Part shown: positions 1 to 37,817 of the stretch, one piece after another | Numbering within the stretch: position 1 is the first letter of the stretch | Layout of the letters: each line of letters begins with the position of its first letter | From: a virus | DNA: 37,817 nt | IMG/VR virus record: IMGVR_UViG_3300037507_000290 | Location: 1 to 37,817 of that record | Strand: one strand, 5' to 3' | Notes under the pieces: generated by a model | The model's database searches: none | Seen by the model: the letters and a program-made list of their open reading frames with translations, nothing else | Told to the model about the DNA's origin: nothing | Position numbers and translations under genes: made by a program

Positions 1-590
1 GTCGTATTAGGCAGGGTGATTGTGTTGTCCTGCGTAGGCTCTGTTACTGTCAGGGTAGTTTCATAAGGGTCATCTGTGGTTCCTTCAAAGACAATGACAG
101 AAGGAGCAGTTGGTGTTCCAGTAAAGACTGGGTCAGAAATTGTTGGTGCTGTAAGAGTCTTGTTGGTCAGAGTCTGGGTCTTCAGAGTTCCGACTACTAC
201 ACCTTCACCAGCAGCAATGCCGTGCATTGCGTGGGCATTACCGCCACCATCATTATAAGAAGCGTCAGCCTCTGCGTGTAGGTTGGCATCACGGTAGTCA
301 CGACCAATAGCCATATGTCTTACGACAGCACCTGCTGAGTGAGCCTGTGCTGTTGAACCGTCTATTGCGCGAGTAATTGTAAAGGTGTTAGTAGATACCG
401 CCGTGGCATCTACAATTTCTTCAATCGCCGTATCTGGGTCTAGAACAAGAGTAAAGGTTCTGCCCGCTGGGATGGTTACACCACCAAGTAGGGTAGTGCC
501 AGAGACAACAACGATTGACGTAGCGCCTGCCGTAATGGCAGCCGTCAGCGTTGACTGCTGAGAGCGAGAGGAGTATTGGCGAGTTGTCAT
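1..590 (-). CDS. Tail fibre protein, N-terminal part (cut by window edge)
   Basis: Open reading frame starting at ATG 588-590 and running off the left edge without a stop (196 complete codons). The product begins MTTRQYSSRS and contains LLGGVTIPAGRTFTL, DAIGRD-like and KTQTLTNKTLTAPTISDPVF segments, then TITLPNT just before the edge. The NKTLT.PTI and TITLP motifs are typical of phage fibre and appendage proteins. Eight bases separate its start from the stop of the upstream connector-like gene. Base 2-1 plus base 37817 make a Thr codon that continues in frame into the gene at the right edge (37073-37817), so I infer that the two parts are one fibre of about 444 residues on a circular map. Role inferred: virion appendage linking baseplate to the receptor-binding proteins encoded next. 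Confidence 0.8.
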   Translation of the reverse strand, partial: MTTRQYSSRSQQSTLTAAITAGATSIVVVSGTTLLGGVTIPAGRTFTLVLDPDTAIEEIVDATAVSTNTFTITRAIDGSTAQAHSAGAVVRHMAIGRDYRDANLHAEADASYNDGGGNAHAMHGIAAGEGVVVGTLKTQTLTNKTLTAPTISDPVFTGTPTAPSVIVFEGTTDDPYETTLTVTEPTQDNTITLPNT

Positions 591-598
591 TCAGGTTC

Positions 599-1531
599 CT
601 ATCGGTTGAATCGAATGCGGGGAGGGTACTGACCTTGGAAGGCAGAAATTTCTTCTCTGAGTCTCTGTGTATAGAGAGCAAAGATTTGACGTGTTGCATT
701 GTTTGCTGAACCGAATGGACGCTTAGCGTCAATCTCGTCAGCCTGTGGGCTAATCTGAGAGGCACGTGCAGGGTCAAGATATGCAAGCAATCTATACGCT
801 GCGCCTAGGATGATGACATCTCGTGCTGACTCAGGGAATCCTGTCTGGGTTGTAAATGTCTGGCTTGTTGATGTGAATGCTGAGGCTTGCGTCACATACA
901 TAATCTTAACAGTACGACCTGCGGTTACATAATCATAGATGGTTACTGTCTGTGAGCCTTGACCCCAAGTAGCAGTCTCTGCCAGTGGGTCGAAGTCATA
1001 ACGATTGACTCGAATCCATTCCTTAGTTGGACCAGTGTCCTGCCACATAATCGTCAAGATAGCCTCAACATTGAGTGGGTTGCCGTTGGAATCTTTTAGG
1101 TCATAAGTATTCTGAGCAGCATTGAAAGTAAATGTGGTCTGCTTCACAACCATCAACTGTGTACCTACAGCACGGATAGTATCGTTGATAGCCTTCTTGA
1201 CCACATAGCGTGGGAAGATAGGTGAGATAGTTACCTTGGTGTCAACCGCTGCTGTAGAGGCTGTAGTGCCTAGATATCCGCGACCATAGGGAGCGATTGT
1301 CGCTGTATTAGCAACGCGGTCAAAAGAGTCAATCCACATCAACTCTTCGCCTACCTCAATGATGCCCTTACCTACTGAGTCACTAGAACCTAGGCTTAGG
1401 ATGGTAGGAGAAGAACTAGGAGAAGTTAATGTAGTAACTGCTGCTGTAAGGTATGTAGAGCGGTCTTGTTGATAAGTATAACCCGAGAGGTTGATTAGAA
1501 CCTCATCAATCATTTCTTGTAGAGTTGTCAC
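599..1531 (-). CDS. Putative head-tail connector / neck protein
   Basis: 310-residue product. The start is GTG at 1529-1531, chosen because it overlaps the TGA of the upstream gene as GTGA, the same coupling seen elsewhere in this unit. The N-terminus (TTLQEMIDEVLINLSGY) is amphipathic helix, followed by a segment rich in beta strands with EELMWIDSFDR and GRGYLGT motifs of the kind seen in phage adaptor proteins, and a helical C-terminus with many Arg residues (RLREEISAFQGQYPPRIRF). It lies between the small capsid-proximal genes and the fibre gene, where adaptor/neck proteins sit in podoviruses. Family assignment is by pattern and position only; a tail tubular or other structural role is the alternative. 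Confidence 0.55.
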   Translation of the reverse strand: MTTLQEMIDEVLINLSGYTYQQDRSTYLTAAVTTLTSPSSSPTILSLGSSDSVGKGIIEVGEELMWIDSFDRVANTATIAPYGRGYLGTTASTAAVDTKVTISPIFPRYVVKKAINDTIRAVGTQLMVVKQTTFTFNAAQNTYDLKDSNGNPLNVEAILTIMWQDTGPTKEWIRVNRYDFDPLAETATWGQGSQTVTIYDYVTAGRTVKIMYVTQASAFTSTSQTFTTQTGFPESARDVIILGAAYRLLAYLDPARASQISPQADEIDAKRPFGSANNATRQIFALYTQRLREEISAFQGQYPPRIRFNR

Positions 1532-1803
1532 AGGTCAATACTCCTTAAGGCATCAGTCGGTGAAAGGTCTGTTGTCCCTGCTAATTCGTTGCAGATTCCG
1601 CCCAGGGCTTTATAATCGTCAGGTTGACGGTTGGCATCTGCTTTAAGGTTAAGAGCGCCAAGCAAGGCTAATCCTGTGGTACCTGCATATACGTTGGCAG
1701 CCTGAACAGGCGCTACGTAATCTGCGATTGCTGGATATGTCCCACCATTAGCAAGTCTATTCAACTCGCTAGTAAATGTACTACCTGCTGTGCCCGTTGC
1801 CAT
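1528..1803 (-). CDS. Small conserved phage structural protein, unknown
   Basis: 91-residue product, Ala/Gly-rich and weakly acidic (MATGTAGSTFTSELNRLANG). No membrane segment, Cys cluster or catalytic motif is visible. Its ATG (1801-1803) shares the A of the upstream TAA stop (TAATG) and its TGA overlaps the GTG of the downstream connector gene, so it is translationally coupled on both sides. The layout (capsid, several tiny genes, this gene, connector) suggests a head-completion or neck component. I recognise the general type from actinophages but know no function. Confidence 0.7.
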   Translation of the reverse strand: MATGTAGSTFTSELNRLANGGTYPAIADYVAPVQAANVYAGTTGLALLGALNLKADANRQPDDYKALGGICNELAGTTDLSPTDALRSIDL

Positions 1804-1961
1804 TATCTGCCTTTCTTCTTAGCCACTGCTGCGTTATCAATAAGATTTGGGTAAGGTCGTCCTGCTGCCCTAGCCCTTTTCTTTGCCGCAGTTTTTTGTG
1901 CTGGCGTTAATTTCTTAGAAGTTTTCTTTGGGTTCTTCTTATCCCAAAATGCTTTCTTCAC
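1803..1961 (-). CDS. Tiny Lys-rich protein (52 aa), late cluster
   Basis: Start GTG 1959-1961 overlaps the upstream TGA as GTGA; the stop TAA 1803-1805 overlaps the next ATG. The product begins MKKAFWDKKNPKKTSKKLTP and contains QKTAAKKRARAAGRPYPN followed by LIDNAA. It is strongly basic, about one third Lys/Arg, with a conserved-looking GRPYPNLIDN core. Similar short proteins with a KLTPAQK...AGRPYPNL core occur in actinophage late operons. Function is unknown; a nucleic-acid-binding virion or packaging accessory role is inferred from charge and position. A GTG two bases earlier in the run (1962-1964) is an alternative start. Confidence 0.75.
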   Translation of the reverse strand: MKKAFWDKKNPKKTSKKLTPAQKTAAKKRARAAGRPYPNLIDNAAVAKKKGR

Positions 1962-2257
1962 CACTTCACCTTATCTGCCCAGTAGGCTGCCGACATCTTG
2001 CCCTTAGCGATATTCTTGCTATGACGTGCTTTGAATGAGGCGCGTTTCTTTTTCATACGGTCAGACTCTCCAGCCTTCGGAGCACCAGCGGTCTTAGCGC
2101 CTTGCTCACCGAAACGAATTGTCTTGACTTGTTCGCCTGACTTGGCTACTACTACGTGGCTTTTGGTCGGATGGTTAGGGGTACGCTTTGGCTTGTTAAA
2201 GCCTGATACTCCAGCCCTCTTAAGCCTTGGGTCCGCTTTCTTTGCCATACTCCCCAT
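1958..2257 (-). CDS. Small basic phage protein with KSHVV...YWADKVKW pattern
   Basis: 99-residue basic protein. Conserved-looking blocks are NKPKRTPNHPTKSHVVVAK, QVKTIRFGEQG, SFKARHSKNI and a C-terminal MSAAYWADKVKW. I recognise this pattern as a phage family of unknown function found in many environmental phages. The ATG at 2257 has AGGA four bases upstream; a second ATG at 2248 (MAKK) is possible but its purine run is too close. The gene overlaps the preceding small gene by 38 bases and ends in a GTGA overlap with the next. Role unknown; the basic character suggests binding to DNA or an acidic capsid surface. Confidence 0.8.
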   Translation of the reverse strand: MGSMAKKADPRLKRAGVSGFNKPKRTPNHPTKSHVVVAKSGEQVKTIRFGEQGAKTAGAPKAGESDRMKKKRASFKARHSKNIAKGKMSAAYWADKVKW

Positions 2258-2369
2258 ACTTTCCTAGGATTGTTTTTACCCTGCCATCTTTTCTAAGCCG
2301 CACCACATAGCCATCCTTGATTTGAACAGGATTAAACTTACGATGCGGCTTATGCTTTCCTGACGACAT
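2220..2369 (-). CDS. Tiny basic protein (49 aa) overlapping the next gene
   Basis: Start ATG 2367-2369 overlaps the upstream TAA (TAATG); stop TAA 2220-2222. The product is MSSGKHKPHRKFNPVQIKDG then YVVRLRKDGRVKTILGKYG, ending ESGPKA. It is very basic and reads like one short beta-hairpin unit (GYVVRLRKDGRVKTI). Its last 38 bases are also the start of the next gene in another frame, an unusually long overlap for this operon. No family recognised. Coupled starts on the upstream side and sequence-like composition support that it is real. Confidence 0.6.
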   Translation of the reverse strand: MSSGKHKPHRKFNPVQIKDGYVVRLRKDGRVKTILGKYGEYGKESGPKA

Positions 2370-2527
2370 TACTTCTTTTTCTTCTTTGACATACCAGCCT
2401 CAGACAAAGCGATTGCTACTGCCTGCTTACGAGAAGTTACCTTCTTGCCTGATGATGACTTAAGTTTGCCGCCCTTATACTCGCGCATAACCTTGGCAAC
2501 TTTCTTGGCGCCCTTAGCCTTTTTCAT
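2369..2527 (-). CDS. DUF6496-like small Lys-rich phage protein
   Basis: 52-residue product beginning MKKAKGAKKVAKVMREYKGG, with the core GGKLKSSSGKKVTSRKQAVA and IALSEAGMS, and a Lys-rich tail. The REYK-GKLKS-SGKKVTSRKQAIAIALSEAG pattern is one I know from a widespread family of small phage proteins annotated as DUF6496. The ATG (2525-2527) overlaps the upstream TGA as ATGA and the stop overlaps the next start as TAATG. Role unknown; families of this type sit among structural genes and may be minor virion or DNA-condensing proteins (inference). Confidence 0.8.
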   Translation of the reverse strand: MKKAKGAKKVAKVMREYKGGKLKSSSGKKVTSRKQAVAIALSEAGMSKKKKK

Positions 2528-2682
2528 TTGTCCAAGTATCTTTCAGGATTCTTGTTTTTAGACTTAAGTGGCTTACCTTCCATAATGGCTTTATCCAAAG
2601 CACTGATTCTTTTCTTGGACTCACCAAATGCAATCTTGGCTAGTCCTGAGGACAAAGGTCCTACTCGTGTTTTGCCTGCCAT
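2524..2682 (-). CDS. Tiny basic protein (52 aa), unknown
   Basis: Start ATG 2680-2682, stop TGA 2524-2526 overlapping the next ATG. The product begins MAGKTRVGPLSSGLAKIAFG and ends KPLKSKNKNPERYLDK. It is basic, with a short predicted helix in the middle (SKKRISALDKAIMEG). No family recognised. It belongs to a run of five tiny Lys/Arg-rich genes between 1803 and 2815, all coupled by start-stop overlaps. Confidence 0.65.
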   Translation of the reverse strand: MAGKTRVGPLSSGLAKIAFGESKKRISALDKAIMEGKPLKSKNKNPERYLDK

Positions 2683-2683
2683 A

Positions 2684-2815
2684 TTACTTCTTCTTGCCCA
2701 TTTTCTTCATTGACTTCTTGACGGCTGCTTTCTTTGCCATCTTCTTTTCTGCCATCTTAGCCATCTTCTTACCCTTGGCTGTGTATGGGAACTTCTTATC
2801 GCCTACCATTGGCAT
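2684..2815 (-). CDS. Tiny Lys/Met-rich protein (43 aa)
   Basis: Start ATG 2813-2815 lies two bases after the upstream TAG and has GGAGC upstream. The product begins MPMVGDKKFPYTAKGKKMAK and ends KKMGKKK: nearly half Lys, with a helical Met/Ala/Lys repeat. The MPMVG-KKFPYT-GKK opening is one I have seen in small proteins of environmental phages. Function unknown; the polybasic helix suggests DNA or capsid-lumen binding (inference). Confidence 0.65.
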   Translation of the reverse strand: MPMVGDKKFPYTAKGKKMAKMAEKKMAKKAAVKKSMKKMGKKK

Positions 2816-2817
2816 AT

Positions 2818-3129
2818 CTATGCTCCTAGTTCTTTCATTACCGCTGCTGTTTTTTTGTTTATGTGTTTTGCTGGAGGCATCTTCTCAGCGTTATATGGCT
2901 TACCTAATACCTCACTTGCATTAACCGCTGCTTGGATTTTGTCCATTGTGGTTCCTGCTGGTTGAATGCCTTGTCGTACTGCTTCTTTGTAGGCATTCAA
3001 TTCTGTGTTGTGACGCTTGTTAGTCATAAACTTACGACTGTCAGCATCACCTGCATTCATCTGGATTGATAGTCCCTTACATCCAAAACAACCTTCTACA
3101 GGTTCTGGATGGTATTCCCAGTGCTTCAT
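2818..3129 (-). CDS. Conserved phage hypothetical with CFGCKGLS motif
   Basis: 103-residue product. Notable blocks are CFGCKGLSIQMNAGDADSRK (Cys pair C14/C17), a helical middle (NAYKEAVRQGIQPAGTTMDK) and a C-terminal NKKTAAVMKELGA. I recognise this arrangement as a conserved protein of actinophage and other environmental phage late operons, function unknown. The single CxxC could bind a metal only with partners. Overlaps the upstream stop by ATGA-type coupling (3126-3129). Confidence 0.75.
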   Translation of the reverse strand: MKHWEYHPEPVEGCFGCKGLSIQMNAGDADSRKFMTNKRHNTELNAYKEAVRQGIQPAGTTMDKIQAAVNASEVLGKPYNAEKMPPAKHINKKTAAVMKELGA

Positions 3130-3401
3130 AGTTGCGTAAAGTTACTTTCTGTTACACCTACATTCGCAGCAATGAGTGCTGCCTTTGTAGCGTCGTCCAC
3201 CGTATACTCGTATCCGCCTCGATATAACTGAGGGTAATCAGGTAATGTTGAATCGAGTGGATAACGAATCTGTTGATATGTTCCTGTTGAGGGATTGAGG
3301 ACAATGCTTATGCCTCTAGTCAGTTTGTAGAACTGGAATAGACGCTGAACGCCTTGCAATCCTTCATCCACCGTTGGTGGTAAAAATTTCCATTCAGCCA
3401 T
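3126..3401 (-). CDS. Small structural-cluster protein, unknown
   Basis: 91 residues with the ATG at 3399-3401 (MAEWKFLPP). I chose this start because AGGAGG lies five bases upstream; an in-frame ATG at 3455 would have no ribosome-binding site and begin inside the capsid gene's trailer. The product contains EGLQGVQRLFQFYKL and SIVLNPSTGTYQQIRYP and has no catalytic motif. It directly follows the capsid gene, a usual place for head-completion or neck proteins, which is my best inference. Confidence 0.7.
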   Translation of the reverse strand: MAEWKFLPPTVDEGLQGVQRLFQFYKLTRGISIVLNPSTGTYQQIRYPLDSTLPDYPQLYRGGYEYTVDDATKAALIAANVGVTESNFTQL

Positions 3402-3459
3402 AAGTCCTCCTAATGAACTCACCATCAGGCTAGGTTGCCCTAGCCCGACAGTCAATCAA

Positions 3460-4662
3460 CTAGAGAGCAGCGATTGAGGAACCAGATGTAATGCGATACA
3501 ACGCTTCGTCACGGTAGACTGCGAAGCCGAGTACGCCGTACCAGCCCATCGGGCGGAAGCGCATCAACTTGTCAGTTACGTTACCGATAACTACGTGTGG
3601 CTCTTCGGCTACGGCTTCTGCCATTGCTTGAGCACCACATACGATTGTATTGAATACACGTGTTACTGGAGTTACAGTTACAACAGTTGTTGCAGTAACA
3701 GCAGCGGTGAACGCTGTGTCTACAGTAATTGTGGTTGTTGAACCAGAGGTTGCAATGTTTGTAATCTTGGAACCTGATGCGATGCCTGTTCCAGCAATCT
3801 TGTCGCCAGCCTCTGCACGAGAAGCAATAACGGAAGAAGAAGCGACACCGAAGGTGAAGCCTGCTGAAGTACCTGCAACAGTTACAGCGGTTGTTGTCAA
3901 TGCAGACTGGTCTGCACCAACTTTAGCGTTGTAAAGACGTGGTGACTCTACGAAGAATGCGCCTTCGTAGTCTCCAATTTCTCCAGCCCAGATGTTATCT
4001 ACTGCTGGATTTGAGTTGGCGTGAACGAAGTTCCAGCCCATATTTCCTGTTTCTGCACGAAGGTCGTGTGAAACAGATGGGTGAATACCTGTCCAGTATA
4101 GGGAGCCACGACGAGCCTTTGCCTTGTTGCCGCGCAACTTAGCAACTGACTTGCGGATATCTGCAGAGTCGATTGTGTCAGCAGCGTCAACAGTAGCAAC
4201 TGATGTTGCGTCTCCTGCGAAGATGTTGTTTGTACCAGAGCGTAGAGTTGTCATCGCAACGGTGTCGATTGAGTCAGCGAGGTTGTATGCAATGATGTTT
4301 GCAATCGCTGGGTCGACATCTGCGAGTGAGAACAACTCGAGAGCGCGGGTTACCAATACTGAGTTACCGTACTCGTTAAGAGTAATGGTTACTGAGGTTG
4401 GTGTTGATAGAGCAACTGCATCTGGGTCTACTGTTTCAGTAAGAGCAGTGGTTGCTTGGTTGAGGTCAACGTACTTCTGTAGAACTACTGTTTGACCTGG
4501 GAATGCTTGACGGGCTGGGCGCTTATCTGCGACTGAACGAATTAGTGGTTCAGAACGGAGAGCGAACTCGAGAAGACGGTCATACGCCTTCTGTACGAGA
4601 CCAGCACCACCAACGGAACCTCCGAGAGAGGAAGCACCTGTATCTGTGTATGCGTTGGACAT
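3460..4662 (-). CDS. Major capsid protein, N4-gp56-like, with inserted beta domain
   Basis: 400 residues. The N-terminal two thirds (QAFPGQTVVLQKYVDLNQAT, TLNEYGNSVLVTRALELF, GSLYWTGIHPSVSHDLR) and the C-terminal segment from about residue 334 (EPHVVIGNVTDKLMRFRP, GWYGVLGFAVYRDEALYRI) match the N4-gp56 type of HK97-fold capsid protein. Residues about 253-333 are a Thr/Ser/Val-rich, strand-forming insertion (DKIAGTGIASGSKITNI, TTTITVDTAF) that reads as a separate surface domain. The ribosome-binding site GGAGGTGA (4670-4677) is the closest to the anti-Shine-Dalgarno consensus that I found in the unit, fitting a highly made protein. The scaffold gene lies immediately upstream. Confidence 0.88.
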   Translation of the reverse strand: MSNAYTDTGASSLGGSVGGAGLVQKAYDRLLEFALRSEPLIRSVADKRPARQAFPGQTVVLQKYVDLNQATTALTETVDPDAVALSTPTSVTITLNEYGNSVLVTRALELFSLADVDPAIANIIAYNLADSIDTVAMTTLRSGTNNIFAGDATSVATVDAADTIDSADIRKSVAKLRGNKAKARRGSLYWTGIHPSVSHDLRAETGNMGWNFVHANSNPAVDNIWAGEIGDYEGAFFVESPRLYNAKVGADQSALTTTAVTVAGTSAGFTFGVASSSVIASRAEAGDKIAGTGIASGSKITNIATSGSTTTITVDTAFTAAVTATTVVTVTPVTRVFNTIVCGAQAMAEAVAEEPHVVIGNVTDKLMRFRPMGWYGVLGFAVYRDEALYRITSGSSIAAL

Positions 4663-4697
4663 TGAGTTGTCACCTCCAAGTGACTATGAACGGTTGA

Positions 4698-5168
4698 TTA
4701 TTCTTGTGAGCGCAAGAGACTTAGAATCTCTTCTGCTGAGCCTGCGTTGTTTAGACGCTGCTCAAAGTCTTGCGCCTTGTCGGGAGTAACCGCTCCCTGA
4801 GTAAGTGCATCTTGATTGCGTAGTGCAGCAAGATTGCTCTTGTCTACTTCGGGGGCATCTGCAACTTTGATTCCGAATAGGTCAGCGTTTTCATCGAGCC
4901 AGCCATTGACTGTCTCTTCGTTAACATCTTCCAGGTCTTTCATAATCAATCGTGCAGCCTTAGCGTTTACGCCCTTCTTTTCTAGGACTTGACGTACAGT
5001 CGATTCTTTCTTCTCTTTGAGGAATCCCTCAAGTTGTTCAGAAAGTTCCTTGATACGCTTTTCGTCTGACCTTTTGGCTTTACGTAGTTTCTTAACTAGG
5101 TCATTGCCATCCAGACCATCATTGGTATCTAGGTCGTCTTCTTCGTCTTCCCAGTAATTGTTGCTCAT
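4698..5168 (-). CDS. Capsid scaffolding protein
   Basis: 156-residue, very acidic protein with a charged helical middle (KKLRKAKRSDEKRIKELSEQ, LEGFLKEKKESTVRQVLEKK) and a helical C-terminus (AEEILSLLRSQE). Size, acidity, coiled-coil potential and position directly before the capsid gene match phage scaffolding proteins, which template capsid assembly and leave before packaging. The N-terminus is a run of Asp/Glu (EDEEDDLDTND). It has its own structured upstream leader (5169-5295). Confidence 0.85.
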   Translation of the reverse strand: MSNNYWEDEEDDLDTNDGLDGNDLVKKLRKAKRSDEKRIKELSEQLEGFLKEKKESTVRQVLEKKGVNAKAARLIMKDLEDVNEETVNGWLDENADLFGIKVADAPEVDKSNLAALRNQDALTQGAVTPDKAQDFEQRLNNAGSAEEILSLLRSQE

Positions 5169-5295
5169 AGCAACGTTCCACCCTTCTATTCGTTGTTAGT
5201 CGCAAGCCTCAATGACCACGCGGGGACTGTGGGTTGGCTCTTGCTACCAGTCTTATACGCTGGCGGGGCTGGTCGGTCCGCTCAGGATTCTCTAT
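5169..5295 (-). promoter_or_regulatory. Structured leader before the scaffold-capsid genes
   Basis: 127 bases without a gene in an otherwise tightly packed operon. In the minus-strand RNA a hairpin forms from GCAAG-A-GCC (5236-5244) with GGCTTGC (5202-5208), with an inner CCAC/GTGG pairing (5229-5232 with 5216-5219). There is no U-tract, so it is not a classical terminator. It may be an mRNA processing or stabilising element, or part of a promoter region that raises scaffold and capsid expression. I found no convincing -35/-10 pair and no tRNA. Confidence 0.4.
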
Positions 5296-6789
5296 TTAGA
5301 AAGCGCGATTTGCTCTGCGCTGTGATGCGAGTCCGAGTTCTGCTCGACCTGCCTTGCCCATAAAGCGGGCTTCTTCTTGTGAAGTCAACTCTTCAAGTTT
5401 CTGTAGGTCTTTAGCAGACTGAGTAATAAGTGCTCGCTCTAGTCCTACCTGACCAATATCTTCTGTTCTTGAAATACCAGCAAGTTTAGATGTTGTAGGC
5501 AATGCTCTAGCAATCTTACTAAACTGAGGTGTGAGTGAACTAAATGTTTCACCCATACGGGCATATTCTTGTGCTCGTCCTAGGTCAACTCCACCGATTC
5601 GGTTGATTGAACCTAAGCCTTGCTGCTCTGCAGCGGCTAGTACTTCATACTGAGAAAGTTCGTCAACGAGTGCGTCAACACCTTTCTGACCAGTAAGTAG
5701 AGTTCTGGCAAGAGTTGTTCTGTCAACTGTTGGGAAGTAACGACTCAAAGTATCCTTGATAGCCTTAGGAGCCATATCAATACGCTGGAATGCCTTAGAA
5801 ATCTTGTCCGCTACTGTGGTAACGGAGTTACCCTTACCGATTAAGTCTCCAGTAAATTGCTCTGTAGCAAGGTCAGTTAAACCAACTTCGCTAAAGATGT
5901 CAGCCATACCCTTTTGGGCAGCGACATATTCTGCAATGGTTGGAACGCTGACTGGCTTGCCAGCCTGTCTTAAGTCTTGAAGAGCGTAGATGCCCTTGAA
6001 GCGGTCAGTAAATGCTTTGAGGTTTGGATTGTTACGGGAGTCAAGCAACGCCATATTAAATGATGTTGCGACATCTTGACCGTTGAGATAGAACTTTGAT
6101 ACTGCATTGTAGAGTTCATCCATCCAGCCTTTAGCAAGTTCAGCCTCACCAAAGTAAAGAGCCAATGTTGCTTTGAATACATCTTTGGCTAGCGTTGGAC
6201 CAGTAGGTCCACCTGCGCCTGTTCCCGCTCCCGCTCCAGCACCAGTTCCTGCACCAGCCCCAGAGCCCGCACCTGCACCAGAACCAGCACCAGTTCCTGC
6301 GCCTGCTCCTGCACCTGCACCAGAACCTGTACCTGTGCCCGCACCACTTCCAGCACCCGCACCACTTCCAGCACCTGTGCCCGCTCCAGAGCCTGCGCCT
6401 GTACCTGTGCCAGGTTTAGGAACTGTGTTAGCGCCTGCAGAACTACCAAATTGGGCTAGCGTTGCGCCGCCAGTTGAACGTGCTTCAGCAGATGCTGCAG
6501 TTGGCGAATCAATCGGAGTCTTATATAGTCTCCATTGACCAGTAGTTCCTCCACCAATCCAACTGTAATAGTAAACATTCTTATCATCAGAAGGTGGGGC
6601 TTCAGGACGATTGGTTGGGTCAAATAATGGGTTAGATGCAGCACGAGCCTTAGCATCTGCTGCAGCCTTCGCTTCACGCTCAGCCTTAAGTTCGTCCATA
6701 CGTGCTTGACGTGCAGCCGCTGCTGCGTCCGCCTTTGCCTTGGCATCTGCTTCGCGTTGGGCTCTGATTCTATCTTGTTCGTCAGCCAT
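5296..6789 (-). CDS. Putative internal virion protein with Gly/Ala repeat linker
   Basis: 497 residues in three parts: an Ala/Lys/Glu-rich helix (1-52), a short globular region with YYYSWIGGG and QWRLYK (about 60-120), then a linker of about 68 residues made only of Gly alternating with Ala, Ser and Thr (127-194). A mainly helical C-terminal domain follows (LAKDVFKATLALYFGEAELA, KDTLSRYFPTVDRTTLAR). The gene is the last of three large genes between the Ntn-hydrolase region and the scaffold. In podoviruses this location holds internal or ejection proteins, which I infer here. No enzyme motif is visible. The TAA of the upstream gene abuts this ATG (TAAATG). Confidence 0.55.
   Translation of the reverse strand: MADEQDRIRAQREADAKAKADAAAAARQARMDELKAEREAKAAADAKARAASNPLFDPTNRPEAPPSDDKNVYYYSWIGGGTTGQWRLYKTPIDSPTAASAEARSTGGATLAQFGSSAGANTVPKPGTGTGAGSGAGTGAGSGAGAGSGAGTGTGSGAGAGAGAGTGAGSGAGAGSGAGAGTGAGAGAGTGAGGPTGPTLAKDVFKATLALYFGEAELAKGWMDELYNAVSKFYLNGQDVATSFNMALLDSRNNPNLKAFTDRFKGIYALQDLRQAGKPVSVPTIAEYVAAQKGMADIFSEVGLTDLATEQFTGDLIGKGNSVTTVADKISKAFQRIDMAPKAIKDTLSRYFPTVDRTTLARTLLTGQKGVDALVDELSQYEVLAAAEQQGLGSINRIGGVDLGRAQEYARMGETFSSLTPQFSKIARALPTTSKLAGISRTEDIGQVGLERALITQSAKDLQKLEELTSQEEARFMGKAGRAELGLASQRRANRAF
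6208..6411 (-). repeat. Low-complexity (Gly-Ala/Ser/Thr)n coding repeat
   Basis: About 68 consecutive codons encode Gly alternating with Ala, Ser or Thr (residues 127-194 of the 497-residue protein). At DNA level it is an imperfect 6-base GGNGCN-type repeat. It is likely a flexible or extended linker. Imperfect repeats of this kind change length by replication slippage, and the antisense strand stays open as a spurious Pro/Ala-rich frame. Confidence 0.85.
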
Positions 6790-7920
6790 TTATACTCCAA
6801 ATCCCATAGCGCTTGCCAAGCCAGTAGCAAGGTCTCGTGAACCTTGAATCTTCCATTGTGCTTTTTCTGAATTAGGATGAAACTTAAGATAGGTTTCAAA
6901 GTCTGCAAAAGTTCCCATAGGAACCTTTCCTGCTGTTCCGTCTGGACGAAGGAACTTATCTAAATCAGGATTGTTCAAATCGATTGTTGATGGGTCTACT
7001 TCCCAATACTTCACCATACGATTAACGAATGGTTGTGCTAGGTCCATAACAGTCAGGTTAGGATTAGCCTTAAGTCTGTCAGCAAATAGTGGGTAAAGTT
7101 CTGCTGCCTTAGCGTTGAATTCTGTCTGTAGTTTGTCTAGGCTTAATTCGCCCTTTGTCAACTTGAGCGCATAGTCAGCAACTTCTTTGTCAGAGTACTC
7201 AAGACCATTGGACTTAAGTAATGATTGAAGGCTACCAATTTTGTTGATAACGCTACCTGGTAGCGTCTTAGGGTCAGCAACATTTACCTTTGCCCATAGA
7301 TAACTCTGAGCAAACTGCTTAGCATCAAACAGACCAGGTGTCTCAATGATACTGGTCGAGCCATCAGGATTGACAATAGTCTGCTTTACCTTGGCTCCAG
7401 CCTTAGCGGCTTCCTTTAACTTAGCAAAGAAGTCTGCTTTGTCTTGCTCGCCAAACTGACCAAAGGCACCTTCGGCAAATCCAAGTTCTCTTCCTACGCT
7501 GTCAAGGATTGCATCAGAGGTAATCTTGTCGTAGTTAGTATATGAGTGCGTTGCTCCGCTTTGCTTAGGAGCATTGTCTAACTGAATCTGTAGGACATCC
7601 CAGGGGGTCTGCTTCTTGCCTTCTTTGTAGGAGGCTACGGCTCCATCGATAATGTTATTGAATAGAGTCTTACGTGCAGCGTCGGTAGGTTGACGGTTCT
7701 GTACAGTAATGATGTACTGCGCTAGGGCAGCCTGTGCTCTTTCAGATAGTCTTGAGAAGGTACGCTTGACAACAGCAGAATCTTTCTTGACCAAGTTACC
7801 ATTCTTGTCTGGCATCCAAATGTAGTTAATGACCTTAGTAGAACCTTTGGTACCAAACTGACTGCGGACACCATCTGCATCGCCAGCAGGAATATCCCCT
7901 ACTTGTCTATATCTACTCAT
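6790..7920 (-). CDS. Putative internal virion / ejection protein (376 aa)
   Basis: 376 residues, mostly helical and soluble, with no signal peptide, membrane segment or catalytic motif I can identify. Segments such as RTFSRLSERAQAALAQYI, DKADFFAKLKEAAKAGAKVK and DVLQIQLDNAPKQSG suggest a helical bundle. Its start overlaps the end of the 1750-residue gene by 8 bases and its stop abuts the next ATG, so the three large proteins are made together. Position suggests a virion-internal or DNA-ejection role; this is inference from synteny with podoviruses. Confidence 0.55.
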   Translation of the reverse strand: MSRYRQVGDIPAGDADGVRSQFGTKGSTKVINYIWMPDKNGNLVKKDSAVVKRTFSRLSERAQAALAQYIITVQNRQPTDAARKTLFNNIIDGAVASYKEGKKQTPWDVLQIQLDNAPKQSGATHSYTNYDKITSDAILDSVGRELGFAEGAFGQFGEQDKADFFAKLKEAAKAGAKVKQTIVNPDGSTSIIETPGLFDAKQFAQSYLWAKVNVADPKTLPGSVINKIGSLQSLLKSNGLEYSDKEVADYALKLTKGELSLDKLQTEFNAKAAELYPLFADRLKANPNLTVMDLAQPFVNRMVKYWEVDPSTIDLNNPDLDKFLRPDGTAGKVPMGTFADFETYLKFHPNSEKAQWKIQGSRDLATGLASAMGFGV

Positions 7921-10900
7921 TGCCTACCTCTTTAAGTTGGTCTTTCAAGAAATATCTGTCAAATATGTCTGCAAGATTTGGGTCAAGTAAATCAATTACT
8001 GACTCGACATATTCGGTCCAAGCATCTTTTACTACAGTCTTGTATCCATCTGGAGCATCCTTCAGGAGTTTGGCATAGTCATCGCGGTACTTCATCATCG
8101 CTTTGGCGTGAACCCAGAACTGGCTATTACCGTGCTTAGACATAAACTTCTCATCTTTTAGTATCTGGGTTAGACCCCAGGCGTACTTGTAAGAACTATC
8201 TTCTCTTATTCCGCGCTTGTAAGTTCTTCCCCAGGCTGGACTATAATCAGATAGTTCTTTTGCATAATCCTGAAGTGCCTCTTGCAATACCTCGACAGAG
8301 GCATAACTCGCATAGCCTTTTTCTTTAGCCATCTTGTTGAGTTGGTCTTTGTAATTTGTATAGGCATCCCATACTCGACCAATCTCGATATCATTCTCAA
8401 CATCTTTGATTGACTTGAGTGGGAGATTCAGAGGGGTTCCGTCAGGAAGTTTAGTTCCTGGCTTGTTCAGGATTCGACTAATGTTAGGGTCAGATGCTGA
8501 ACCAATTAGGTCTGCAGTCATAAGACCGATTAGGTTTCTATCGAACTCACCTAGTTTGTTAGCAAGACCACGATTGTCTTCCCAAATTCGGCTATAACCT
8601 TCTACTGTAGCAACTGTGTATGCAGCCTTTGGCTTCAACTTAGCGCCAAAGTACAGACGTTCTCCATCAAAGGGTTTAGTTGCACCAAGAACGGCAGCGT
8701 GAGAATTGAGTTCTTCTAATGCTGCATTTGATGCGATTGTATCACTTAAGTCATAAGACTTGTACTTATCGTATGCTGCACGATAGTAGGTAGAGAATAT
8801 ACTGTCAGGACGCATATCAATTACAGCAGGGCTACCGATTGGTGAAGCAAACTGCCACAAGAATTTTTCTCTAAACTTTTTGCTAGCGTTCTTCTTGACA
8901 AGTTTCTCTGTAGGTTCTTTGCCGATACCCATCTCATATAGAGCCATCTGATAGTTCCACTCAGATGCGTAGGTGTTGAGCCATTCTCTATCACCCTCAT
9001 CGCCCGTTGCCCACATAAGGGCATTTCTTGCCCAGGCTGGGGTGAAGGTTCTAATTGCTGCATCACCTAAGTCAGGGTTGACTCCATAAGGGAATAAGTC
9101 CTCGTATGTATAACCTGGAATCTTTCCAAAGGTTTTGTCAATGCCTTCTCTAATAAGAGTGCTGGCTTCAGGCTTAAAACTTACTATGCCACCAACAAAG
9201 AGTGGGATTGAGTAAGCAGGTCCTGCAAAGTTGGCTAGGAAGTTAATAGCCCTAGTTCCTACTGTGATGCCCTTGCCATCATTGAGCCCAATCTCTTTAG
9301 TTCCTGGAAGGATTAGATGCTCGGCATCAAGGACATCATCAACTGGATTACCGTACTTGTCTACTCCGAAGGAGTTGTAAGTTCCATAGTATGAGTTCAA
9401 GAATCCTGCCATACGCTGTGGCGCTTTAGCAGTAAATCGGGTGTAACGATAGAAACCGCTGACTGATGCGGCTGGGAACGATAGCACTGTTCTCGCAGCA
9501 AAGATTGCTCGGTTCTGACGACGCACTGAGTAGAACGTCTTCTCAGCCTCTTGAACCATTTCGATTGCTGCAGCCCTGCGAACTGAGTTGACAGTTCCTG
9601 TGGTTATCTCATAGCCTTGTGCAGCAAGGGATTCAATCTTATCGATTGTTCGGTTGCGTAGTTCTACAGTACCCCAAGCCCAACGGATAGCATTTTCAGG
9701 TGCACCCATCTTAGCCCAGACTGCGCTGGTTGCCTTATCAAAAGCATCCATAAGTTCTTTTTGCTGAGCAATGGATGTTGAATACTGATTGTCCAATGGA
9801 TTGATTGGCGTCAATCTTTCCAACTTATCACCGAGTAATTGAGCAAGTTGATTGCTACGAACCTCGCCCGACAGGGCAGCAGCCTTGGATTCTAGTGTTG
9901 GTAGGTAACGATTGACATACGCAATCTGGTCATCAATCATATCTATAATCTCATTAGCATCACGACCAAAGTCTTCGGCGTAGGTCTTACCACCACGCTT
10001 CAGTCCCCACGTTGCAATGATTTCGTTACGAGTACGACCAGCAAGAATCTGGTCAATAAGTACATCGCCTCGCATATAGTTGTTGACTACATAAGCCAAC
10101 TCATCAAAATATAGTGGGTCATATACTGGAGTAATGCGGTTAGCGGTCTTACGACCAAGCATATCTACTCGGCTAGCAAAGGTTTTATCTCCAAGAAGTT
10201 CAATCTCACGTGTGTGACGGTTAGAGATTTCAGCCTTATAAGAAGTACCTAGGTGATTCTCGCTTTCAAGGCGAGGAATGTTAATGGTCTGTCCATTGCT
10301 TAAGACATAACCCTGTTCCTCTTGACGACCTTTGCGACGAATGCGACGATTATCAGCAACAGACCACTCATCGGCTAAAGCCTTGCGGGATGGACCCATC
10401 TCAACAAGAATCTTATCGATATCATCGTAAGCCTTCTTGACATTGAGGTTAAGTTTGTTTAAGTCAGGGGCTAGTGTATTGATATCACCAGCAGCCTTTG
10501 TAATGGCTAGTTCAGCAGCACTGATGTCAGATGCGTACTTAGGGTCATTTACTGACTTAAGATACTGGACTCGGCGTACTAAACCGTAGAGGCTAGGCAC
10601 TTCTTCACGCACAGTGTTGTACTCATCTGCACGGTCACGAGCCTTCTTCTCTAGGTTAGCGAGCAAACGCTCAGCCGCCCGTAGGTTTTCCTTGACAACA
10701 TCTAGATTATCTGCTCTGGTTACAGGGGAGCGCTTGCCAGTATTGACAAAGAACTCAACCCACTCAGATACAGCATAGTCAGCAATATCAACAGCCTTCT
10801 CAATCTGCTGTGTGTACTGTCTGTATTCTTCCTTAAGAGCCTTCTTGCGAGCAGCGCTCTTAATGTTAGCCTTATTAATCGCACCAAAGAATCTCTGTTG

Positions 10901-13165
10901 GTTATTGAATAGGCTGTTCTTTACAAGAGTCTCTGCGCTATCAGTTGCAAACTGTGAACCTAGTGACATAAAAGCAGCATTGACTGGTTCAAAGATAGAG
11001 TTCTTTGGAATATATGCAGGTCTTGCTAAGGCTGCAAAGGAGAATATCTTGTTACCAAACTCAAATGTTTCTCCACCAATTCGTGTAAAGGTATTGCTTC
11101 GAGGGTCAATAACACCCTTTACTCTGGCAACTTCCCTAACAATCTTGCCCATTGGAATCAATGGTGTGGCGTTAGCCAACTGACGCTGGGTCTGTGGGTT
11201 AACAATTACTCGGTAACCATTAGGGTCCATAGCGTATGAGTCGTTAGCCAAGTCATTATGGTAACGATTTACGGTTGACTTCATTTCATCAACGAATGCT
11301 TTAGCCTGAACGCGGCTGAGACCCATAGTGTTAAGGGTGTCGATAGAAACTTCGTCGCTCATTTTCTCAAAGAATGCTGCTCTTGCGCCATCAGTCTTCT
11401 GCTGCAATGCTTGGTCAATAATGTTACGACGGTATTCTGCTGCAGTTACTGTGGTTCCATCAGGTAGATTAACCTTGTTTGTGCCACGACGGAACAACTT
11501 AATGTCATCTAGCCAAGCATTGATTTCTTCAATAGCATCTGCTGGACGTAGACCTGAGTGGCTGATAATGCCACGAGGTAGTTTGCTGCCTGTAAAGTGA
11601 ATCAAGGCTGTGGCTGCGCCACCTCTACGACCACTACCAATGACGCGCTGGACAACTCCACCGACATTGCTGTAATCGCGGACCTCTGTTGCAGCACCAA
11701 ACTTCTGCTTTGTCTCACGAAGTTTTGCTACAGCGCTTCTGGCAATAGGTATCTCAGTTAAAGGAACTACTGGCTCGATTGGCTTGTACTTAGTACCAAG
11801 CATAAGCGGCTCAGGAAGAAACTGGTTGGTTGAGATATCAAACTGGTCGCGCATAAAGGCATCAAAGATATCTCTGGTCTCAGGTGTCTTGGCGATAGCA
11901 TCATCAAATGCTGCGCTCCAGCGCTCTTTAGCCTGACCATTGTATGAGCGATACTGACCAGTCTTCATAAAATCTGCAGTAATTTCGTCGGCTGCATTAG
12001 AGGCATACCACAAATCGTCTGACCTACGAGCATTGATAAGACGCTCAATAGCAGGGGCGTATCCTTTATCTGCAAGCAACAAATCCTTAACGAAGTTAGG
12101 GTCCTCTGTTTCCTTGACTAAGTTAGCCAAACGAGGGTTATTTGTATAAGGCTTAAGAATCTTATTGATTAAAACGATATCTTTGCTCTTTGCCATATTG
12201 ACGATATCGGTACCAAAAACAGTCTGTGTGTTACCAGAGATTTGGTCATCTGCTAACTTCTCTAGTTTAGCGATAGCATCAACATCATAAACATTAATCT
12301 TGTTACTTAAGCCAGCACTACGAGCGCCTGCCTTGAGTAGGCTAACAGAAGCATTGGCTGCGCCAACGATTGCTGCGTTACCAACAAGGAAATCTGTAAA
12401 TCCAGTTAACCATCTGCCCGTTGTGTTGTCAACGAAGTTAGCCTCAACATCCGCATCATCCCATAGGTTGACACGGTCAATATCAATACCACCATCTTCA
12501 AGGATGGAATCAGATATACCTGTGATGTGGAATGGATTAAGCAAAGACTTGGTTAGGGCTACGCCCAATGAAACATCTTTGCTGCGGTCATATGCAGTCT
12601 GTATATCGCTTAACTGAATACCTTTACCATAAGCATCATCTTTGAATAAAGGGCTATCTGGGTCAGTAAGAAGCGCTGCTGTGGAGATAGGGCGCTTGAT
12701 AAGCGGACTAAATACTTTTTCTTCTGCAATAATTGCAGCCTGTAACAATGGGTCAACAGGGATTGCAGCCTCTGCTGCAGTTTGAGCAGCATACTGAACC
12801 ATACCGTCTTTGAGTAGTTCATTGAGGTCGTTACCAGTTTCGCGGGCTACTTGTTCAGCGCCACGTGTAACACCAATCTGTGCTCCAGCCTTGAGTGCTG
12901 TACCGCCAACACCTGCTCCAGGTTGAATACCAAGAGCCTGAAAGGGTGCAGTTACGCCTCTACCTAGTGCGCCCGCTGCTTTGCCTAGTGGCTTCAGTAC
13001 GGGCTGTGCTACATCGATTACTTCTTTAGCAGCGCCAAGAACCTTCTTAGTATTTGATTCAAGATTTCTTTTGGCAATGCTGAAAGGTGACAAAGTATCA
13101 ACGACTTTTTGTGCGGCAGTTTTATCGCCGCCTAGAGCCTTCTTAAAATTATCCCAAAAAGCCAT
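7913..13165 (-). CDS. Giant virion protein (1750 aa), putative internal/ejection protein
   Basis: The largest gene, 14 percent of the window. The N-terminus (MAFWDNFKKALGGDKTAAQK) leads into an Ala/Gly-rich amphipathic region (KAAGALGRGVTAPFQALG). The rest is helical and charged with long coiled-coil-like stretches (LRAAERLLANLEKKARDRAD). A moderately hydrophobic patch (INFLANFAGPAYSIPLFVGG) lies around residue 1300 and could insert into a membrane. No Walker, lysozyme or peptidase motif was recognised. The absence of tail-tube and assembly chaperone genes argues against a tape measure, and the context favours a giant podoviral ejection protein that forms the channel or carries DNA through the envelope (inference). 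Confidence 0.6.
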   Translation of the reverse strand: MAFWDNFKKALGGDKTAAQKVVDTLSPFSIAKRNLESNTKKVLGAAKEVIDVAQPVLKPLGKAAGALGRGVTAPFQALGIQPGAGVGGTALKAGAQIGVTRGAEQVARETGNDLNELLKDGMVQYAAQTAAEAAIPVDPLLQAAIIAEEKVFSPLIKRPISTAALLTDPDSPLFKDDAYGKGIQLSDIQTAYDRSKDVSLGVALTKSLLNPFHITGISDSILEDGGIDIDRVNLWDDADVEANFVDNTTGRWLTGFTDFLVGNAAIVGAANASVSLLKAGARSAGLSNKINVYDVDAIAKLEKLADDQISGNTQTVFGTDIVNMAKSKDIVLINKILKPYTNNPRLANLVKETEDPNFVKDLLLADKGYAPAIERLINARRSDDLWYASNAADEITADFMKTGQYRSYNGQAKERWSAAFDDAIAKTPETRDIFDAFMRDQFDISTNQFLPEPLMLGTKYKPIEPVVPLTEIPIARSAVAKLRETKQKFGAATEVRDYSNVGGVVQRVIGSGRRGGAATALIHFTGSKLPRGIISHSGLRPADAIEEINAWLDDIKLFRRGTNKVNLPDGTTVTAAEYRRNIIDQALQQKTDGARAAFFEKMSDEVSIDTLNTMGLSRVQAKAFVDEMKSTVNRYHNDLANDSYAMDPNGYRVIVNPQTQRQLANATPLIPMGKIVREVARVKGVIDPRSNTFTRIGGETFEFGNKIFSFAALARPAYIPKNSIFEPVNAAFMSLGSQFATDSAETLVKNSLFNNQQRFFGAINKANIKSAARKKALKEEYRQYTQQIEKAVDIADYAVSEWVEFFVNTGKRSPVTRADNLDVVKENLRAAERLLANLEKKARDRADEYNTVREEVPSLYGLVRRVQYLKSVNDPKYASDISAAELAITKAAGDINTLAPDLNKLNLNVKKAYDDIDKILVEMGPSRKALADEWSVADNRRIRRKGRQEEQGYVLSNGQTINIPRLESENHLGTSYKAEISNRHTREIELLGDKTFASRVDMLGRKTANRITPVYDPLYFDELAYVVNNYMRGDVLIDQILAGRTRNEIIATWGLKRGGKTYAEDFGRDANEIIDMIDDQIAYVNRYLPTLESKAAALSGEVRSNQLAQLLGDKLERLTPINPLDNQYSTSIAQQKELMDAFDKATSAVWAKMGAPENAIRWAWGTVELRNRTIDKIESLAAQGYEITTGTVNSVRRAAAIEMVQEAEKTFYSVRRQNRAIFAARTVLSFPAASVSGFYRYTRFTAKAPQRMAGFLNSYYGTYNSFGVDKYGNPVDDVLDAEHLILPGTKEIGLNDGKGITVGTRAINFLANFAGPAYSIPLFVGGIVSFKPEASTLIREGIDKTFGKIPGYTYEDLFPYGVNPDLGDAAIRTFTPAWARNALMWATGDEGDREWLNTYASEWNYQMALYEMGIGKEPTEKLVKKNASKKFREKFLWQFASPIGSPAVIDMRPDSIFSTYYRAAYDKYKSYDLSDTIASNAALEELNSHAAVLGATKPFDGERLYFGAKLKPKAAYTVATVEGYSRIWEDNRGLANKLGEFDRNLIGLMTADLIGSASDPNISRILNKPGTKLPDGTPLNLPLKSIKDVENDIEIGRVWDAYTNYKDQLNKMAKEKGYASYASVEVLQEALQDYAKELSDYSPAWGRTYKRGIREDSSYKYAWGLTQILKDEKFMSKHGNSQFWVHAKAMMKYRDDYAKLLKDAPDGYKTVVKDAWTEYVESVIDLLDPNLADIFDRYFLKDQLKEVGNE

Positions 13166-13372
13166 TTAGAACTCCAAATACTCTGGGTTAAAGTTAGAAG
13201 GTTCTCCGCCTTTAACGTCTTGTCCTGTAATTTCTCTAATAAAATTATCTCTGTCAGTTGGTGATTGCCAAGGAACCATCGACAACATAAGAGCAATGTC
13301 AAAGTTTTCGTAGCCTAGTGAATTACCAAACTTGTCTAGGTGGTCGAATAAAGTATTCTCCATCCATTGCAT
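13166..13372 (-). CDS. Small late protein (68 aa), unknown
   Basis: 68 residues (MQWMENTLFDHLDKFGNSLG) with an acidic, partly hydrophobic composition and DIALMLSMVPWQSPTDRDNF in the middle. The TAA stop abuts the ATG of the giant virion protein and the start overlaps the upstream stop region. A second ATG three codons in (MENTLF) is possible. No family recognised; it could be a chaperone or minor component of the large virion proteins it precedes. Confidence 0.65.
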   Translation of the reverse strand: MQWMENTLFDHLDKFGNSLGYENFDIALMLSMVPWQSPTDRDNFIREITGQDVKGGEPSNFNPEYLEF

Positions 13373-13872
13373 TACATTAACTCCCTCATAAGAGCATTAA
13401 CCATTCTCTTGTATGAGTCTGGGGCTCCAGGAATACGTGCTGCATTAAGTAAGTCAGGCAGATAACGCTTGACAAGTTCTACGTTCTCAATCTGACGGCT
13501 GCTTGGGTTAAGACTTGGTGGGATAACTTCACTGCCACGTCCTGAACCGAAATCTACGCCATCGGATATTGGGAGGAACTCTGTTGGCTCTGAATCAAGT
13601 GGTTCAATTTGGCTAAGCAACTGAGACATATCTGGTCTTGGCATCGCTGCTGCTGGATTGGCAGCGTTGGCTGTTGTAGATACGTTGCCACCTTCGCTAA
13701 TCTGTTGTGCCATAGCCGTATTTTCTCCTTGTGCAAATCCAGATGGACGAAGTTGCGTAGCCTTTGCTACCTTCTGCGCCACAAATCTTCCTGACTGACC
13801 ATTACCACCATTAGGAGACACAGTCATTGGGTCGTTCTGTGATGCAGTAGGGCGAAATCCTCCGCTAACCAT
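13372..13872 (-). CDS. Late-cluster hypothetical protein (166 aa)
   Basis: 166 residues. The first 115 or so are low-complexity, rich in Ser, Gly, Asn, Pro and Gln and probably disordered (NPAAAMPRPDMSQLLSQIEP). The last 50 form a helical segment (NVELVKRYLPDLLNAAR, RMVNALMRELM). Such a disordered arm with a short helical tail fits a capsid-lumen or assembly protein. The start shares the TAATG junction with the upstream gene. No family is recognised. Confidence 0.65.
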   Translation of the reverse strand: MVSGGFRPTASQNDPMTVSPNGGNGQSGRFVAQKVAKATQLRPSGFAQGENTAMAQQISEGGNVSTTANAANPAAAMPRPDMSQLLSQIEPLDSEPTEFLPISDGVDFGSGRGSEVIPPSLNPSSRQIENVELVKRYLPDLLNAARIPGAPDSYKRMVNALMRELM

Positions 13873-14099
13873 TACTTCTCCTCTGGTGTATATGAATATT
13901 CTTCAGCGCTAAGTAACATACCTTTGGCTAACCAAGGGTTCATATTGTCACTTACGTCTGTCATTAGATAACGAGTGCCTTCAAAGTCGGACCACTCGCT
14001 AACAAGAACCCATCCTGTACAGATTTGGCTCTCTGAATCTTCTAGTTCTTCAGCAAGAATCCTCATTGCCTTTTCTATGGCATCGTTAAACTTACTCAT
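13872..14099 (-). CDS. Small late protein (75 aa), unknown
   Basis: 75 residues, acidic, with an N-terminal helix (FNDAIEKAMRILAEELEDSE) and a strand-rich middle (GWVLVSEWSDFEGTRYLMTD). The ATG overlaps the stop of the Ntn-hydrolase gene as ATGA, so the two proteins are likely made in fixed ratio. It may partner with the hydrolase, but this is only position. No family recognised. Confidence 0.65.
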   Translation of the reverse strand: MSKFNDAIEKAMRILAEELEDSESQICTGWVLVSEWSDFEGTRYLMTDVSDNMNPWLAKGMLLSAEEYSYTPEEK

Positions 14100-14632
14100 T
14101 TGTGCTGAATCTCCTGATAAAAAGGAGGAGCAGAGTAAGCACTTACCTTAGATGCTATCTCCATCGCATCAAGTGGGTCAGCACCTGCATACAATGCGCC
14201 CAATGCGAAAGGACCGCCGCTACCTATAGCGTACATATTGTCTTCGCTCTTCATAACCGACAGGTCTTCGTCGATATCAAAAATTTCTCCACCGACTGAA
14301 ATCAGGAACTGGAATCTCATTCCGTCTTTTTTGTCTTCATCAAAGTTATAACCATTATCAATCAAGCATTTGCGTAATGATGGCATTACCTTGGTAATCA
14401 TAAAGCGGTAGATATCTTTCTTATCTTTCGCTGTAAACTGTGGTGGTACCCAGATATTCTGTGCGATATCACACGGACCAACTTCTCCAGCGCCAGCGAT
14501 AAGTACCGCACCGCGTTGAGCAATCTTCTTCATTACCTTGTGAGCGTATATACGACCTGAATCATCGGTTACGCGGCTATCAGCAACAAGAATGCTGTGG
14601 TCATCATATTCAATTCCAATAATCGTTGTCAC
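14096..14632 (-). CDS. Proteasome-beta/HslV-like Ntn-hydrolase
   Basis: 178 residues. The start is GTG (14630-14632) behind AGGAGG, giving (M)TTIIGIEYDDHSILVADSR. Removal of Met would expose Thr1, the nucleophile of proteasomal and HslV proteases. Asp17 and Arg19 (ADSR), a Lys pair at 34-35 equivalent to Lys33, AGAGEVG (Gly47 region) and IGSGGPFALGAL (Ser129 loop) are all present, so the catalytic set looks intact. No ATPase partner gene is in the window. Located right after the portal, where a prohead maturation protease often sits. Alternatives are degradation of host proteins or mimicry of the actinobacterial proteasome. Fold assignment is confident; role is inference. Confidence 0.85.
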   Translation of the reverse strand: MTTIIGIEYDDHSILVADSRVTDDSGRIYAHKVMKKIAQRGAVLIAGAGEVGPCDIAQNIWVPPQFTAKDKKDIYRFMITKVMPSLRKCLIDNGYNFDEDKKDGMRFQFLISVGGEIFDIDEDLSVMKSEDNMYAIGSGGPFALGALYAGADPLDAMEIASKVSAYSAPPFYQEIQHK

Positions 14633-14647
14633 GTGTCCCCTCCTTGA

Positions 14648-16435
14648 TTATCGTCGTCGAATAGTTCTTACGCTTGCGTTCGCTTCTCCTCCGCCTGAAA
14701 GGCTGGATAAAAGGCTAAGAATGTCTGGTGCTCCTGCTGCTGGTGGTACTTCTGGTCCACCTTCCATAGGAAGAGCGCCTTCTGCTGGTGCACCTAAGGG
14801 AGCAGGGGACGGTTGCTCAACCATTTCAGGCATAGCCCCAGCAGAAGGAACCTGCTCTGCAGGTGCGAATGATTCTTCAATCGCATCTTCAAGTGCTACA
14901 CCCTTCTGGCGAGCCTTAATGACTGCAGCAATTTTGCGAACAACATCAGAGGCATCTGCCCCTTGTGTTGCCATTGCAGGAATCGCTTGAGTATATGCAG
15001 TCAAAGAGCCGAGCAAGGCTTGGCGCATATTCTCAACTTCAATCTTTTCTAATTCTTGTGTGACGTTTACTGTGAATGGAAGTTCACGCATTGCTAGGTC
15101 TTTGGAGATAAGTCCTCCACCAAGAGCCTGTAGCATAAAGATAAGACCCTGTGCTGGGTTAAGACCTGCAAGCATTCCATAACGGACATCAGCACTATAG
15201 TCGCCCTTGATATCTTTGCGTGGGCTGTAGGTGATTTCGTATGGTGAACCAGAGTCAACGCCACGAATGGTCTTGACATCTGGGAAAATCTTCTCGTCTA
15301 CTTCAAAACAAATCTGAATTACATCACGTAGTGCGCTAGCAAAGATTGCTTGAGCGGACTTAACTTGGGTATCAAAGGCACCCATAAGAGCCTGCACACC
15401 TTGTCCTGTGACAACTGATGCGTCAATGTTTCCTGTACGTCCCTCAGGATAACGTGCGCCCACACGCATTTCTTGATTGAGCAACGTTTGCTCGGTGAAT
15501 GCGCCTTGTGGCAAGGTGAGTTCTACGCGACGTACGCCTGCTGGATTGTTTGTGCGGATAACCGCATCTCCACCAAGCATAAGTTCTTGTACGTCGGAAG
15601 GAAGAACGATTGGAGCCTGTACAGATTTCTCTGCTGCTTCCATTGCCAAAAGAGCAAAGCGGTTGCGTAGCAACTGAATACCAATGATGTCATCGAACTG
15701 ACCACGCATTTCACCATCGACAGATGGTTTACGTGCACAAACAATCATCATCTTGCCTAGTGGATTCTTGGCTGTTGAAAGAACCAAGTTGCCCTTTGTA
15801 GGTAGATATACGATTGATTGGTCTTTGTCGTAGTAGCGAATCATCTCAACCTGTTGAGTTAAGTCTTGCTCATAGCGAAGTTTGCCGAGCAACTCATACT
15901 CAAATTCGGGAAATAGTGAGACAAGTTCACCAAGTGTCATTGTGTATCGTTTTGCAAAAGCAACGCAGCGTCCGTAGCGGTCAAACTCAGGGTAAGCACC
16001 TATTGGGTTTTCTAGGCGGATGCGTGGCAGTTTTGCTTCCTCGTCCAGTTCAATGATGAATGGGAGGAAACCGTATGTGAGGTACCAGTCGGCACCTTGG
16101 TACATCTGTACAGATAAATCAGAGTGAGCAAAATAATTAGAGGCAATGCGAGTACGTGTATCAGCAAACTTACGAGCCCTATCAGAAACCGAATTCGCCG
16201 CGTTACAGTTAACCGCTGGTAGTGGTGCCATAACCTCTGAGAGGTCTCGCGCCACAATATCCACAAAATTTGCAACGACATTGGCATCTACTCCGTCTGG
16301 AAAGAAATCAGGATAGACGGTAGAAATCTGACCCTTACGTACAGCAAGGACGTCAAGATTGCGAGAGTCCCTGTCTGCAGCGCGATAGCGCAGAGATTCA
16401 ACTCTTGCTGCTACCTGTTCGATTGAGAGTGCCAT
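14648..16435 (-). CDS. Portal protein
   Basis: 595 residues. It follows the terminase gene by six bases and has the helical, charged pattern of portals: an N-terminal LRYRAADRDSRNLDVLAVRK, a stem/clip region with ENPIGAYPEFDRYGRCVAFA, and GQGVQALMGAFDTQVKSAQA in the long-helix region. The C-terminal 60 or so residues (from about 530) are Pro/Ala/Gly-rich and probably disordered, facing the capsid lumen. The portal forms the dodecameric ring through which DNA is packaged. Assignment rests on size, order (terminase, portal, protease, scaffold, capsid) and overall pattern. Confidence 0.82.
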   Translation of the reverse strand: MALSIEQVAARVESLRYRAADRDSRNLDVLAVRKGQISTVYPDFFPDGVDANVVANFVDIVARDLSEVMAPLPAVNCNAANSVSDRARKFADTRTRIASNYFAHSDLSVQMYQGADWYLTYGFLPFIIELDEEAKLPRIRLENPIGAYPEFDRYGRCVAFAKRYTMTLGELVSLFPEFEYELLGKLRYEQDLTQQVEMIRYYDKDQSIVYLPTKGNLVLSTAKNPLGKMMIVCARKPSVDGEMRGQFDDIIGIQLLRNRFALLAMEAAEKSVQAPIVLPSDVQELMLGGDAVIRTNNPAGVRRVELTLPQGAFTEQTLLNQEMRVGARYPEGRTGNIDASVVTGQGVQALMGAFDTQVKSAQAIFASALRDVIQICFEVDEKIFPDVKTIRGVDSGSPYEITYSPRKDIKGDYSADVRYGMLAGLNPAQGLIFMLQALGGGLISKDLAMRELPFTVNVTQELEKIEVENMRQALLGSLTAYTQAIPAMATQGADASDVVRKIAAVIKARQKGVALEDAIEESFAPAEQVPSAGAMPEMVEQPSPAPLGAPAEGALPMEGGPEVPPAAGAPDILSLLSSLSGGGEANASVRTIRRR

Positions 16436-16441
16436 AGTTTC

Positions 16442-18307
16442 CTATCCGTATGTTTCTTGCCATTGCTCTGCAAAGGCTTCATCAAGATTAACCGTTGTTC
16501 TGCGATATGTCTGAGCCCTTGTAGCCCAGCGATTTTGCACCCAACGTTGTTGCTGACTTCCTTGTTGCATCATCTCGCGTATGCGGATAATGGCAAACCA
16601 TAAAGCCATCACGCAGTCAGTAGCGTTTCTGGTTTCAGGCTTCCACGTAATCAACTGCTGTACTAAAGCCTTAAGACCTTCGCTACCTTCATTGCTTGGT
16701 AGTTCTATTAAATTGTTATCCTGGAATCTTCCATCTCTAAGACTGCCAAAAAGACTTGCCATAGAAGCCACACCGAAACTAGTATCCCACTTATTCTTAC
16801 CAGTGAAGTGAGAGTTGAGTTGGCAGCCGTACATTGACAGCCAGTTTCGCAAGTCGTCATCGAGTGCATAGGCTTTCTGGTGAGCATTGATTTCAATACG
16901 TAATTCTTGTGGTTTATATCTTTGTACCCAATCTTCAATCAGGGCACGAATCTTCATCGGCGTCGGGTCTGTCATATTGACGCAGTCAAGGATGTAAATC
17001 ATCCCGTCAGCCTTGTTGTATGTAGCCACAACGGCTGCTGTGTTTCCTGTCATTGCGGGGTCTAGCCCTATAACGGTATAGCCCTCGACGGATTGTGGAT
17101 GACCTGCAGCACCTGATTTAAGCGGTCCGCGCTTTCGCATACCGTTGACACATCCTGCAACTGCTGCTGGCGCAAAGATAGCGTCTTCGACGACATCTTC
17201 TTGCTGATAGACCATAGCCCATACAGAGGGAGCAACTTCGCTTCTTCGGGTGAAGAGAGCGCCTCCATCCCACTTTGGGTATAGTCCTTGTTCATCTGCT
17301 TCATCATTCTCGCCTTCAGGGCGGTCTGTCTTTGCCCACAACGTTTTCCAGTTGGCAGGCTTCTCATCAAACTCGAGGACCGCTGGCATCGCGCAATAAG
17401 TGAAAGGCGATTTCCCACCAGTCCAGTTAGAGCCGTCCCGTATCTGTTTGTAAAGGTCGACAGGAGCGACACGGGTTCCCACTATTAGTAGTTTTCCGTG
17501 TCGTCCCAAACGCGTGATAACTTCCTTTTGAAGCCATTCAATTTGCTTCTCCCACTCGTGGGCATTTGAGTTCATCACGACATCGTCGAGGATAATCAGG
17601 TCGGCACGAGCACCGTAAATCTGTGAACCAAATCCTAGGGCTTGCACCGTAGGGTCTTTTTCTCCAGAGTCTCGACCTGTTCCAAGATAAATCATATCGG
17701 CGGACCACGTAGGCGAGTCCGCCTTATAGCCACCATTAGGACCGAAAGCGGTCTGGAGTTTAATCCAGGACGGATGGCTTAATCGGGTCTTGATGGCTGA
17801 AAGGAATTTGCGAGCCATACCCTGAGTCTTGGAGACCAGGATAATTCTTATGTTGGGGTTAGTGGCAATTCGGTAGGTGACGTAGTTGATGGTCAGTACC
17901 GTGCTCTTGGCGTGTTCAGGGGGAACGTTAATCAGAACGCGGTTATGCGCCCCTTGTTCAAAAGTCATACTTGGGTGGAGCCATCTAGGCTCACGACCCT
18001 CAATCAGGTCAATCCAGTCAAGTTGGTGGGGGAAAAGTTTGGTATCTAGGAACTCGGTTGAGAAGTCCTCAAAGGAAATCTCTTTCAGGTTCCTCAGGTC
18101 GCTTCGGACCCCTTTGCCCTCTAGCCTAGCCTTATCGGCTTTATCCTTAAAGTCGGCATCAGCCATAGTCCATTGGCGGAAGGTAACCTCATTGCGGTTA
18201 ACCGACTCCATAGCGGCTTTGATAGTTGACCCTTGGCTCAGTTGGTGCAGCACTCGCACCATAGCCTCGCCCTTTGGGATATCGACTTTACCTGGTTTTC
18301 GTCCCAC
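16442..18307 (-). CDS. terL: Terminase large subunit with N-terminal HTH-like extension
   Basis: 621 residues. Start GTG 18305-18307. Residues 12-65 (VLHQLSQGSTIKAAMESVNR, TFRQWTMADADFKDKADKAR) look like the helix-turn-helix of small terminase subunits. The ATPase follows: Walker A variant VPPEHAKST (128-136), Walker B ADLIILDDVV (235-244), coupling motif LLIVGTRV (273-280). The nuclease domain has GLDPAMTGN with Asp416, IEIN with Glu472 and TDCVMALWF with Asp564, as in RNase H-fold terminases. The motor translocates DNA into the prohead and cuts at the end. No separate small-subunit gene is recognisable nearby, so DNA recognition may be fused here. Confidence 0.93.
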   Translation of the reverse strand: MGRKPGKVDIPKGEAMVRVLHQLSQGSTIKAAMESVNRNEVTFRQWTMADADFKDKADKARLEGKGVRSDLRNLKEISFEDFSTEFLDTKLFPHQLDWIDLIEGREPRWLHPSMTFEQGAHNRVLINVPPEHAKSTVLTINYVTYRIATNPNIRIILVSKTQGMARKFLSAIKTRLSHPSWIKLQTAFGPNGGYKADSPTWSADMIYLGTGRDSGEKDPTVQALGFGSQIYGARADLIILDDVVMNSNAHEWEKQIEWLQKEVITRLGRHGKLLIVGTRVAPVDLYKQIRDGSNWTGGKSPFTYCAMPAVLEFDEKPANWKTLWAKTDRPEGENDEADEQGLYPKWDGGALFTRRSEVAPSVWAMVYQQEDVVEDAIFAPAAVAGCVNGMRKRGPLKSGAAGHPQSVEGYTVIGLDPAMTGNTAAVVATYNKADGMIYILDCVNMTDPTPMKIRALIEDWVQRYKPQELRIEINAHQKAYALDDDLRNWLSMYGCQLNSHFTGKNKWDTSFGVASMASLFGSLRDGRFQDNNLIELPSNEGSEGLKALVQQLITWKPETRNATDCVMALWFAIIRIREMMQQGSQQQRWVQNRWATRAQTYRRTTVNLDEAFAEQWQETYG

Positions 18308-18327
18308 GTGACCCCCGTTAAAAACTG

Positions 18328-18355
18328 ATTATAAACCCCACCTATAAACGGTCAG
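18328..18355 (-). promoter_or_regulatory. Candidate late promoter for the terminase unit
   Basis: On the minus strand CTGACC (18350-18355) and a perfect TATAAT (18328-18333) are 16 bases apart. Predicted transcription would start around 18321, about 14 bases before the terminase GTG. The -35 matches only four of six positions, so an activator or the phage sigma-like factor (24224-24868) may be required for late transcription (inference). Confidence 0.4.
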
Positions 18356-18452
18356 AATATGGGCACTTAAATCTTATATGTCTATATATTATATATTATA
18401 TATATATATTATATATAGTCGCGTAGCCCGCAAGAGGCGGAGCGACGCTCCG

Positions 18453-18474
18453 TATAGATATATAAATATCTATA
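18453..18474. repeat. Perfect 9-bp inverted repeat TATAGATAT/ATATCTATA
   Basis: Two 9-base arms around a 4-base ATAA spacer, directly after a GC-rich 6-bp hairpin (18438-18452). The pair forms a double cruciform or hairpin block in AT-rich DNA. Could be an operator, an origin element or simply a strong RNA hairpin. No function can be read directly. Confidence 0.6.
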
Positions 18475-18484
18475 CATATAAGAT

Positions 18485-18515
18485 AACCTGTTCAAATCGA
18501 AAAACCGAACAGGTT
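18485..18515. repeat. 9-bp inverted repeat AACCTGTTC/GAACAGGTT
   Basis: Arms at 18485-18493 and 18507-18515 with a 13-base spacer (AAATCGAAAAACC). Arm length and spacing are compatible with an operator for a dimeric repressor. On the plus strand it is followed by TTTTCGG and then an AU-rich stretch, so a weak rightward terminator is an alternative. Confidence 0.5.
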
Positions 18516-18537
18516 TTCGGTATATATTTTTATTATT

Positions 18538-18550
18538 CGCCCTTTGGGCG
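18538..18550. repeat. CGCCC-TTT-GGGCG hairpin
   Basis: A 5-bp GC stem with a 3-base loop. A near-identical stem (CGCCC-GCTA-GGGCG) is found in the other control region at 29676-29689. Recurrence in just the two intergenic control regions suggests a shared terminator or protein-binding role. Confidence 0.5.
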
Positions 18551-18969
18551 ATAAAAGTGCAGGTCAGAAGTATATAGCCCCAATATAACAGAAAATTTTA
18601 GGGGTAGTATATATACTATAATACGACCGATTTATACTAGTCTGGGGTCAAAACTCTTCCGAGCCTATCCTATCGGGACCCTTACGGGTTCCCCGACTAT
18701 CACTCTTCTTCTGTCTTAGGTCTTATAGAAATGTCGACATATATATAAAGCGACTTTCATAGATATATGAATGAAAACTAGCAAGAGATGAGAGTTTAGG
18801 GATGGGATGACTCTCCCCCTCGGGGGTATCTCGTAGCCCCCTCGGTTATAGATTGAATCCGATTTGATTGAACTTTCAACTACTTATCTATTGAGAGGGG
18901 GAAGATATAGGGGGAATCTATCGAACATCTGTACGGGTAAGAATGTGACGGACATCACTAGAAATACCC

Positions 18970-18998
18970 TTGACACGTTAGGACTTACGGCGTAAAGT
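18970..18998 (+). promoter_or_regulatory. Candidate early promoter, TTGACA-17-TAAAGT
   Basis: A perfect -35 TTGACA (18970-18975), a 17-base spacer and -10 TAAAGT (18993-18998, four of six matches). Transcription would start near 19005, right before a 5' hairpin (19007-19028), the start-associated sequence and the ATG at 19042. It fits recognition by the host housekeeping sigma factor as an immediate-early promoter for the whole plus-strand unit. Confidence 0.6.
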
Positions 18999-19006
18999 TC
19001 TACCTA

Positions 19007-19028
19007 TCGGCAGGAGATACCTAGCCGA
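19007..19028 (+). promoter_or_regulatory. 5'-terminal leader hairpin of the early unit
   Basis: TCGGC (19007-19011) pairs with GCCGA (19024-19028) and, inside, AGG (19012-19014) with CCT (19020-19022), leaving an AGATA loop and one bulged A. With the predicted transcription start near 19005 the mRNA would begin with this hairpin. The start-associated sequence follows at once (19029-19038). The same hairpin-then-GACAGGAG order recurs in the next four gaps. Confidence 0.55.
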
Positions 19029-19041
19029 GACAGGAGAAGAA

Positions 19042-19263
19042 ATGAGCAAGAAAATCGGTTTAGGAGATTCTGTTAGTTCAATGGAATCCTCGAACTGTTG
19101 CCAGTGCGGGAAGAAAGTCGGAAAGAATCCATTTTGGATTCACCTTTCAAACTCGGGGCGCATTTTGAATCCAAATGAAGAAAATCCATCTTCGCAAGGA
19201 TTCTTTCCAATCGGCTCGGAATGCGCTAAGGGTTTCGAATCCGAAATGCTAGTGAGAAATTAG
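19042..19263 (+). CDS. Small Cys-containing (zinc-ribbon-like) early protein
   Basis: 73 residues, first gene of the early unit. It has NCCQCGKKVGKN with a CxxC-type knuckle (Cys19/20 and Cys22) and a later IGSECAKGF Cys, so metal binding is possible but the usual second CxxC pair is missing. ATG 19042 follows GACAGGAGAA by three bases. Early position suggests a host-takeover role. The last base of its TAG stop is part of stem II of the ribozyme that follows. No family recognised. Confidence 0.7.
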   Translation: MSKKIGLGDSVSSMESSNCCQCGKKVGKNPFWIHLSNSGRILNPNEENPSSQGFFPIGSECAKGFESEMLVRN

Positions 19264-19316
19264 GCGAAACCCCGCAAGGGGTCACGGGTGGAATGGTCTC
19301 CCCCGTCTGATGAGCC
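19263..19316 (+). ncRNA. Hammerhead ribozyme 1 (type II, complete core)
   Basis: Circularly permuted type-II hammerhead. Order: GGC then GAAA (19266-19269); stem III CCCC-GCAA-GGGG (19270-19281) capped by a GNRA loop; UC (19282-19283); stem I ACGGG...CCCGT (19284-19288 with 19302-19306) plus three more pairs after a bulge; CTGATGA (19307-19313); then GCC (19314-19316) closing stem II with GGC (19263-19265). All invariant nucleotides (C3 U4 G5 A6 U7 G8 A9, G12 A13 A14, A15.1-U16.1, C17) are present. Predicted self-cleavage lies between 19283 and 19284. The downstream product starts with stem I, then GACAGGAGAA and the metalloprotease ATG. Stem II is short (3 bp) and begins inside the upstream stop codon. 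Confidence 0.9.
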
Positions 19317-19345
19317 AGACCAAAAGAAAGACAGGAGAAGAAAAA

Positions 19346-19966
19346 ATGAAGACGCAAATCGAATCCAAAACCGAGAACCTATCGGGAATCGTGACCGCCT
19401 TAGAATCGGCTCACGCCCTTATTCAAGAGAAGACAGGCGCACCCCGCGCAACTATCCTAGTCACCCGCAAAACAGGGCGCACGATGGGGCACTTTACTCA
19501 CGCAAAACTATGGAAAGCAGGCGAGGAATCTTTCCACGAGATTATGATATCCGCGAACTATTTCGAGCGCGGGGCGCGGGCTGTCCTTGGCACTCTTCTT
19601 CACGAGGTGGCGCATTCCCTAGACCTAGCAAATGGAATCCAAGGCGTGACGGGCGATGGGTACCATAATAAAAAGTTCAAGCAGACCGCCGAGGCTCTCG
19701 GGCTCACAATCACACAAGCCAAGGGTATCGGGTGGAGCGTGACCGACGTATCCGATGAATGCGCCGATCGATGGGCGGATGCCCTAGCCTTGATTGAGAA
19801 TGCCCTCGCACTTATGGCAGATTCCGAGCAGGCAGGCAAGACACGAGGCAGAAATAAGAATCTATTGAAAGCGGTCTGTGAATGTTCAAGTATCCGCGCA
19901 AGTGCTACAGTTATCGAACAAGGCGTGACCTGTAACAAGTGCGGGCAGGTCTTCCGCAAGGCGTAA
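19346..19966 (+). CDS. SprT-like zinc metalloprotease
   Basis: 206 residues. I start it at ATG 19346, six bases after GACAGGAGAA; an in-frame ATG at 19310 lies inside the hammerhead core (ctgATGag) and is not a plausible start. The zincin motif HEVAH (86-90) with a third ligand in GYHNKKF (His107) gives an active-site zinc, and a C-terminal zinc ribbon has Cys178, Cys180, Cys196 and Cys199 (CEC...CNKCG). This is the SprT/Spartan layout. Spartan-type enzymes cut DNA-bound proteins, and phage homologues of unknown target are common in actinophage early regions. Possible roles are removal of host DNA-bound proteins or protection of replicating phage DNA (inference). Confidence 0.85.
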   Translation: MKTQIESKTENLSGIVTALESAHALIQEKTGAPRATILVTRKTGRTMGHFTHAKLWKAGEESFHEIMISANYFERGARAVLGTLLHEVAHSLDLANGIQGVTGDGYHNKKFKQTAEALGLTITQAKGIGWSVTDVSDECADRWADALALIENALALMADSEQAGKTRGRNKNLLKAVCECSSIRASATVIEQGVTCNKCGQVFRKA

Positions 19967-19970
19967 CACA

Positions 19971-20036
19971 GGGCGAAACCTAGCCCCGAGAAATCGGGGC
20001 GATGGTCTCGGGGTAAATGCCCCGACTGATGAGCCT
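19971..20036 (+). ncRNA. Hammerhead ribozyme 2 (type II, complete core)
   Basis: Same permuted order as ribozyme 1 with different stems, so it is not a simple recent duplicate. GGGC (19971-19974), GAAA (19975-19978), stem III with CC/GG at its base and CCCCGA-GAAA-TCGGGG above an internal loop (19979-20005), UC (20006-20007), a perfect 6-bp stem I TCGGGG-TAAATG-CCCCGA (20008-20025), CTGATGA (20026-20032), then GCCT (20033-20036) pairing with GGGC. Every invariant core base is present. Predicted cleavage is between 20007 and 20008. Downstream lies CTTACGACAGGAGAA and the ATG at 20076; the upstream stop ends at 19966. Confidence 0.92.
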
Positions 20037-20075
20037 AAGAAACTTTCAGACTTACGACAGGAGAAAAGCACTACT

Positions 20076-20525
20076 ATGGAAACAGCCGAGAGAATCAACC
20101 CCTACAAGTGGGCACAAGATAATCTAAGCGCACCCCGCGCCCGCGCATTCTGGCAACAATACCGCGAACTAGAGAACGCGAAACTGTCCGACGAGTGGCG
20201 GGCAGAATGGAAAAAGTGCGACGAGATTAGAATCGCATTCGTTAGGGCAAACCTTGAGCAGACTAACGCAATCGAGCGAGCAACAGAACAAGCCGTGAGC
20301 GCGATTGAAGAAACTATCAGAAGCCTTCAGCAACAGGTCAGAGACCTCAGACAGACCGCCCGCGAGCGTGTCGAGAAGATTCAATCGGAGGTCTATAATC
20401 TCGAGGAGTATAAGGCTCAAGATGAAAAGGTGCGGGAGATGTGGCGACGAGATGACGCAGAGTTTCAGCCTAAGGCTCGAGCCTTGATGGATAAGTATCT
20501 AAAAGCGCAACAAGCGAGCAACTAG
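20076..20525 (+). CDS. Coiled-coil early protein (149 aa)
   Basis: 149 residues, highly charged. Residues about 60-125 form an almost continuous helix with heptad spacing (EQAVSAIEETIRSLQQQVRD, RQTARERVEKIQSEVYNLEE). The N-terminus has NPYKWAQDNLSAPRARAFWQ. Probably an oligomeric coiled coil; no catalytic or DNA-binding motif seen. Flanked by ribozyme 2 upstream and structured element A downstream, so its mRNA is probably made as a separate unit. Function unknown. Confidence 0.75.
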   Translation: METAERINPYKWAQDNLSAPRARAFWQQYRELENAKLSDEWRAEWKKCDEIRIAFVRANLEQTNAIERATEQAVSAIEETIRSLQQQVRDLRQTARERVEKIQSEVYNLEEYKAQDEKVREMWRRDDAEFQPKARALMDKYLKAQQASN

Positions 20526-20532
20526 CACGACA

Positions 20533-20605
20533 GCCCCCGCACCTACAGAGGGCGCAGGTTCAAGACCTAGCGGGGGCGCGACAGGATAGGAAAGCCCTAT
20601 CTTGT
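20533..20605 (+). ncRNA. Unrecognised structured RNA, copy A (possible ribozyme)
   Basis: Lies in the gap between two early genes where the preceding gaps carry hammerheads. An outer stem of 8 bp pairs GCCCCCGC (20533-20540) with GCGGGGGC (20570-20577). Inside are two hairpins: CCT-ACAG-AGG (20542-20551) and AGGT/ACCT (20556-20559 with 20565-20568), with a GCGC linker and a single A before the outer stem closes. A 10-bp hairpin ACAGGATAGG/CCTATCTTGT (20581-20605) follows, then AAGACAGGAGAA. Copy B (20956-21024) keeps all stems with different base pairs and shares ACAGAGGGCG exactly. No U-tract follows, so it is not a terminator. I do not match it to a known ribozyme class. Confidence 0.7.
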
Positions 20606-20630
20606 GACGTAAGACAGGAGAAATAAGAAA

Positions 20631-20786
20631 ATGAACGAGCAGGATAAGCAAAATCTAAGCACGATTTACTATCACGCCTCGACTATTCGCCTACTGACCG
20701 ACGATAAGCAGGTACTCAAATCGGTGGCAAGAATTGAAGACCTTGTGGGGGAAATGTTCAAGGCTAGCGAGAAGGTAGGCGCGTAA
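20631..20786 (+). CDS. Tiny early protein (51 aa), unknown
   Basis: ATG 20631 lies eight bases after GACAGGAGAA; stop TAA 20784-20786. The product is MNEQDKQNLSTIYYHASTIR followed by LLTDDKQVLKSVARIEDLVG and EMFKASEKVGA, two amphipathic helices. Stop and next start overlap as TAATG, so the pair is co-translated. No family recognised. Confidence 0.7.
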   Translation: MNEQDKQNLSTIYYHASTIRLLTDDKQVLKSVARIEDLVGEMFKASEKVGA

Positions 20787-20944
20787 TGGAACTAGACGTG
20801 GCAATCTGGAACGGCAAGAAGAATAAGGTTCTCACAGTTGAAACTTTCAACTCATCAAAAGAGGCTCTCGACTTTCTAAAAGAGGTTCAACTATTGGACA
20901 AGGAGGCGAGCCTCACAGTAAGCGCAATCAGAAAAACCAAGTGA
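20786..20944 (+). CDS. Tiny early protein (52 aa), unknown
   Basis: ATG 20786 shares an A with the upstream TAA; stop TGA 20942-20944. Sequence begins MELDVAIWNGKKNKVLTVET and ends SLTVSAIRKTK. It looks like a small alpha/beta fold (strand, helix SSKEALDFLKEV, strand). There is no independent ribosome-binding site, so translation depends on the upstream gene. Function unknown. Confidence 0.68.
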   Translation: MELDVAIWNGKKNKVLTVETFNSSKEALDFLKEVQLLDKEASLTVSAIRKTK

Positions 20945-20955
20945 GGTAACTCACA

Positions 20956-21024
20956 GCCCCGCACTCTTGACAGAGGGCGAATGGAGCGAGACCATAGCGG
21001 GGCACGAGGCGGAAAGTATCCGCC
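20956..21024 (+). ncRNA. Unrecognised structured RNA, copy B (possible ribozyme)
   Basis: Same design as copy A: outer stem GCCCCGC (20956-20962) with GCGGGGC (20997-21003); hairpin CTCT-TGAC-AGAG (20964-20975); GGCGA linker; hairpin ATGG/CCAT (20981-20984 with 20992-20995); one A; then a following hairpin GGCGGA-AAGTA-TCCGCC (21008-21024) and AAGTAAGACAGGAGAA. Compared with copy A, both inner hairpins and the trailing hairpin changed on both sides and kept pairing, while ACAGAGGGCG (20970-20979) is unchanged. This is what a conserved functional RNA looks like. A conserved GGGCG might also pair with CGCCC/GCCCT in the trailing hairpin, giving a possible switch. Confidence 0.7.
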
Positions 21025-21046
21025 CAAGTAAGACAGGAGAAAAAAG

Positions 21047-21475
21047 ATGGACGCATTATCGCAAGCAATGTCCGCCGTGCTGGATGTATTTCCTAACGCT
21101 GTCGCAGATGAGCGTGAGGGTGAAATCGTAATCCTCACAGGCTCAAGCACATCAGAAGAGGTTCAGCCCAAGCCAATCAGCGACGAGGTACGACGCCTAG
21201 TTGTCTCGGATTGGTTCGCTACCGAGTGGCTAATGGTGGCAGAAAATGACCGCGAGTCATACGAACATCTTCAAGAGAGCGCAAAAGAATCTGAAAATGT
21301 CGTGGCACTTTCCGACGTATTGCGTGAGGACTGGGAAAGACTAGCCGAGCAAGTAACCGACCTCGTAAATGAGCAGATTAGCGAGACCGCAGGTCTATTT
21401 ATCTCTCAGATACTTCAGGGCTGGGGCTCTCTTCCCTTCGACATCATCGCAAAGCAAGTAAAAGAATCCAAATAA
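21047..21475 (+). CDS. Early hypothetical protein (142 aa)
   Basis: 142 residues, acidic. The N-terminal third has MDALSQAMSAVLDVFPNAVA and a strand-like EGEIVILTGSS; the rest is helical (RRLVVSDWFATEWLMVAEND, EQVTDLVNEQISETAGLFIS). No Cys cluster, Walker or HTH motif. ATG 21047 follows GACAGGAGAA by five bases and is preceded by structured element B. Likely a host-interaction protein by location only. Confidence 0.72.
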   Translation: MDALSQAMSAVLDVFPNAVADEREGEIVILTGSSTSEEVQPKPISDEVRRLVVSDWFATEWLMVAENDRESYEHLQESAKESENVVALSDVLREDWERLAEQVTDLVNEQISETAGLFISQILQGWGSLPFDIIAKQVKESK

Positions 21476-21503
21476 TCTAACGACTTACGACAGGAGAAAG
21501 ACA

Positions 21504-21647
21504 ATGCGTAAATGGAAAGTAGAACTAACAATAACAACAGACCTCAACCCTAATAAATGGAACTGGAGCGAGTTATTAGACCTCCAGTATGAGGGAGAAG
21601 AACTGAACTGGGTAGAGATAGAGGAAGTAAAGGAGGCAAGCGTATGA
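21504..21647 (+). CDS. Tiny early protein (47 aa), unknown
   Basis: ATG 21504 behind GACAGGAGAA (21489-21498); TGA 21645-21647 overlaps the next ATG as ATGA. The product begins MRKWKVELTITTDLNPNKWN and ends VEIEEVKEASV: a strand, a Trp-rich turn, then an acidic strand-helix. No family recognised. Confidence 0.7.
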   Translation: MRKWKVELTITTDLNPNKWNWSELLDLQYEGEELNWVEIEEVKEASV

Positions 21648-21811
21648 CCCCGCGCTGCGGTGTATGTGGTGGTGGAATATCAAATACCATCGTCCCTCAC
21701 GGGGCAATCTGCGAGGACAATCGCAAGGCGCAAAGTTCGCCCATATGTGGCGACTGCCTAGCACCTCTCTCAGAATGTATTCATAGTTACTACCTAAGAC
21801 AGGAGAAATAA
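21644..21811 (+). CDS. Small zinc-ribbon-like protein (55 aa)
   Basis: ATG 21644 overlaps the previous stop. The product begins MTPRCGVCGGGISNTIVPHG, with a second CxxC (SPICGDCLAPLSEC), giving four Cys in two CxxC pairs about 30 residues apart, a plausible zinc ribbon. It ends YYLRQEK, with the last codons reading through the start-associated sequence of the next gene (AAGACAGGAGAAATAA). Possibly an RNA polymerase- or DNA-binding early protein (inference). Confidence 0.72.
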   Translation: MTPRCGVCGGGISNTIVPHGAICEDNRKAQSSPICGDCLAPLSECIHSYYLRQEK

Positions 21812-21812
21812 A

Positions 21813-22142
21813 ATGACAACAGAAACAAAGACAAAAGACTTCCTCGAATATCCCGATGGTGGGGTGTATATGGCAATCATAGAACTACAAGAGCAGGAAG
21901 AGGGGACACTATTCACCTCGCCCGTTGATGGGGCAACTCATCTAGTCAAGGGCGTGACGATTGAAACTATGCGGAGCAAGTGGTGGGAGGGTGATTTTTC
22001 TAGCGAGATACTAGACGCTGTCTCAGAAATGGGCGCGTGTCGCTGGGTACTGGGCGAGCGCACAGAGTACGACTATCACGAGCACAATGGCAGACATTAC
22101 TTAGAGGTTACAGAAATCGGAAGACAAGAAGAGGAGAAATAA
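21813..22142 (+). CDS. Early hypothetical protein (109 aa)
   Basis: 109 residues, acidic at both ends, with a strand-rich core (GGVYMAIIELQEQEEGTLFT, THLVKGVTIETMRSKWWEGD) and YDYHEHNGRHYLEVTEIG near the end. No recognised domain. ATG 21813 follows GACAGGAGAA by five bases. The stop and next ATG are one base apart. Confidence 0.72.
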   Translation: MTTETKTKDFLEYPDGGVYMAIIELQEQEEGTLFTSPVDGATHLVKGVTIETMRSKWWEGDFSSEILDAVSEMGACRWVLGERTEYDYHEHNGRHYLEVTEIGRQEEEK

Positions 22143-22143
22143 A

Positions 22144-22260
22144 ATGAACAAAGAAGAACTAATTCAAGAAGCGTTAGAGATTGCTATTGATAACTGGATG
22201 TATGACGGAGAACACGACAAGGCTAACCAAGCAAAAGACCTACTGAAAGGGATGGAATAA
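22144..22260 (+). CDS. Tiny early protein (38 aa), unknown
   Basis: ATG 22144, preceded by GAGGAGAAATAAA, a variant of the start-associated sequence; TAA 22258-22260 directly abuts the next ATG. The product is MNKEELIQEALEIAIDNWMY followed by DGEHDKANQAKDLLKGME: two amphipathic acidic helices. No family recognised. Confidence 0.62.
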   Translation: MNKEELIQEALEIAIDNWMYDGEHDKANQAKDLLKGME

Positions 22261-22434
22261 ATGGAAACCCTAATAGAAATCTTGACAGGCACACACATCG
22301 GCGGTATCTTCGCACTACTTCAGACGATTCTCTACGTGTTGATTCTCTTCACAGTAGCGGTCCTCTCGTGGTGGTTGGCGATAGTAATTACAGACCTGAA
22401 GAAAAAACTACGACGTAAGACAGGAGAAAAATAA
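22261..22434 (+). CDS. Small single-span membrane protein (57 aa)
   Basis: ATG 22261 directly follows the previous TAA. The product has one clear hydrophobic span of about 27 residues (LLQTILYVLILFTVAVLSWW then LAIVI) followed by a Lys/Arg-rich tail (DLKKKLRRKTGEK), which predicts the C-terminus in the cytoplasm. Early expression argues against lysis; superinfection exclusion or membrane remodelling are possible (inference). Its last codons encode the GACAGGAGAA motif of the next gene. Confidence 0.72.
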   Translation: METLIEILTGTHIGGIFALLQTILYVLILFTVAVLSWWLAIVITDLKKKLRRKTGEK

Positions 22435-22626
22435 ATGAGCAAGAAACAGTCAGCCTTCCTCGTAATTGTGGAATGGACAAAGAGTAAAAGCACAGTAAAG
22501 ATTTACGACGGAGCGCAGGAGTTAGACATTGACAAACCCTTAGCCGAGGGCGTAGGCTCTCACTGGCGCGGAGCAATGGGCGAGGCGTTGGAACAAATCA
22601 ACATACAGACAGGAGAAGAACAATGA
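22435..22626 (+). CDS. Small early protein (63 aa), unknown
   Basis: 63 residues with strand-rich SAFLVIVEWTKSKSTVKIYD and an acidic, helical C-terminus (AMGEALEQINIQTGEEQ). ATG 22435 follows GACAGGAGAA. The final codons (QTGEEQ) are themselves the start-associated sequence of the next gene, whose ATG overlaps this TGA as ATGA. No family recognised. Confidence 0.7.
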   Translation: MSKKQSAFLVIVEWTKSKSTVKIYDGAQELDIDKPLAEGVGSHWRGAMGEALEQINIQTGEEQ

Positions 22627-22910
22627 AAGTAGGAACACTCATCGCACGTCTAAGAAAGAACTATGACTTAGACCAAGACGTAATGGCTTTCGTTATTGGT
22701 TCAGAATATAAAGAGAGCAAGGCAGGAGTCTTCGATAGAGCGGTGGAAATCTGGGACAGCGAGGACATTCTCTCGGTCTTCCAAGATTATCTCAATGACC
22801 TATACATCGACGCAGAGTTCCAAGTTACCAAGGACGAGCAAGCCGAGGATGCGGTAGATTCTTATCTCAATGACCTAGCAGAGGCGGAACTCAATGAACA
22901 AAACGTATAG
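22623..22910 (+). CDS. Early hypothetical protein (95 aa), acidic
   Basis: 95 residues with an N-terminal MKVGTLIARLRKNYDLDQDV, then a strongly acidic helical half (DEQAEDAVDSYLNDLAEAEL). Acidity could mean DNA mimicry, but nothing else supports that. Overlaps the next gene by 17 bases. Function unknown. Confidence 0.7.
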   Translation: MKVGTLIARLRKNYDLDQDVMAFVIGSEYKESKAGVFDRAVEIWDSEDILSVFQDYLNDLYIDAEFQVTKDEQAEDAVDSYLNDLAEAELNEQNV

Positions 22911-23121
22911 GGTTACTTACGAACTAAAGGGCGTTCGTATCATAGATGTCACCGCAGATTCAAACAAGTTGCCAGATAATTTTGATGTCCTAAGTCCGCA
23001 AGAACAAGACGAGTTGCTCTATGAGACTCAAGTCTTTTCAGTCCTACACACAGAGGACATTGACTACGGCAAAGCCGTCTCTGTCCTGCCACTTCGAGAG
23101 AATCTAAAGGTGGTTCAGTAA
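22894..23121 (+). CDS. Small early protein (75 aa), unknown
   Basis: 75 residues; begins NKTYRVTYELKGVRIIDVTA, a beta-hairpin-like start, followed by an acidic helical region (SPQEQDELLYETQVFSVLHT). ATG 22894 lies inside the end of the previous gene behind GGCGGAAC. The stop shares TAATG with the WhiB gene. Function unknown. Confidence 0.7.
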   Translation: MNKTYRVTYELKGVRIIDVTADSNKLPDNFDVLSPQEQDELLYETQVFSVLHTEDIDYGKAVSVLPLRENLKVVQ

Positions 23122-23468
23122 TGCTACAAGATACCTTCGCAATGCCTCCCGACTGGCACGAACAATCAGGTTGTGGCAAGCACCCCGACCCCGAACTCTG
23201 GTGGTACAAGTCTTCCAAGATAAAGGATGAGGTAGAACTACAAATCCTCAGAATGGTAGAGGCTGTCGAAATATGTAATGAATGTCCTGTGCGTACATTG
23301 TGCTTACAGCAGGGACTAGAAGAGGAGAATCTACACGGAGGTTCCATATGGGGCGGGCTTATGAACTACGAAAGACGTATGCTCTTAGGCAAGTCAAGCC
23401 TCAACTCTTTCAGAGAAGAGGGGTATATGGTTAGGAAAGTAAGGGCTAAGGTTGGTAGAGTATCCTAA
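23121..23468 (+). CDS. whiB: WhiB-family iron-sulfur transcriptional regulator
   Basis: 115 residues. The four invariant Cys are present: Cys18 and Cys52, Cys55, Cys61 (ICNECPVRTLC), which bind a [4Fe-4S] cluster, followed by the signature turn GGSIWGGL (73-80) and a basic C-terminal tail (MVRKVRAKVGRVS) for DNA or sigma-factor contact. WhiB proteins bind the principal sigma factor region 4 and are confined to Actinobacteria and their phages, which identifies the host phylum. Phage WhiB proteins such as that of mycobacteriophage TM4 can downregulate host whiB genes. Here it sits late in the early unit and may redirect host RNA polymerase (inference). Confidence 0.93.
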   Translation: MLQDTFAMPPDWHEQSGCGKHPDPELWWYKSSKIKDEVELQILRMVEAVEICNECPVRTLCLQQGLEEENLHGGSIWGGLMNYERRMLLGKSSLNSFREEGYMVRKVRAKVGRVS

Positions 23469-23881
23469 TGAAAAAGCGAACAGCAGTTGTGAGTGCGGTG
23501 GTTGGTGCTCTTCTTGTGGTCTCAGCCCCGCCTCTCATTCCCCCAATGCTCAAAGACAAGCCAGTCAAAGAAGAAAGAACTCAAGCAACAATGGCAGAGA
23601 AGCGGGCAAATAAAGCCCTAGCAAAACGCTATGCGTGGGTGGGCTATGGTTGGAAAGATATGGAATGGAGATGCCTTGATTATATATTTACTAAGGAGAG
23701 TCGTTATGACCATCTTGCCAAGAACAGGCAAGGTTCATCGGCATATGGTATTGGGCAACTCCTTAAGGAAACTAACAAAGACCCCGCAATCCAAATCTTA
23801 CACGCCTACAAATACATAACGAAACGTTATCAAACACCTTGCCGTGCTATGAAGTTCCACTTAAGACATAATTACTACTGA
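23468..23881 (+). CDS. Lytic transglycosylase-like cell-wall hydrolase with signal anchor
   Basis: 137 residues. The N-terminal KKRTAVVSAVVGALLVVSAP is a signal peptide or anchor. The catalytic region has FTKESRYDHLAKN (Glu77 as candidate catalytic acid) and SSAYGIGQLLKETN (91-103), the ES...AYGIGQ pattern of SLT-type transglycosylases, then PCRAMKFHLRHNYY at the end. It would cleave glycan strands outside the membrane. It lies in the early unit, away from holin and endolysin. Superinfection control, wall remodelling or a regulated lysis role are possible. Coupled to whiB (TAATG) and to the next gene (TGATG). Confidence 0.82.
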   Translation: MKKRTAVVSAVVGALLVVSAPPLIPPMLKDKPVKEERTQATMAEKRANKALAKRYAWVGYGWKDMEWRCLDYIFTKESRYDHLAKNRQGSSAYGIGQLLKETNKDPAIQILHAYKYITKRYQTPCRAMKFHLRHNYY

Positions 23882-24057
23882 TGCTAGACTTACGCGGAGA
23901 ACCAATACTGGTCTGCCTATGTGGTAGCAAGATGTGGAACATCACTGTCATATGGGATGAAGACACTCGTGAGGTAGGTTGGTACGACTTAAGACAAGAA
24001 TGTAAATTGTGCGGGGCTATAGCCACCGCTCCGACACCGATAGATGGAGAGATGTAA
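23881..24057 (+). CDS. Small zinc-ribbon protein (58 aa)
   Basis: ATG 23881 overlaps the previous TGA as TGATG; TAA 24055-24057 overlaps the next ATG. Product begins MLDLRGEPILVCLCGSKMWN, has a second pair in QECKLCGAIATAP and ends TPIDGEM. CxC(G) plus CxxC(G) about 30 residues apart form a zinc ribbon. I recognise the LDLRGEPILVC...ATAPTPID pattern from actinophage genomes; function unknown, nucleic-acid binding likely. Confidence 0.78.
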   Translation: MLDLRGEPILVCLCGSKMWNITVIWDEDTREVGWYDLRQECKLCGAIATAPTPIDGEM

Positions 24058-24227
24058 TGCCGACGTATGAATACAGATGCGAAGAGTGCCTAGCATTTCA
24101 AGAGACGCAGATTCATTTTGAAGTTGGACCTGAGTGCCCAGTATGTTATCGAACTATGAAGAGAGTCTGGTCTGCCCCTGGCATCCAGTTCAAAGGCACA
24201 GGATTTTACAAGACAGACAACCGCTAG
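24057..24227 (+). CDS. FmdB-type zinc-ribbon protein
   Basis: 56 residues starting at ATG 24057 (MPTYEYRCEECLAFQ); an in-frame ATG at 24009 would lie within the previous gene and lacks a ribosome-binding site. Cys pairs CEEC and CPVC (PECPVCYRTMKRVWSAPGI) and the ending FKGTGFYKTDNR match the FmdB/putative regulatory zinc-ribbon family. It is the last plus-strand gene. Its TAG shares the palindrome CTAG (24224-24227) with the stop of the converging minus-strand gene, leaving no room for a terminator. Confidence 0.85.
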   Translation: MPTYEYRCEECLAFQETQIHFEVGPECPVCYRTMKRVWSAPGIQFKGTGFYKTDNR

Positions 24228-24868
24228 TCTTCTAGTTCGTCTTCTTTATCTGGTAAATCATAATCAGGAAATGGCTTGAAGCCACCTAATTTGCGAATCA
24301 TTCTATTGATTGCCCGCTTGTGGCGCATACGAGCAGCATCCTCAGAGCCTAAACTTAAGAGGTTAGCAATCTCCTTGAAGTCCATTGACTGAGCGTGACG
24401 CATAAACAAAATCTTTCTATCTTCCTTACCAATCTTCCAATACACATAGTCAATCTCAATCATCAACGCCATTAGATTGCCACCTTCAGCAGGGGCAGAG
24501 GGGCGACCCACTCTTCCAATGTTCAACTTGTGAGACGTAGTGAACTCACCTCTTAAGACAGGAGGAAGCACAGCCTCAACTACTTCAGCAGTGTAGTAAT
24601 ACAGGTCAGCCGTGTCATAGCCAACAGACTTAGCCTTCCACTTCTGGCAGTAATCTAAAGCCTGGTTGCGTAGGCTACGATAGATAAGATTCTTCGCATC
24701 CTTGGGACCCTTGGCTTCCCACTCGTCTAACTTATTTGGATGTTCAGCGAACCACTGGTAGAGCACCTGTCTTATGTCATCAATCTCGACCATATCAAAC
24801 TTGCGAGAATACTCAAGAGCGACAGCATCCACTACATATTGCCAAGGTTCAATGCGTTCCCAGTTCAT
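24224..24868 (-). CDS. Sigma-70-like DNA-binding factor
   Basis: 214 residues. The N-terminal part (YSRKFDMVEIDDIRQVLYQW, NLIYRSLRNQALDYCQKWKA) resembles sigma region 2, and the C-terminal part (KEDRKILFMRHAQSMDFKEI, ANLLSLGSEDAARMRHKRAI) is a region-4-type helix-turn-helix. It is the last gene of the middle unit, well placed to switch transcription to late promoters, for example the weak -35 site upstream of the terminase. Sequence similarity is by eye only; an anti-sigma or simple HTH regulator is possible. Confidence 0.72.
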   Translation of the reverse strand: MNWERIEPWQYVVDAVALEYSRKFDMVEIDDIRQVLYQWFAEHPNKLDEWEAKGPKDAKNLIYRSLRNQALDYCQKWKAKSVGYDTADLYYYTAEVVEAVLPPVLRGEFTTSHKLNIGRVGRPSAPAEGGNLMALMIEIDYVYWKIGKEDRKILFMRHAQSMDFKEIANLLSLGSEDAARMRHKRAINRMIRKLGGFKPFPDYDLPDKEDELED

Positions 24869-25263
24869 AGTAACTTAGTTCCCAACTTGACGTTGAGGAG
24901 TCCCACTTTCTTTATTCTGTTGTTGTTATTGGCAAACTCAGTAGTTGTTGGCAACCACTTATCGTGCCACCTCATATCAATCTCCGACTTAAGTATAGAT
25001 TCAAGGTCAAAAAAATATACCCCTTGCGGGGTGTAATTTACATAGCAGGGTGAGTATGACAACTTACCTGCTTCGGTAACAAGAAAGTCGAACTTATACT
25101 TCTCGATAAGCAGGTCGTCGTAATGAGTCTTTCGTGACTTAAGTTCTATGAACAACTTGTATTCATCTGACTGGCAATCAAAGCCGTCGAACTCAGACTC
25201 GGAACGAGTCAGGTCAGGATAAAACTTTTCCTTCAGCCAATCAAAGAGTTCGGGTTCTCTCAC
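24865..25263 (-). CDS. PD-(D/E)XK nuclease-like protein
   Basis: 132 residues. Asp29 (FDGFDCQ) and IELKSRK with Glu40 and Lys42 form a D...ExK signature of restriction-endonuclease-like nucleases. Before it lies DWLKEKFYPDLTRSESEFDG, a typical first helix. It could act in recombination, host DNA degradation or packaging. It overlaps the sigma-like gene by four bases (ATGA) and is preceded by the Nmad1-like gene. Fold is an inference from a short motif. Confidence 0.62.
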   Translation of the reverse strand: MREPELFDWLKEKFYPDLTRSESEFDGFDCQSDEYKLFIELKSRKTHYDDLLIEKYKFDFLVTEAGKLSYSPCYVNYTPQGVYFFDLESILKSEIDMRWHDKWLPTTTEFANNNNRIKKVGLLNVKLGTKLL

Positions 25264-25637
25264 TTCTCACTATCCCATTGCTGTCTTAAGACTAAGAGAC
25301 CTATGATTGCGTAGTTTGCCATATCCTTAAAGGAGTCTTCAAGCGATTCGTACTGTGGGTTGGACACACCTCTGTCGACGAGGTTATTAATCCTTGCCAA
25401 CTTATCGTGCATACGAACTCGCAGTCCATTGATAGGACCACCTGGTGATTCAGATATATTCTTCGGACCGTAATCAATGTGCTTCTTAAGTAGTAATGCT
25501 TGGAGTTCATCGAACGTTTGTTCTACATTCTGGACGAAAGGAGCGGAATTGACAGAGTGACTGTGAGCATTCCGCTCTCTGATTTTGTCTGCGTAATATT
25601 GTAACCCATCCCTGTTAGGTGACTTATAATCTGCCAT
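25260..25637 (-). CDS. Nucleotide-modification-associated domain 1 (DUF1599)-like
   Basis: 125 residues. The helical core LLLKKHIDYGPKNISESPGG, MHDKLARINNLVDRG and ESLEDSFKDMANYAIIGLLV matches the pattern I know from DUF1599/Nmad1, an all-helical MazG/dUTPase-like fold often found with phage nucleotide metabolism. Acidic residues in the ESLEDSFKDMANY helix would hold metal ions for nucleotide hydrolysis. It may adjust dNTP pools or be linked to base modification; no modifying enzyme is recognised in the window. Confidence 0.75.
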   Translation of the reverse strand: MADYKSPNRDGLQYYADKIRERNAHSHSVNSAPFVQNVEQTFDELQALLLKKHIDYGPKNISESPGGPINGLRVRMHDKLARINNLVDRGVSNPQYESLEDSFKDMANYAIIGLLVLRQQWDSEK

Positions 25638-25643
25638 ACTTCC

Positions 25644-26009
25644 TCACGCTCCGCTTTCGTCAGTGTCATTAGGTTTGCTTTCCTCCAATAGTTTCTTAAG
25701 ACTCGACTCGAACTTCAACATCTCGGAACCTACCACAACTTCCTCAATGAGTTCGTCTAGTACTTCACTACCAGATTCAGCAGCATAAAGTGTAACATAT
25801 GTGGATTGAGTTATTTGTCTGATTTGTTCTGGTTCTTCGGCGTGTTCGTAAATAAATCTCAACAGACTTCCGACCAGTAACTTGACCCCATTGGGCAAGA
25901 CTATTGCTGGGTCGAACTCGTCATCATCTTCTAGGTGGTGGTCTACCATCTCAAAGGCATTGTCAAAGTGAATGCCACAGCCGTCGCAATAAAGTTCGTG
26001 GTCATCCAT
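25644..26009 (-). CDS. C2H2 zinc-finger-like acidic protein (121 aa)
   Basis: 121 residues. The N-terminus CDGCGIHFDNAFEMVDHHLE fits a C2H2 finger (two Cys, then two His). The rest is acidic and helical (DELIEEVVVGSEMLKFESSL). In actinophages similar small finger proteins occur near primase genes. Its ATG overlaps the stop of the TOPRIM gene (TAATG), so it may be a replisome accessory (inference). Confidence 0.65.
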   Translation of the reverse strand: MDDHELYCDGCGIHFDNAFEMVDHHLEDDDEFDPAIVLPNGVKLLVGSLLRFIYEHAEEPEQIRQITQSTYVTLYAAESGSEVLDELIEEVVVGSEMLKFESSLKKLLEESKPNDTDESGA

Positions 26010-26623
26010 TATTCAATCTTCGCTCTAATTGCTTCCGCCCCGTGGCTAATATAGAATGAGTTAACGTCTTCTCCGTCGGGGAACCCGACGACAGTAACAG
26101 GGAGTTCTCTTGCAAGTGAAGAGGCAAACTCTTTTCCTGGCTGGTCCCCGTCGGCAAAGACAAAGACTCTTTCGAAATCGGCAAGGAGTCTCGTGTAATG
26201 TTTCTTCCAACTGTTAGCCCCTGGAACACCAACACAAGGAATACCAACACAGGCAGACATAGTAAGAGTATCCAATTCACCCTCACATACACCAATGTAA
26301 TCGCCAGCCCGCTCAATATCGAGAACATTATACATCTTAGTATCAGCCCCAGTGAGTCCCATATACTTAGGCTCCACCGCAGGATTGAGCGAACGGAAAC
26401 GTAAATCGACAACGCCAGACTTAGTAACATACGGTATAGCCAACCTTCCTTGGTACTGCTCGTGTCCTACTTCAGGCTCTGCGACTACGCCTAATCGCGC
26501 CAGCCGTGCTATCTCCATTGGGATACCTCTGCTTTTTAGGTAGTCCTCTGCCAGATAAATGCTTGCCGCGTACTTCTCCGCCGCCTTGCCCAACAATTCT
26601 TTCTGCGATGCGCTTTGCTTCAT
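26009..26623 (-). CDS. Primase TOPRIM subunit (DnaG-like)
   Basis: 204 residues. The N-terminal YLAEDYLKSRGIPMEIARLA is typical of the domain joining zinc finger and TOPRIM. The TOPRIM has VCEGELDTL (Glu114) and VFADGDQPGKEFASSL (Asp158, Asp160), the three acidic residues that bind metal. It lacks the zinc finger, which is encoded in another frame by the upstream gene; the two overlap by 152 bases. Start ATG 26623 has CAAGACAGGAG upstream within the first gene, a start-associated sequence. The two products together would make one primase that synthesises RNA primers for the helicase at 27389-28171. Confidence 0.87.
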   Translation of the reverse strand: MKQSASQKELLGKAAEKYAASIYLAEDYLKSRGIPMEIARLARLGVVAEPEVGHEQYQGRLAIPYVTKSGVVDLRFRSLNPAVEPKYMGLTGADTKMYNVLDIERAGDYIGVCEGELDTLTMSACVGIPCVGVPGANSWKKHYTRLLADFERVFVFADGDQPGKEFASSLARELPVTVVGFPDGEDVNSFYISHGAEAIRAKIE

Positions 26624-26837
26624 TGATATTCACGTGCTCCTGTCTTGAGATTATTTGTAAACTATTACCTTGGACTCCGCAAGCGAAGCATATAAAGATA
26701 TTAAGGTCGAGGTTGGCACTACCACTTTGGTGCGTGTCGTCGTGGAATGGACACTTGATATTAGTCTGCCCGTGATTGCGTCGAACGTCCGCTCCGTAGT
26801 GGACGAGGACGTCTCGGATACTTGGTAAATCACTCAC
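26472..26837 (-). CDS. Primase CHC2 zinc-finger subunit
   Basis: 121 residues. CPFHDDTHQSGSANLDL then FICFACGVQGN gives zinc ligands Cys29, His32, Cys50 and Cys53, the CHC2 finger of DnaG primases. The last 50 residues (EVRGKHLSGRGLPKKQRYPN) are basic and are encoded in the 152-base overlap with the TOPRIM gene. Both frames look protein-like there, so it is dual-coding, not a simple frameshift error. The finger recognises template DNA; catalysis needs the TOPRIM partner. Confidence 0.82.
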   Translation of the reverse strand: MSDLPSIRDVLVHYGADVRRNHGQTNIKCPFHDDTHQSGSANLDLNIFICFACGVQGNSLQIISRQEHVNINEAKRIAERIVGQGGGEVRGKHLSGRGLPKKQRYPNGDSTAGAIRRSRRA

Positions 26838-27192
26838 TGTCCCCTACTCTCTCCTGTAACCATTGGTCTAAATCTTGTACAACCCAAGCCCTATCTATGC
26901 CAGCGTTGCGACGCTTAACTATAACGAAGGCAGGCGGTTCTGTCTTAAGACCGCGAGCCTTCGCATAGTTCTTTGCTTCTACCTGAGCCTCGTCCCAGAA
27001 GGCAGGTAAGTCAATCTTCTTTCGGTTCTTAAGTTCTAAGATGTATGTCTTGCCAGCAACGACAGCGACAAGGTCGCCTTCATCTTTGGCTCCAGTCTTG
27101 GTGAGTCGTTCGCATACAGCACCCATAGCCCTAAACCATTTCATTACATCGGTCTCGAACTGTGCGCCCTTGCGCCCATTAGGGTTAGCCAT
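26830..27192 (-). CDS. Hjc-like PD-(D/E)XK nuclease (Holliday junction resolvase type)
   Basis: 120 residues. KGAQFETDVMKWFRAMGAVC (Glu13), GAKDEGDLVAV (Asp40) and YILELKNRKK (Glu53, Lys55) give the E...D...ExK order of archaeal-type resolvases and related phage nucleases. It would cleave branched DNA, resolving recombination or replication intermediates before packaging. Overlaps the zinc-finger primase gene by eight bases. RecB-like or restriction-like activity is an alternative. Confidence 0.75.
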   Translation of the reverse strand: MANPNGRKGAQFETDVMKWFRAMGAVCERLTKTGAKDEGDLVAVVAGKTYILELKNRKKIDLPAFWDEAQVEAKNYAKARGLKTEPPAFVIVKRRNAGIDRAWVVQDLDQWLQERVGDSE

Positions 27193-27380
27193 TACGAAGC
27201 ACTCTTATCCTTCATCAGGATTCTGATTGCCCAGTCCAGTCCATCGTGCACACCTTGTGTGTACTCATCTGTGATAGGAACCTTAGCATCTTCAATCTTC
27301 TGTATGAACTTACTGACTTGCTTAGCAACTTCAGCGTAAGCAATCTCTTTAGCGTGAATCTCTAGGTAATCGTCGTCCAT
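27192..27380 (-). CDS. Small hypothetical protein (62 aa)
   Basis: 62 residues, helical and acidic (DDDYLEIHAKEIAYAEVAKQ, HDGLDWAIRILMKDKSAS). No motif. Lies between helicase and resolvase genes with TAATG coupling to the latter, so a replisome accessory role is possible. Confidence 0.68.
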   Translation of the reverse strand: MDDDYLEIHAKEIAYAEVAKQVSKFIQKIEDAKVPITDEYTQGVHDGLDWAIRILMKDKSAS

Positions 27381-27388
27381 TGTAACTC

Positions 27389-28171
27389 CTATGCGTTCTC
27401 GGGGATGTCTTCTATGTACATATACTCAGGGTTGAACGCTAACCACGCGTTGAGATTCGCGTTAGCATCCGCTCTACCATACCTGTTCTTGACTGGCGCA
27501 ACTGCCATAGCAGTTCCGACGACTCCGAGAGTACAGATAAGCGCAGGGAGTTGAGCCACCTTTCCTTGGAGTGCCGACCTTGGTTGGCAAGGTTTGCCTT
27601 CCACAGCCTCCGATGTATGGTGTAGTACAACAATCGCAGCATTAGTCGCTCGAGCAAGATACTTTAACTCCTTCATAATCGCTCGCATTGATGCGAACTC
27701 TTCGCCACCATCAGTGGCTACATCCATTAGGTTATCTACAAAGATAGCCACAGGCGGGCATCCCCATAGTTCTTCAAAGGCTTGAACCTCTTCATCAATA
27801 TCAACAAGGCTAGGGCTTGACTCAAATGACCAGACAATGTGACTGCCCTTGGCAAGGGTAGCCTTAGTCCAACCCAAATCATTCTGTAATAGATACTCAA
27901 CATCACTCTGATTCTTACCGCTAATCATTGACGCAAGGCGCATAGCCATTGTGTGTGCGTTGGTATCTGCTGAGATATACAGCGTAGGAACTTTCATCTT
28001 CAGTGCTAATGCCAAGGCTAGTGTTGACTTACCTACACCTGGAGTTCCTGCCATCATAGAGACTTCTGCTCTACGAAAGATAATCTTATTTGTTTCAAAT
28101 GCTTTGAACACAGCGGGCAATGGTTCCCCACCGATGTCGGTTCTACCGACTGACCTTACTAAAGTTTTCAT
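27389..28171 (-). CDS. RecA/DnaB-superfamily ATPase, probable replicative helicase
   Basis: 260 residues. Walker A AGTPGVGKST (41-50), Walker B VAIFVDN (141-147), and a VVLHHTSE motif (181-188) that carries the sensor position in DnaB/RepA/AAA_25-type ATPases, then KNRYGRAD (Arg finger-like). It lacks the DnaB N-terminal domain, so it is the core type (like RepA or AAA_25) and probably acts as a hexamer. With the primase pair it forms the phage replication module; DNA polymerase must come from the host. ATG 28171 lies behind TTAAGACAGGAG and a hairpin (28194-28226). Confidence 0.82.
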   Translation of the reverse strand: MKTLVRSVGRTDIGGEPLPAVFKAFETNKIIFRRAEVSMMAGTPGVGKSTLALALALKMKVPTLYISADTNAHTMAMRLASMISGKNQSDVEYLLQNDLGWTKATLAKGSHIVWSFESSPSLVDIDEEVQAFEELWGCPPVAIFVDNLMDVATDGGEEFASMRAIMKELKYLARATNAAIVVLHHTSEAVEGKPCQPRSALQGKVAQLPALICTLGVVGTAMAVAPVKNRYGRADANANLNAWLAFNPEYMYIEDIPENA

Positions 28172-28245
28172 TATGCTCCTGTCTTAAGTTGAAACCACCC
28201 ACTACCTTCCCCGAATAGTAGGTGGTCTCAGTTGTCCCCGATAAG
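28172..28245 (-). promoter_or_regulatory. Hairpin and start-associated sequence before the ATPase gene
   Basis: In this 74-base gap the minus-strand RNA forms ACCACC/GGTGGT (28221-28226 with 28194-28199) around a 21-base loop, with possible extra TAC/GTA pairs inside. CTTAAGACAGGAG follows, just before the ATG of the ATPase gene. The arrangement hairpin-then-GACAGGAG repeats the pattern of the early unit on the opposite strand. No terminator or promoter is evident. Confidence 0.5.
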
Positions 28246-28620
28246 TTAGTTAACGGGCTTGCACTGGTCAGCACCCTGTGGTTGAGGGCAAGACCAGAAC
28301 GCGTATGGTTGTCCTGTCTTCTTACTTACGCCACTTCGGAATACTCGCGGTCCGTGAATACAGGTAGGGGACTGAGCCTTTGCCTGGTCTGGAATTGAGG
28401 AGACTGGTGGCGTTGTGACGGGAGTTGAAGCGGGCGTCGCTAAAGGGAGTGTGTTGTATGCCGCCGTAACCATCTTCGCAGTTGCTGCGATTTGAGTTGA
28501 GTAGTCGGATACGCCCTCAAGTAGAACGCTTAGTTCGTCAGCGGTATTAGCACGGACGTTAATCATATCTCCCGCAGGAGTTTTGTAGGAAACTTGTAGT
28601 TTCCAATCGTCGTTGTTCAT
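28246..28620 (-). CDS. Putative DNA-binding protein with C-terminal zinc-ribbon-like motif
   Basis: 124 residues from ATG 28620 (MNNDDWKLQVSYKTPAGDMI), chosen because ATGA overlaps the upstream stop; an in-frame ATG at 28671 lies within the upstream gene. The N-terminal strands (KLQVSYKTPAGDMINVRANT) precede a helical, Thr/Pro-rich linker, then CIHGPRVFRSGVSKK and YAFWSCPQPQGADQCKP, three Cys plus a His as probable metal ligands. I have seen this CxHG...R.G...W.CP...QC pattern in actinophage replication regions. A single-strand-binding or recombination mediator role is inferred. Confidence 0.6.
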   Translation of the reverse strand: MNNDDWKLQVSYKTPAGDMINVRANTADELSVLLEGVSDYSTQIAATAKMVTAAYNTLPLATPASTPVTTPPVSSIPDQAKAQSPTCIHGPRVFRSGVSKKTGQPYAFWSCPQPQGADQCKPVN

Positions 28621-29219
28621 TGTTTCTCTTTCGTAAATTGGCAGTGTTCTGTGAGTCCACAGTAACTGCAACTGGATAGGTTAGGGAGAAATATACCAGC
28701 CTTGCGAGCCTTGTCGAATCCCGACACTAGGTACTCAAGACTATCGAGGGTATATCTACTCAGGTCAATCATCTCTCCTGTCCCAGATTCTCTGGACATC
28801 CAGTAGTTACCTTGATTGACTGTTACGCCAAGCATCAGTTCAATCCCGACTTTGTAGAAGCCAAGTTGCAAGTCTGATGTTGGTCTACGCGCTGATGTCT
28901 TAAGGTCGACAATGACAAGTTCACCATTGACCTCAAAGACACGGTCAATCACCATCTTCACAGGCACGTCTGCGATGACAGGATTGAGTTCTAGTTCGAT
29001 GGCTTTAGCACCCTGAGGTGTGCGCCATAGTTTCCAATCGGTATTGGCTTTGCGCCAAGCGATGTAGTTATCCACCCACTGTGGACCCATCTCGTTCCAC
29101 CAAGTAGCATCTTCCTTATTCGGGTTAGCCTTAGTAGCACGACCCGCAACGCGGGCTTTAGTAAAGTCTAGGTCCTTGGTTTCTTTGGTCCAAGCATCTG
29201 CCCATAGTTGATTAGTCAT
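28617..29219 (-). CDS. Cas4/RecB-like exonuclease, catalytic part of a split gene
   Basis: 200 residues. VKMVIDRVFEVNGELVIVDLKTS supplies Asp92, Asp105 and Lys107, and DLQLGFYKVG is the QxxxY motif, all PD-(D/E)XK exonuclease hallmarks. The C-terminus SCSYCGLTEHCQF is the Cx2Cx5C part of the [4Fe-4S] staple of the Cas4/AddB/RecB type. The fourth Cys, which should lie near the N-terminus, is not in this product but in the preceding gene (29212-29400, YLTCGYQYY). The two overlap by eight bases in different frames. It would resect DNA ends for recombination or degrade host DNA. Confidence 0.82.
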   Translation of the reverse strand: MTNQLWADAWTKETKDLDFTKARVAGRATKANPNKEDATWWNEMGPQWVDNYIAWRKANTDWKLWRTPQGAKAIELELNPVIADVPVKMVIDRVFEVNGELVIVDLKTSARRPTSDLQLGFYKVGIELMLGVTVNQGNYWMSRESGTGEMIDLSRYTLDSLEYLVSGFDKARKAGIFLPNLSSCSYCGLTEHCQFTKEKQ

Positions 29220-29400
29220 TTGCTAAGTCCCATTCCTCAGTTGCTGAGTGGAATGCACGACCACCTGCGGACCAGATACTAGGTTCCTCTGGGACTTGTA
29301 GCAGTCGACCAAGGTAATACTGGTAGCCACAAGTCAGGTAGGTAGTGAATGCTGAGTACGATATGTGGGCTGGTAATGTGTAGCCCTGTAATTGAATCAT
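29212..29400 (-). CDS. N-terminal part of the split Cas4/RecB-like exonuclease
   Basis: 62 residues. SYSAFTTYLTCGYQYYLGRL then SAGGRAFHSATEEW matches the N-terminal portion of RecB-family nucleases (S.S....Y..C...Y......GG.A.H.A.E): the single Cys of the iron-sulfur staple and the H...E helix that completes the active site. First gene of the middle unit, behind a pseudoknot-capable leader and GACAGGAGAAAGCA. Sixty-two plus 200 residues equals a usual single-chain length, so either two-subunit assembly, a frameshift event or a recent gene break is involved. Confidence 0.78.
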   Translation of the reverse strand: MIQLQGYTLPAHISYSAFTTYLTCGYQYYLGRLLQVPEEPSIWSAGGRAFHSATEEWDLAND

Positions 29401-29405
29401 TGCTT

Positions 29406-29476
29406 TCTCCTGTCGTTAGTTAGTTACATAGCCCCTTTACGGAGGACAGGAGAGTACTCGACATATCGGGGCTATG
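29406..29476 (-). promoter_or_regulatory. Leader with interlocking stems covering the first ribosome-binding site
   Basis: In the minus-strand RNA, CATAGCCCC (29468-29476) can pair perfectly with GGGGCTATG (29427-29435), and TCTCCTGTC (29445-29453) can pair perfectly with GACAGGAGA (29406-29414), the start-associated sequence before ATG 29400. The order is A, B, A', B', so the two 9-bp stems either form a pseudoknot or exclude each other. Pairing B hides the ribosome-binding site of the first nuclease gene. This resembles a translational switch, with ligand or trigger unknown. Confidence 0.7.
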
Positions 29477-29511
29477 CAATATTCAGTTGTATATAATATA
29501 TATTATATTAT

Positions 29512-29539
29512 ATATATAAGGGGCTTCGCCCCTATATAT
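29512..29539 (-). repeat. Hairpin AGGGGC-TTC-GCCCCT in AT-rich leader
   Basis: A 6-bp GC stem (29519-29524 with 29528-29533) extended by six AU pairs past one bulged A. It lies just downstream of the predicted start of the middle-unit transcript, so it would be near that mRNA's 5' end. Flanking DNA is almost only A and T and resembles the AT tract near 18371-18418. It could also work as an origin element. Confidence 0.55.
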
Positions 29540-29553
29540 TATATATATTATCT

Positions 29554-29583
29554 ATTATAGATTAATTATACACTGACTGTCAA
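29554..29583 (-). promoter_or_regulatory. Middle-unit promoter, TTGACA-18-TATAAT
   Basis: On the minus strand a perfect TTGACA (29578-29583) and a perfect TATAAT (29554-29559) are 18 bases apart. A second perfect TTGACA (29590-29595) lies 19 bases from another TATAAT (29565-29570), so two overlapping consensus promoters are possible. Start of transcription near 29547 gives a leader of about 147 bases with strong secondary structure before ATG 29400. This is the best housekeeping-type promoter in the window. Confidence 0.75.
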
Positions 29584-29610
29584 AGTTTTTGTCAAATCAG
29601 ACACGCCGAT

Positions 29611-29661
29611 AGAAAACAGAAAAGGACCCCCTTCCCAAGGGATTACCTTAGGTCGGGGGTC
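29611..29661 (-). terminator. Intrinsic terminator of the late unit
   Basis: On the minus strand GACCCCC (29655-29661) pairs with GGGGGTC (29625-29631) around a 23-base loop that can pair further inside, followed by CTTTTCTGTTTTCT (29624-29611). It sits after the last late gene (holin-like, ending at 29700) and before the middle-unit promoter, exactly where late transcription must stop. Confidence 0.75.
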
Positions 29662-29675
29662 TTCGTGTCTCTAAT

Positions 29676-29693
29676 CGCCCGCTAGGGCGTTTT
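29676..29693 (+). terminator. CGCCC-GCTA-GGGCG hairpin with TTTT
   Basis: 5-bp GC stem with a 4-base loop followed by TTTT on the plus strand (29690-29693). No plus-strand gene ends nearby, so it may stop stray rightward or antisense transcription into the lysis genes. The same stem recurs at 18538-18550. The T-run is short and the assignment is tentative. Confidence 0.4.
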
Positions 29694-29699
29694 AATGGG

Positions 29700-29885
29700 C
29701 TACTTCGCGCCCTTTCCGAACTCTCCTGCTGAAGGGTCAAGCCACTTCAATACAGGACCGAGGAAGCCTGCGAGAGCAGCCATTCCGAGGGTCTTAAAGT
29801 CGGTCTCTCCTGCGAGGTAGAGTGCGATAGCAGCAGAGGCTGCAGCACGGAACCAGGTCAGCGATACTTGCTTGAGTGTTTCCAT
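29700..29885 (-). CDS. Holin-like membrane protein (61 aa)
   Basis: 61 residues with two hydrophobic stretches (WFRAAASAAIALYLAG and TLGMAALAGFLGPVLKWL) separated by a short polar turn and a charged C-terminus (EFGKGAK). This matches small two-span phage holins common in actinophages. It directly follows the endolysin gene and is the last gene of the late unit. Holins open the cytoplasmic membrane for the endolysin. Confidence 0.72.
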   Translation of the reverse strand: METLKQVSLTWFRAAASAAIALYLAGETDFKTLGMAALAGFLGPVLKWLDPSAGEFGKGAK

Positions 29886-30410
29886 TTAGATTGCCTTTCG
29901 TTTCGTATTGTGAACCTTACAGCAGGTACATACGGGTGCCATATTGACACCTTCTGCCACCTTCTTCTTGGGCTTAGGCTGCAAGGCAGCCTTCACTTGA
30001 TTCACAATCTTAGGTTGATTCATCCACCAGAACCAAGGGCTAGTATCATTAGCCATATCAGGGTCGATAGAAATATGAAGATGCTTAGTGTGAGGGTTGC
30101 TACCACTGTAAGGACGATTGCCGCGCTTAGCATACTGGCGCGACCAAATTTTTTTATTGAAGATAAGGTAGGAAACCCGCTCATCTTCCTTAAGTTTCTC
30201 GAATATCTGGGCACAGTCAACCCCATTCTTGGGGTCGTGTGTCAAGTCAACAGCAAGACCCGTGTTGTGGTCCGAATTCGGACTCGCTTTTTGATGTGCC
30301 ACAGAGGGCAACAATCCGTCGGACAGTTTCTTGCGCTTCGGAAACAATGCTGTCGCCTGACGTAGGACAGCAATAGCAGCAGGCGTGGCTTTCTTGGCTA
30401 CAGGTTTCAT
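29886..30410 (-). CDS. Endolysin, M15-type peptidase
   Basis: 174 residues. SDHNTGLAVDLTHD (His48, Asp55) and HTKHLHISID (His110 and His112) are the zinc-ligand motifs of M15/VanX-like L,D- or D,D-endopeptidases that cut peptidoglycan stem peptides. The C-terminal 40 residues are basic (QPKPKKKVAEG) and end with CTCCKVHNTKRK, a Cys-rich tail that may bind the wall or metal. No signal peptide, so release by a holin (29700-29885) is expected. Confidence 0.8.
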   Translation of the reverse strand: MKPVAKKATPAAIAVLRQATALFPKRKKLSDGLLPSVAHQKASPNSDHNTGLAVDLTHDPKNGVDCAQIFEKLKEDERVSYLIFNKKIWSRQYAKRGNRPYSGSNPHTKHLHISIDPDMANDTSPWFWWMNQPKIVNQVKAALQPKPKKKVAEGVNMAPVCTCCKVHNTKRKAI

Positions 30411-30614
30411 TCATTTCCTCAAGGCTTCCTTGACTAACTCGGTAAGCAGTTCTACTTTTTCTTCAAGCCCATTGACTTTATCCTTAAGACTGGACCCACC
30501 GTTGGGTTTAAGTTCATAAAGGTAGTGCTTGACAAGCCAGCGCACTAATGTTGCGAAGCCTGTGATTAACGTAAGGATTGCTACGGCAAGGGCTGCCCAG
30601 TCTGCAGGTGTCAT
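30411..30614 (-). CDS. Small membrane protein with coiled-coil tail (holin/antiholin-like)
   Basis: 67 residues: an N-terminal membrane span (WAALAVAILTLITGFATLVR) followed by a Lys/Glu helix with heptad spacing (DKVNGLEEKVELLTELVKEA). This one-span-plus-coiled-coil layout occurs in XhlA/hemolysin-type holins and in accessory lysis proteins. Immediately upstream of the endolysin; a second holin or a regulator of the 61-residue holin is likely. Confidence 0.65.
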   Translation of the reverse strand: MTPADWAALAVAILTLITGFATLVRWLVKHYLYELKPNGGSSLKDKVNGLEEKVELLTELVKEALRK

Positions 30615-32828
30615 TTATACGGTCCTTATAGTAATTTCTACTACACCGCCATAACCAGAGAAGCCTCGGTCTGGGGGAGTAAGACGAGTGAAGTTGATTT
30701 GCTCGATAACTGCCTGACGAGATTCGCCAGTAGTTAGGTCTTGCCAGGTGACAACGTCACCATTCTCTTCGATTGTTTCGAGCGCAGACAATCGGTCGAA
30801 TGCCCTACCTTCATACCCGACTAGGACGTTGTATCTATCAGTCTCTACGTCGAAGCAGTAGACAGGGAATCTTATGACTCGCTGACGAGGTGTAGCGATT
30901 GTGGCTTTGATTTGATAGCCCTGGAATACAGGACCTTTGGTTACATCAGTTGCATCTCTGTAAAGAATGAACTTGTATGCCAAGTATTCTTGGGCATTGA
31001 ATGGCTGAGTAGTGGTTACCTCAACAGAGGGAACTGTTGCGTCGTAAGAAATAATGTCGTACTCGGTGCCATCGGCATCGACAGTTTCTAGTGTCATAGA
31101 ACCATACTGGAAATCACCACGCCCTATCAGACGCTTAAAGTTCTTAGGTTCTAATGTGTTGTAGCGGATATAGCCTGTGGTCAGGTATCCACTTGCCGCT
31201 TTCTCTGTTGCACTTTCTAGGTATGTTGCACCAGGAACGTTAGCCAAAGCGGTTGCAGATGTGACTGCTGTAGATACTACGTTAGTAGCAGCCTTGGTGT
31301 AAGAGAACGTTGTGGTTGTAGCAGCGGTAATTGTGTAAGCAGATGTGGTTGAGTTGAAGGTTGCATCAACTCCCTGAACCCATACCTCATCGCCAATCTC
31401 AAGACCGTGAGCAGATGCTGTGGTCAAGGTGGCAACGTTGCTTGTTAGTTGCTTATTAGTAATTGTTCCGCCAACGCTGTTGGCAGTTGATGAGAACAAT
31501 AGTTGGTCAGTTCCATTACCAAAAGCACAAGCGGTTGTCAAGTGTCCTAGTAAATCGCCATAATAAATATCACTTGCGTAAGCAAATACCAATGGTTCAA
31601 GTTGCTGACTTAAGTCAATACGAGTTAGTCCTGGATATCCATCTACTCCAGTTGTTGCCCATACGTAATGGTCACGTGAGCAGAAGTCATAGACTGGTTG
31701 GTCGGTCTCTATAATCAATGGACCATAGTTAATTGAGCCATCAACGTCTGAGACAACGGCTACACGGATACCTTTGTTGGTACCAATAACCATATAGCCT
31801 AGGTAGTAATGAATCTTATGGACAATCTCACCCGTTGGAAACTCTGCTGCTACTACAGCCTGAGTCAAGGTTGGCATTAGACCTGCTGTTGACAGAGTGA
31901 ACTTAATAATTGTAGATTGAATACCGTTGTATCCAGCCACATAGATAGCAGCACCTGATGCTGCGATAGATGTATAGATATGAGATGTAGATGGGTGGGT
32001 ATATACAGCAGTTGGGAATGAACTTGCATTGGACGCAAATTCATAGACGGCATTGTTGACACACATAACGATACGCTCTTTGACAAACTCCATCACTGCA
32101 TTAGATACAACTATGCTTGGTGATGAGAAGAGAGAGACTGCTGCTGTAGATGAGTTGCCTGTTAAAGGCTTCTTGTAGACGGTAGCCTTGCCGCCTCCGC
32201 TAGCATCGTTAGTAACCCAATAGGAAGTAGTACCATCGTCACATATATCATAAACAGGAAAGTCAGTAGTAGCATTGTAGTCAATAAAGTCCGTAACATT
32301 GCCCGCAACATCGATTTTATCAACATCGTACTCATCCTTCAATAGTACACCCTCAGTGTTATTCCACTTGATAGAACGTAGTCTTTGGTTCGCACGTCCA
32401 CTGCTAGTCAATGCACCAGTAGTGAGGTGCTCTGAACTTACTGAGTTGAGTAGGGTTGCTTGACCTTGGGTCCAGACATCCACGTTACGGCTATCGGCAA
32501 AGCGATACGCACCCTCATTGGATACTAAAGCAGGGTCAAAAAAAGTAATCCCCGCTCCATTATGGAACGAGGATTGGCTTCTAATCCACCAGCCTGTGAG
32601 GCTCTGCTCGCCAGGCTCAGTCTGATTATCAAATTGTTCTTTACGGAAAGGAGCAGTCTGTCTTATGTAAGGACGACCATCGCTGATTGCATAGATAAAT
32701 GGCTGTCCGCCAATAGCAACGTCATATGCGACATCAGTATTAACCCAGACAGAGGTGTCAGTTAGTACACCAACATCAACAGCAATCGCACGTGAGGCGC
32801 GTCCTTCGGTAATATCACGACCAGCCAC
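30615..32828 (-). CDS. Large tail protein, beta-propeller-like (737 aa)
   Basis: 737 residues, beta-rich. The N-terminal SRAIAVDVGVLTDTSVWVNT and QTEPGEQSLTGWWIRSQSSF match a tail protein I recognise from aquatic actinophages. The middle has repeated strand units (YDICDDGTTSYWVTND, AIYVAGYNGIQSTIIKF, DFCSRDHYVWATTGVDG) typical of propeller blades. Residues about 455-520 (HGLEIGDEVWVQGVDAT) form an inserted small beta domain common in phage tails. Function inferred: structural tail component (possibly tail tube closure or receptor platform) encoded between fibres and lysis genes. Confidence 0.72.
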   Translation of the reverse strand: MAGRDITEGRASRAIAVDVGVLTDTSVWVNTDVAYDVAIGGQPFIYAISDGRPYIRQTAPFRKEQFDNQTEPGEQSLTGWWIRSQSSFHNGAGITFFDPALVSNEGAYRFADSRNVDVWTQGQATLLNSVSSEHLTTGALTSSGRANQRLRSIKWNNTEGVLLKDEYDVDKIDVAGNVTDFIDYNATTDFPVYDICDDGTTSYWVTNDASGGGKATVYKKPLTGNSSTAAVSLFSSPSIVVSNAVMEFVKERIVMCVNNAVYEFASNASSFPTAVYTHPSTSHIYTSIAASGAAIYVAGYNGIQSTIIKFTLSTAGLMPTLTQAVVAAEFPTGEIVHKIHYYLGYMVIGTNKGIRVAVVSDVDGSINYGPLIIETDQPVYDFCSRDHYVWATTGVDGYPGLTRIDLSQQLEPLVFAYASDIYYGDLLGHLTTACAFGNGTDQLLFSSTANSVGGTITNKQLTSNVATLTTASAHGLEIGDEVWVQGVDATFNSTTSAYTITAATTTTFSYTKAATNVVSTAVTSATALANVPGATYLESATEKAASGYLTTGYIRYNTLEPKNFKRLIGRGDFQYGSMTLETVDADGTEYDIISYDATVPSVEVTTTQPFNAQEYLAYKFILYRDATDVTKGPVFQGYQIKATIATPRQRVIRFPVYCFDVETDRYNVLVGYEGRAFDRLSALETIEENGDVVTWQDLTTGESRQAVIEQINFTRLTPPDRGFSGYGGVVEITIRTV

Positions 32829-32836
32829 TTATTCTC

Positions 32837-33559
32837 CTAGCCTTGTTGTTCTTGAAGTTTTTTCTTTAATTGTTCATTGGTCCAATACAAAGCGTAGTAG
32901 TCATAATCCAGACTAAATCGCTTCATATGTTTGACTATCGCCCCAGTATGGGCGTGTAGCGGAATACCTGCTGCCTTCATACGTCGGAAGAAGATGATGT
33001 CTTCTCCGATAAAGTGGTCGTCTACCCCGTCACCAGTCTCCATAAACATACCCTTACCAGGGTGTGCTTCACGTAGTTTAGGCACGATTGACTTGTGCAT
33101 TAAGACAAAACCAAAGCCAGCATTGTCAATCTGAATTACTTGGTCTTCAGGTAGCGGATGTACATACTGTATCTGAAACTCTGAGATGTCGTTAAATAGT
33201 ACAGGATATGGGCGCATTAGGCTGCCCTCATTCTCTTTAGAGATAAAGTACACACCGCTAACAACAGGACGGTTAATCTTGTCTGCTGTCTTCCAGAGTT
33301 TCTGCATTGACTCTAGGTTCAGTACTATGTCTGAGTCTACCCAGAGTAGCCAGTCTGTCTTAATCTTATCTGCCCAATGGTCAAAGAGTACTTGGCGTTG
33401 TCTGCCAATCTGATTGCCCTGGACTCGGATACTGGTGTGAATGGGCATACCATTGGCTGGACCAGCAAGTACTGCTGTCATCAACCCTTCGGTAAACTTA
33501 CCGTCGGTAGTACCGTTGTCACACCAGCCAATTGCTACTGTGTCTGACTTTCCTATCAT
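32837..33559 (-). CDS. GT-A-fold glycosyltransferase
   Basis: 240 residues. WLLWVDSDIVLN contains the DxD motif (Asp75, Asp77) that binds metal and nucleotide-sugar; GRQRQVLFDHWADKI precedes it as in family-2-type enzymes. GFGFVLMHKSIVPKLREAHP and GEDIIFFRRMKAAG are acceptor-side motifs. No membrane segment. Located inside the fibre cluster, so it may glycosylate virion fibres or capsid, or alter host surface sugars. No sugar-donor synthesis gene is present, so it would use host nucleotide-sugars. Confidence 0.78.
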   Translation of the reverse strand: MIGKSDTVAIGWCDNGTTDGKFTEGLMTAVLAGPANGMPIHTSIRVQGNQIGRQRQVLFDHWADKIKTDWLLWVDSDIVLNLESMQKLWKTADKINRPVVSGVYFISKENEGSLMRPYPVLFNDISEFQIQYVHPLPEDQVIQIDNAGFGFVLMHKSIVPKLREAHPGKGMFMETGDGVDDHFIGEDIIFFRRMKAAGIPLHAHTGAIVKHMKRFSLDYDYYALYWTNEQLKKKLQEQQG

Positions 33560-33574
33560 TGTCCCCTACTTTCT

Positions 33575-33943
33575 TTAGTTTAGTTCTTTTTCAATCCAAG
33601 ATAGTGTTGGCTCATCCCAGTAATAAAACTTTCCATCTGTTGGGTATGCAACGGGAGCATCCCAAAGACAGGTATCTTCATTTAATAACCAAGAATCAAA
33701 TGATTTAGGTGGGATAAAAGCATCTCTATTAGTGTCATAAGCGTAACCAATACCAGCATAGTTTTTACGAATAGTGCCATTGTATGAAGTCTGCTTCCAC
33801 TTGGTATCCTCACCAAAAAGAGACTTACAGAATATGACTCCTCTAGTTTCGCTTTCAACTCCATCAAGTAGGAGTTCATTGTTAGCCACAACAATTACTT
33901 GCTTGACTATATTGTTTTCATCTAGTTCTGCAAAGTGTGCCAT
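33575..33943 (-). CDS. Conserved fibre-cluster protein (MAHFAELDENN type)
   Basis: 122 residues. MAHFAELDENNIVKQVIVV, GVIFCKSLFGEDTKWKQTSY, RKNYAGIGYAYDTNRDAFIP and the C-terminal YWDEPTLSWIEKEL form a pattern that I know from many marine and freshwater phages. It often sits next to tail-fibre genes and its function is unknown. Aromatic-rich with small beta repeats; may be a virion decoration or fibre chaperone. Confidence 0.78.
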   Translation of the reverse strand: MAHFAELDENNIVKQVIVVANNELLLDGVESETRGVIFCKSLFGEDTKWKQTSYNGTIRKNYAGIGYAYDTNRDAFIPPKSFDSWLLNEDTCLWDAPVAYPTDGKFYYWDEPTLSWIEKELN

Positions 33944-33951
33944 TGTTCTCC

Positions 33952-34905
33952 TTAGTATGTAATTGAACCAGAACCTGTAAATTGATAAATATGATAACTA
34001 CCTGAAGTAGTATATGTAGGTGAACCTGTAGTAGACGCTGCAGCCTGTGTTGCTCGGACAATTATTACTCCGCTTCCTCCAGCACCGCCTGTATTGTTAC
34101 CACTGCTTCCAGTGCCTGAAACCCAAGCACCTCCGCCTCCGCCTCCACCTGTATTGGCAGAACCTGCTGCTCCTGCGGCACCAGCATTTCCTCCGCCACC
34201 TGAGCCACCAGTTCCATTAGTAGTGCTAGTTCCAAAAACCGCACCACCTCCACCGCCCGCTCTAGTAACAGAACTACCAGTTATGGAAGAAGCAACTCCT
34301 GCTCCACCGTTACCACCACCACTAGCACTAGCATTGGCACCAACAGCACTTGCACCACCGCCACCTCCACCAGCATAAGAAGCAGTAGAACCAGTACCAG
34401 AACCACCAGCATAACCTTGGTTAGCAGTACCTGCGGCACCTGCTCCACCAACGGAGCCTGCCTTAAATACACCACCACCACCAGAACCACCAGTGCTTGG
34501 GTCGCGGTTATAAGGTACGCCCTTACCACCACCAGTAGAGGTAATAGTAGTTAATCCAGTTCCTGAAATAGATGAGTTTGAACCATTACCAGCATTATCA
34601 TTATTTACAGCACCACCAGTACCGCCACCACCTACTGTTATGGTATAAGTAGTTCCACCATTAAATGTTACAGTTGATTCTGCGCTTGCTCCACCACCTG
34701 AATTTTCACCAGTGACAGAACATCTGTATCCACCAGCACCTCCACCAGAACCACCAGTAGAACCACCGTCTATAACTCCAGAGGAACCACCACCTGCGCC
34801 GCCTGCAATAATCAAATATTGTATGGTTACAGTAGGGATATAAGCAGTATTGCCAACAAGTAAACTTCCACTTTTAGTTTTATTTTTTACACTAGTAGCA
34901 GCCAT
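33952..34905 (-). CDS. Glycine-rich adhesin-like protein, paralog 3
   Basis: 317 residues. The N-terminus SLLVGNTAYIPTVTIQYLII is shared with the two genes upstream; then runs of Gly-rich repeats (GGAGGYRCSV, GGGGGGAS, GGSGGGGNAG) fill most of the chain; the C-terminus ASTTGSPTYTTSGSYHIYQF then TGSGSITY is also shared. Gly runs of this kind form polyglycine-II helix bundles in known phage adhesins such as S16 gp38. Probably a receptor-binding tip; variable segments would determine specificity. The start overlaps the stop of the previous paralog. Confidence 0.75.
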   Translation of the reverse strand: MAATSVKNKTKSGSLLVGNTAYIPTVTIQYLIIAGGAGGGSSGVIDGGSTGGSGGGAGGYRCSVTGENSGGGASAESTVTFNGGTTYTITVGGGGTGGAVNNDNAGNGSNSSISGTGLTTITSTGGGKGVPYNRDPSTGGSGGGGVFKAGSVGGAGAAGTANQGYAGGSGTGSTASYAGGGGGGASAVGANASASGGGNGGAGVASSITGSSVTRAGGGGGAVFGTSTTNGTGGSGGGGNAGAAGAAGSANTGGGGGGGAWVSGTGSSGNNTGGAGGSGVIIVRATQAAASTTGSPTYTTSGSYHIYQFTGSGSITY

Positions 34906-35747
34906 TAGAAAGTAATGCTCCCGCTTCCTGTAAATTGATAAATGTGATAAATGCCAGATGTTGTATAAGTTGGACTTCCAGTAGTAGATGCTGCTTGTTT
35001 TCTAGCCCTAAGAATAACTACACCACTTCCGCCTGCTGTTCCATTGTAAGTAGGACTTGAATCACTATTTATTCCACCATCACCACCATCGCCAGTATTT
35101 GCGCTACCAGCAACAGGTGATGCGCTACCGCCATCTCCGCCGATTGCTCTAGTTACTGAACTTGCAGTAATAGATGAAGCAACTCCCACGCCACCAACAT
35201 TTTTAGAAGTACCAGTTGCAGTGCCTCCAGCACCACCGCCTGCACCGCCTTGTCCACCAGAAGTATAGTCTCCTCCTGCGTACCCTTGGTTAGCGGTTCC
35301 AGTACCACCTACGCCTGCTTTAAAAGGAGAAGTTCCTTCTAAGGCGCCACCGCCACCAGAACCACCAGATGCACCGTCAAGTTCCGATTGTATATTGCTT
35401 CTAGCATTACCACCCCTGCCGCCACCAGTAGAGGTAGTAGTATTAAATACAGAATTACTACCGCTAGTATTTCTAGCCCCTCCTGCACCTACTGTTACTG
35501 TATAAGAAGTTCCAGTGGTAAATGTAAATATAGACTCAGCAGAAGAACCACCGCCAGATGATTCGCCGACTACAGATGAGCGATAACCGCCTGCTCCACC
35601 ACCTGCACCATAAGCACCACCGCGACCATCTCCTCCGCCCCCACCGCCTGCTATTACAAGATATTCAAGGTCATTTGCTTGATAATAAGCATTACCAACA
35701 AGTAGGCTACGGCTAAAGGTTCCGTTCTTAAGACTTCTGATTGCCAT
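34905..35747 (-). CDS. Glycine-rich adhesin-like protein, paralog 2
   Basis: 280 residues, the shortest of three tandem paralogs. Shares SLLVGNAYY and LVIAGGGGGG at the start and ASTTGSPTYTTSGIYHIYQF at the end. Middle Gly-rich blocks differ from the neighbours (GGRGGNARSNIQ, GGDGGSAS). The pattern of conserved ends and variable middle suggests duplication with diversification of receptor recognition. Confidence 0.75.
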   Translation of the reverse strand: MAIRSLKNGTFSRSLLVGNAYYQANDLEYLVIAGGGGGGDGRGGAYGAGGGAGGYRSSVVGESSGGGSSAESIFTFTTGTSYTVTVGAGGARNTSGSNSVFNTTTSTGGGRGGNARSNIQSELDGASGGSGGGGALEGTSPFKAGVGGTGTANQGYAGGDYTSGGQGGAGGGAGGTATGTSKNVGGVGVASSITASSVTRAIGGDGGSASPVAGSANTGDGGDGGINSDSSPTYNGTAGGSGVVILRARKQAASTTGSPTYTTSGIYHIYQFTGSGSITF

Positions 35748-35756
35748 TAGTACCCC

Positions 35757-36737
35757 TTAAAATGTAATTGAGCCTGAGCCAGTGAATTTGTAATAAGTGT
35801 ATCCACCTGATTCAACTCGTGTTGGTGAACCTGTCGTAGATGCTGCTGTTACGGAACCAGATATTCTTAGTAAAACAATACCGCTTCCACCCGCACCTGA
35901 TGTATAAGTGTAGGTTCCAACTGGATTTCCTCCGCCACCACCACCACCACCTGTGTTGGCGGTTCCAGCAGTTCCAAATGTTGCTGCGCTATTTGCGCGG
36001 ATACCACCTCCACCGCCACCACCGTTACCACCTTTGGAAGGATTATTGCTAGTGGTAACTTCGTAGTAAGAACCACCACCGCCTCCACCGGCAAACCAAT
36101 ATGTACCGCTTACATTCTGACCAGAAGTAGTCGCACTACCCCAAGTTGAGTAAGAAGAAGTTCCTGCTCCGCCAACACCGCCATATAGTGATGCTCCTGC
36201 ACCGCCAGTTGCGGTTGCTCCACCACCGCCTCCACCTGCATAGGTTTCACCAGCAGAATATCCAGCGCCACCATTGCTACCTTGACCCGATGTTCCAGTA
36301 CCTACGCCAGTAGTACCGCTTCCCGCGACACCACCACCGCCACCGCCAGAACCACCATTCTTTCCAGCGCCAGTTGCAACATCGGAGTTAATTACCAAAA
36401 TACCACCACCGCCACCGCCAACTGCGGTTTGAGTGGTTACGCCAGTTCCGCTAAATACAGAATCAGAACCATTGTTTCCTCTGGTTCTGCTTGGAGAGTT
36501 CCCAACTTCCGCGCCACCTGCGCCAACTGTAACTGTGTATGTTACTCCGCCAGTGCAAGTGTTATCTGATTTATACAAAACACCACCAGCACCGCCACCA
36601 CCACCGCGCAAACTTCCACCACTACCGCCACCAGCAATCACTAATGATTCTACGGTGAAAGTTGGGATGTAAGCAGCATTACCAACAAGCAAACTAGACG
36701 GTGATGTATTACCTGTCTTGTAACTTGTGATTGACAT
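35757..36737 (-). CDS. Glycine-rich adhesin-like protein, paralog 1
   Basis: 326 residues. Starts SITSYKTGNTSPSSLLVGNA with AYIPTFTVESLVIAGGGSGG and ends SPTRVESGGYTYYKFTGSGS. Gly-rich blocks (GGGGGGIL, GGSGGGGGGVAGS) alternate with short sequence-unique segments that would be surface loops. Its ATG overlaps the stop of the beta-sandwich gene upstream. The C-terminal sequence is the most diverged of the three copies. Confidence 0.75.
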   Translation of the reverse strand: MSITSYKTGNTSPSSLLVGNAAYIPTFTVESLVIAGGGSGGSLRGGGGGAGGVLYKSDNTCTGGVTYTVTVGAGGAEVGNSPSRTRGNNGSDSVFSGTGVTTQTAVGGGGGGILVINSDVATGAGKNGGSGGGGGGVAGSGTTGVGTGTSGQGSNGGAGYSAGETYAGGGGGGATATGGAGASLYGGVGGAGTSSYSTWGSATTSGQNVSGTYWFAGGGGGGSYYEVTTSNNPSKGGNGGGGGGGIRANSAATFGTAGTANTGGGGGGGGNPVGTYTYTSGAGGSGIVLLRISGSVTAASTTGSPTRVESGGYTYYKFTGSGSITF

Positions 36738-37063
36738 TAGACGGAAGCCTCATCTCCAAACGCTTGGAAAGCAAGGTTGGCAGTAGAAGCATAAACGGAA
36801 ATCACATCCGATGCTGCAAGGGTTAAGCCAACAGTAATCAGTGTTGAATCAGAAGCACCAACTGTGATGTCATAACCAATGTAGTGAGCATTGGTAATTG
36901 ATGCACCAGCAGGGCGCACTGCCAAACGGAATGTTGCGGCAGTTGCAGTTAGGTTAGCAACAGAGATTGTTGATACTACTGCTTCTTTACCTGACGGTAC
37001 TGTGTACAGAGTTGTTAGTGTAGTTGCTGATGGGTTGGATTGCCCAAGAACTTTTTTAGCCAT
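36737..37063 (-). CDS. Small beta-sandwich virion protein (108 aa)
   Basis: 108 residues of almost only strands: TLTTLYTVPSGKEAVVSTIS, FRLAVRPAGASITNAHYIGY, LTLAASDVISVYASTANLAF. This jelly-roll or Ig-like pattern occurs in phage head decoration and fibre accessory proteins. Lying between fibre and adhesins, it may be a fibre collar or decoration protein. No catalytic motif. Confidence 0.7.
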   Translation of the reverse strand: MAKKVLGQSNPSATTLTTLYTVPSGKEAVVSTISVANLTATAATFRLAVRPAGASITNAHYIGYDITVGASDSTLITVGLTLAASDVISVYASTANLAFQAFGDEASV

Positions 37064-37072
37064 TATTTCTCC

Positions 37073-37817
37073 TTAAGCGCCCATCAGCATAAATACTGAC
37101 GGTGTTGGGTCGGTTACGATTGTTGACCAAGAAGCGGTTGTTCCGTTCGTAGTCAAATACTTTCCTGCATTTCCTGACTGGCTAGGCAGGGCATCTACTG
37201 TTCCCCACTCTACACCATTGGCTCCTAGACTCTTTAGATACTGTCCGCTAGTTCCAATACCTCCACCTGCAGTCAGGGTTCCAGACAGCGTTGCAGATGA
37301 AAGAGTCAAAGATGAAACTGTAGATATGGTAGTGCCAGAGGTTAGTGTAGTATTGCCTAGCGTTGGGGCTGTGTAAAGAGTAATAGTTCCCCAAGATGCT
37401 GTAGAACCATCGGTAGTCAGATACTTGCCCGACTGACCTGACTGGCTAGGAACTACATAAACGCTAGTTGTATCAAGGGCTACAGTTACAGCGCCAGATG
37501 TTCCACCACCAGTAAGTCCTGTGCCAGCAGTAACTCCAGTAATGTCTCCAGTTTGAGGAGCAATCCACTCAAGTCCTGTAGCGGTTGCTGAGTTAACACT
37601 TAAGACATAACCATTGGTAGAGGCAACTGTTAGTTGGTCAAAGGCTTGCGCCCCTGTACCTACTAACAAATCTCCCTTAGCATCAAAGGATGCAGCAACT
37701 GCAGCAGCAGCACTGGCTGCGCTAGTAGCAGCAGAGTTAGCAGATGTTAAAGCAGATGAAGCAGATGTCGCTGCGCTTGAGGCAGATGTAGCAGCAGCAG
37801 TAGCAGAAGCAGCAGCA
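37073..37817 (-). CDS. Tail fibre protein, C-terminal part (cut by window edge)
   Basis: Open from the right edge down to TAA at 37073-37075, 247 residues plus stop. The first ATG inside (37669) is not the real start: upstream codons encode an Ala/Ser/Thr repeat (AATSASSAATSASSALTSAN, SAATSAASAAAAVAASFDAK) of the trimeric fibre-shaft type. Then GDLLVGTGAQAFDQLTVAST, and two copies of a SQSGxxGKYLTT(D/N)GxTASW module (VPSQSGQSGKYLTTDGSTAS and LPSQSGNAGKYLTTNGTTAS). The frame continues exactly into the left-edge gene (1-590) if the molecule is circular. The modules are common in phage fibres and likely form trimeric beta knobs. Confidence 0.85.
   Translation of the reverse strand, partial: AAASATAAATSASSAATSASSALTSANSAATSAASAAAAVAASFDAKGDLLVGTGAQAFDQLTVASTNGYVLSVNSATATGLEWIAPQTGDITGVTAGTGLTGGGTSGAVTVALDTTSVYVVPSQSGQSGKYLTTDGSTASWGTITLYTAPTLGNTTLTSGTTISTVSSLTLSSATLSGTLTAGGGIGTSGQYLKSLGANGVEWGTVDALPSQSGNAGKYLTTNGTTASWSTIVTDPTPSVFMLMGA

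Follow-up and report, generated by a model that had tools for sequence, protein, structure and literature searches.

What would a self-cleaving RNA be doing between the first two genes of a phage operon? The window in which this arises is a whole virus record of 37,817 bases carrying a terminase and a portal gene; the presence of a WhiB-type gene (PF02467) makes an actinobacterial host likely, and ARAGORN found no tRNA genes in it. The operon lies on the plus strand, behind a promoter-like site, TTGACA-17-TAAAGT (18970-18998, 10 of 12 positions matching), of a kind found five times in the region as against 2.8 times in shuffled sequence; its genes are probably early, judging by their position and by this match. 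The first encodes a 73 aa protein without a family match (19042-19263, with the UAG stop codon at 19261-19263), the second a SprT-like protein of 206 aa (19346-19966; PF10263 at 25.9 bits against a cut-off of 25.6, PHROG 6361 at E 2.7e-45) and the third a 149 aa protein with weak matches only (20076-20525), all on the plus strand.

Other features of the window were recorded alongside. A leader close to CTTAAGACAGGAGAA is repeated 5' of most plus-strand operon genes between 19030 and 22620, and is reminiscent of the start-associated sequences of some mycobacteriophages. A highly AT-rich stretch with TATATA repeats (18360-18480) separates the divergent gene blocks and is possibly an origin or regulatory region. 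The adjacent genes at 34905-35747 and 35757-36737 each match the glycine-rich domain PF21722, and are probably a tandem pair.

Hammerheads on both sides of the SprT-like gene

The initial annotation had placed a type II hammerhead at 19263-19316 of the plus strand, with the core in permuted order, and this interpretation is supported in its structural particulars. The Rfam family RF02276 (Hammerhead_II), the model by which it had proposed to check the interval, matches 19262-19324 with 42.5 bits against a gathering cut-off of 37 (E 1.5e-5 when the entire window is searched against all of Rfam). The window has no other Rfam match, whether the gathering threshold or an E value of up to 1 is applied, and none of 14 control genomes was matched. 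Read base by base, the element, here termed HH1, has G19263-C19265 paired with G19314-C19316 as stem II, G12-A14 at 19266-19268, a stem III hairpin at 19269-19282, C17 at C19283, a stem I hairpin at 19284-19306 and the CUGAUGA box at 19307-19313. The CUGANGA, GAAA and UH motifs and the three stems, ordered II-III-I-II, are found by both reading and descriptor, and the predicted cut falls between C19283 and A19284, where it had been placed before. The distances from the end of the element to GACAGGAGAA (19330) and to the SprT ATG (19346) are likewise as first given, at 13 nt and 29 nt. The stop codon of gene 1 shares its G with stem II.

Taken alone, HH1 has a fold barely above that of shuffled sequences (z -1.1, with 27 of 200 shuffles as good). 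Across 14 distinct HH1-type copies (alignment A2), 95.4% of cells are in standard pairs and both sides have changed in 9 of the 22 pairs, values that none of 500 shuffles reached for either measure; when the partners are slid against each other, at most 50.5% are paired. A 6 bp pseudoknot between loop I (19294-19299) and the 3' tail (19317-19322), a feature common but not universal in type II hammerheads, is also present on this strand, with 92.9% of cells paired and both sides changed in three of the six pairs. In its permuted order, intact core, closed stems I and III, open stem II and pseudoknot, HH1 is like the phage and prophage hammerheads (RF02276) described in the available text of Perreault 2011 (PMC3088659).

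A second type II hammerhead, missed by the initial annotation, lies just 3' of the SprT gene at 19971-20036, again on the plus strand. In this element, HH2, stem III is interrupted by an internal loop, and the predicted cut is between C20007 and U20008. The core and three stems arranged as in type II are indicated by reading, fold, descriptor and covariation alike: the complete three-stem hammerhead is both the minimum-energy and the centroid structure given by RNAfold, its fold of -34.4 kcal/mol (z -4.3) was equalled by none of 200 shuffles, and the HH2-type class has 100% of cells paired, with changes on both sides in 6 of 18 pairs, in an alignment of 13 copies (A4) that leaves out 5 of the 17 rows of A3, these being misaligned hammerheads with a short stem III, and adds the copy from L015. 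HH2 gives no RF02276 match at E values up to 1 in the window; it is overlapped by a sub-threshold match to the type III hammerhead model (21.2 bits), and with RF02276 the HH2-type copies of relatives reach 23-33 bits. What the curated score sets is a limit of detection, and the ribozyme is not defined by it. A loop I pseudoknot was sought in HH2 by eye, and the pairing fails between relatives. In its split stem III and its position below Rfam detection, HH2 is unlike the hammerheads of Perreault 2011 (PMC3088659), as far as the available text describes them.

Together, the two predicted cuts bound a 724 nt RNA (19284-20007) containing only SprT and its ribosome binding site. We think it probable that HH1 and HH2 cut a polycistronic transcript at both borders of SprT, so producing a single-gene mRNA with ends that are probably protected; the making and protection of single-gene early mRNAs is the most likely role of the pair. 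In the fold, the type II permutation would leave a closed hairpin on either side of each cut. The upstream product would run from the stop codon into the stem III hairpin and carry a 2',3'-cyclic phosphate at its end, whilst the downstream product would begin with a 5'-OH and the stem I hairpin, followed by the ribosome binding site. Each cut would thus supply one gene with a short 3' UTR and the next with a hairpin-led 5' leader, and the hairpin ends probably guard both products from decay. In phage T7, RNase III cuts the early mRNA between genes and leaves structured ends that protect it from decay. The present arrangement is analogous in that an early polycistronic RNA would be cut between genes, although it does not belong to that system and here, unlike at the T7 sites, cleavage would be by the RNA and not by an enzyme of the host.

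The initial annotation had already suggested mRNA processing, from HH1 by itself. That prediction gains from the hammerhead beyond the 3' end of the gene, from the covariation and from the retention of the arrangement in relatives; what has to be changed is the unit, which is a pair of hammerheads. Neither gene-flanking hammerheads in phages nor the idea of processing is new: Perreault 2011 (PMC3088659), the only paper on type II hammerheads in phages that was found in the part of the literature covered, described such hammerheads, with the pseudoknot, flanking single genes in prophages, and already proposed processing. The SprT pair is therefore a new case of a known arrangement. According to the same paper, comparable tandem hammerheads self-cleaved in vitro, one of them also in E. 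coli, and 4 of 18 hammerheads conforming to the consensus were inactive under the conditions used (PMC3088659). As late as 2017, a review called the role of prokaryotic and phage hammerheads an open question, in the portion available (PMC6155905). What seems to be new here is the HH2 subtype with its split stem III, the stop-codon rule and the alternative element that are described below.

Stop codons and hammerheads in related and unrelated viruses

Relatives of the SprT gene were found at 29 loci in IMG/VR, 27 of them close. A descriptor scan found hammerheads in most of the SprT loci, all on the coding strand, against a background of four chance matches in 20 Markov shuffles of the set of about 260 kb. 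The descriptor demands an intact core, and so broken copies cannot be counted. The hammerheads of this clade form two classes, of the HH1 and HH2 types, and in each of the 39 distinct contexts the hammerhead is on the coding strand, preceded by a stop codon and followed by a ribosome binding site.

In 17 of 18 HH1-type contexts, a set that includes one hammerhead (L010) that is HH2-type by sequence and was classed here by the script's rule, the last base of the upstream gene's stop codon is also the first of stem II; the eighteenth has a UAA at the same place, and the upstream genes differ among contexts. In HH2-type contexts the distance varies by 5 nt. Taken to require an ORF stop between -8 and -2 of the GAAA, the rule holds for 35 of 38 hammerheads in the clade, as against 1.3% of random positions, and among the matches listed for other viral contigs it holds for 71 of 123, as against 1.8% of random positions. 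No descriptor match was present in 45 of the other-virus loci, which number at least 120. Amongst the matches listed, there are arrays of type II hammerheads in other viral groups (nine in L106, seven in L116, six in L044 and five in L051), mostly with one at each gene junction and each shortly 3' of a stop codon; Rfam's own cut-off accepts 25 other-virus hammerheads in the 11 loci tested. Recurrence of the rule in other viruses argues for a common role in making mRNA ends. It was not encountered in the part of the literature covered, and the words 'stop codon' are absent from the text of PMC3088659; a stop codon within or beside stem II hence distinguishes these elements from the hammerheads as described there.

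Such closeness would also be expected of a regulated switch, in which a ribosome terminating at the UAG of gene 1 covers stem II and the GAAA, making cutting by HH1 dependent on translation. The fixed placing of the stop codon relative to the GAAA, in all 18 HH1-type contexts and behind different genes, speaks for such gating, as does the similar closeness in other viruses; however, it may merely reflect the minimal 3' UTRs of compact genomes, or modules may be inherited along with their stop codon, and the 5 nt variation in HH2-type distances counts against it. We regard gating by translation as a rather unlikely explanation, and one that is compatible with the release of the SprT mRNA by two cuts, rather than exclusive of it.

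Identical hammerheads precede different genes in different loci (L006, L012 and L014), as might be seen if the elements were mainly short stretches of homology for the shuffling of gene modules, with cleavage secondary or absent. This is improbable in view of the compensatory changes, which preserve the fold whilst the sequence drifts, and of the core positions, which are invariant in the alignments, although the descriptor demanded them.

Exchange with a second element at the gene borders

The proposed single-gene release by a hammerhead pair can be compared across the clade by the elements on either side of SprT. On the 5' side (27 clade loci and the window, n = 28), a hammerhead lies 22-29 nt before the start codon in 14 cases, and six have instead a promoter-like site, identified by a pattern that has no background rate; this site, directly 5' of SprT in relatives lacking the upstream hammerhead, is of the same sequence type as that at the head of the window's operon. 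The remaining eight have neither, three of these (L007, L016 and L028) having a hammerhead one short gene farther upstream. On the 3' side, local tblastn of all the fetched sequence yielded 40 distinct clade junctions: 22 have a hammerhead and 18 another structured element, termed TLE; none has neither. These assignments were made by pattern and eye, not by model. The loci fetched by the SprT protein contributed 17 hammerheads and two TLEs, accounting for all 19 of their junctions. Those fetched by the TLE-B pattern, which is not itself the SprT junction element, added four hammerheads and six TLEs, and those fetched by the TLE-A pattern one hammerhead and ten TLEs; 8 of the 18 TLE junctions are biased, the locus having been fetched by the TLE-A pattern, which describes the very element at that junction. 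In L224 and L211 a TLE was also seen by eye upstream of SprT.

The remote homologues of SprT (below 42% identity; L029, L030 and L201-L207) have neither a hammerhead nor a TLE 3' of the gene. Public phage records gave no DNA match to the SprT region, and remote SprT proteins in 11 of them, all under 60% identity; genome contigs gave five remote relatives, none within the phage clade.

In a tree of the SprT proteins from 40 junction-bearing copies, which has long branches and an arbitrary root, the main hammerhead clade (21 rows, support 100/98) has TLE lineages to either side of it. The presence of hammerheads among TLE-bearing lineages makes the two elements look interchangeable at the SprT border. 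A further hammerhead copy, that of L170, is on a long branch among TLE copies, so two changes between the elements would be needed; with all hammerhead copies constrained together, p = 0.063, which does not exclude a single replacement event. The replacement of one by the other at the same border suggests a common function. This swapping of the downstream partner for a TLE is another departure from the hammerheads in the available text of Perreault 2011 (PMC3088659).

The ends left by hammerhead cleavage, a 5'-OH and a 2',3'-cyclic phosphate, are suited to joining into a circle. With hammerheads in the same orientation on both sides of one gene, the excised SprT RNA could thus become a 724 nt circular mRNA, closed either by the ribozymes or by RtcB of the host. 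Five of the six promoter-type loci have a one-sided element or a downstream TLE, hence no hammerhead pair, and Perreault 2011, in the text available, sought circles and spliced products and found none (PMC3088659); both points make a circle very improbable. It is more improbable still that the hairpins are terminators or mRNA stabilisers without cleavage, strong and directly 3' of stop codons as they are, since no plus-strand terminator-like site between 18300 and 21100 is at either hammerhead and a bare hairpin needs no hammerhead core.

On the question of what such hammerheads are for, the clade offers a means of testing: SprT is always followed by a hammerhead or a TLE, and its 5' end often has a hammerhead or else a promoter. 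The natural swaps are directly comparable because SprT borders carry these alternatives.

Structure and possible function of TLE

The window has two TLEs, both missed by the initial annotation, one before gene 4 and one before gene 6. TLE-A (20533-20577, plus strand) was recognised from its fold and from its match to a model, R1, built from 30 TLE copies (32.2 bits, E 6.4e-5), and is followed by a hairpin at about 20581-20605. TLE-B (20956-21003, plus strand) is supported by covariation and scores 81.8 bits with R1, its copy being in the R1 seed; it has a hairpin before it (20941-20954), which contains the UGA stop codon of gene 5 (20942-20944), and another after it (21008-21024). Each TLE folds into a closing stem of 7-8 bp, a short variable hairpin and a hairpin with a 7 nt loop that is mostly U-[GU]-C-R-A-G-A, and would be a three-way junction with the geometry of a tRNA acceptor and T arm.

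Of 52 candidates, 35 were kept and 17 removed by eye as chance; alignment A5, of 30 copies, leaves out five misaligned A- and C-type rows, both types being in A6. Pairing in the seed alignment extends to 96.7% of cells, and 9 of 16 pairs have changed on both sides; among 65 distinct matches, in an alignment fitted to the model, 97.8% pair and 14 of 16 pairs have such changes. TLE copies are found in L151-L200 and L208-L228. The model has 103 matches in 59 clade loci, with one to three per record in all 16 phage records, as against two weak matches (E about 0.5) in 84 other loci totalling 740 kb, the loci scanned being a part of those fetched; TLE-B is also matched in two unannotated public records (OX376641 and OX376640). 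Relative to the closing stem, the stop codon lies at -6 to -8 in 33 of 89 distinct contexts and at -11, as a UGA within the preceding hairpin, in 27.

Of 65 copies, 58 have 12 nt between the end of the loop and the first base after the closing stem, and seven have 11 nt; 12 nt is also the spacing between the T-loop and the discriminator base of tRNA. An acceptor-like stem and a T-loop are thus found at tRNA spacing. R-C comes next in 64 of 65, followed by G, T or A, not by CCA. A58 is present in 55 of 58 copies without being demanded by the pattern; C56 and R57 were demanded, and their conservation is partly a matter of selection because the fetching patterns fixed part of the loop.

No Rfam family matches TLE at its curated cut-off. 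It was considered as a tRNA gene (ARAGORN, no genes; no tRNA family in Rfam at E values up to 10), as a twister-sister ribozyme (RF02681 absent from all eight phage records at E values up to 10) and as an HDV-like ribozyme (by eye, no strand for an HDV-type P2), with no support for any of the three. Partial resemblances exist all the same. RNase P cleaves tRNA-like structures and polycistronic mRNA, according to the available part of a review (PMC11143913); TLE is like its substrates in the acceptor-like stem of 7-8 bp, the T-loop-like loop and the 12 nt spacing to R-C, and unlike tRNA in having no anticodon arm, no CCA and a bulged A between two stems. The loop G-UGCAAGA-C resembles that of SL4 in twister-sister, given as G29-U30-G31-C32-A33-A34-G35-U36-C37 in the accessible text (PMC5660989), but no L1 core could be made out by eye.

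A tentative reading, somewhat short of an even chance, is that TLE belongs to a kind of RNA-cleavage element not described before, be it a self-cleaving ribozyme or a tRNA mimic for host RNase P, that punctuates early phage operons and is replaced by type II hammerheads at the same gene border. At the later junctions of this operon, and at the SprT junction in relatives, TLEs probably have a role like that of the hammerheads, filled by another route. If TLE is cleaved, its exchange with a ribozyme will have led to a new RNA-processing element; if the reading as a whole is true, a stop codon, a cutting element, a hairpin and a ribosome binding site would make up a general grammar of phage mRNA punctuation. 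The HH2 subtype, TLE and its exchange with hammerheads were not encountered in a literature search of partial coverage. A loose scan for TLE also brought up a 9 bp inverted repeat at 29427-29476 of the window, enclosing a conserved stretch of a sequence type unlike TLE, which is shared with the reverse strand of L173 at about 13773-13816.

Follow-up and report, generated by a model that had tools for sequence, protein, structure and literature searches.

Positions 19970-20037 of a 37,817-nucleotide viral contig (IMG/VR record IMGVR_UViG_3300037507_000290; the whole of this stretch was analysed and is called the window) almost certainly encode a type II hammerhead ribozyme, judging from sequence, fold and comparison. 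It is the second of two hammerheads in consecutive gaps of one operon, and we think it probable that it cleaves itself within the operon mRNA and yields single-gene pieces. Hammerheads in phages and the idea that they dice transcripts are already known; as far as the literature searched shows, the stem III sub-form, the contrast with promoter-led genes and an 11-fold array are added here.

Operon layout

The hammerhead operon is the sole sizeable plus-strand block of the window; the flanking gene blocks (599-18307 and 24224-37669) both lie on the minus strand, with the terminase at 16442-18307. Gene starts were assigned by simple rules, and no tRNA was found in the window. The features of the operon region are as follows.

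18970-18998, plus strand: predicted sigma70-like early promoter (TTGACA 18970-18975, 17-nt spacer, TAAAGT 18993-18998), from sequence and relatives
19008-19027, plus strand: predicted leader hairpin CGGCAGG..CCUAGCCG, near the predicted primary 5' end and just before the first ribosome-binding site
19042-19263, plus strand: first operon gene, 73 aa, function unknown
19262-19324, plus strand: first hammerhead, type II with a pseudoknot between loop I and the 3' tail; predicted cut 19283/19284
19346-19966, plus strand: SprT-like metallopeptidase gene, 206 aa (Pfam PF10263, E 1e-5)
19970-20037, plus strand: second hammerhead, type II, from core, fold, covariation in relatives and covariance model
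20056-20065, plus strand: ribosome-binding sequence GACAGGAGAA, from sequence
20076-20525, plus strand: gene 3' of the second hammerhead, 149 aa, function unknown (only sub-cutoff, coiled-coil-like Pfam matches)
20527-20582, plus strand: three-way-junction RNA, first copy, in the gap after the 149-aa gene
20949-21008, plus strand: three-way-junction RNA, second copy

The promoter block is also present in relatives, and the operon is presumed to be early from its promoter and layout only. Upstream of the promoter (18920-18960) lie a CRP-like site, TGTGACNNNNNTCAC, and a LexA-box-like palindrome, TCGAACATCTGTTCGA, which is intact in relatives and altered in the window. Both sites also occur 5' of the SprT-like gene in two related loci (L135 and L138), and presumably fit an actinobacterial host. 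At the DNA level, the phage collection held two weak partial matches to the window only, in unannotated records.

The second hammerhead

The RNA reads AGGGC GAAA CC-UA-GCCCCGA GAAA UCGGGGC-GAU-GGUC up to the predicted cut between C20007 and U20008, and UCGGGG UAAAUG CCCCGA CUGAUGA GCCU beyond it. Its parts, all on the plus strand, are:

19971-19974 with 20033-20036: stem II, open
19975-19978 (GAAA), 20005-20007 (GUC) and 20026-20032 (CUGAUGA): core, from sequence
19978-20006: stem III, consisting of A15.1-U16.1 and two C-G pairs, an internal loop and a distal 7-bp stem
19981-19982 facing 20001-20003: stem III internal loop UA/GAU, from the fold
19990-19993: GAAA loop capping stem III
20008-20025: stem I hairpin UCGGGG-UAAAUG-CCCCGA, 6 bp (20008-20013 with 20020-20025)

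The minimum free energy fold is a three-way junction of -34.4 kcal/mol (z -4.45), which none of 200 shuffles equalled. In this fold stems I and III are closed by loops and stem II is open, which is the type II permutation. The features that define the class are present: the CUGANGA...GAAA core with an NUH cut site, which relatives retain, and three covarying helices around the core. A sequence-only reading had proposed a second, divergent type II hammerhead here, with a 6-bp stem I, a GNRA-capped stem III and a full core. The ribozyme itself is strongly supported by core, fold, covariance model and covariation in relatives, and these structural details, the coordinates and the cut site all hold. 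That reading overlooked two features, namely the 2x3 internal loop of stem III (context CCUAG/CGAUGG) and the absent loop I pseudoknot. In the first hammerhead, loop UGGUCU pairs with tail AGACCA; loop I of the second (UAAAUG) has no complement in the 3' tail.

A chance origin was rejected on the evidence of shuffled sequences, of simulated windows and of a covariance model built independently. The window has two matches to the core pattern GCGAAAC..GTC..CTGATGAGC, 100 shuffles gave none, and a looser hammerhead descriptor run on both strands found exactly the same two copies, against 1 match per 100 simulated windows. The covariance search that the sequence-only reading had proposed as a check was made with a model from unrelated phages (61 sub-form sequences, the window and its relatives left out). 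The second hammerhead scores 74.1 bits (E 1.5e-20, a rough value from a short calibration), followed by the first at 23.9 bits, with the best background at 10.7. The 61 sequences are 97.7% paired and their covariation score exceeds all 500 shuffles; they had been selected on pairing of stem I and distal stem III, and stem II pairing was not a criterion. Rfam Hammerhead_II (RF02276, gathering threshold 37 bits) matches the first hammerhead at 42.5 bits and gave no match at 19970-20037 even to E 5; for relatives, with the sequence of the window left out, the scores are 28 and 24.6. A weak Rfam match to a type III hammerhead at 20000-20048 (21.2 bits, E 0.69) was rejected, as it requires a downstream GAAAC and has a poor stem III.

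Covariation and promoter contrast among relatives

A search with the SprT-like protein returned 29 loci, all but two at 71-100% identity; they include several fragments and a few near-identical copies, and because of shared ancestry the counts below are not independent events. Most of these loci carry hammerheads both before and after the SprT-like gene. Stems I and II of the second type are paired in all 17 distinct sequences, of which 16 come from the gap that follows SprT and one from a different gap, and the pairs show two-sided changes. Stem I occurs, among other forms, as UCGGGG/CCCCGA, UUAGGG/CCCUAA, UAGGCG/CGCCUA and UUCCGA/UCGGAA, and two of its pairs surpass all 5000 shuffles. Variation in the CUGANGA core is limited to position 7, which is known to be tolerant; the descriptor permitted variation there only, and a scan of related loci with one free substitution agrees.

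Loop I of the second type is near-constant (UAAGUG and similar forms) and its tail has no partner, with 2-3 chance pairs at most, compared with 4-7 bp, changing on both sides, in the first copy and its relatives (13 distinct sequences). As loop I-tail pairing is confined to the first type, adjacent gaps carry two hammerhead sub-types.

The gap before the SprT-like gene differs with gene order. Where this gene stands first behind the promoter, the gap contains the promoter and no hammerhead (L130, L135, L138, L139, L140-L142, L143 and L146). Where another gene precedes it, a hammerhead usually lies immediately in front of it. The exceptions are L127, L128 and L136, in which the SprT-like gene closely follows its neighbour and the hammerhead sits before the neighbour or further up, and L133, which has no hammerhead in this gap despite a preceding gene. 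Among the relatives, with promoters and elements labelled from simple patterns, hammerheads occur in 0 of 12 promoter gaps, and 39 other gaps have one.

Placement and proposed transcript processing

The second hammerhead starts 3 nt 3' of the SprT-like stop codon and ends 38 nt 5' of the next start. As the sequence-only reading had noted, both hammerheads precede the same start-associated sequence: the ribosome-binding sequence GACAGGAGAA follows each. A start with a ribosome-binding site lies at most 40 nt downstream of 68% of 209 hammerheads, compared with 12% of random points; for the sub-form to which the second hammerhead belongs, the figures are 62%, 10% for random points and 2% on the opposite strand. 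In a 57-kb viral contig (L068, IMGVR_UViG_3300017605_000570) small genes and hammerheads alternate through 11 consecutive gaps. All 11 ribozymes score above the Rfam threshold; in most cases the preceding stop is 2-6 nt away, and the following start lies at a distance of about 20 nt.

We propose that the second hammerhead is transcribed within the operon mRNA, folds at once and cleaves the linkage of C20007 to U20008. The piece 5' of the cut, which carries the SprT-like gene, would have the GC-rich hairpin of stem III at its end, terminating in a 2',3'-cyclic phosphate. The piece 3' of the cut would carry a 5'-OH and open with the stem I hairpin, its start codon lying 68 nt further on. Each internal gene so processed would obtain its own hairpin-led mRNA, like the leader of the first gene; a hairpin ahead of GACAGGAGAA after the cut would reproduce the layout of the predicted primary leader, with its hairpin at 19008-19027. 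Single-gene mRNA processing is in our estimate the likelier main role of the second hammerhead, with somewhat less assurance than the cleavage reading as a whole.

The dicing reading is well supported computationally by the location on the coding strand, the position before the ribosome-binding site, the covariation, the absence behind the promoter and the 11-fold array. It builds on the observed sequence, structure, covariation, position and recurrence of the second hammerhead; cleavage in the infected cell, an effect on mRNA stability or translation, and early timing are what we infer. Several observations weigh on the other side. Most operon gaps have no hammerhead, so dicing is not required for every gene. 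The second hammerhead does not have the pseudoknot usual in type II hammerheads, which may bear on its rate of cleavage at cellular magnesium. Its stem I and distal stem III arms are identical (UCGGGG/CCCCGA), which makes misfolding possible, and the cut product folds with the region near its ribosome-binding site partly paired, so that a benefit for translation is not evident.

The main effect of the cut may instead be to destabilise the gene upstream of it, to lower its expression or to set relative levels, which we regard as unlikely. In favour of this reading, the cut would strip any 3' stabiliser from the upstream gene and leave a 5'-OH downstream, and only some gaps carry a hammerhead. 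Against it, both new ends would be closed by GC-rich hairpins, the ribozymes are positioned relative to the start that follows them, and no hammerhead precedes the gene next to the promoter. In the 11-ribozyme contig, moreover, each gene of the array has a cut site before it and another after it.

A three-way-junction RNA in the following gaps

The sequence-only reading had called the dicing systematic. This is borne out for the two gaps with hammerheads and goes too far for the rest: the next two gaps of the operon carry another RNA element, and the remaining ones neither. The element is a three-way junction that joins a 7-8-bp stem to two hairpins, one of them small and the other with a 7-nt loop that ends in CRAGA. 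Across 10 sequences its pairing reaches 99.3% and 8 of the 15 pairs show two-sided changes; its covariation exceeds all 500 shuffles and all slid versions. A model of this RNA gave 97 matches in 52 loci of the window's phage group, with up to 4 copies per contig, and no credible match in 96 loci outside the clade with other hammerheads. As a known RNA it was rejected, with no match in Rfam. In L140-L143 it replaces the hammerhead behind the SprT-like gene (L140 5608-5666; L143 7005-7061).

The 7-bp stem and 7-nt loop recall the acceptor and T-arm of a tRNA, and we hold this likeness loosely; some copies do not have a U at the first loop position, which speaks against it. A more elaborate scheme, of which we are doubtful, would be an operon with two devices in fixed order: hammerheads in the first internal gaps, then a clade-specific, tRNA-like three-way-junction processing site that would either cleave itself or be a substrate of a host tRNA-processing enzyme, with the stem III module adding docking or control.

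The stem III module

The core together with the stem III loop CCUAG/CGANGG was found in 116 stretches of viral contigs that are otherwise very different in sequence, and the sub-form is present in more than 100 such contigs. Stem I and distal stem III form in 105 of 112 distinct matches, compared with 0 of 10 for a control in which the loop letters were permuted. In 117 distinct copies, CCUA(G) on one side of the internal loop faces (C)GA(Y)GG on the other. GA is followed by U in 71, C in 35, A in 7 and G in 4, and the inner pair is G-C in 106 of 116, with A-U, C-G and U-A also seen; the other loop letters were fixed by the search pattern, and their constancy reflects this selection. Loop I is most often 5 nt long (UNANG). 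Only 2 of 22 copies tested, from 20 loci, reach the Rfam threshold. The pattern also occurs in 20 bacterial genomes, including Pseudomonas, Rhizobiales, Bacteroidota, Holdemania and Verrucomicrobiota. Three hits of the scan (L153 and L156), in which the stems fail, were set aside as probably chance or degraded.

On the minus strand of L325 (1521-3492), four sub-form hammerheads with A/U-richer stems are spread over about 2 kb, each before a gene. In L183 and its neighbours one gene that follows a sub-form hammerhead has a match to phrog_15752, whose annotation describes a T7 gp0.7-like kinase with host transcription and RNases as targets. The idea that the ribozyme is there for one constant gene behind it was rejected, since 54 downstream proteins belong to many different, mostly unknown families.

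Recurrence of this loop in otherwise unrelated contigs, and the failure of the permuted control, raise the question whether the ribozyme is regulated, with cleavage switched when this loop binds a ligand, protein or docking RNA loop. The loop letters resemble the 11-nt GNRA tetraloop receptor CCUAAG/UAUGG; they are similar and not identical to it, and no docking GAAA partner was identified. We rate regulation as rather improbable, because the loop is small, no partner was found, and at the same gene position L127, L129, L130 and L138 have a short stem III without it. Such loop-less relatives indicate that the module can be lost and is dispensable.

Relation to known hammerheads and significance

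Descriptions of type II hammerheads, of their loop I pseudoknot and of clusters flanking phage genes go back to Perreault et al. 2011 (PMC3088659), who also proposed that clustered hammerheads cut long phage RNAs into operon- or gene-length mRNAs. The dicing suggested by the sequence-only reading agrees with the anatomy and the comparison presented here, and had been put forward before. In the same study three tandem arrays cleaved in vitro, one array was active when cloned in E. coli, and an early 5' end mapped in phages HF1/HF2 lay at most 3 nt from the hammerhead cut site (PMC3088659). According to a 2017 review, the contacts in type II are usually made by Watson-Crick pairing, and a crystal structure of this type was still lacking (PMC6155905). 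In the literature searched, no paper on a type II sub-form with a stem III loop was found.

The second hammerhead shares with RF02276 type II the core, three stems of which I and III are closed and II is open, the intergenic location in phages and the clustered copies. It differs by its conserved stem III UA/GAY internal loop and by a short loop I with a U-rich start, without the pseudoknot found in most, not all, members. As in the prophage clusters of C. scindens, A. caulinodans and A. tumefaciens, tandem ribozymes flank genes of one transcript, and as in the HF1/HF2 early transcript, a hammerhead lies shortly before an early gene start (PMC3088659). Unlike in these other phages, up to 11 follow in a row in one contig, and the window's clade has the fixed order promoter, hammerhead gaps, three-way-junction gaps and plain gaps.

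In its 6-bp stem I, its loop starting in U, its 4-bp stem II and the absence of a pseudoknot, the second hammerhead is like the type III hammerhead of sTRSV, which has all four features; the window RNA is open at stem II and not at stem III.

It is highly improbable that ribozyme pairs excise or circularise the intervening RNA as in satellites: hammerheads can ligate and two of them flank the SprT-like gene, but relatives with a single hammerhead exist (L130 and L138), and circular or spliced products sought by Perreault et al. were not found (PMC3088659). Just as improbable is a structured inactive remnant serving merely as hairpin leader or terminator, for which the stability of the stems alone would speak, since the unpaired core letters are invariant while the stems vary freely.

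The standard RNA library seems to miss most of a large hammerhead sub-form that is marked by a stem III module of its own. Should cleavage take place in the cell, some phages would make their mRNAs by means of a cutter in every gap, with no protein needed. The role of bacterial and phage hammerheads is a long-standing question, and the existence of promoter-first and internal copies of the same gene, together with contigs carrying up to 11 ribozymes in a row, makes it directly testable.

Follow-up and report, generated by a model that had tools for sequence, protein, structure and literature searches.

Results

Two tRNA-like elements in the early operon

The window, by which we mean the whole stretch of DNA analyzed, is a 37.8-kb virus record. 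Its late genes are encoded on the minus strand, and an early operon occupies the plus strand from ∼19.04 kb. Most early genes are preceded by near-identical copies of a Shine-Dalgarno block, (A/G)(A/C)GACAGGAGAA (Table 1). The first early gene has a leader (18995–19035) that lies 3′ of a TTGACA-type promoter and carries a hairpin (CGGCAGGAGATACCTAGCCG) like the trailing hairpins listed in the table. A preliminary description of this DNA had placed hammerhead ribozymes in the two gaps ahead of the structured elements. We found the same, at the Rfam gathering score in gap 1 and weakly in gap 2; from hammerhead architecture, cuts would be expected after C19283 and C20007, respectively. Element A occupies the gap 3′ of the gene next after the gap-2 hammerhead, and element B the gap 3′ of two short genes beyond element A.

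Table 1. Features of the early region, with element positions in distant phages in the last line. R1 and R2 are the covariance models described in the text.
Feature	Position	Strand	Basis or remark
Type II hammerhead ribozyme, gap 1	19262–19324	+	Rfam RF02276, 42.5 bits, above gathering
SprT-like metallopeptidase gene, anchor for relatives	19310–19966	+	phrog_6361; homologues annotated SprT-like
Second hammerhead, gap 2	19970–20037	+	sequence; weak Hammerhead_3 match, E 0.5
tRNA-like element A	20533–20577	+	fold, relatives; R2 match E 2.3e-10 (this copy is itself in the alignment behind R2)
Element A outer stem, 8 bp	20533–20540/20570–20577		
Element A first hairpin	20542–20544/20550–20552		
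Element A T arm	20556–20558/20566–20568		loop UUCAAGA 20559–20565
Element A mismatch layer	C20555.A20569		
Element A 3′ flank G73 C74 G75	20578–20580		
Trailing hairpin, copy A	20581–20605	+	fold; trailing-hairpin statistics
Shine-Dalgarno block AAGACAGGAGAA	20611–20622	+	sequence; next start codon 20631
Upstream hairpin of copy B, GUGAG-GUAA-CUCAC	20941–20954	+	GNRA loop; includes upstream gene's UGA stop codon
tRNA-like element B	20956–21003	+	fold, relatives; R1 E 1.5e-17, R2 E 2.4e-16 (both models built partly on this copy)
Element B outer stem, 7 bp	20956–20962/20997–21003		
Element B first hairpin	20964–20967/20974–20977		
Element B T arm	20981–20984/20992–20995		loop AGCGAGA 20985–20991
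Element B mismatch layer	A20980.A20996		
Element B 3′ flank A73 C74 G75	21004–21006		
Trailing hairpin, copy B	21008–21024	+	fold
Shine-Dalgarno block AAGACAGGAGAA	21030–21041	+	sequence; next start codon 21047
All blocks (A/G)(A/C)GACAGGAGAA	19027–19038, 19328–19339, 20054–20065, 20611–20622, 21030–21041, 21487–21498, 21796–21807, 22417–22428		
Elements directly 5′ of a promoter, distant phages	L143:3172–3229, L127:4687–4744, L140:4835–4893, L141:4708–4765		

The preliminary description had proposed two copies of a structured RNA at 20533–20605 and 20956–21024. Our analysis recovered both, with the same coordinates and parts, and each folds better than 200/200 dinucleotide shuffles (z −3.9 and −4.6 for copies A and B). 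The segment said to be identical in the two, ACAGAGGGCG, occurs exactly twice in the window. The inner hairpins are real, but the CCT/AGG pairing given for copy A is out of register: CCU at 20542–20544 pairs with GGG at 20550–20552, which leaves CGC as linker. We adopted this register because relatives carry CCC..GGG, CCG..CGG, and CCCG..CGGG. Similarly, the single A noted before closure is present but serves as the 3′ partner in a C.A or A.A mismatch, and the stack runs on through this layer.

The copies had also been reported to fit no known ribozyme class. In agreement with this, the Rfam 15 models, self-cleaving ribozyme families included, gave no match at E ≤ 5 anywhere in 20533–21024, so the family is a structured RNA that Rfam models do not recognize at the window sites. 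HDV, twister, pistol, and other small ribozymes, which had failed to fit by eye, are rejected by Rfam at the same threshold. Hammerhead identity was likewise discarded, with the CUGANGA...GAAA...NUH core absent by eye and no Rfam match at E ≤ 5.

A covarying family in related phages

Relatives were gathered as two sets. The first comprised 35 IMG/VR loci found with the 218-residue SprT-like early protein, with more added by core-pattern scan, and the second comprised 80 loci found by terminase alignment and selected independently of the element. A first covariance model (R1), built from 19 type-B sequences, yielded 117 matches (E ≤ 5) from the first set; from the terminase set it yielded 44, of which 44/44 lie on the early-gene strand. 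A wider model (R2) gave 53 and 124 matches. Covariance-model searching, which the preliminary description had proposed as a check, returned homologues in related phages: 121 distinct sequences (one incomplete and one unusually short match omitted). Many of these are closely related and cannot be counted as independent events. Although pattern and model searches favor family-like sequences, the canonical T loops of distant members were absent from the first training set. The element was present in 24 of the 34 terminase loci that have at least 2.9 kb of early side.

Compensatory change had been read from the two window copies, which alone are no proof of covariation; the relatives supply it. 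Among the 19 type-B sequences, 8 of 15 pairs change on both sides, with a covariation score of 0.33 versus 0.11 ± 0.016 for shuffled alignments. In the family alignment of 100 distinct rows, which was fitted to the model and is biased towards it, both-side changes occur in 14 of 15 pairs, 98.4% of pair cells are paired, and the score is 0.551 versus 0.141 ± 0.008 shuffled and ≤0.07 with partners slid. Covariation together with exact placement led us to reject a functionless paralogous repeat pair.

Outside this group, the type-B core pattern was found in none of the ∼85,000 bacterial and archaeal genomes scanned, and the Streptomyces phages Percastrophe and Manuel (terminase identity 46% and 45%) had no match below E 0.6. 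With a type-B sequence as query, BLAST of the phage collection matched only the two Planktophila phages, and with a distant member it gave only weak, chance-level matches. Neither Rfam nor the open-licence papers searched in full text describe the family.

Cultured representatives are available. Phages LanE43AprE7 and LanE43AprF5 (OX376640/41), isolated on 'Ca. Planktophila landstejnensis' LanE-43 (PMC10202952), carry three and two element copies, respectively, with G1 bases at complement 1434, 1794, and 2208 in LanE43AprE7 and at 23036 and 23538 in LanE43AprF5. Their terminases are 78% identical to that of the window, and we infer that the window phage infects a host similar to LanE-43. The phage group is known to infect abundant freshwater bacteria.

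Resemblance to the acceptor/T-arm domain of tRNA

The consensus begins with a 7- or 8-bp outer stem from G1, usually one unpaired A/C, a short variable hairpin, and a linker. The T arm follows, with a 7-base loop [U/A/C][U/G]C[A/G]N[G/A/U]N whose closing pair is usually G-C, then, in most members, an A facing C, A, or G. The outer stem's 3′ strand and A/G-C-[G/U/A] complete the consensus. Judged by its sequence, the element is a ∼50-base tRNA mimic without an anticodon arm. Its parts read as an acceptor stem and a T arm, with a short hairpin where tRNA has its D and anticodon arms and with R73-C74 flanking the 3′ side.

Individual positions were scored with a parser that handled 116 of the 121 members. 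The stack of outer stem, mismatch layer, and T stem has 12 layers in 99/116 and 11 in the other 17/116; the acceptor and T stems of tRNA likewise sum to 12. Its division varies (7+mismatch+4, 8+mismatch+3, 7+5, 8+4, 6+6), one part lengthening as the other shortens. Parsed members carry G1 in 114/116, A or G at N73 in 116/116, and C74 in 115/116, and N-1 and N73 are complementary in 0/116. Position 57 of the T loop is a purine in 112/112 seven-base loops. C56 is found in all parsed members, as the parser required, with U in 2 of the 5 unparsed ones. Other positions are unlike tRNA: about one in three members has C or T at T-loop position 58, and position 60 is usually A. C75, the pairing partner of E. 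coli RNase P RNA, is present in 1/116. We could make out no partner for the T loop in the first hairpin. The third pair of the outer stem, C3-G70 (20535/20575 and 20958/21001), is C-G in 121/121 distinct members, with adjacent pairs varying freely.

In four distant members (L143, L127, L141, and L146), a canonical 5-bp T stem with loop UUCGAUA is joined directly to the 7-bp stem, and the loop of the first hairpin contains GG, as in a D loop. When L143:3160–3240 (81 bases) was scanned alone, its best Rfam match was mascRNA-menRNA (RF01684) at E 0.013 and 21.2 bits, below the gathering score of 42.5. In the 1.43-Mb LanE-43 genome, the only match of the family model at E < 5 was a tRNA gene, a weak one (E 2.8); run against the host tRNA loci, the model gave matches that all cover the T arm and the acceptor 3′ strand (best E 0.12). 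ARAGORN found 0 tRNA genes in the window and no ordinary tRNA at the elements, and the Rfam tRNA model (RF00005) had no match there, the anticodon arm being absent.

Placement in gaps that hammerheads also hold

Without exception, the elements are encoded on the early strand. In the first set, the end of the upstream stop codon is nearly always ≤24 nt from G1, and the next start codon, where found, is 30–57 nt past the outer stem. The preliminary description had stated that the elements sit in hammerhead-type slots, and the relatives bear this out, as orthologous gaps swap between the two. For the gap after SprT, 35 distinct related loci have a hammerhead in 25, an element in 10, and, by this scoring, both or neither in 0; the 10 include one locus (L084) that overlaps another (L025), lay outside the model search, and received a 'none' from the script, although its sequence plainly carries the element. 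One phage (L122) has a hammerhead 5′ of SprT and an element 3′ of it. Another (L130) has an element in both gaps around SprT (L130:4760–4811 and the gap after), the window having hammerheads in both. Where the gap before SprT was scored 'none', a promoter region mostly precedes the gene, though three loci (L017, L020, and L080) have coding sequence there. In some distant phages, the element lies outside operon gaps, between a stop codon and a sigma70-like TTGACT-17-TATACT promoter (Table 1), a position that suits 3′-end formation of the upstream unit.

The gaps also differ in what follows. A trailing hairpin of ≥5 bp that begins within 8 nt is found in 87/113 element gaps, compared with 30/113 shuffled and 0/40 hammerhead gaps. 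By analogy with tRNA 3′ processing, a hairpin right after N73 suggests a second cut just past N73. On the other side, about a third of distinct upstream flanks (52/140) have a GUGAN-GNRA-NUCAC hairpin that includes the UGA stop codon. This hairpin precedes type-B elements, and its fifth pair covaries (G-C 31, C-G 8, T-A 7).

Host tRNA genes and RNase P

RNase P accepts substrates made of the acceptor/T-arm domain alone, and such hairpins are good substrates (McClain 1987, as cited in PMC11143913). In LanE-43 (OX376642, L176), C74 is present in 32/32 distinct tRNA genes examined and followed by a non-C base in 22/32, with CCA encoded in only 9. Phage elements and host tRNA genes thus have a 3′ pattern in common, in which C74 is kept and C75 is mostly absent. 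E. coli RNase P RNA has GGU in its P15 region. The class A RNase P RNA of the host has C-GUUUG in that region, without an obvious GGU; on one alignment, its CGU would pair with A73-C74-G75, the commonest element flank. An RNase Z profile gave only weak matches in LanE-43, in long reading frames, and a broad beta-lactamase-fold model returned the same two frames and one weak 235-residue frame.

Discussion

We consider it likely that the RNase P of the host cleaves on the 5′ side of the element and so divides the early mRNA gene by gene. On a polycistronic early transcript, host RNase P would recognize the 12-layer acceptor/T-arm stack and cut before G1, at 20532|20533 and 20955|20956. Each cut would create a 3′ end for the upstream gene and a 5′ end for the downstream one, as hammerhead self-cleavage would do in neighboring gaps. 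Where a GUGAN-GNRA-NUCAC hairpin is present, it would then form the 3′-terminal hairpin of the upstream mRNA. As a plausible second step, host tRNA 3′ processing may cut just after N73, making the trailing hairpin the new 5′ end; the downstream product of a hammerhead starts with its own stem I hairpin. Because the elements share gaps with hammerheads, the enzymes with which the host matures its tRNAs probably cleave the phage message into pieces of one gene each. The sequence comparisons show the family, its structure, its likeness to tRNA, its exact intergenic placement, and its interchange with hammerheads; we infer the cleavage, the enzyme, and any effect on mRNA life and translation.

The preliminary description had offered two readings, a new self-cleaving class or another early-mRNA processing or stability element. 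A role in early-mRNA processing is probable. A small self-cleaving ribozyme replacing the hammerhead might be expected from the interchange in orthologous gaps, the compact three-way junction, and the strong covariation, yet the comparison of distant members does not support it. The nucleotides constant among these are the tRNA-type acceptor stem, T arm, and 3′ flank, plus C3-G70. The stem, T loop, R73-C74, and 12 layers hold, whereas the first hairpin and junction vary freely. No catalytic core remains, because the first hairpin, the site of ACAGAGGGCG, differs in sequence and size. The family model also falls on host tRNA genes, and we regard a new ribozyme class as very unlikely.

Two further readings dispense with either cleavage or the division of mRNA. 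A tRNA-like end stabilizer or protein-binding element could shield the 5′ or 3′ end of the mRNA, or recruit a tRNA-binding protein, with no cut at all. The fold is stable, many copies are flanked by hairpins on both sides, and 3′-end protection would fit the members just 5′ of promoters. The stack length, the unpaired N-1/N73, and G1 are instead features of a cleavage substrate, and the gaps are held in common with hammerheads, which cut; we find this reading unlikely. The element resembles mascRNA and could be released if cut at both ends, so that processing might serve production of a free small RNA, a decoy or regulator, rather than mRNA division. Set against this are the precise position of the copies, between a stop codon and the ribosome site of the next gene, and the hammerheads that hold the same gaps and yield no such RNA; we consider a small RNA precursor highly improbable.

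Division of the early message by RNase P would have several partial precedents. The mascRNA-menRNA element at the end of MALAT1/MEN-beta is likewise an anticodon-arm-poor tRNA mimic with acceptor stem and T arm, at which RNase P (and RNase Z) separates the upstream transcript from what follows. It comes from mammalian long noncoding RNAs, and the phage element, which falls below that family's cut-off, is shorter, lies between protein genes, and occupies several gaps per genome. AT1-type RNase P model substrates (McClain et al. 1987) share the acceptor stem, T stem, T loop, and 12-bp stack and are cut 5′ of G1. They are synthetic and carry RCCA, whereas the phage element is natural, has an additional hairpin, and is flanked by ACG, ACU, or ACA. 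In mitochondrial tRNA punctuation, tRNA-processing enzymes cut messages at tRNA-shaped intergenic spacers, as we propose for the phage; the mitochondrial spacers are working tRNAs, the phage ones anticodon-less mimics that alternate with hammerheads. The C4 antisense RNA precursor of phages P1 and P7 is likewise a phage transcript cut by host RNase P (reference listed in PMC11143913). C4 is a single regulatory antisense RNA, and the elements have no C4 Rfam match at E ≤ 5. The hammerheads themselves (RF02276, RF00008) occupy the same gaps in the same orientation and, after SprT, are mutually exclusive with the element, which has no hammerhead core and differs in its trailing hairpin.

It is likely, in our view, that a group of actinobacterial phages divides its early message gene by gene with two interchangeable devices, self-cleaving hammerheads and tRNA mimics dependent on host RNase P, with individual gaps having switched between a cis- and a trans-acting ribozyme. 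Because the cultured LanE43AprE7 and LanE43AprF5 carry the element, transcript ends are directly measurable. If the proposal holds, the elements would be natural minimal RNase P substrates serving as phage gene separators, a viral 'tRNA punctuation' without tRNAs, and orthologous gaps would show a self-cleaving ribozyme replaced by a signal for the host's ribozyme, or the reverse. What hammerheads in phage genomes are for would become a testable question. The family would also offer >100 naturally occurring versions of the smallest tRNA shape with which to study RNase P recognition, notably where host tRNA genes keep C74 and not CCA.

Follow-up and report, generated by a model that had tools for sequence, protein, structure and literature searches.

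The leader of a phage operon for DNA metabolism carries a conserved hairpin whose loop is the exact complement of GACAGGAG, an extended Shine–Dalgarno (SD) octamer. What is new is that, in most of the 13 genomes compared, many early genes and several middle ones are preceded by copies of this octamer, whose complement is displayed in the loop. We refer to the octamer as the ‘start-associated sequence’ (SAS), after the motif of that name in mycobacteriophages, and to the hairpin as the anti-SAS element. On balance, and from sequence, we favour the reading that the hairpin has two kinds of pairing partner, early mRNAs in trans and its own SD in cis, and so acts as an early-to-middle switch.

The window (the whole stretch of 37,817 nt that was analysed, IMG/VR record IMGVR_UViG_3300037507_000290) has its middle operon on the − strand, encoding a split exonuclease, a DnaB-like helicase, a resolvase, primase parts and a sigma factor. 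The first gene is the 62-aa N-terminal half of a Cas4/RecB-like exonuclease (29212..29400, −; PF12705 positions 1–48, E 7e-7), and the 200-aa C-terminal half lies at 28617..29219 (−; PF12705 positions 69–247; phrog_1870, E 4e-41). Near the operon end is a sigma-factor-like gene (24224..24868, −; phrog_354, E 1.5e-12). The two exonuclease ORFs overlap by ATGACTAA, and the same split occurs in the relatives read; L072, L073 and L091 have an extra ORF between the halves, and the annotations of D29 and of a P. acnes phage show the homologue as one undivided gene. Two isolated phages, LanE43AprE7 (OX376640) and LanE43AprF5 (OX376641), carry the element. Both infect ‘Ca. Planktophila’ of the order Nanopelagicales (PMC10202952), which makes it the element of a phage family on abundant freshwater Actinobacteriota.

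A conserved hairpin in the middle-operon leader

Upstream of the hairpin lies a candidate promoter, TTGACA-18-TATAAT (29554..29583, −), that matches the consensus at 12/12 positions, where one chance site is expected in the region; an alternative −10, GTGTATAATT (TATAAT at 29570-29565), is found upstream in many relatives. Between A/T-rich stretches, also upstream, is a small GC hairpin, GGGGC-GAA-GCCCC (29519..29533, −), which relatives replace by another complementary one such as GGCGC-GGA-GCGCC. Its form but not its sequence is kept in many of them (GGGGCGAAGCCCC, GGCGCGGAGCGCC and GGCGCTAAGGCGCC).

The preliminary description of this DNA had reported two perfect 9-mer complementarities in the order A–B–A′–B′, and a check of the − strand RNA bore them out. 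Stem A is CAUAGCCCC (29476-29468), B is UCUCCUGUC (29453-29445), A′ is GGGGCUAUG (29435-29427) and B′ is GACAGGAGA (29414-29406), the last being the cis SAS and the SD of the first middle gene, whose AUG is at 29400 on the − strand. Shuffling the 148-nt leader by dinucleotides 20,000 times gave one 9-bp helix with at least 3 G/C pairs in 843 cases and the interlocked helix pair in 2. The nested hairpin alone has a predicted folding energy of −29.9 kcal/mol (z = −3.06).

An alignment of 48 elements showed stem A to be part of a longer helix. The anti-SAS hairpin, all of it on the − strand, consists of an 18-pair stem P1 (5′ strand 29462..29479, including A; 3′ strand 29424..29441, including A′), a UY bulge (29460..29461), a 3-pair stem P2 and a 12-nt apical loop, UACUCUCCUGUC (29445..29456). 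P1 pairs 29479-29462 with 29441-29424 and has an internal A.A/G.A mismatch in the studied sequence, and P2 pairs GAG (29457..29459) with CUC (29442..29444) through G29459–C29442, A29458–U29443 and G29457–C29444. The first base of the bulge is always U, and a few relatives have a third bulge base. The anti-SAS octamer, CUCCUGUC (29452-29445), lies within the loop, the 5′ side of stem B spanning 29453-29445.

We fetched 80 IMG/VR relatives with the 200-aa exonuclease half (28617-29219), 75 of which had enough upstream sequence. The loop octamer CUCCUGUC was present in all 75 of these protein-found loci, and CTCCTGTCCTC was exact in 73; the remaining two differ in P2 only, compensated on both strands. 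The P2 changes are CAG/CUG in L018 and AAG/CUU in L034, in place of GAG/CUC. A pattern scan enlarged the set to 89 distinct elements, but because the scan pattern had fixed the loop, loop invariance is claimed from the protein-found loci only. Among 48 representative elements, 14/18 P1 pairs show two-sided changes, the whole structure holds 176 compensatory cells against 53.8 when shuffled (0 of 500), and 93% of all cells are paired, compared with 44–48% with the partner slid. We regard the hairpin structure as secure.

Both complementarities are thus retained in relatives, upstream of their Cas4-like genes, where the preliminary description had suggested looking for the structure; its proposal, which a loss of both from related phages would have contradicted, passes this check. 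The two stems differ in how they are kept: A has two-sided covariation within P1, while the loop side of B is invariant and shows no such covariation. The cis SD pairs with the loop in nearly all of the 89 distinct elements, its drift being mostly G–U-compatible; covariation of loop and SAS between lineages was not seen, the loop being constant. The loop is more conserved than cis pairing alone requires. Apart from the helices and the anti-SD loop, conservation is confined to the UY bulge and a few nucleotides of the loop. The element keeps its place ahead of the operon’s leading gene, including where a small gene precedes the exonuclease, and each of the 13 genomes has a single copy of the covarying hairpin, at the middle operon. 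Matches to the motif on host contigs (at least 119) had chance-like flanks, and none was accepted as an element.

The SAS octamer and its predicted pairing with loop or ribosome

The preliminary description saw the pairing of the loop with the SD in cis. That pairing stands, and the same loop also complements the SDs of many other genes, because the cis SD octamer GACAGGAG is itself a repeated SAS. Nine small + strand ORFs in the window are preceded by it: at 19029..19036 (before an ORF at 19042), 19330..19337 (before a SprT-like gene, ORF 19346-19966), 20056..20063 (ORF 20076-20525), 20613..20620 (ORF 20631-20786), 21032..21039 (ORF 21047-21475), 21489..21496 (ORF 21504-21647), 21798..21805 (ORF 21813-22142), 22419..22426 (ORF 22435-22626) and 22608..22615 (ORF 22623-22910). 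Within the middle operon, a copy at 28176..28183 (−) stands before the DnaB-like helicase gene (27389-28171).

In the 13 genomes together we counted 94 copies of the octamer on the strand opposite the operon, including the 13 that are the loop itself, 40 in the opening 6.5 kb of the middle operon and none in the late region; 107 of the 134 copies lie shortly upstream of an ORF start. With genes called mechanically and early, middle and late timing inferred from strand and gene content, AGGAG-type starts carry GACAGGAG in 69/190 early, 38/86 middle and 0/128 late cases. It is the leading octamer at early and middle starts of this type, whereas YTAAGGAG prevails at late ones (an example of a late-gene SD is CUAAGGAG). 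Contexts read without gene annotation gave the exact octamer on few early genes in two genomes, G006 and G011, and GACGGGAG in G009, which still pairs with the loop by G–U.

Two further observations concern individual copies. At 28775-28782 (−), inside the exonuclease coding sequence, GACAGGAG is followed by an in-frame ATG, a possible internal start, and the relatives read have this arrangement at the corresponding place. Between the first two SAS-bearing early genes, and just ahead of an SAS, there is a type II hammerhead ribozyme (RF02276, 42.5 bits; 19262-19324, +); judging by this match, it may cut the early mRNA there.

The SAS is not an optimal ribosome site, since the C at its position 3 mismatches the actinobacterial 16S tail CACCUCCUUUCU; this C is nearly always kept nonetheless, and it pairs with a G of the loop. 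An unusual host 16S tail fitting GACAGGAG was considered and rejected on the evidence of matches from Actinomycetia, those listed all reading CACCTCCTTTCT. Variation at the internal positions 3 and 4 of the SAS is largely of a kind that wobble pairing tolerates (A4>G 10, C3>T 2 and C3>A 1). Predicted duplexes of early SDs reach −15.6 kcal/mol with the loop and −9.7 kcal/mol with a generic 16S tail, compared with −8.0 and −9.0 kcal/mol, respectively, for late SDs. The loop is therefore favoured over 16S by about 6 kcal/mol at early SDs but not at late ones, and each of the nine early SDs in the window is predicted to pair with it at about −15.6 kcal/mol. It is on complementarity, invariance and wobble-compatible drift that we propose loop–SAS pairing.

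The preliminary description had noted that both stems could form together only as a pseudoknot. The loop is indeed complementary to the downstream SD, but a simple stable pseudoknot is doubtful: the linker from P1 to the cis SD is only 2–9 nt, against a P1 of mostly 14–19 pairs (mode 17–18), so a fully formed P1 leaves little room for complete cis pairing. A crude estimate from lengths (about 6 Å per nucleotide versus 2.8 Å per pair) suggests that some 2–5 basal P1 pairs would have to open for cis pairing to be complete. On this estimate, the loop would be left relatively available.

A parallel hairpin in K1 mycobacteriophages

The SAS is known from cluster K mycobacteriophages, and a motif likened to it from Microbacterium phages of cluster EF; its function has been unknown since 2011 (PMC3203893, PMC7302621). 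K1 phages also have a single reverse-oriented SAS, not obviously linked to a gene start, that its discoverers left unexplained (PMC3203893). We found that a strong hairpin, with a predicted −38.5 kcal/mol in Adephagia, has this reverse SAS as its loop (Anaya 59870, Adephagia 58682). The hairpin region was found in 142 records and the loop read in seven phages. In these seven the stems vary but are 100% paired, two pairs being changed on both sides, and the loop CCTCCTATCCC is kept in six; the seventh, the K6 phage Amohnition, has CCTCCTTCCCC, which would match its own SAS only with a bulge.

In Adephagia the gap separating genes 92 and 93, the apparent starting point of late transcription (PMC11373665), contains the hairpin. 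The K1 hairpin is not directly followed by a SAS, so cis pairing cannot be its purpose. The K1 hairpin is an independent parallel to the anti-SAS hairpin of the Planktophila phages. Adephagia gene 39 (record 31344-31742) has an Hfq-like structural match (PMC11373665), which could be relevant to RNA–RNA pairing.

No anti-SAS hairpin beyond chance was found in K2 ZoeJ, K3 Pixie or the Microbacterium EF phage AnnaSerena, and the design is accordingly not universal among SAS phages. The sole site of anti-SAS type in ZoeJ is the SAS of a reverse-strand gene. Pixie has a different sequence in the corresponding region (record 59660-60110), which can form a long hairpin without an anti-SAS loop. Among actinophages with a related Cas4-like operon (PHL073M02, D29 and Sheen), no convincing SAS-like repeats were found.

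Readings of the element and known systems

In the reading that we favour, early and some middle genes share the extended SD GACAGGAG, and the middle-operon mRNA begins with a rigid hairpin whose loop displays the exact complement. Once the middle operon is transcribed, the loops would pair in trans with the SDs of early mRNAs and block ribosomes there, sparing late genes with their ordinary SDs. In cis, the loop could hold the SD of the first middle gene, and early mRNA, by taking up loops, would release middle translation, an exchange that would switch expression from early to middle. Some findings weigh against this anti-SAS reading: the loop never covaries, the cis SD competes for it, the exact octamer is scarce at early genes in G006 and G011 and is replaced in G009, and one recurring middle-operon copy of GACAGGAG lies inside the exonuclease coding sequence. 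A SAS can, moreover, exist without the hairpin, as ZoeJ, Pixie and AnnaSerena (and Amohnition, with its bulged match) indicate.

Autoregulation in cis alone, with the loop sequestering the first middle SD and release left to a phage protein, to the ribosome or to folding kinetics, would have precedent in the pseudoknot of T4 gene 32 (PMC3014915). It would suit the complementarity kept in nearly all elements and their position directly upstream of the first gene, whichever gene that is. The early SD would then be shared by coincidence or for another cause, yet it is this repeated octamer that the loop matches, and drift of the cis SD to G–U pairs has not been accompanied by any change in the loop. 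With a linker short for full P1, and a K1 hairpin that has no SAS directly downstream, we consider regulation confined to cis unlikely. The pairing data that speak for the anti-SAS reading would serve equally if the exchange ran mainly in reverse, early SAS-bearing mRNAs opening the leader so that middle translation senses their abundance and early repression is a side effect. The presence of a cis SAS in the Planktophila phage family suits such an arrangement, but the K1 hairpin has no cis SAS to release, and we think it very improbable.

A motif repeated at many starts is also what a protein regulon is expected to look like, and the discoverers of the SAS left the choice between RNA and protein open (PMC3203893). 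GACAGGAG would then be the site of a RegA-like RNA-binding protein, of the phage or of the host, acting on early genes as a repressor or an activator, the hairpin only masking or presenting one such site. The conserved UY bulge and GAG/CUC could be contacts of such a protein, and a protein partner for the leader element, as the preliminary description had allowed, is possible. As an account of the octamer, however, we judge the protein distinctly unlikely, as it leaves unexplained the invariant exact complement displayed in a hairpin loop, the recurrence of the design with a different sequence in K1 phages and the wobble-compatible drift. Riboswitches of the pseudoknot type, such as SAM-II and preQ1-II, have a general layout of hairpin plus SD pairing, which the leader resembles. 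It matched no Rfam family at gathering or relaxed thresholds and has few conserved unpaired nucleotides apart from the anti-SD loop, and a metabolite riboswitch is extremely improbable. Of the earlier proposal, there is strong support for a conserved element of translational control in the DNA-metabolism operon’s leader, but not for a response to a metabolite.

More tentatively, the anti-SAS reading may extend to a strategy of actinobacteriophages, in which early genes bear a private SD ‘address’ that is read by RNA, and the mRNA of the next stage silences the previous stage by mass base pairing; it would have arisen or persisted in at least two groups with different addresses, the Planktophila phages and the K1 mycobacteriophages. 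If true, phages of some very common freshwater bacteria would possess an early-to-late translation switch made of RNA only. The finding gives the SAS a concrete, sequence-exact partner. The SAS would be kept beyond the needs of the ribosome because its C at position 3, a mismatch to 16S rRNA, pairs with the loop, and a reason is offered for the odd reverse SAS of K1 phages. The question can be tested in the two isolated Planktophila phages and in the genetically tractable Adephagia.

We found no report of an anti-SAS RNA in the papers searched, which were largely freely available ones, and such a hairpin is not described for the SAS of clusters K and EF (PMC3203893, PMC7302621). Like the motif of those clusters, the SAS here is an extended SD that hardly varies, recurs at many non-structural gene starts and is missing from the virion genes. 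The sequences differ, being GACAGGAG here, GGGATAGGAGCCC in K and GGGAAAGGACCCC in EF; GACAGGAG does not match the cluster K consensus, and there are no shared flanks. The ESAS of cluster K are repeated inverted repeats holding putative promoters, in contrast to an RNA hairpin here, and 17-bp inverted repeats of the ESAS type at about half of the sites were not seen in the 13 genomes, where the hairpin occurs once in each. Trans-acting anti-SD small RNAs such as AbcR1 (named in PMC6234868) likewise pair a single-stranded stretch with the SDs of mRNAs, but the present element belongs to an mRNA leader, and its targets, one of them in cis, have a single octamer in common. The present system resembles T4 RegA and the leader pseudoknot of T4 gene 32 (PMC3014915) in that early or replication genes of a phage are controlled translationally, around the initiation region, and resembles gene 32 also in having a pseudoknot in its leader; both act through protein, whereas here the proposed partner is an RNA complementary to its targets.
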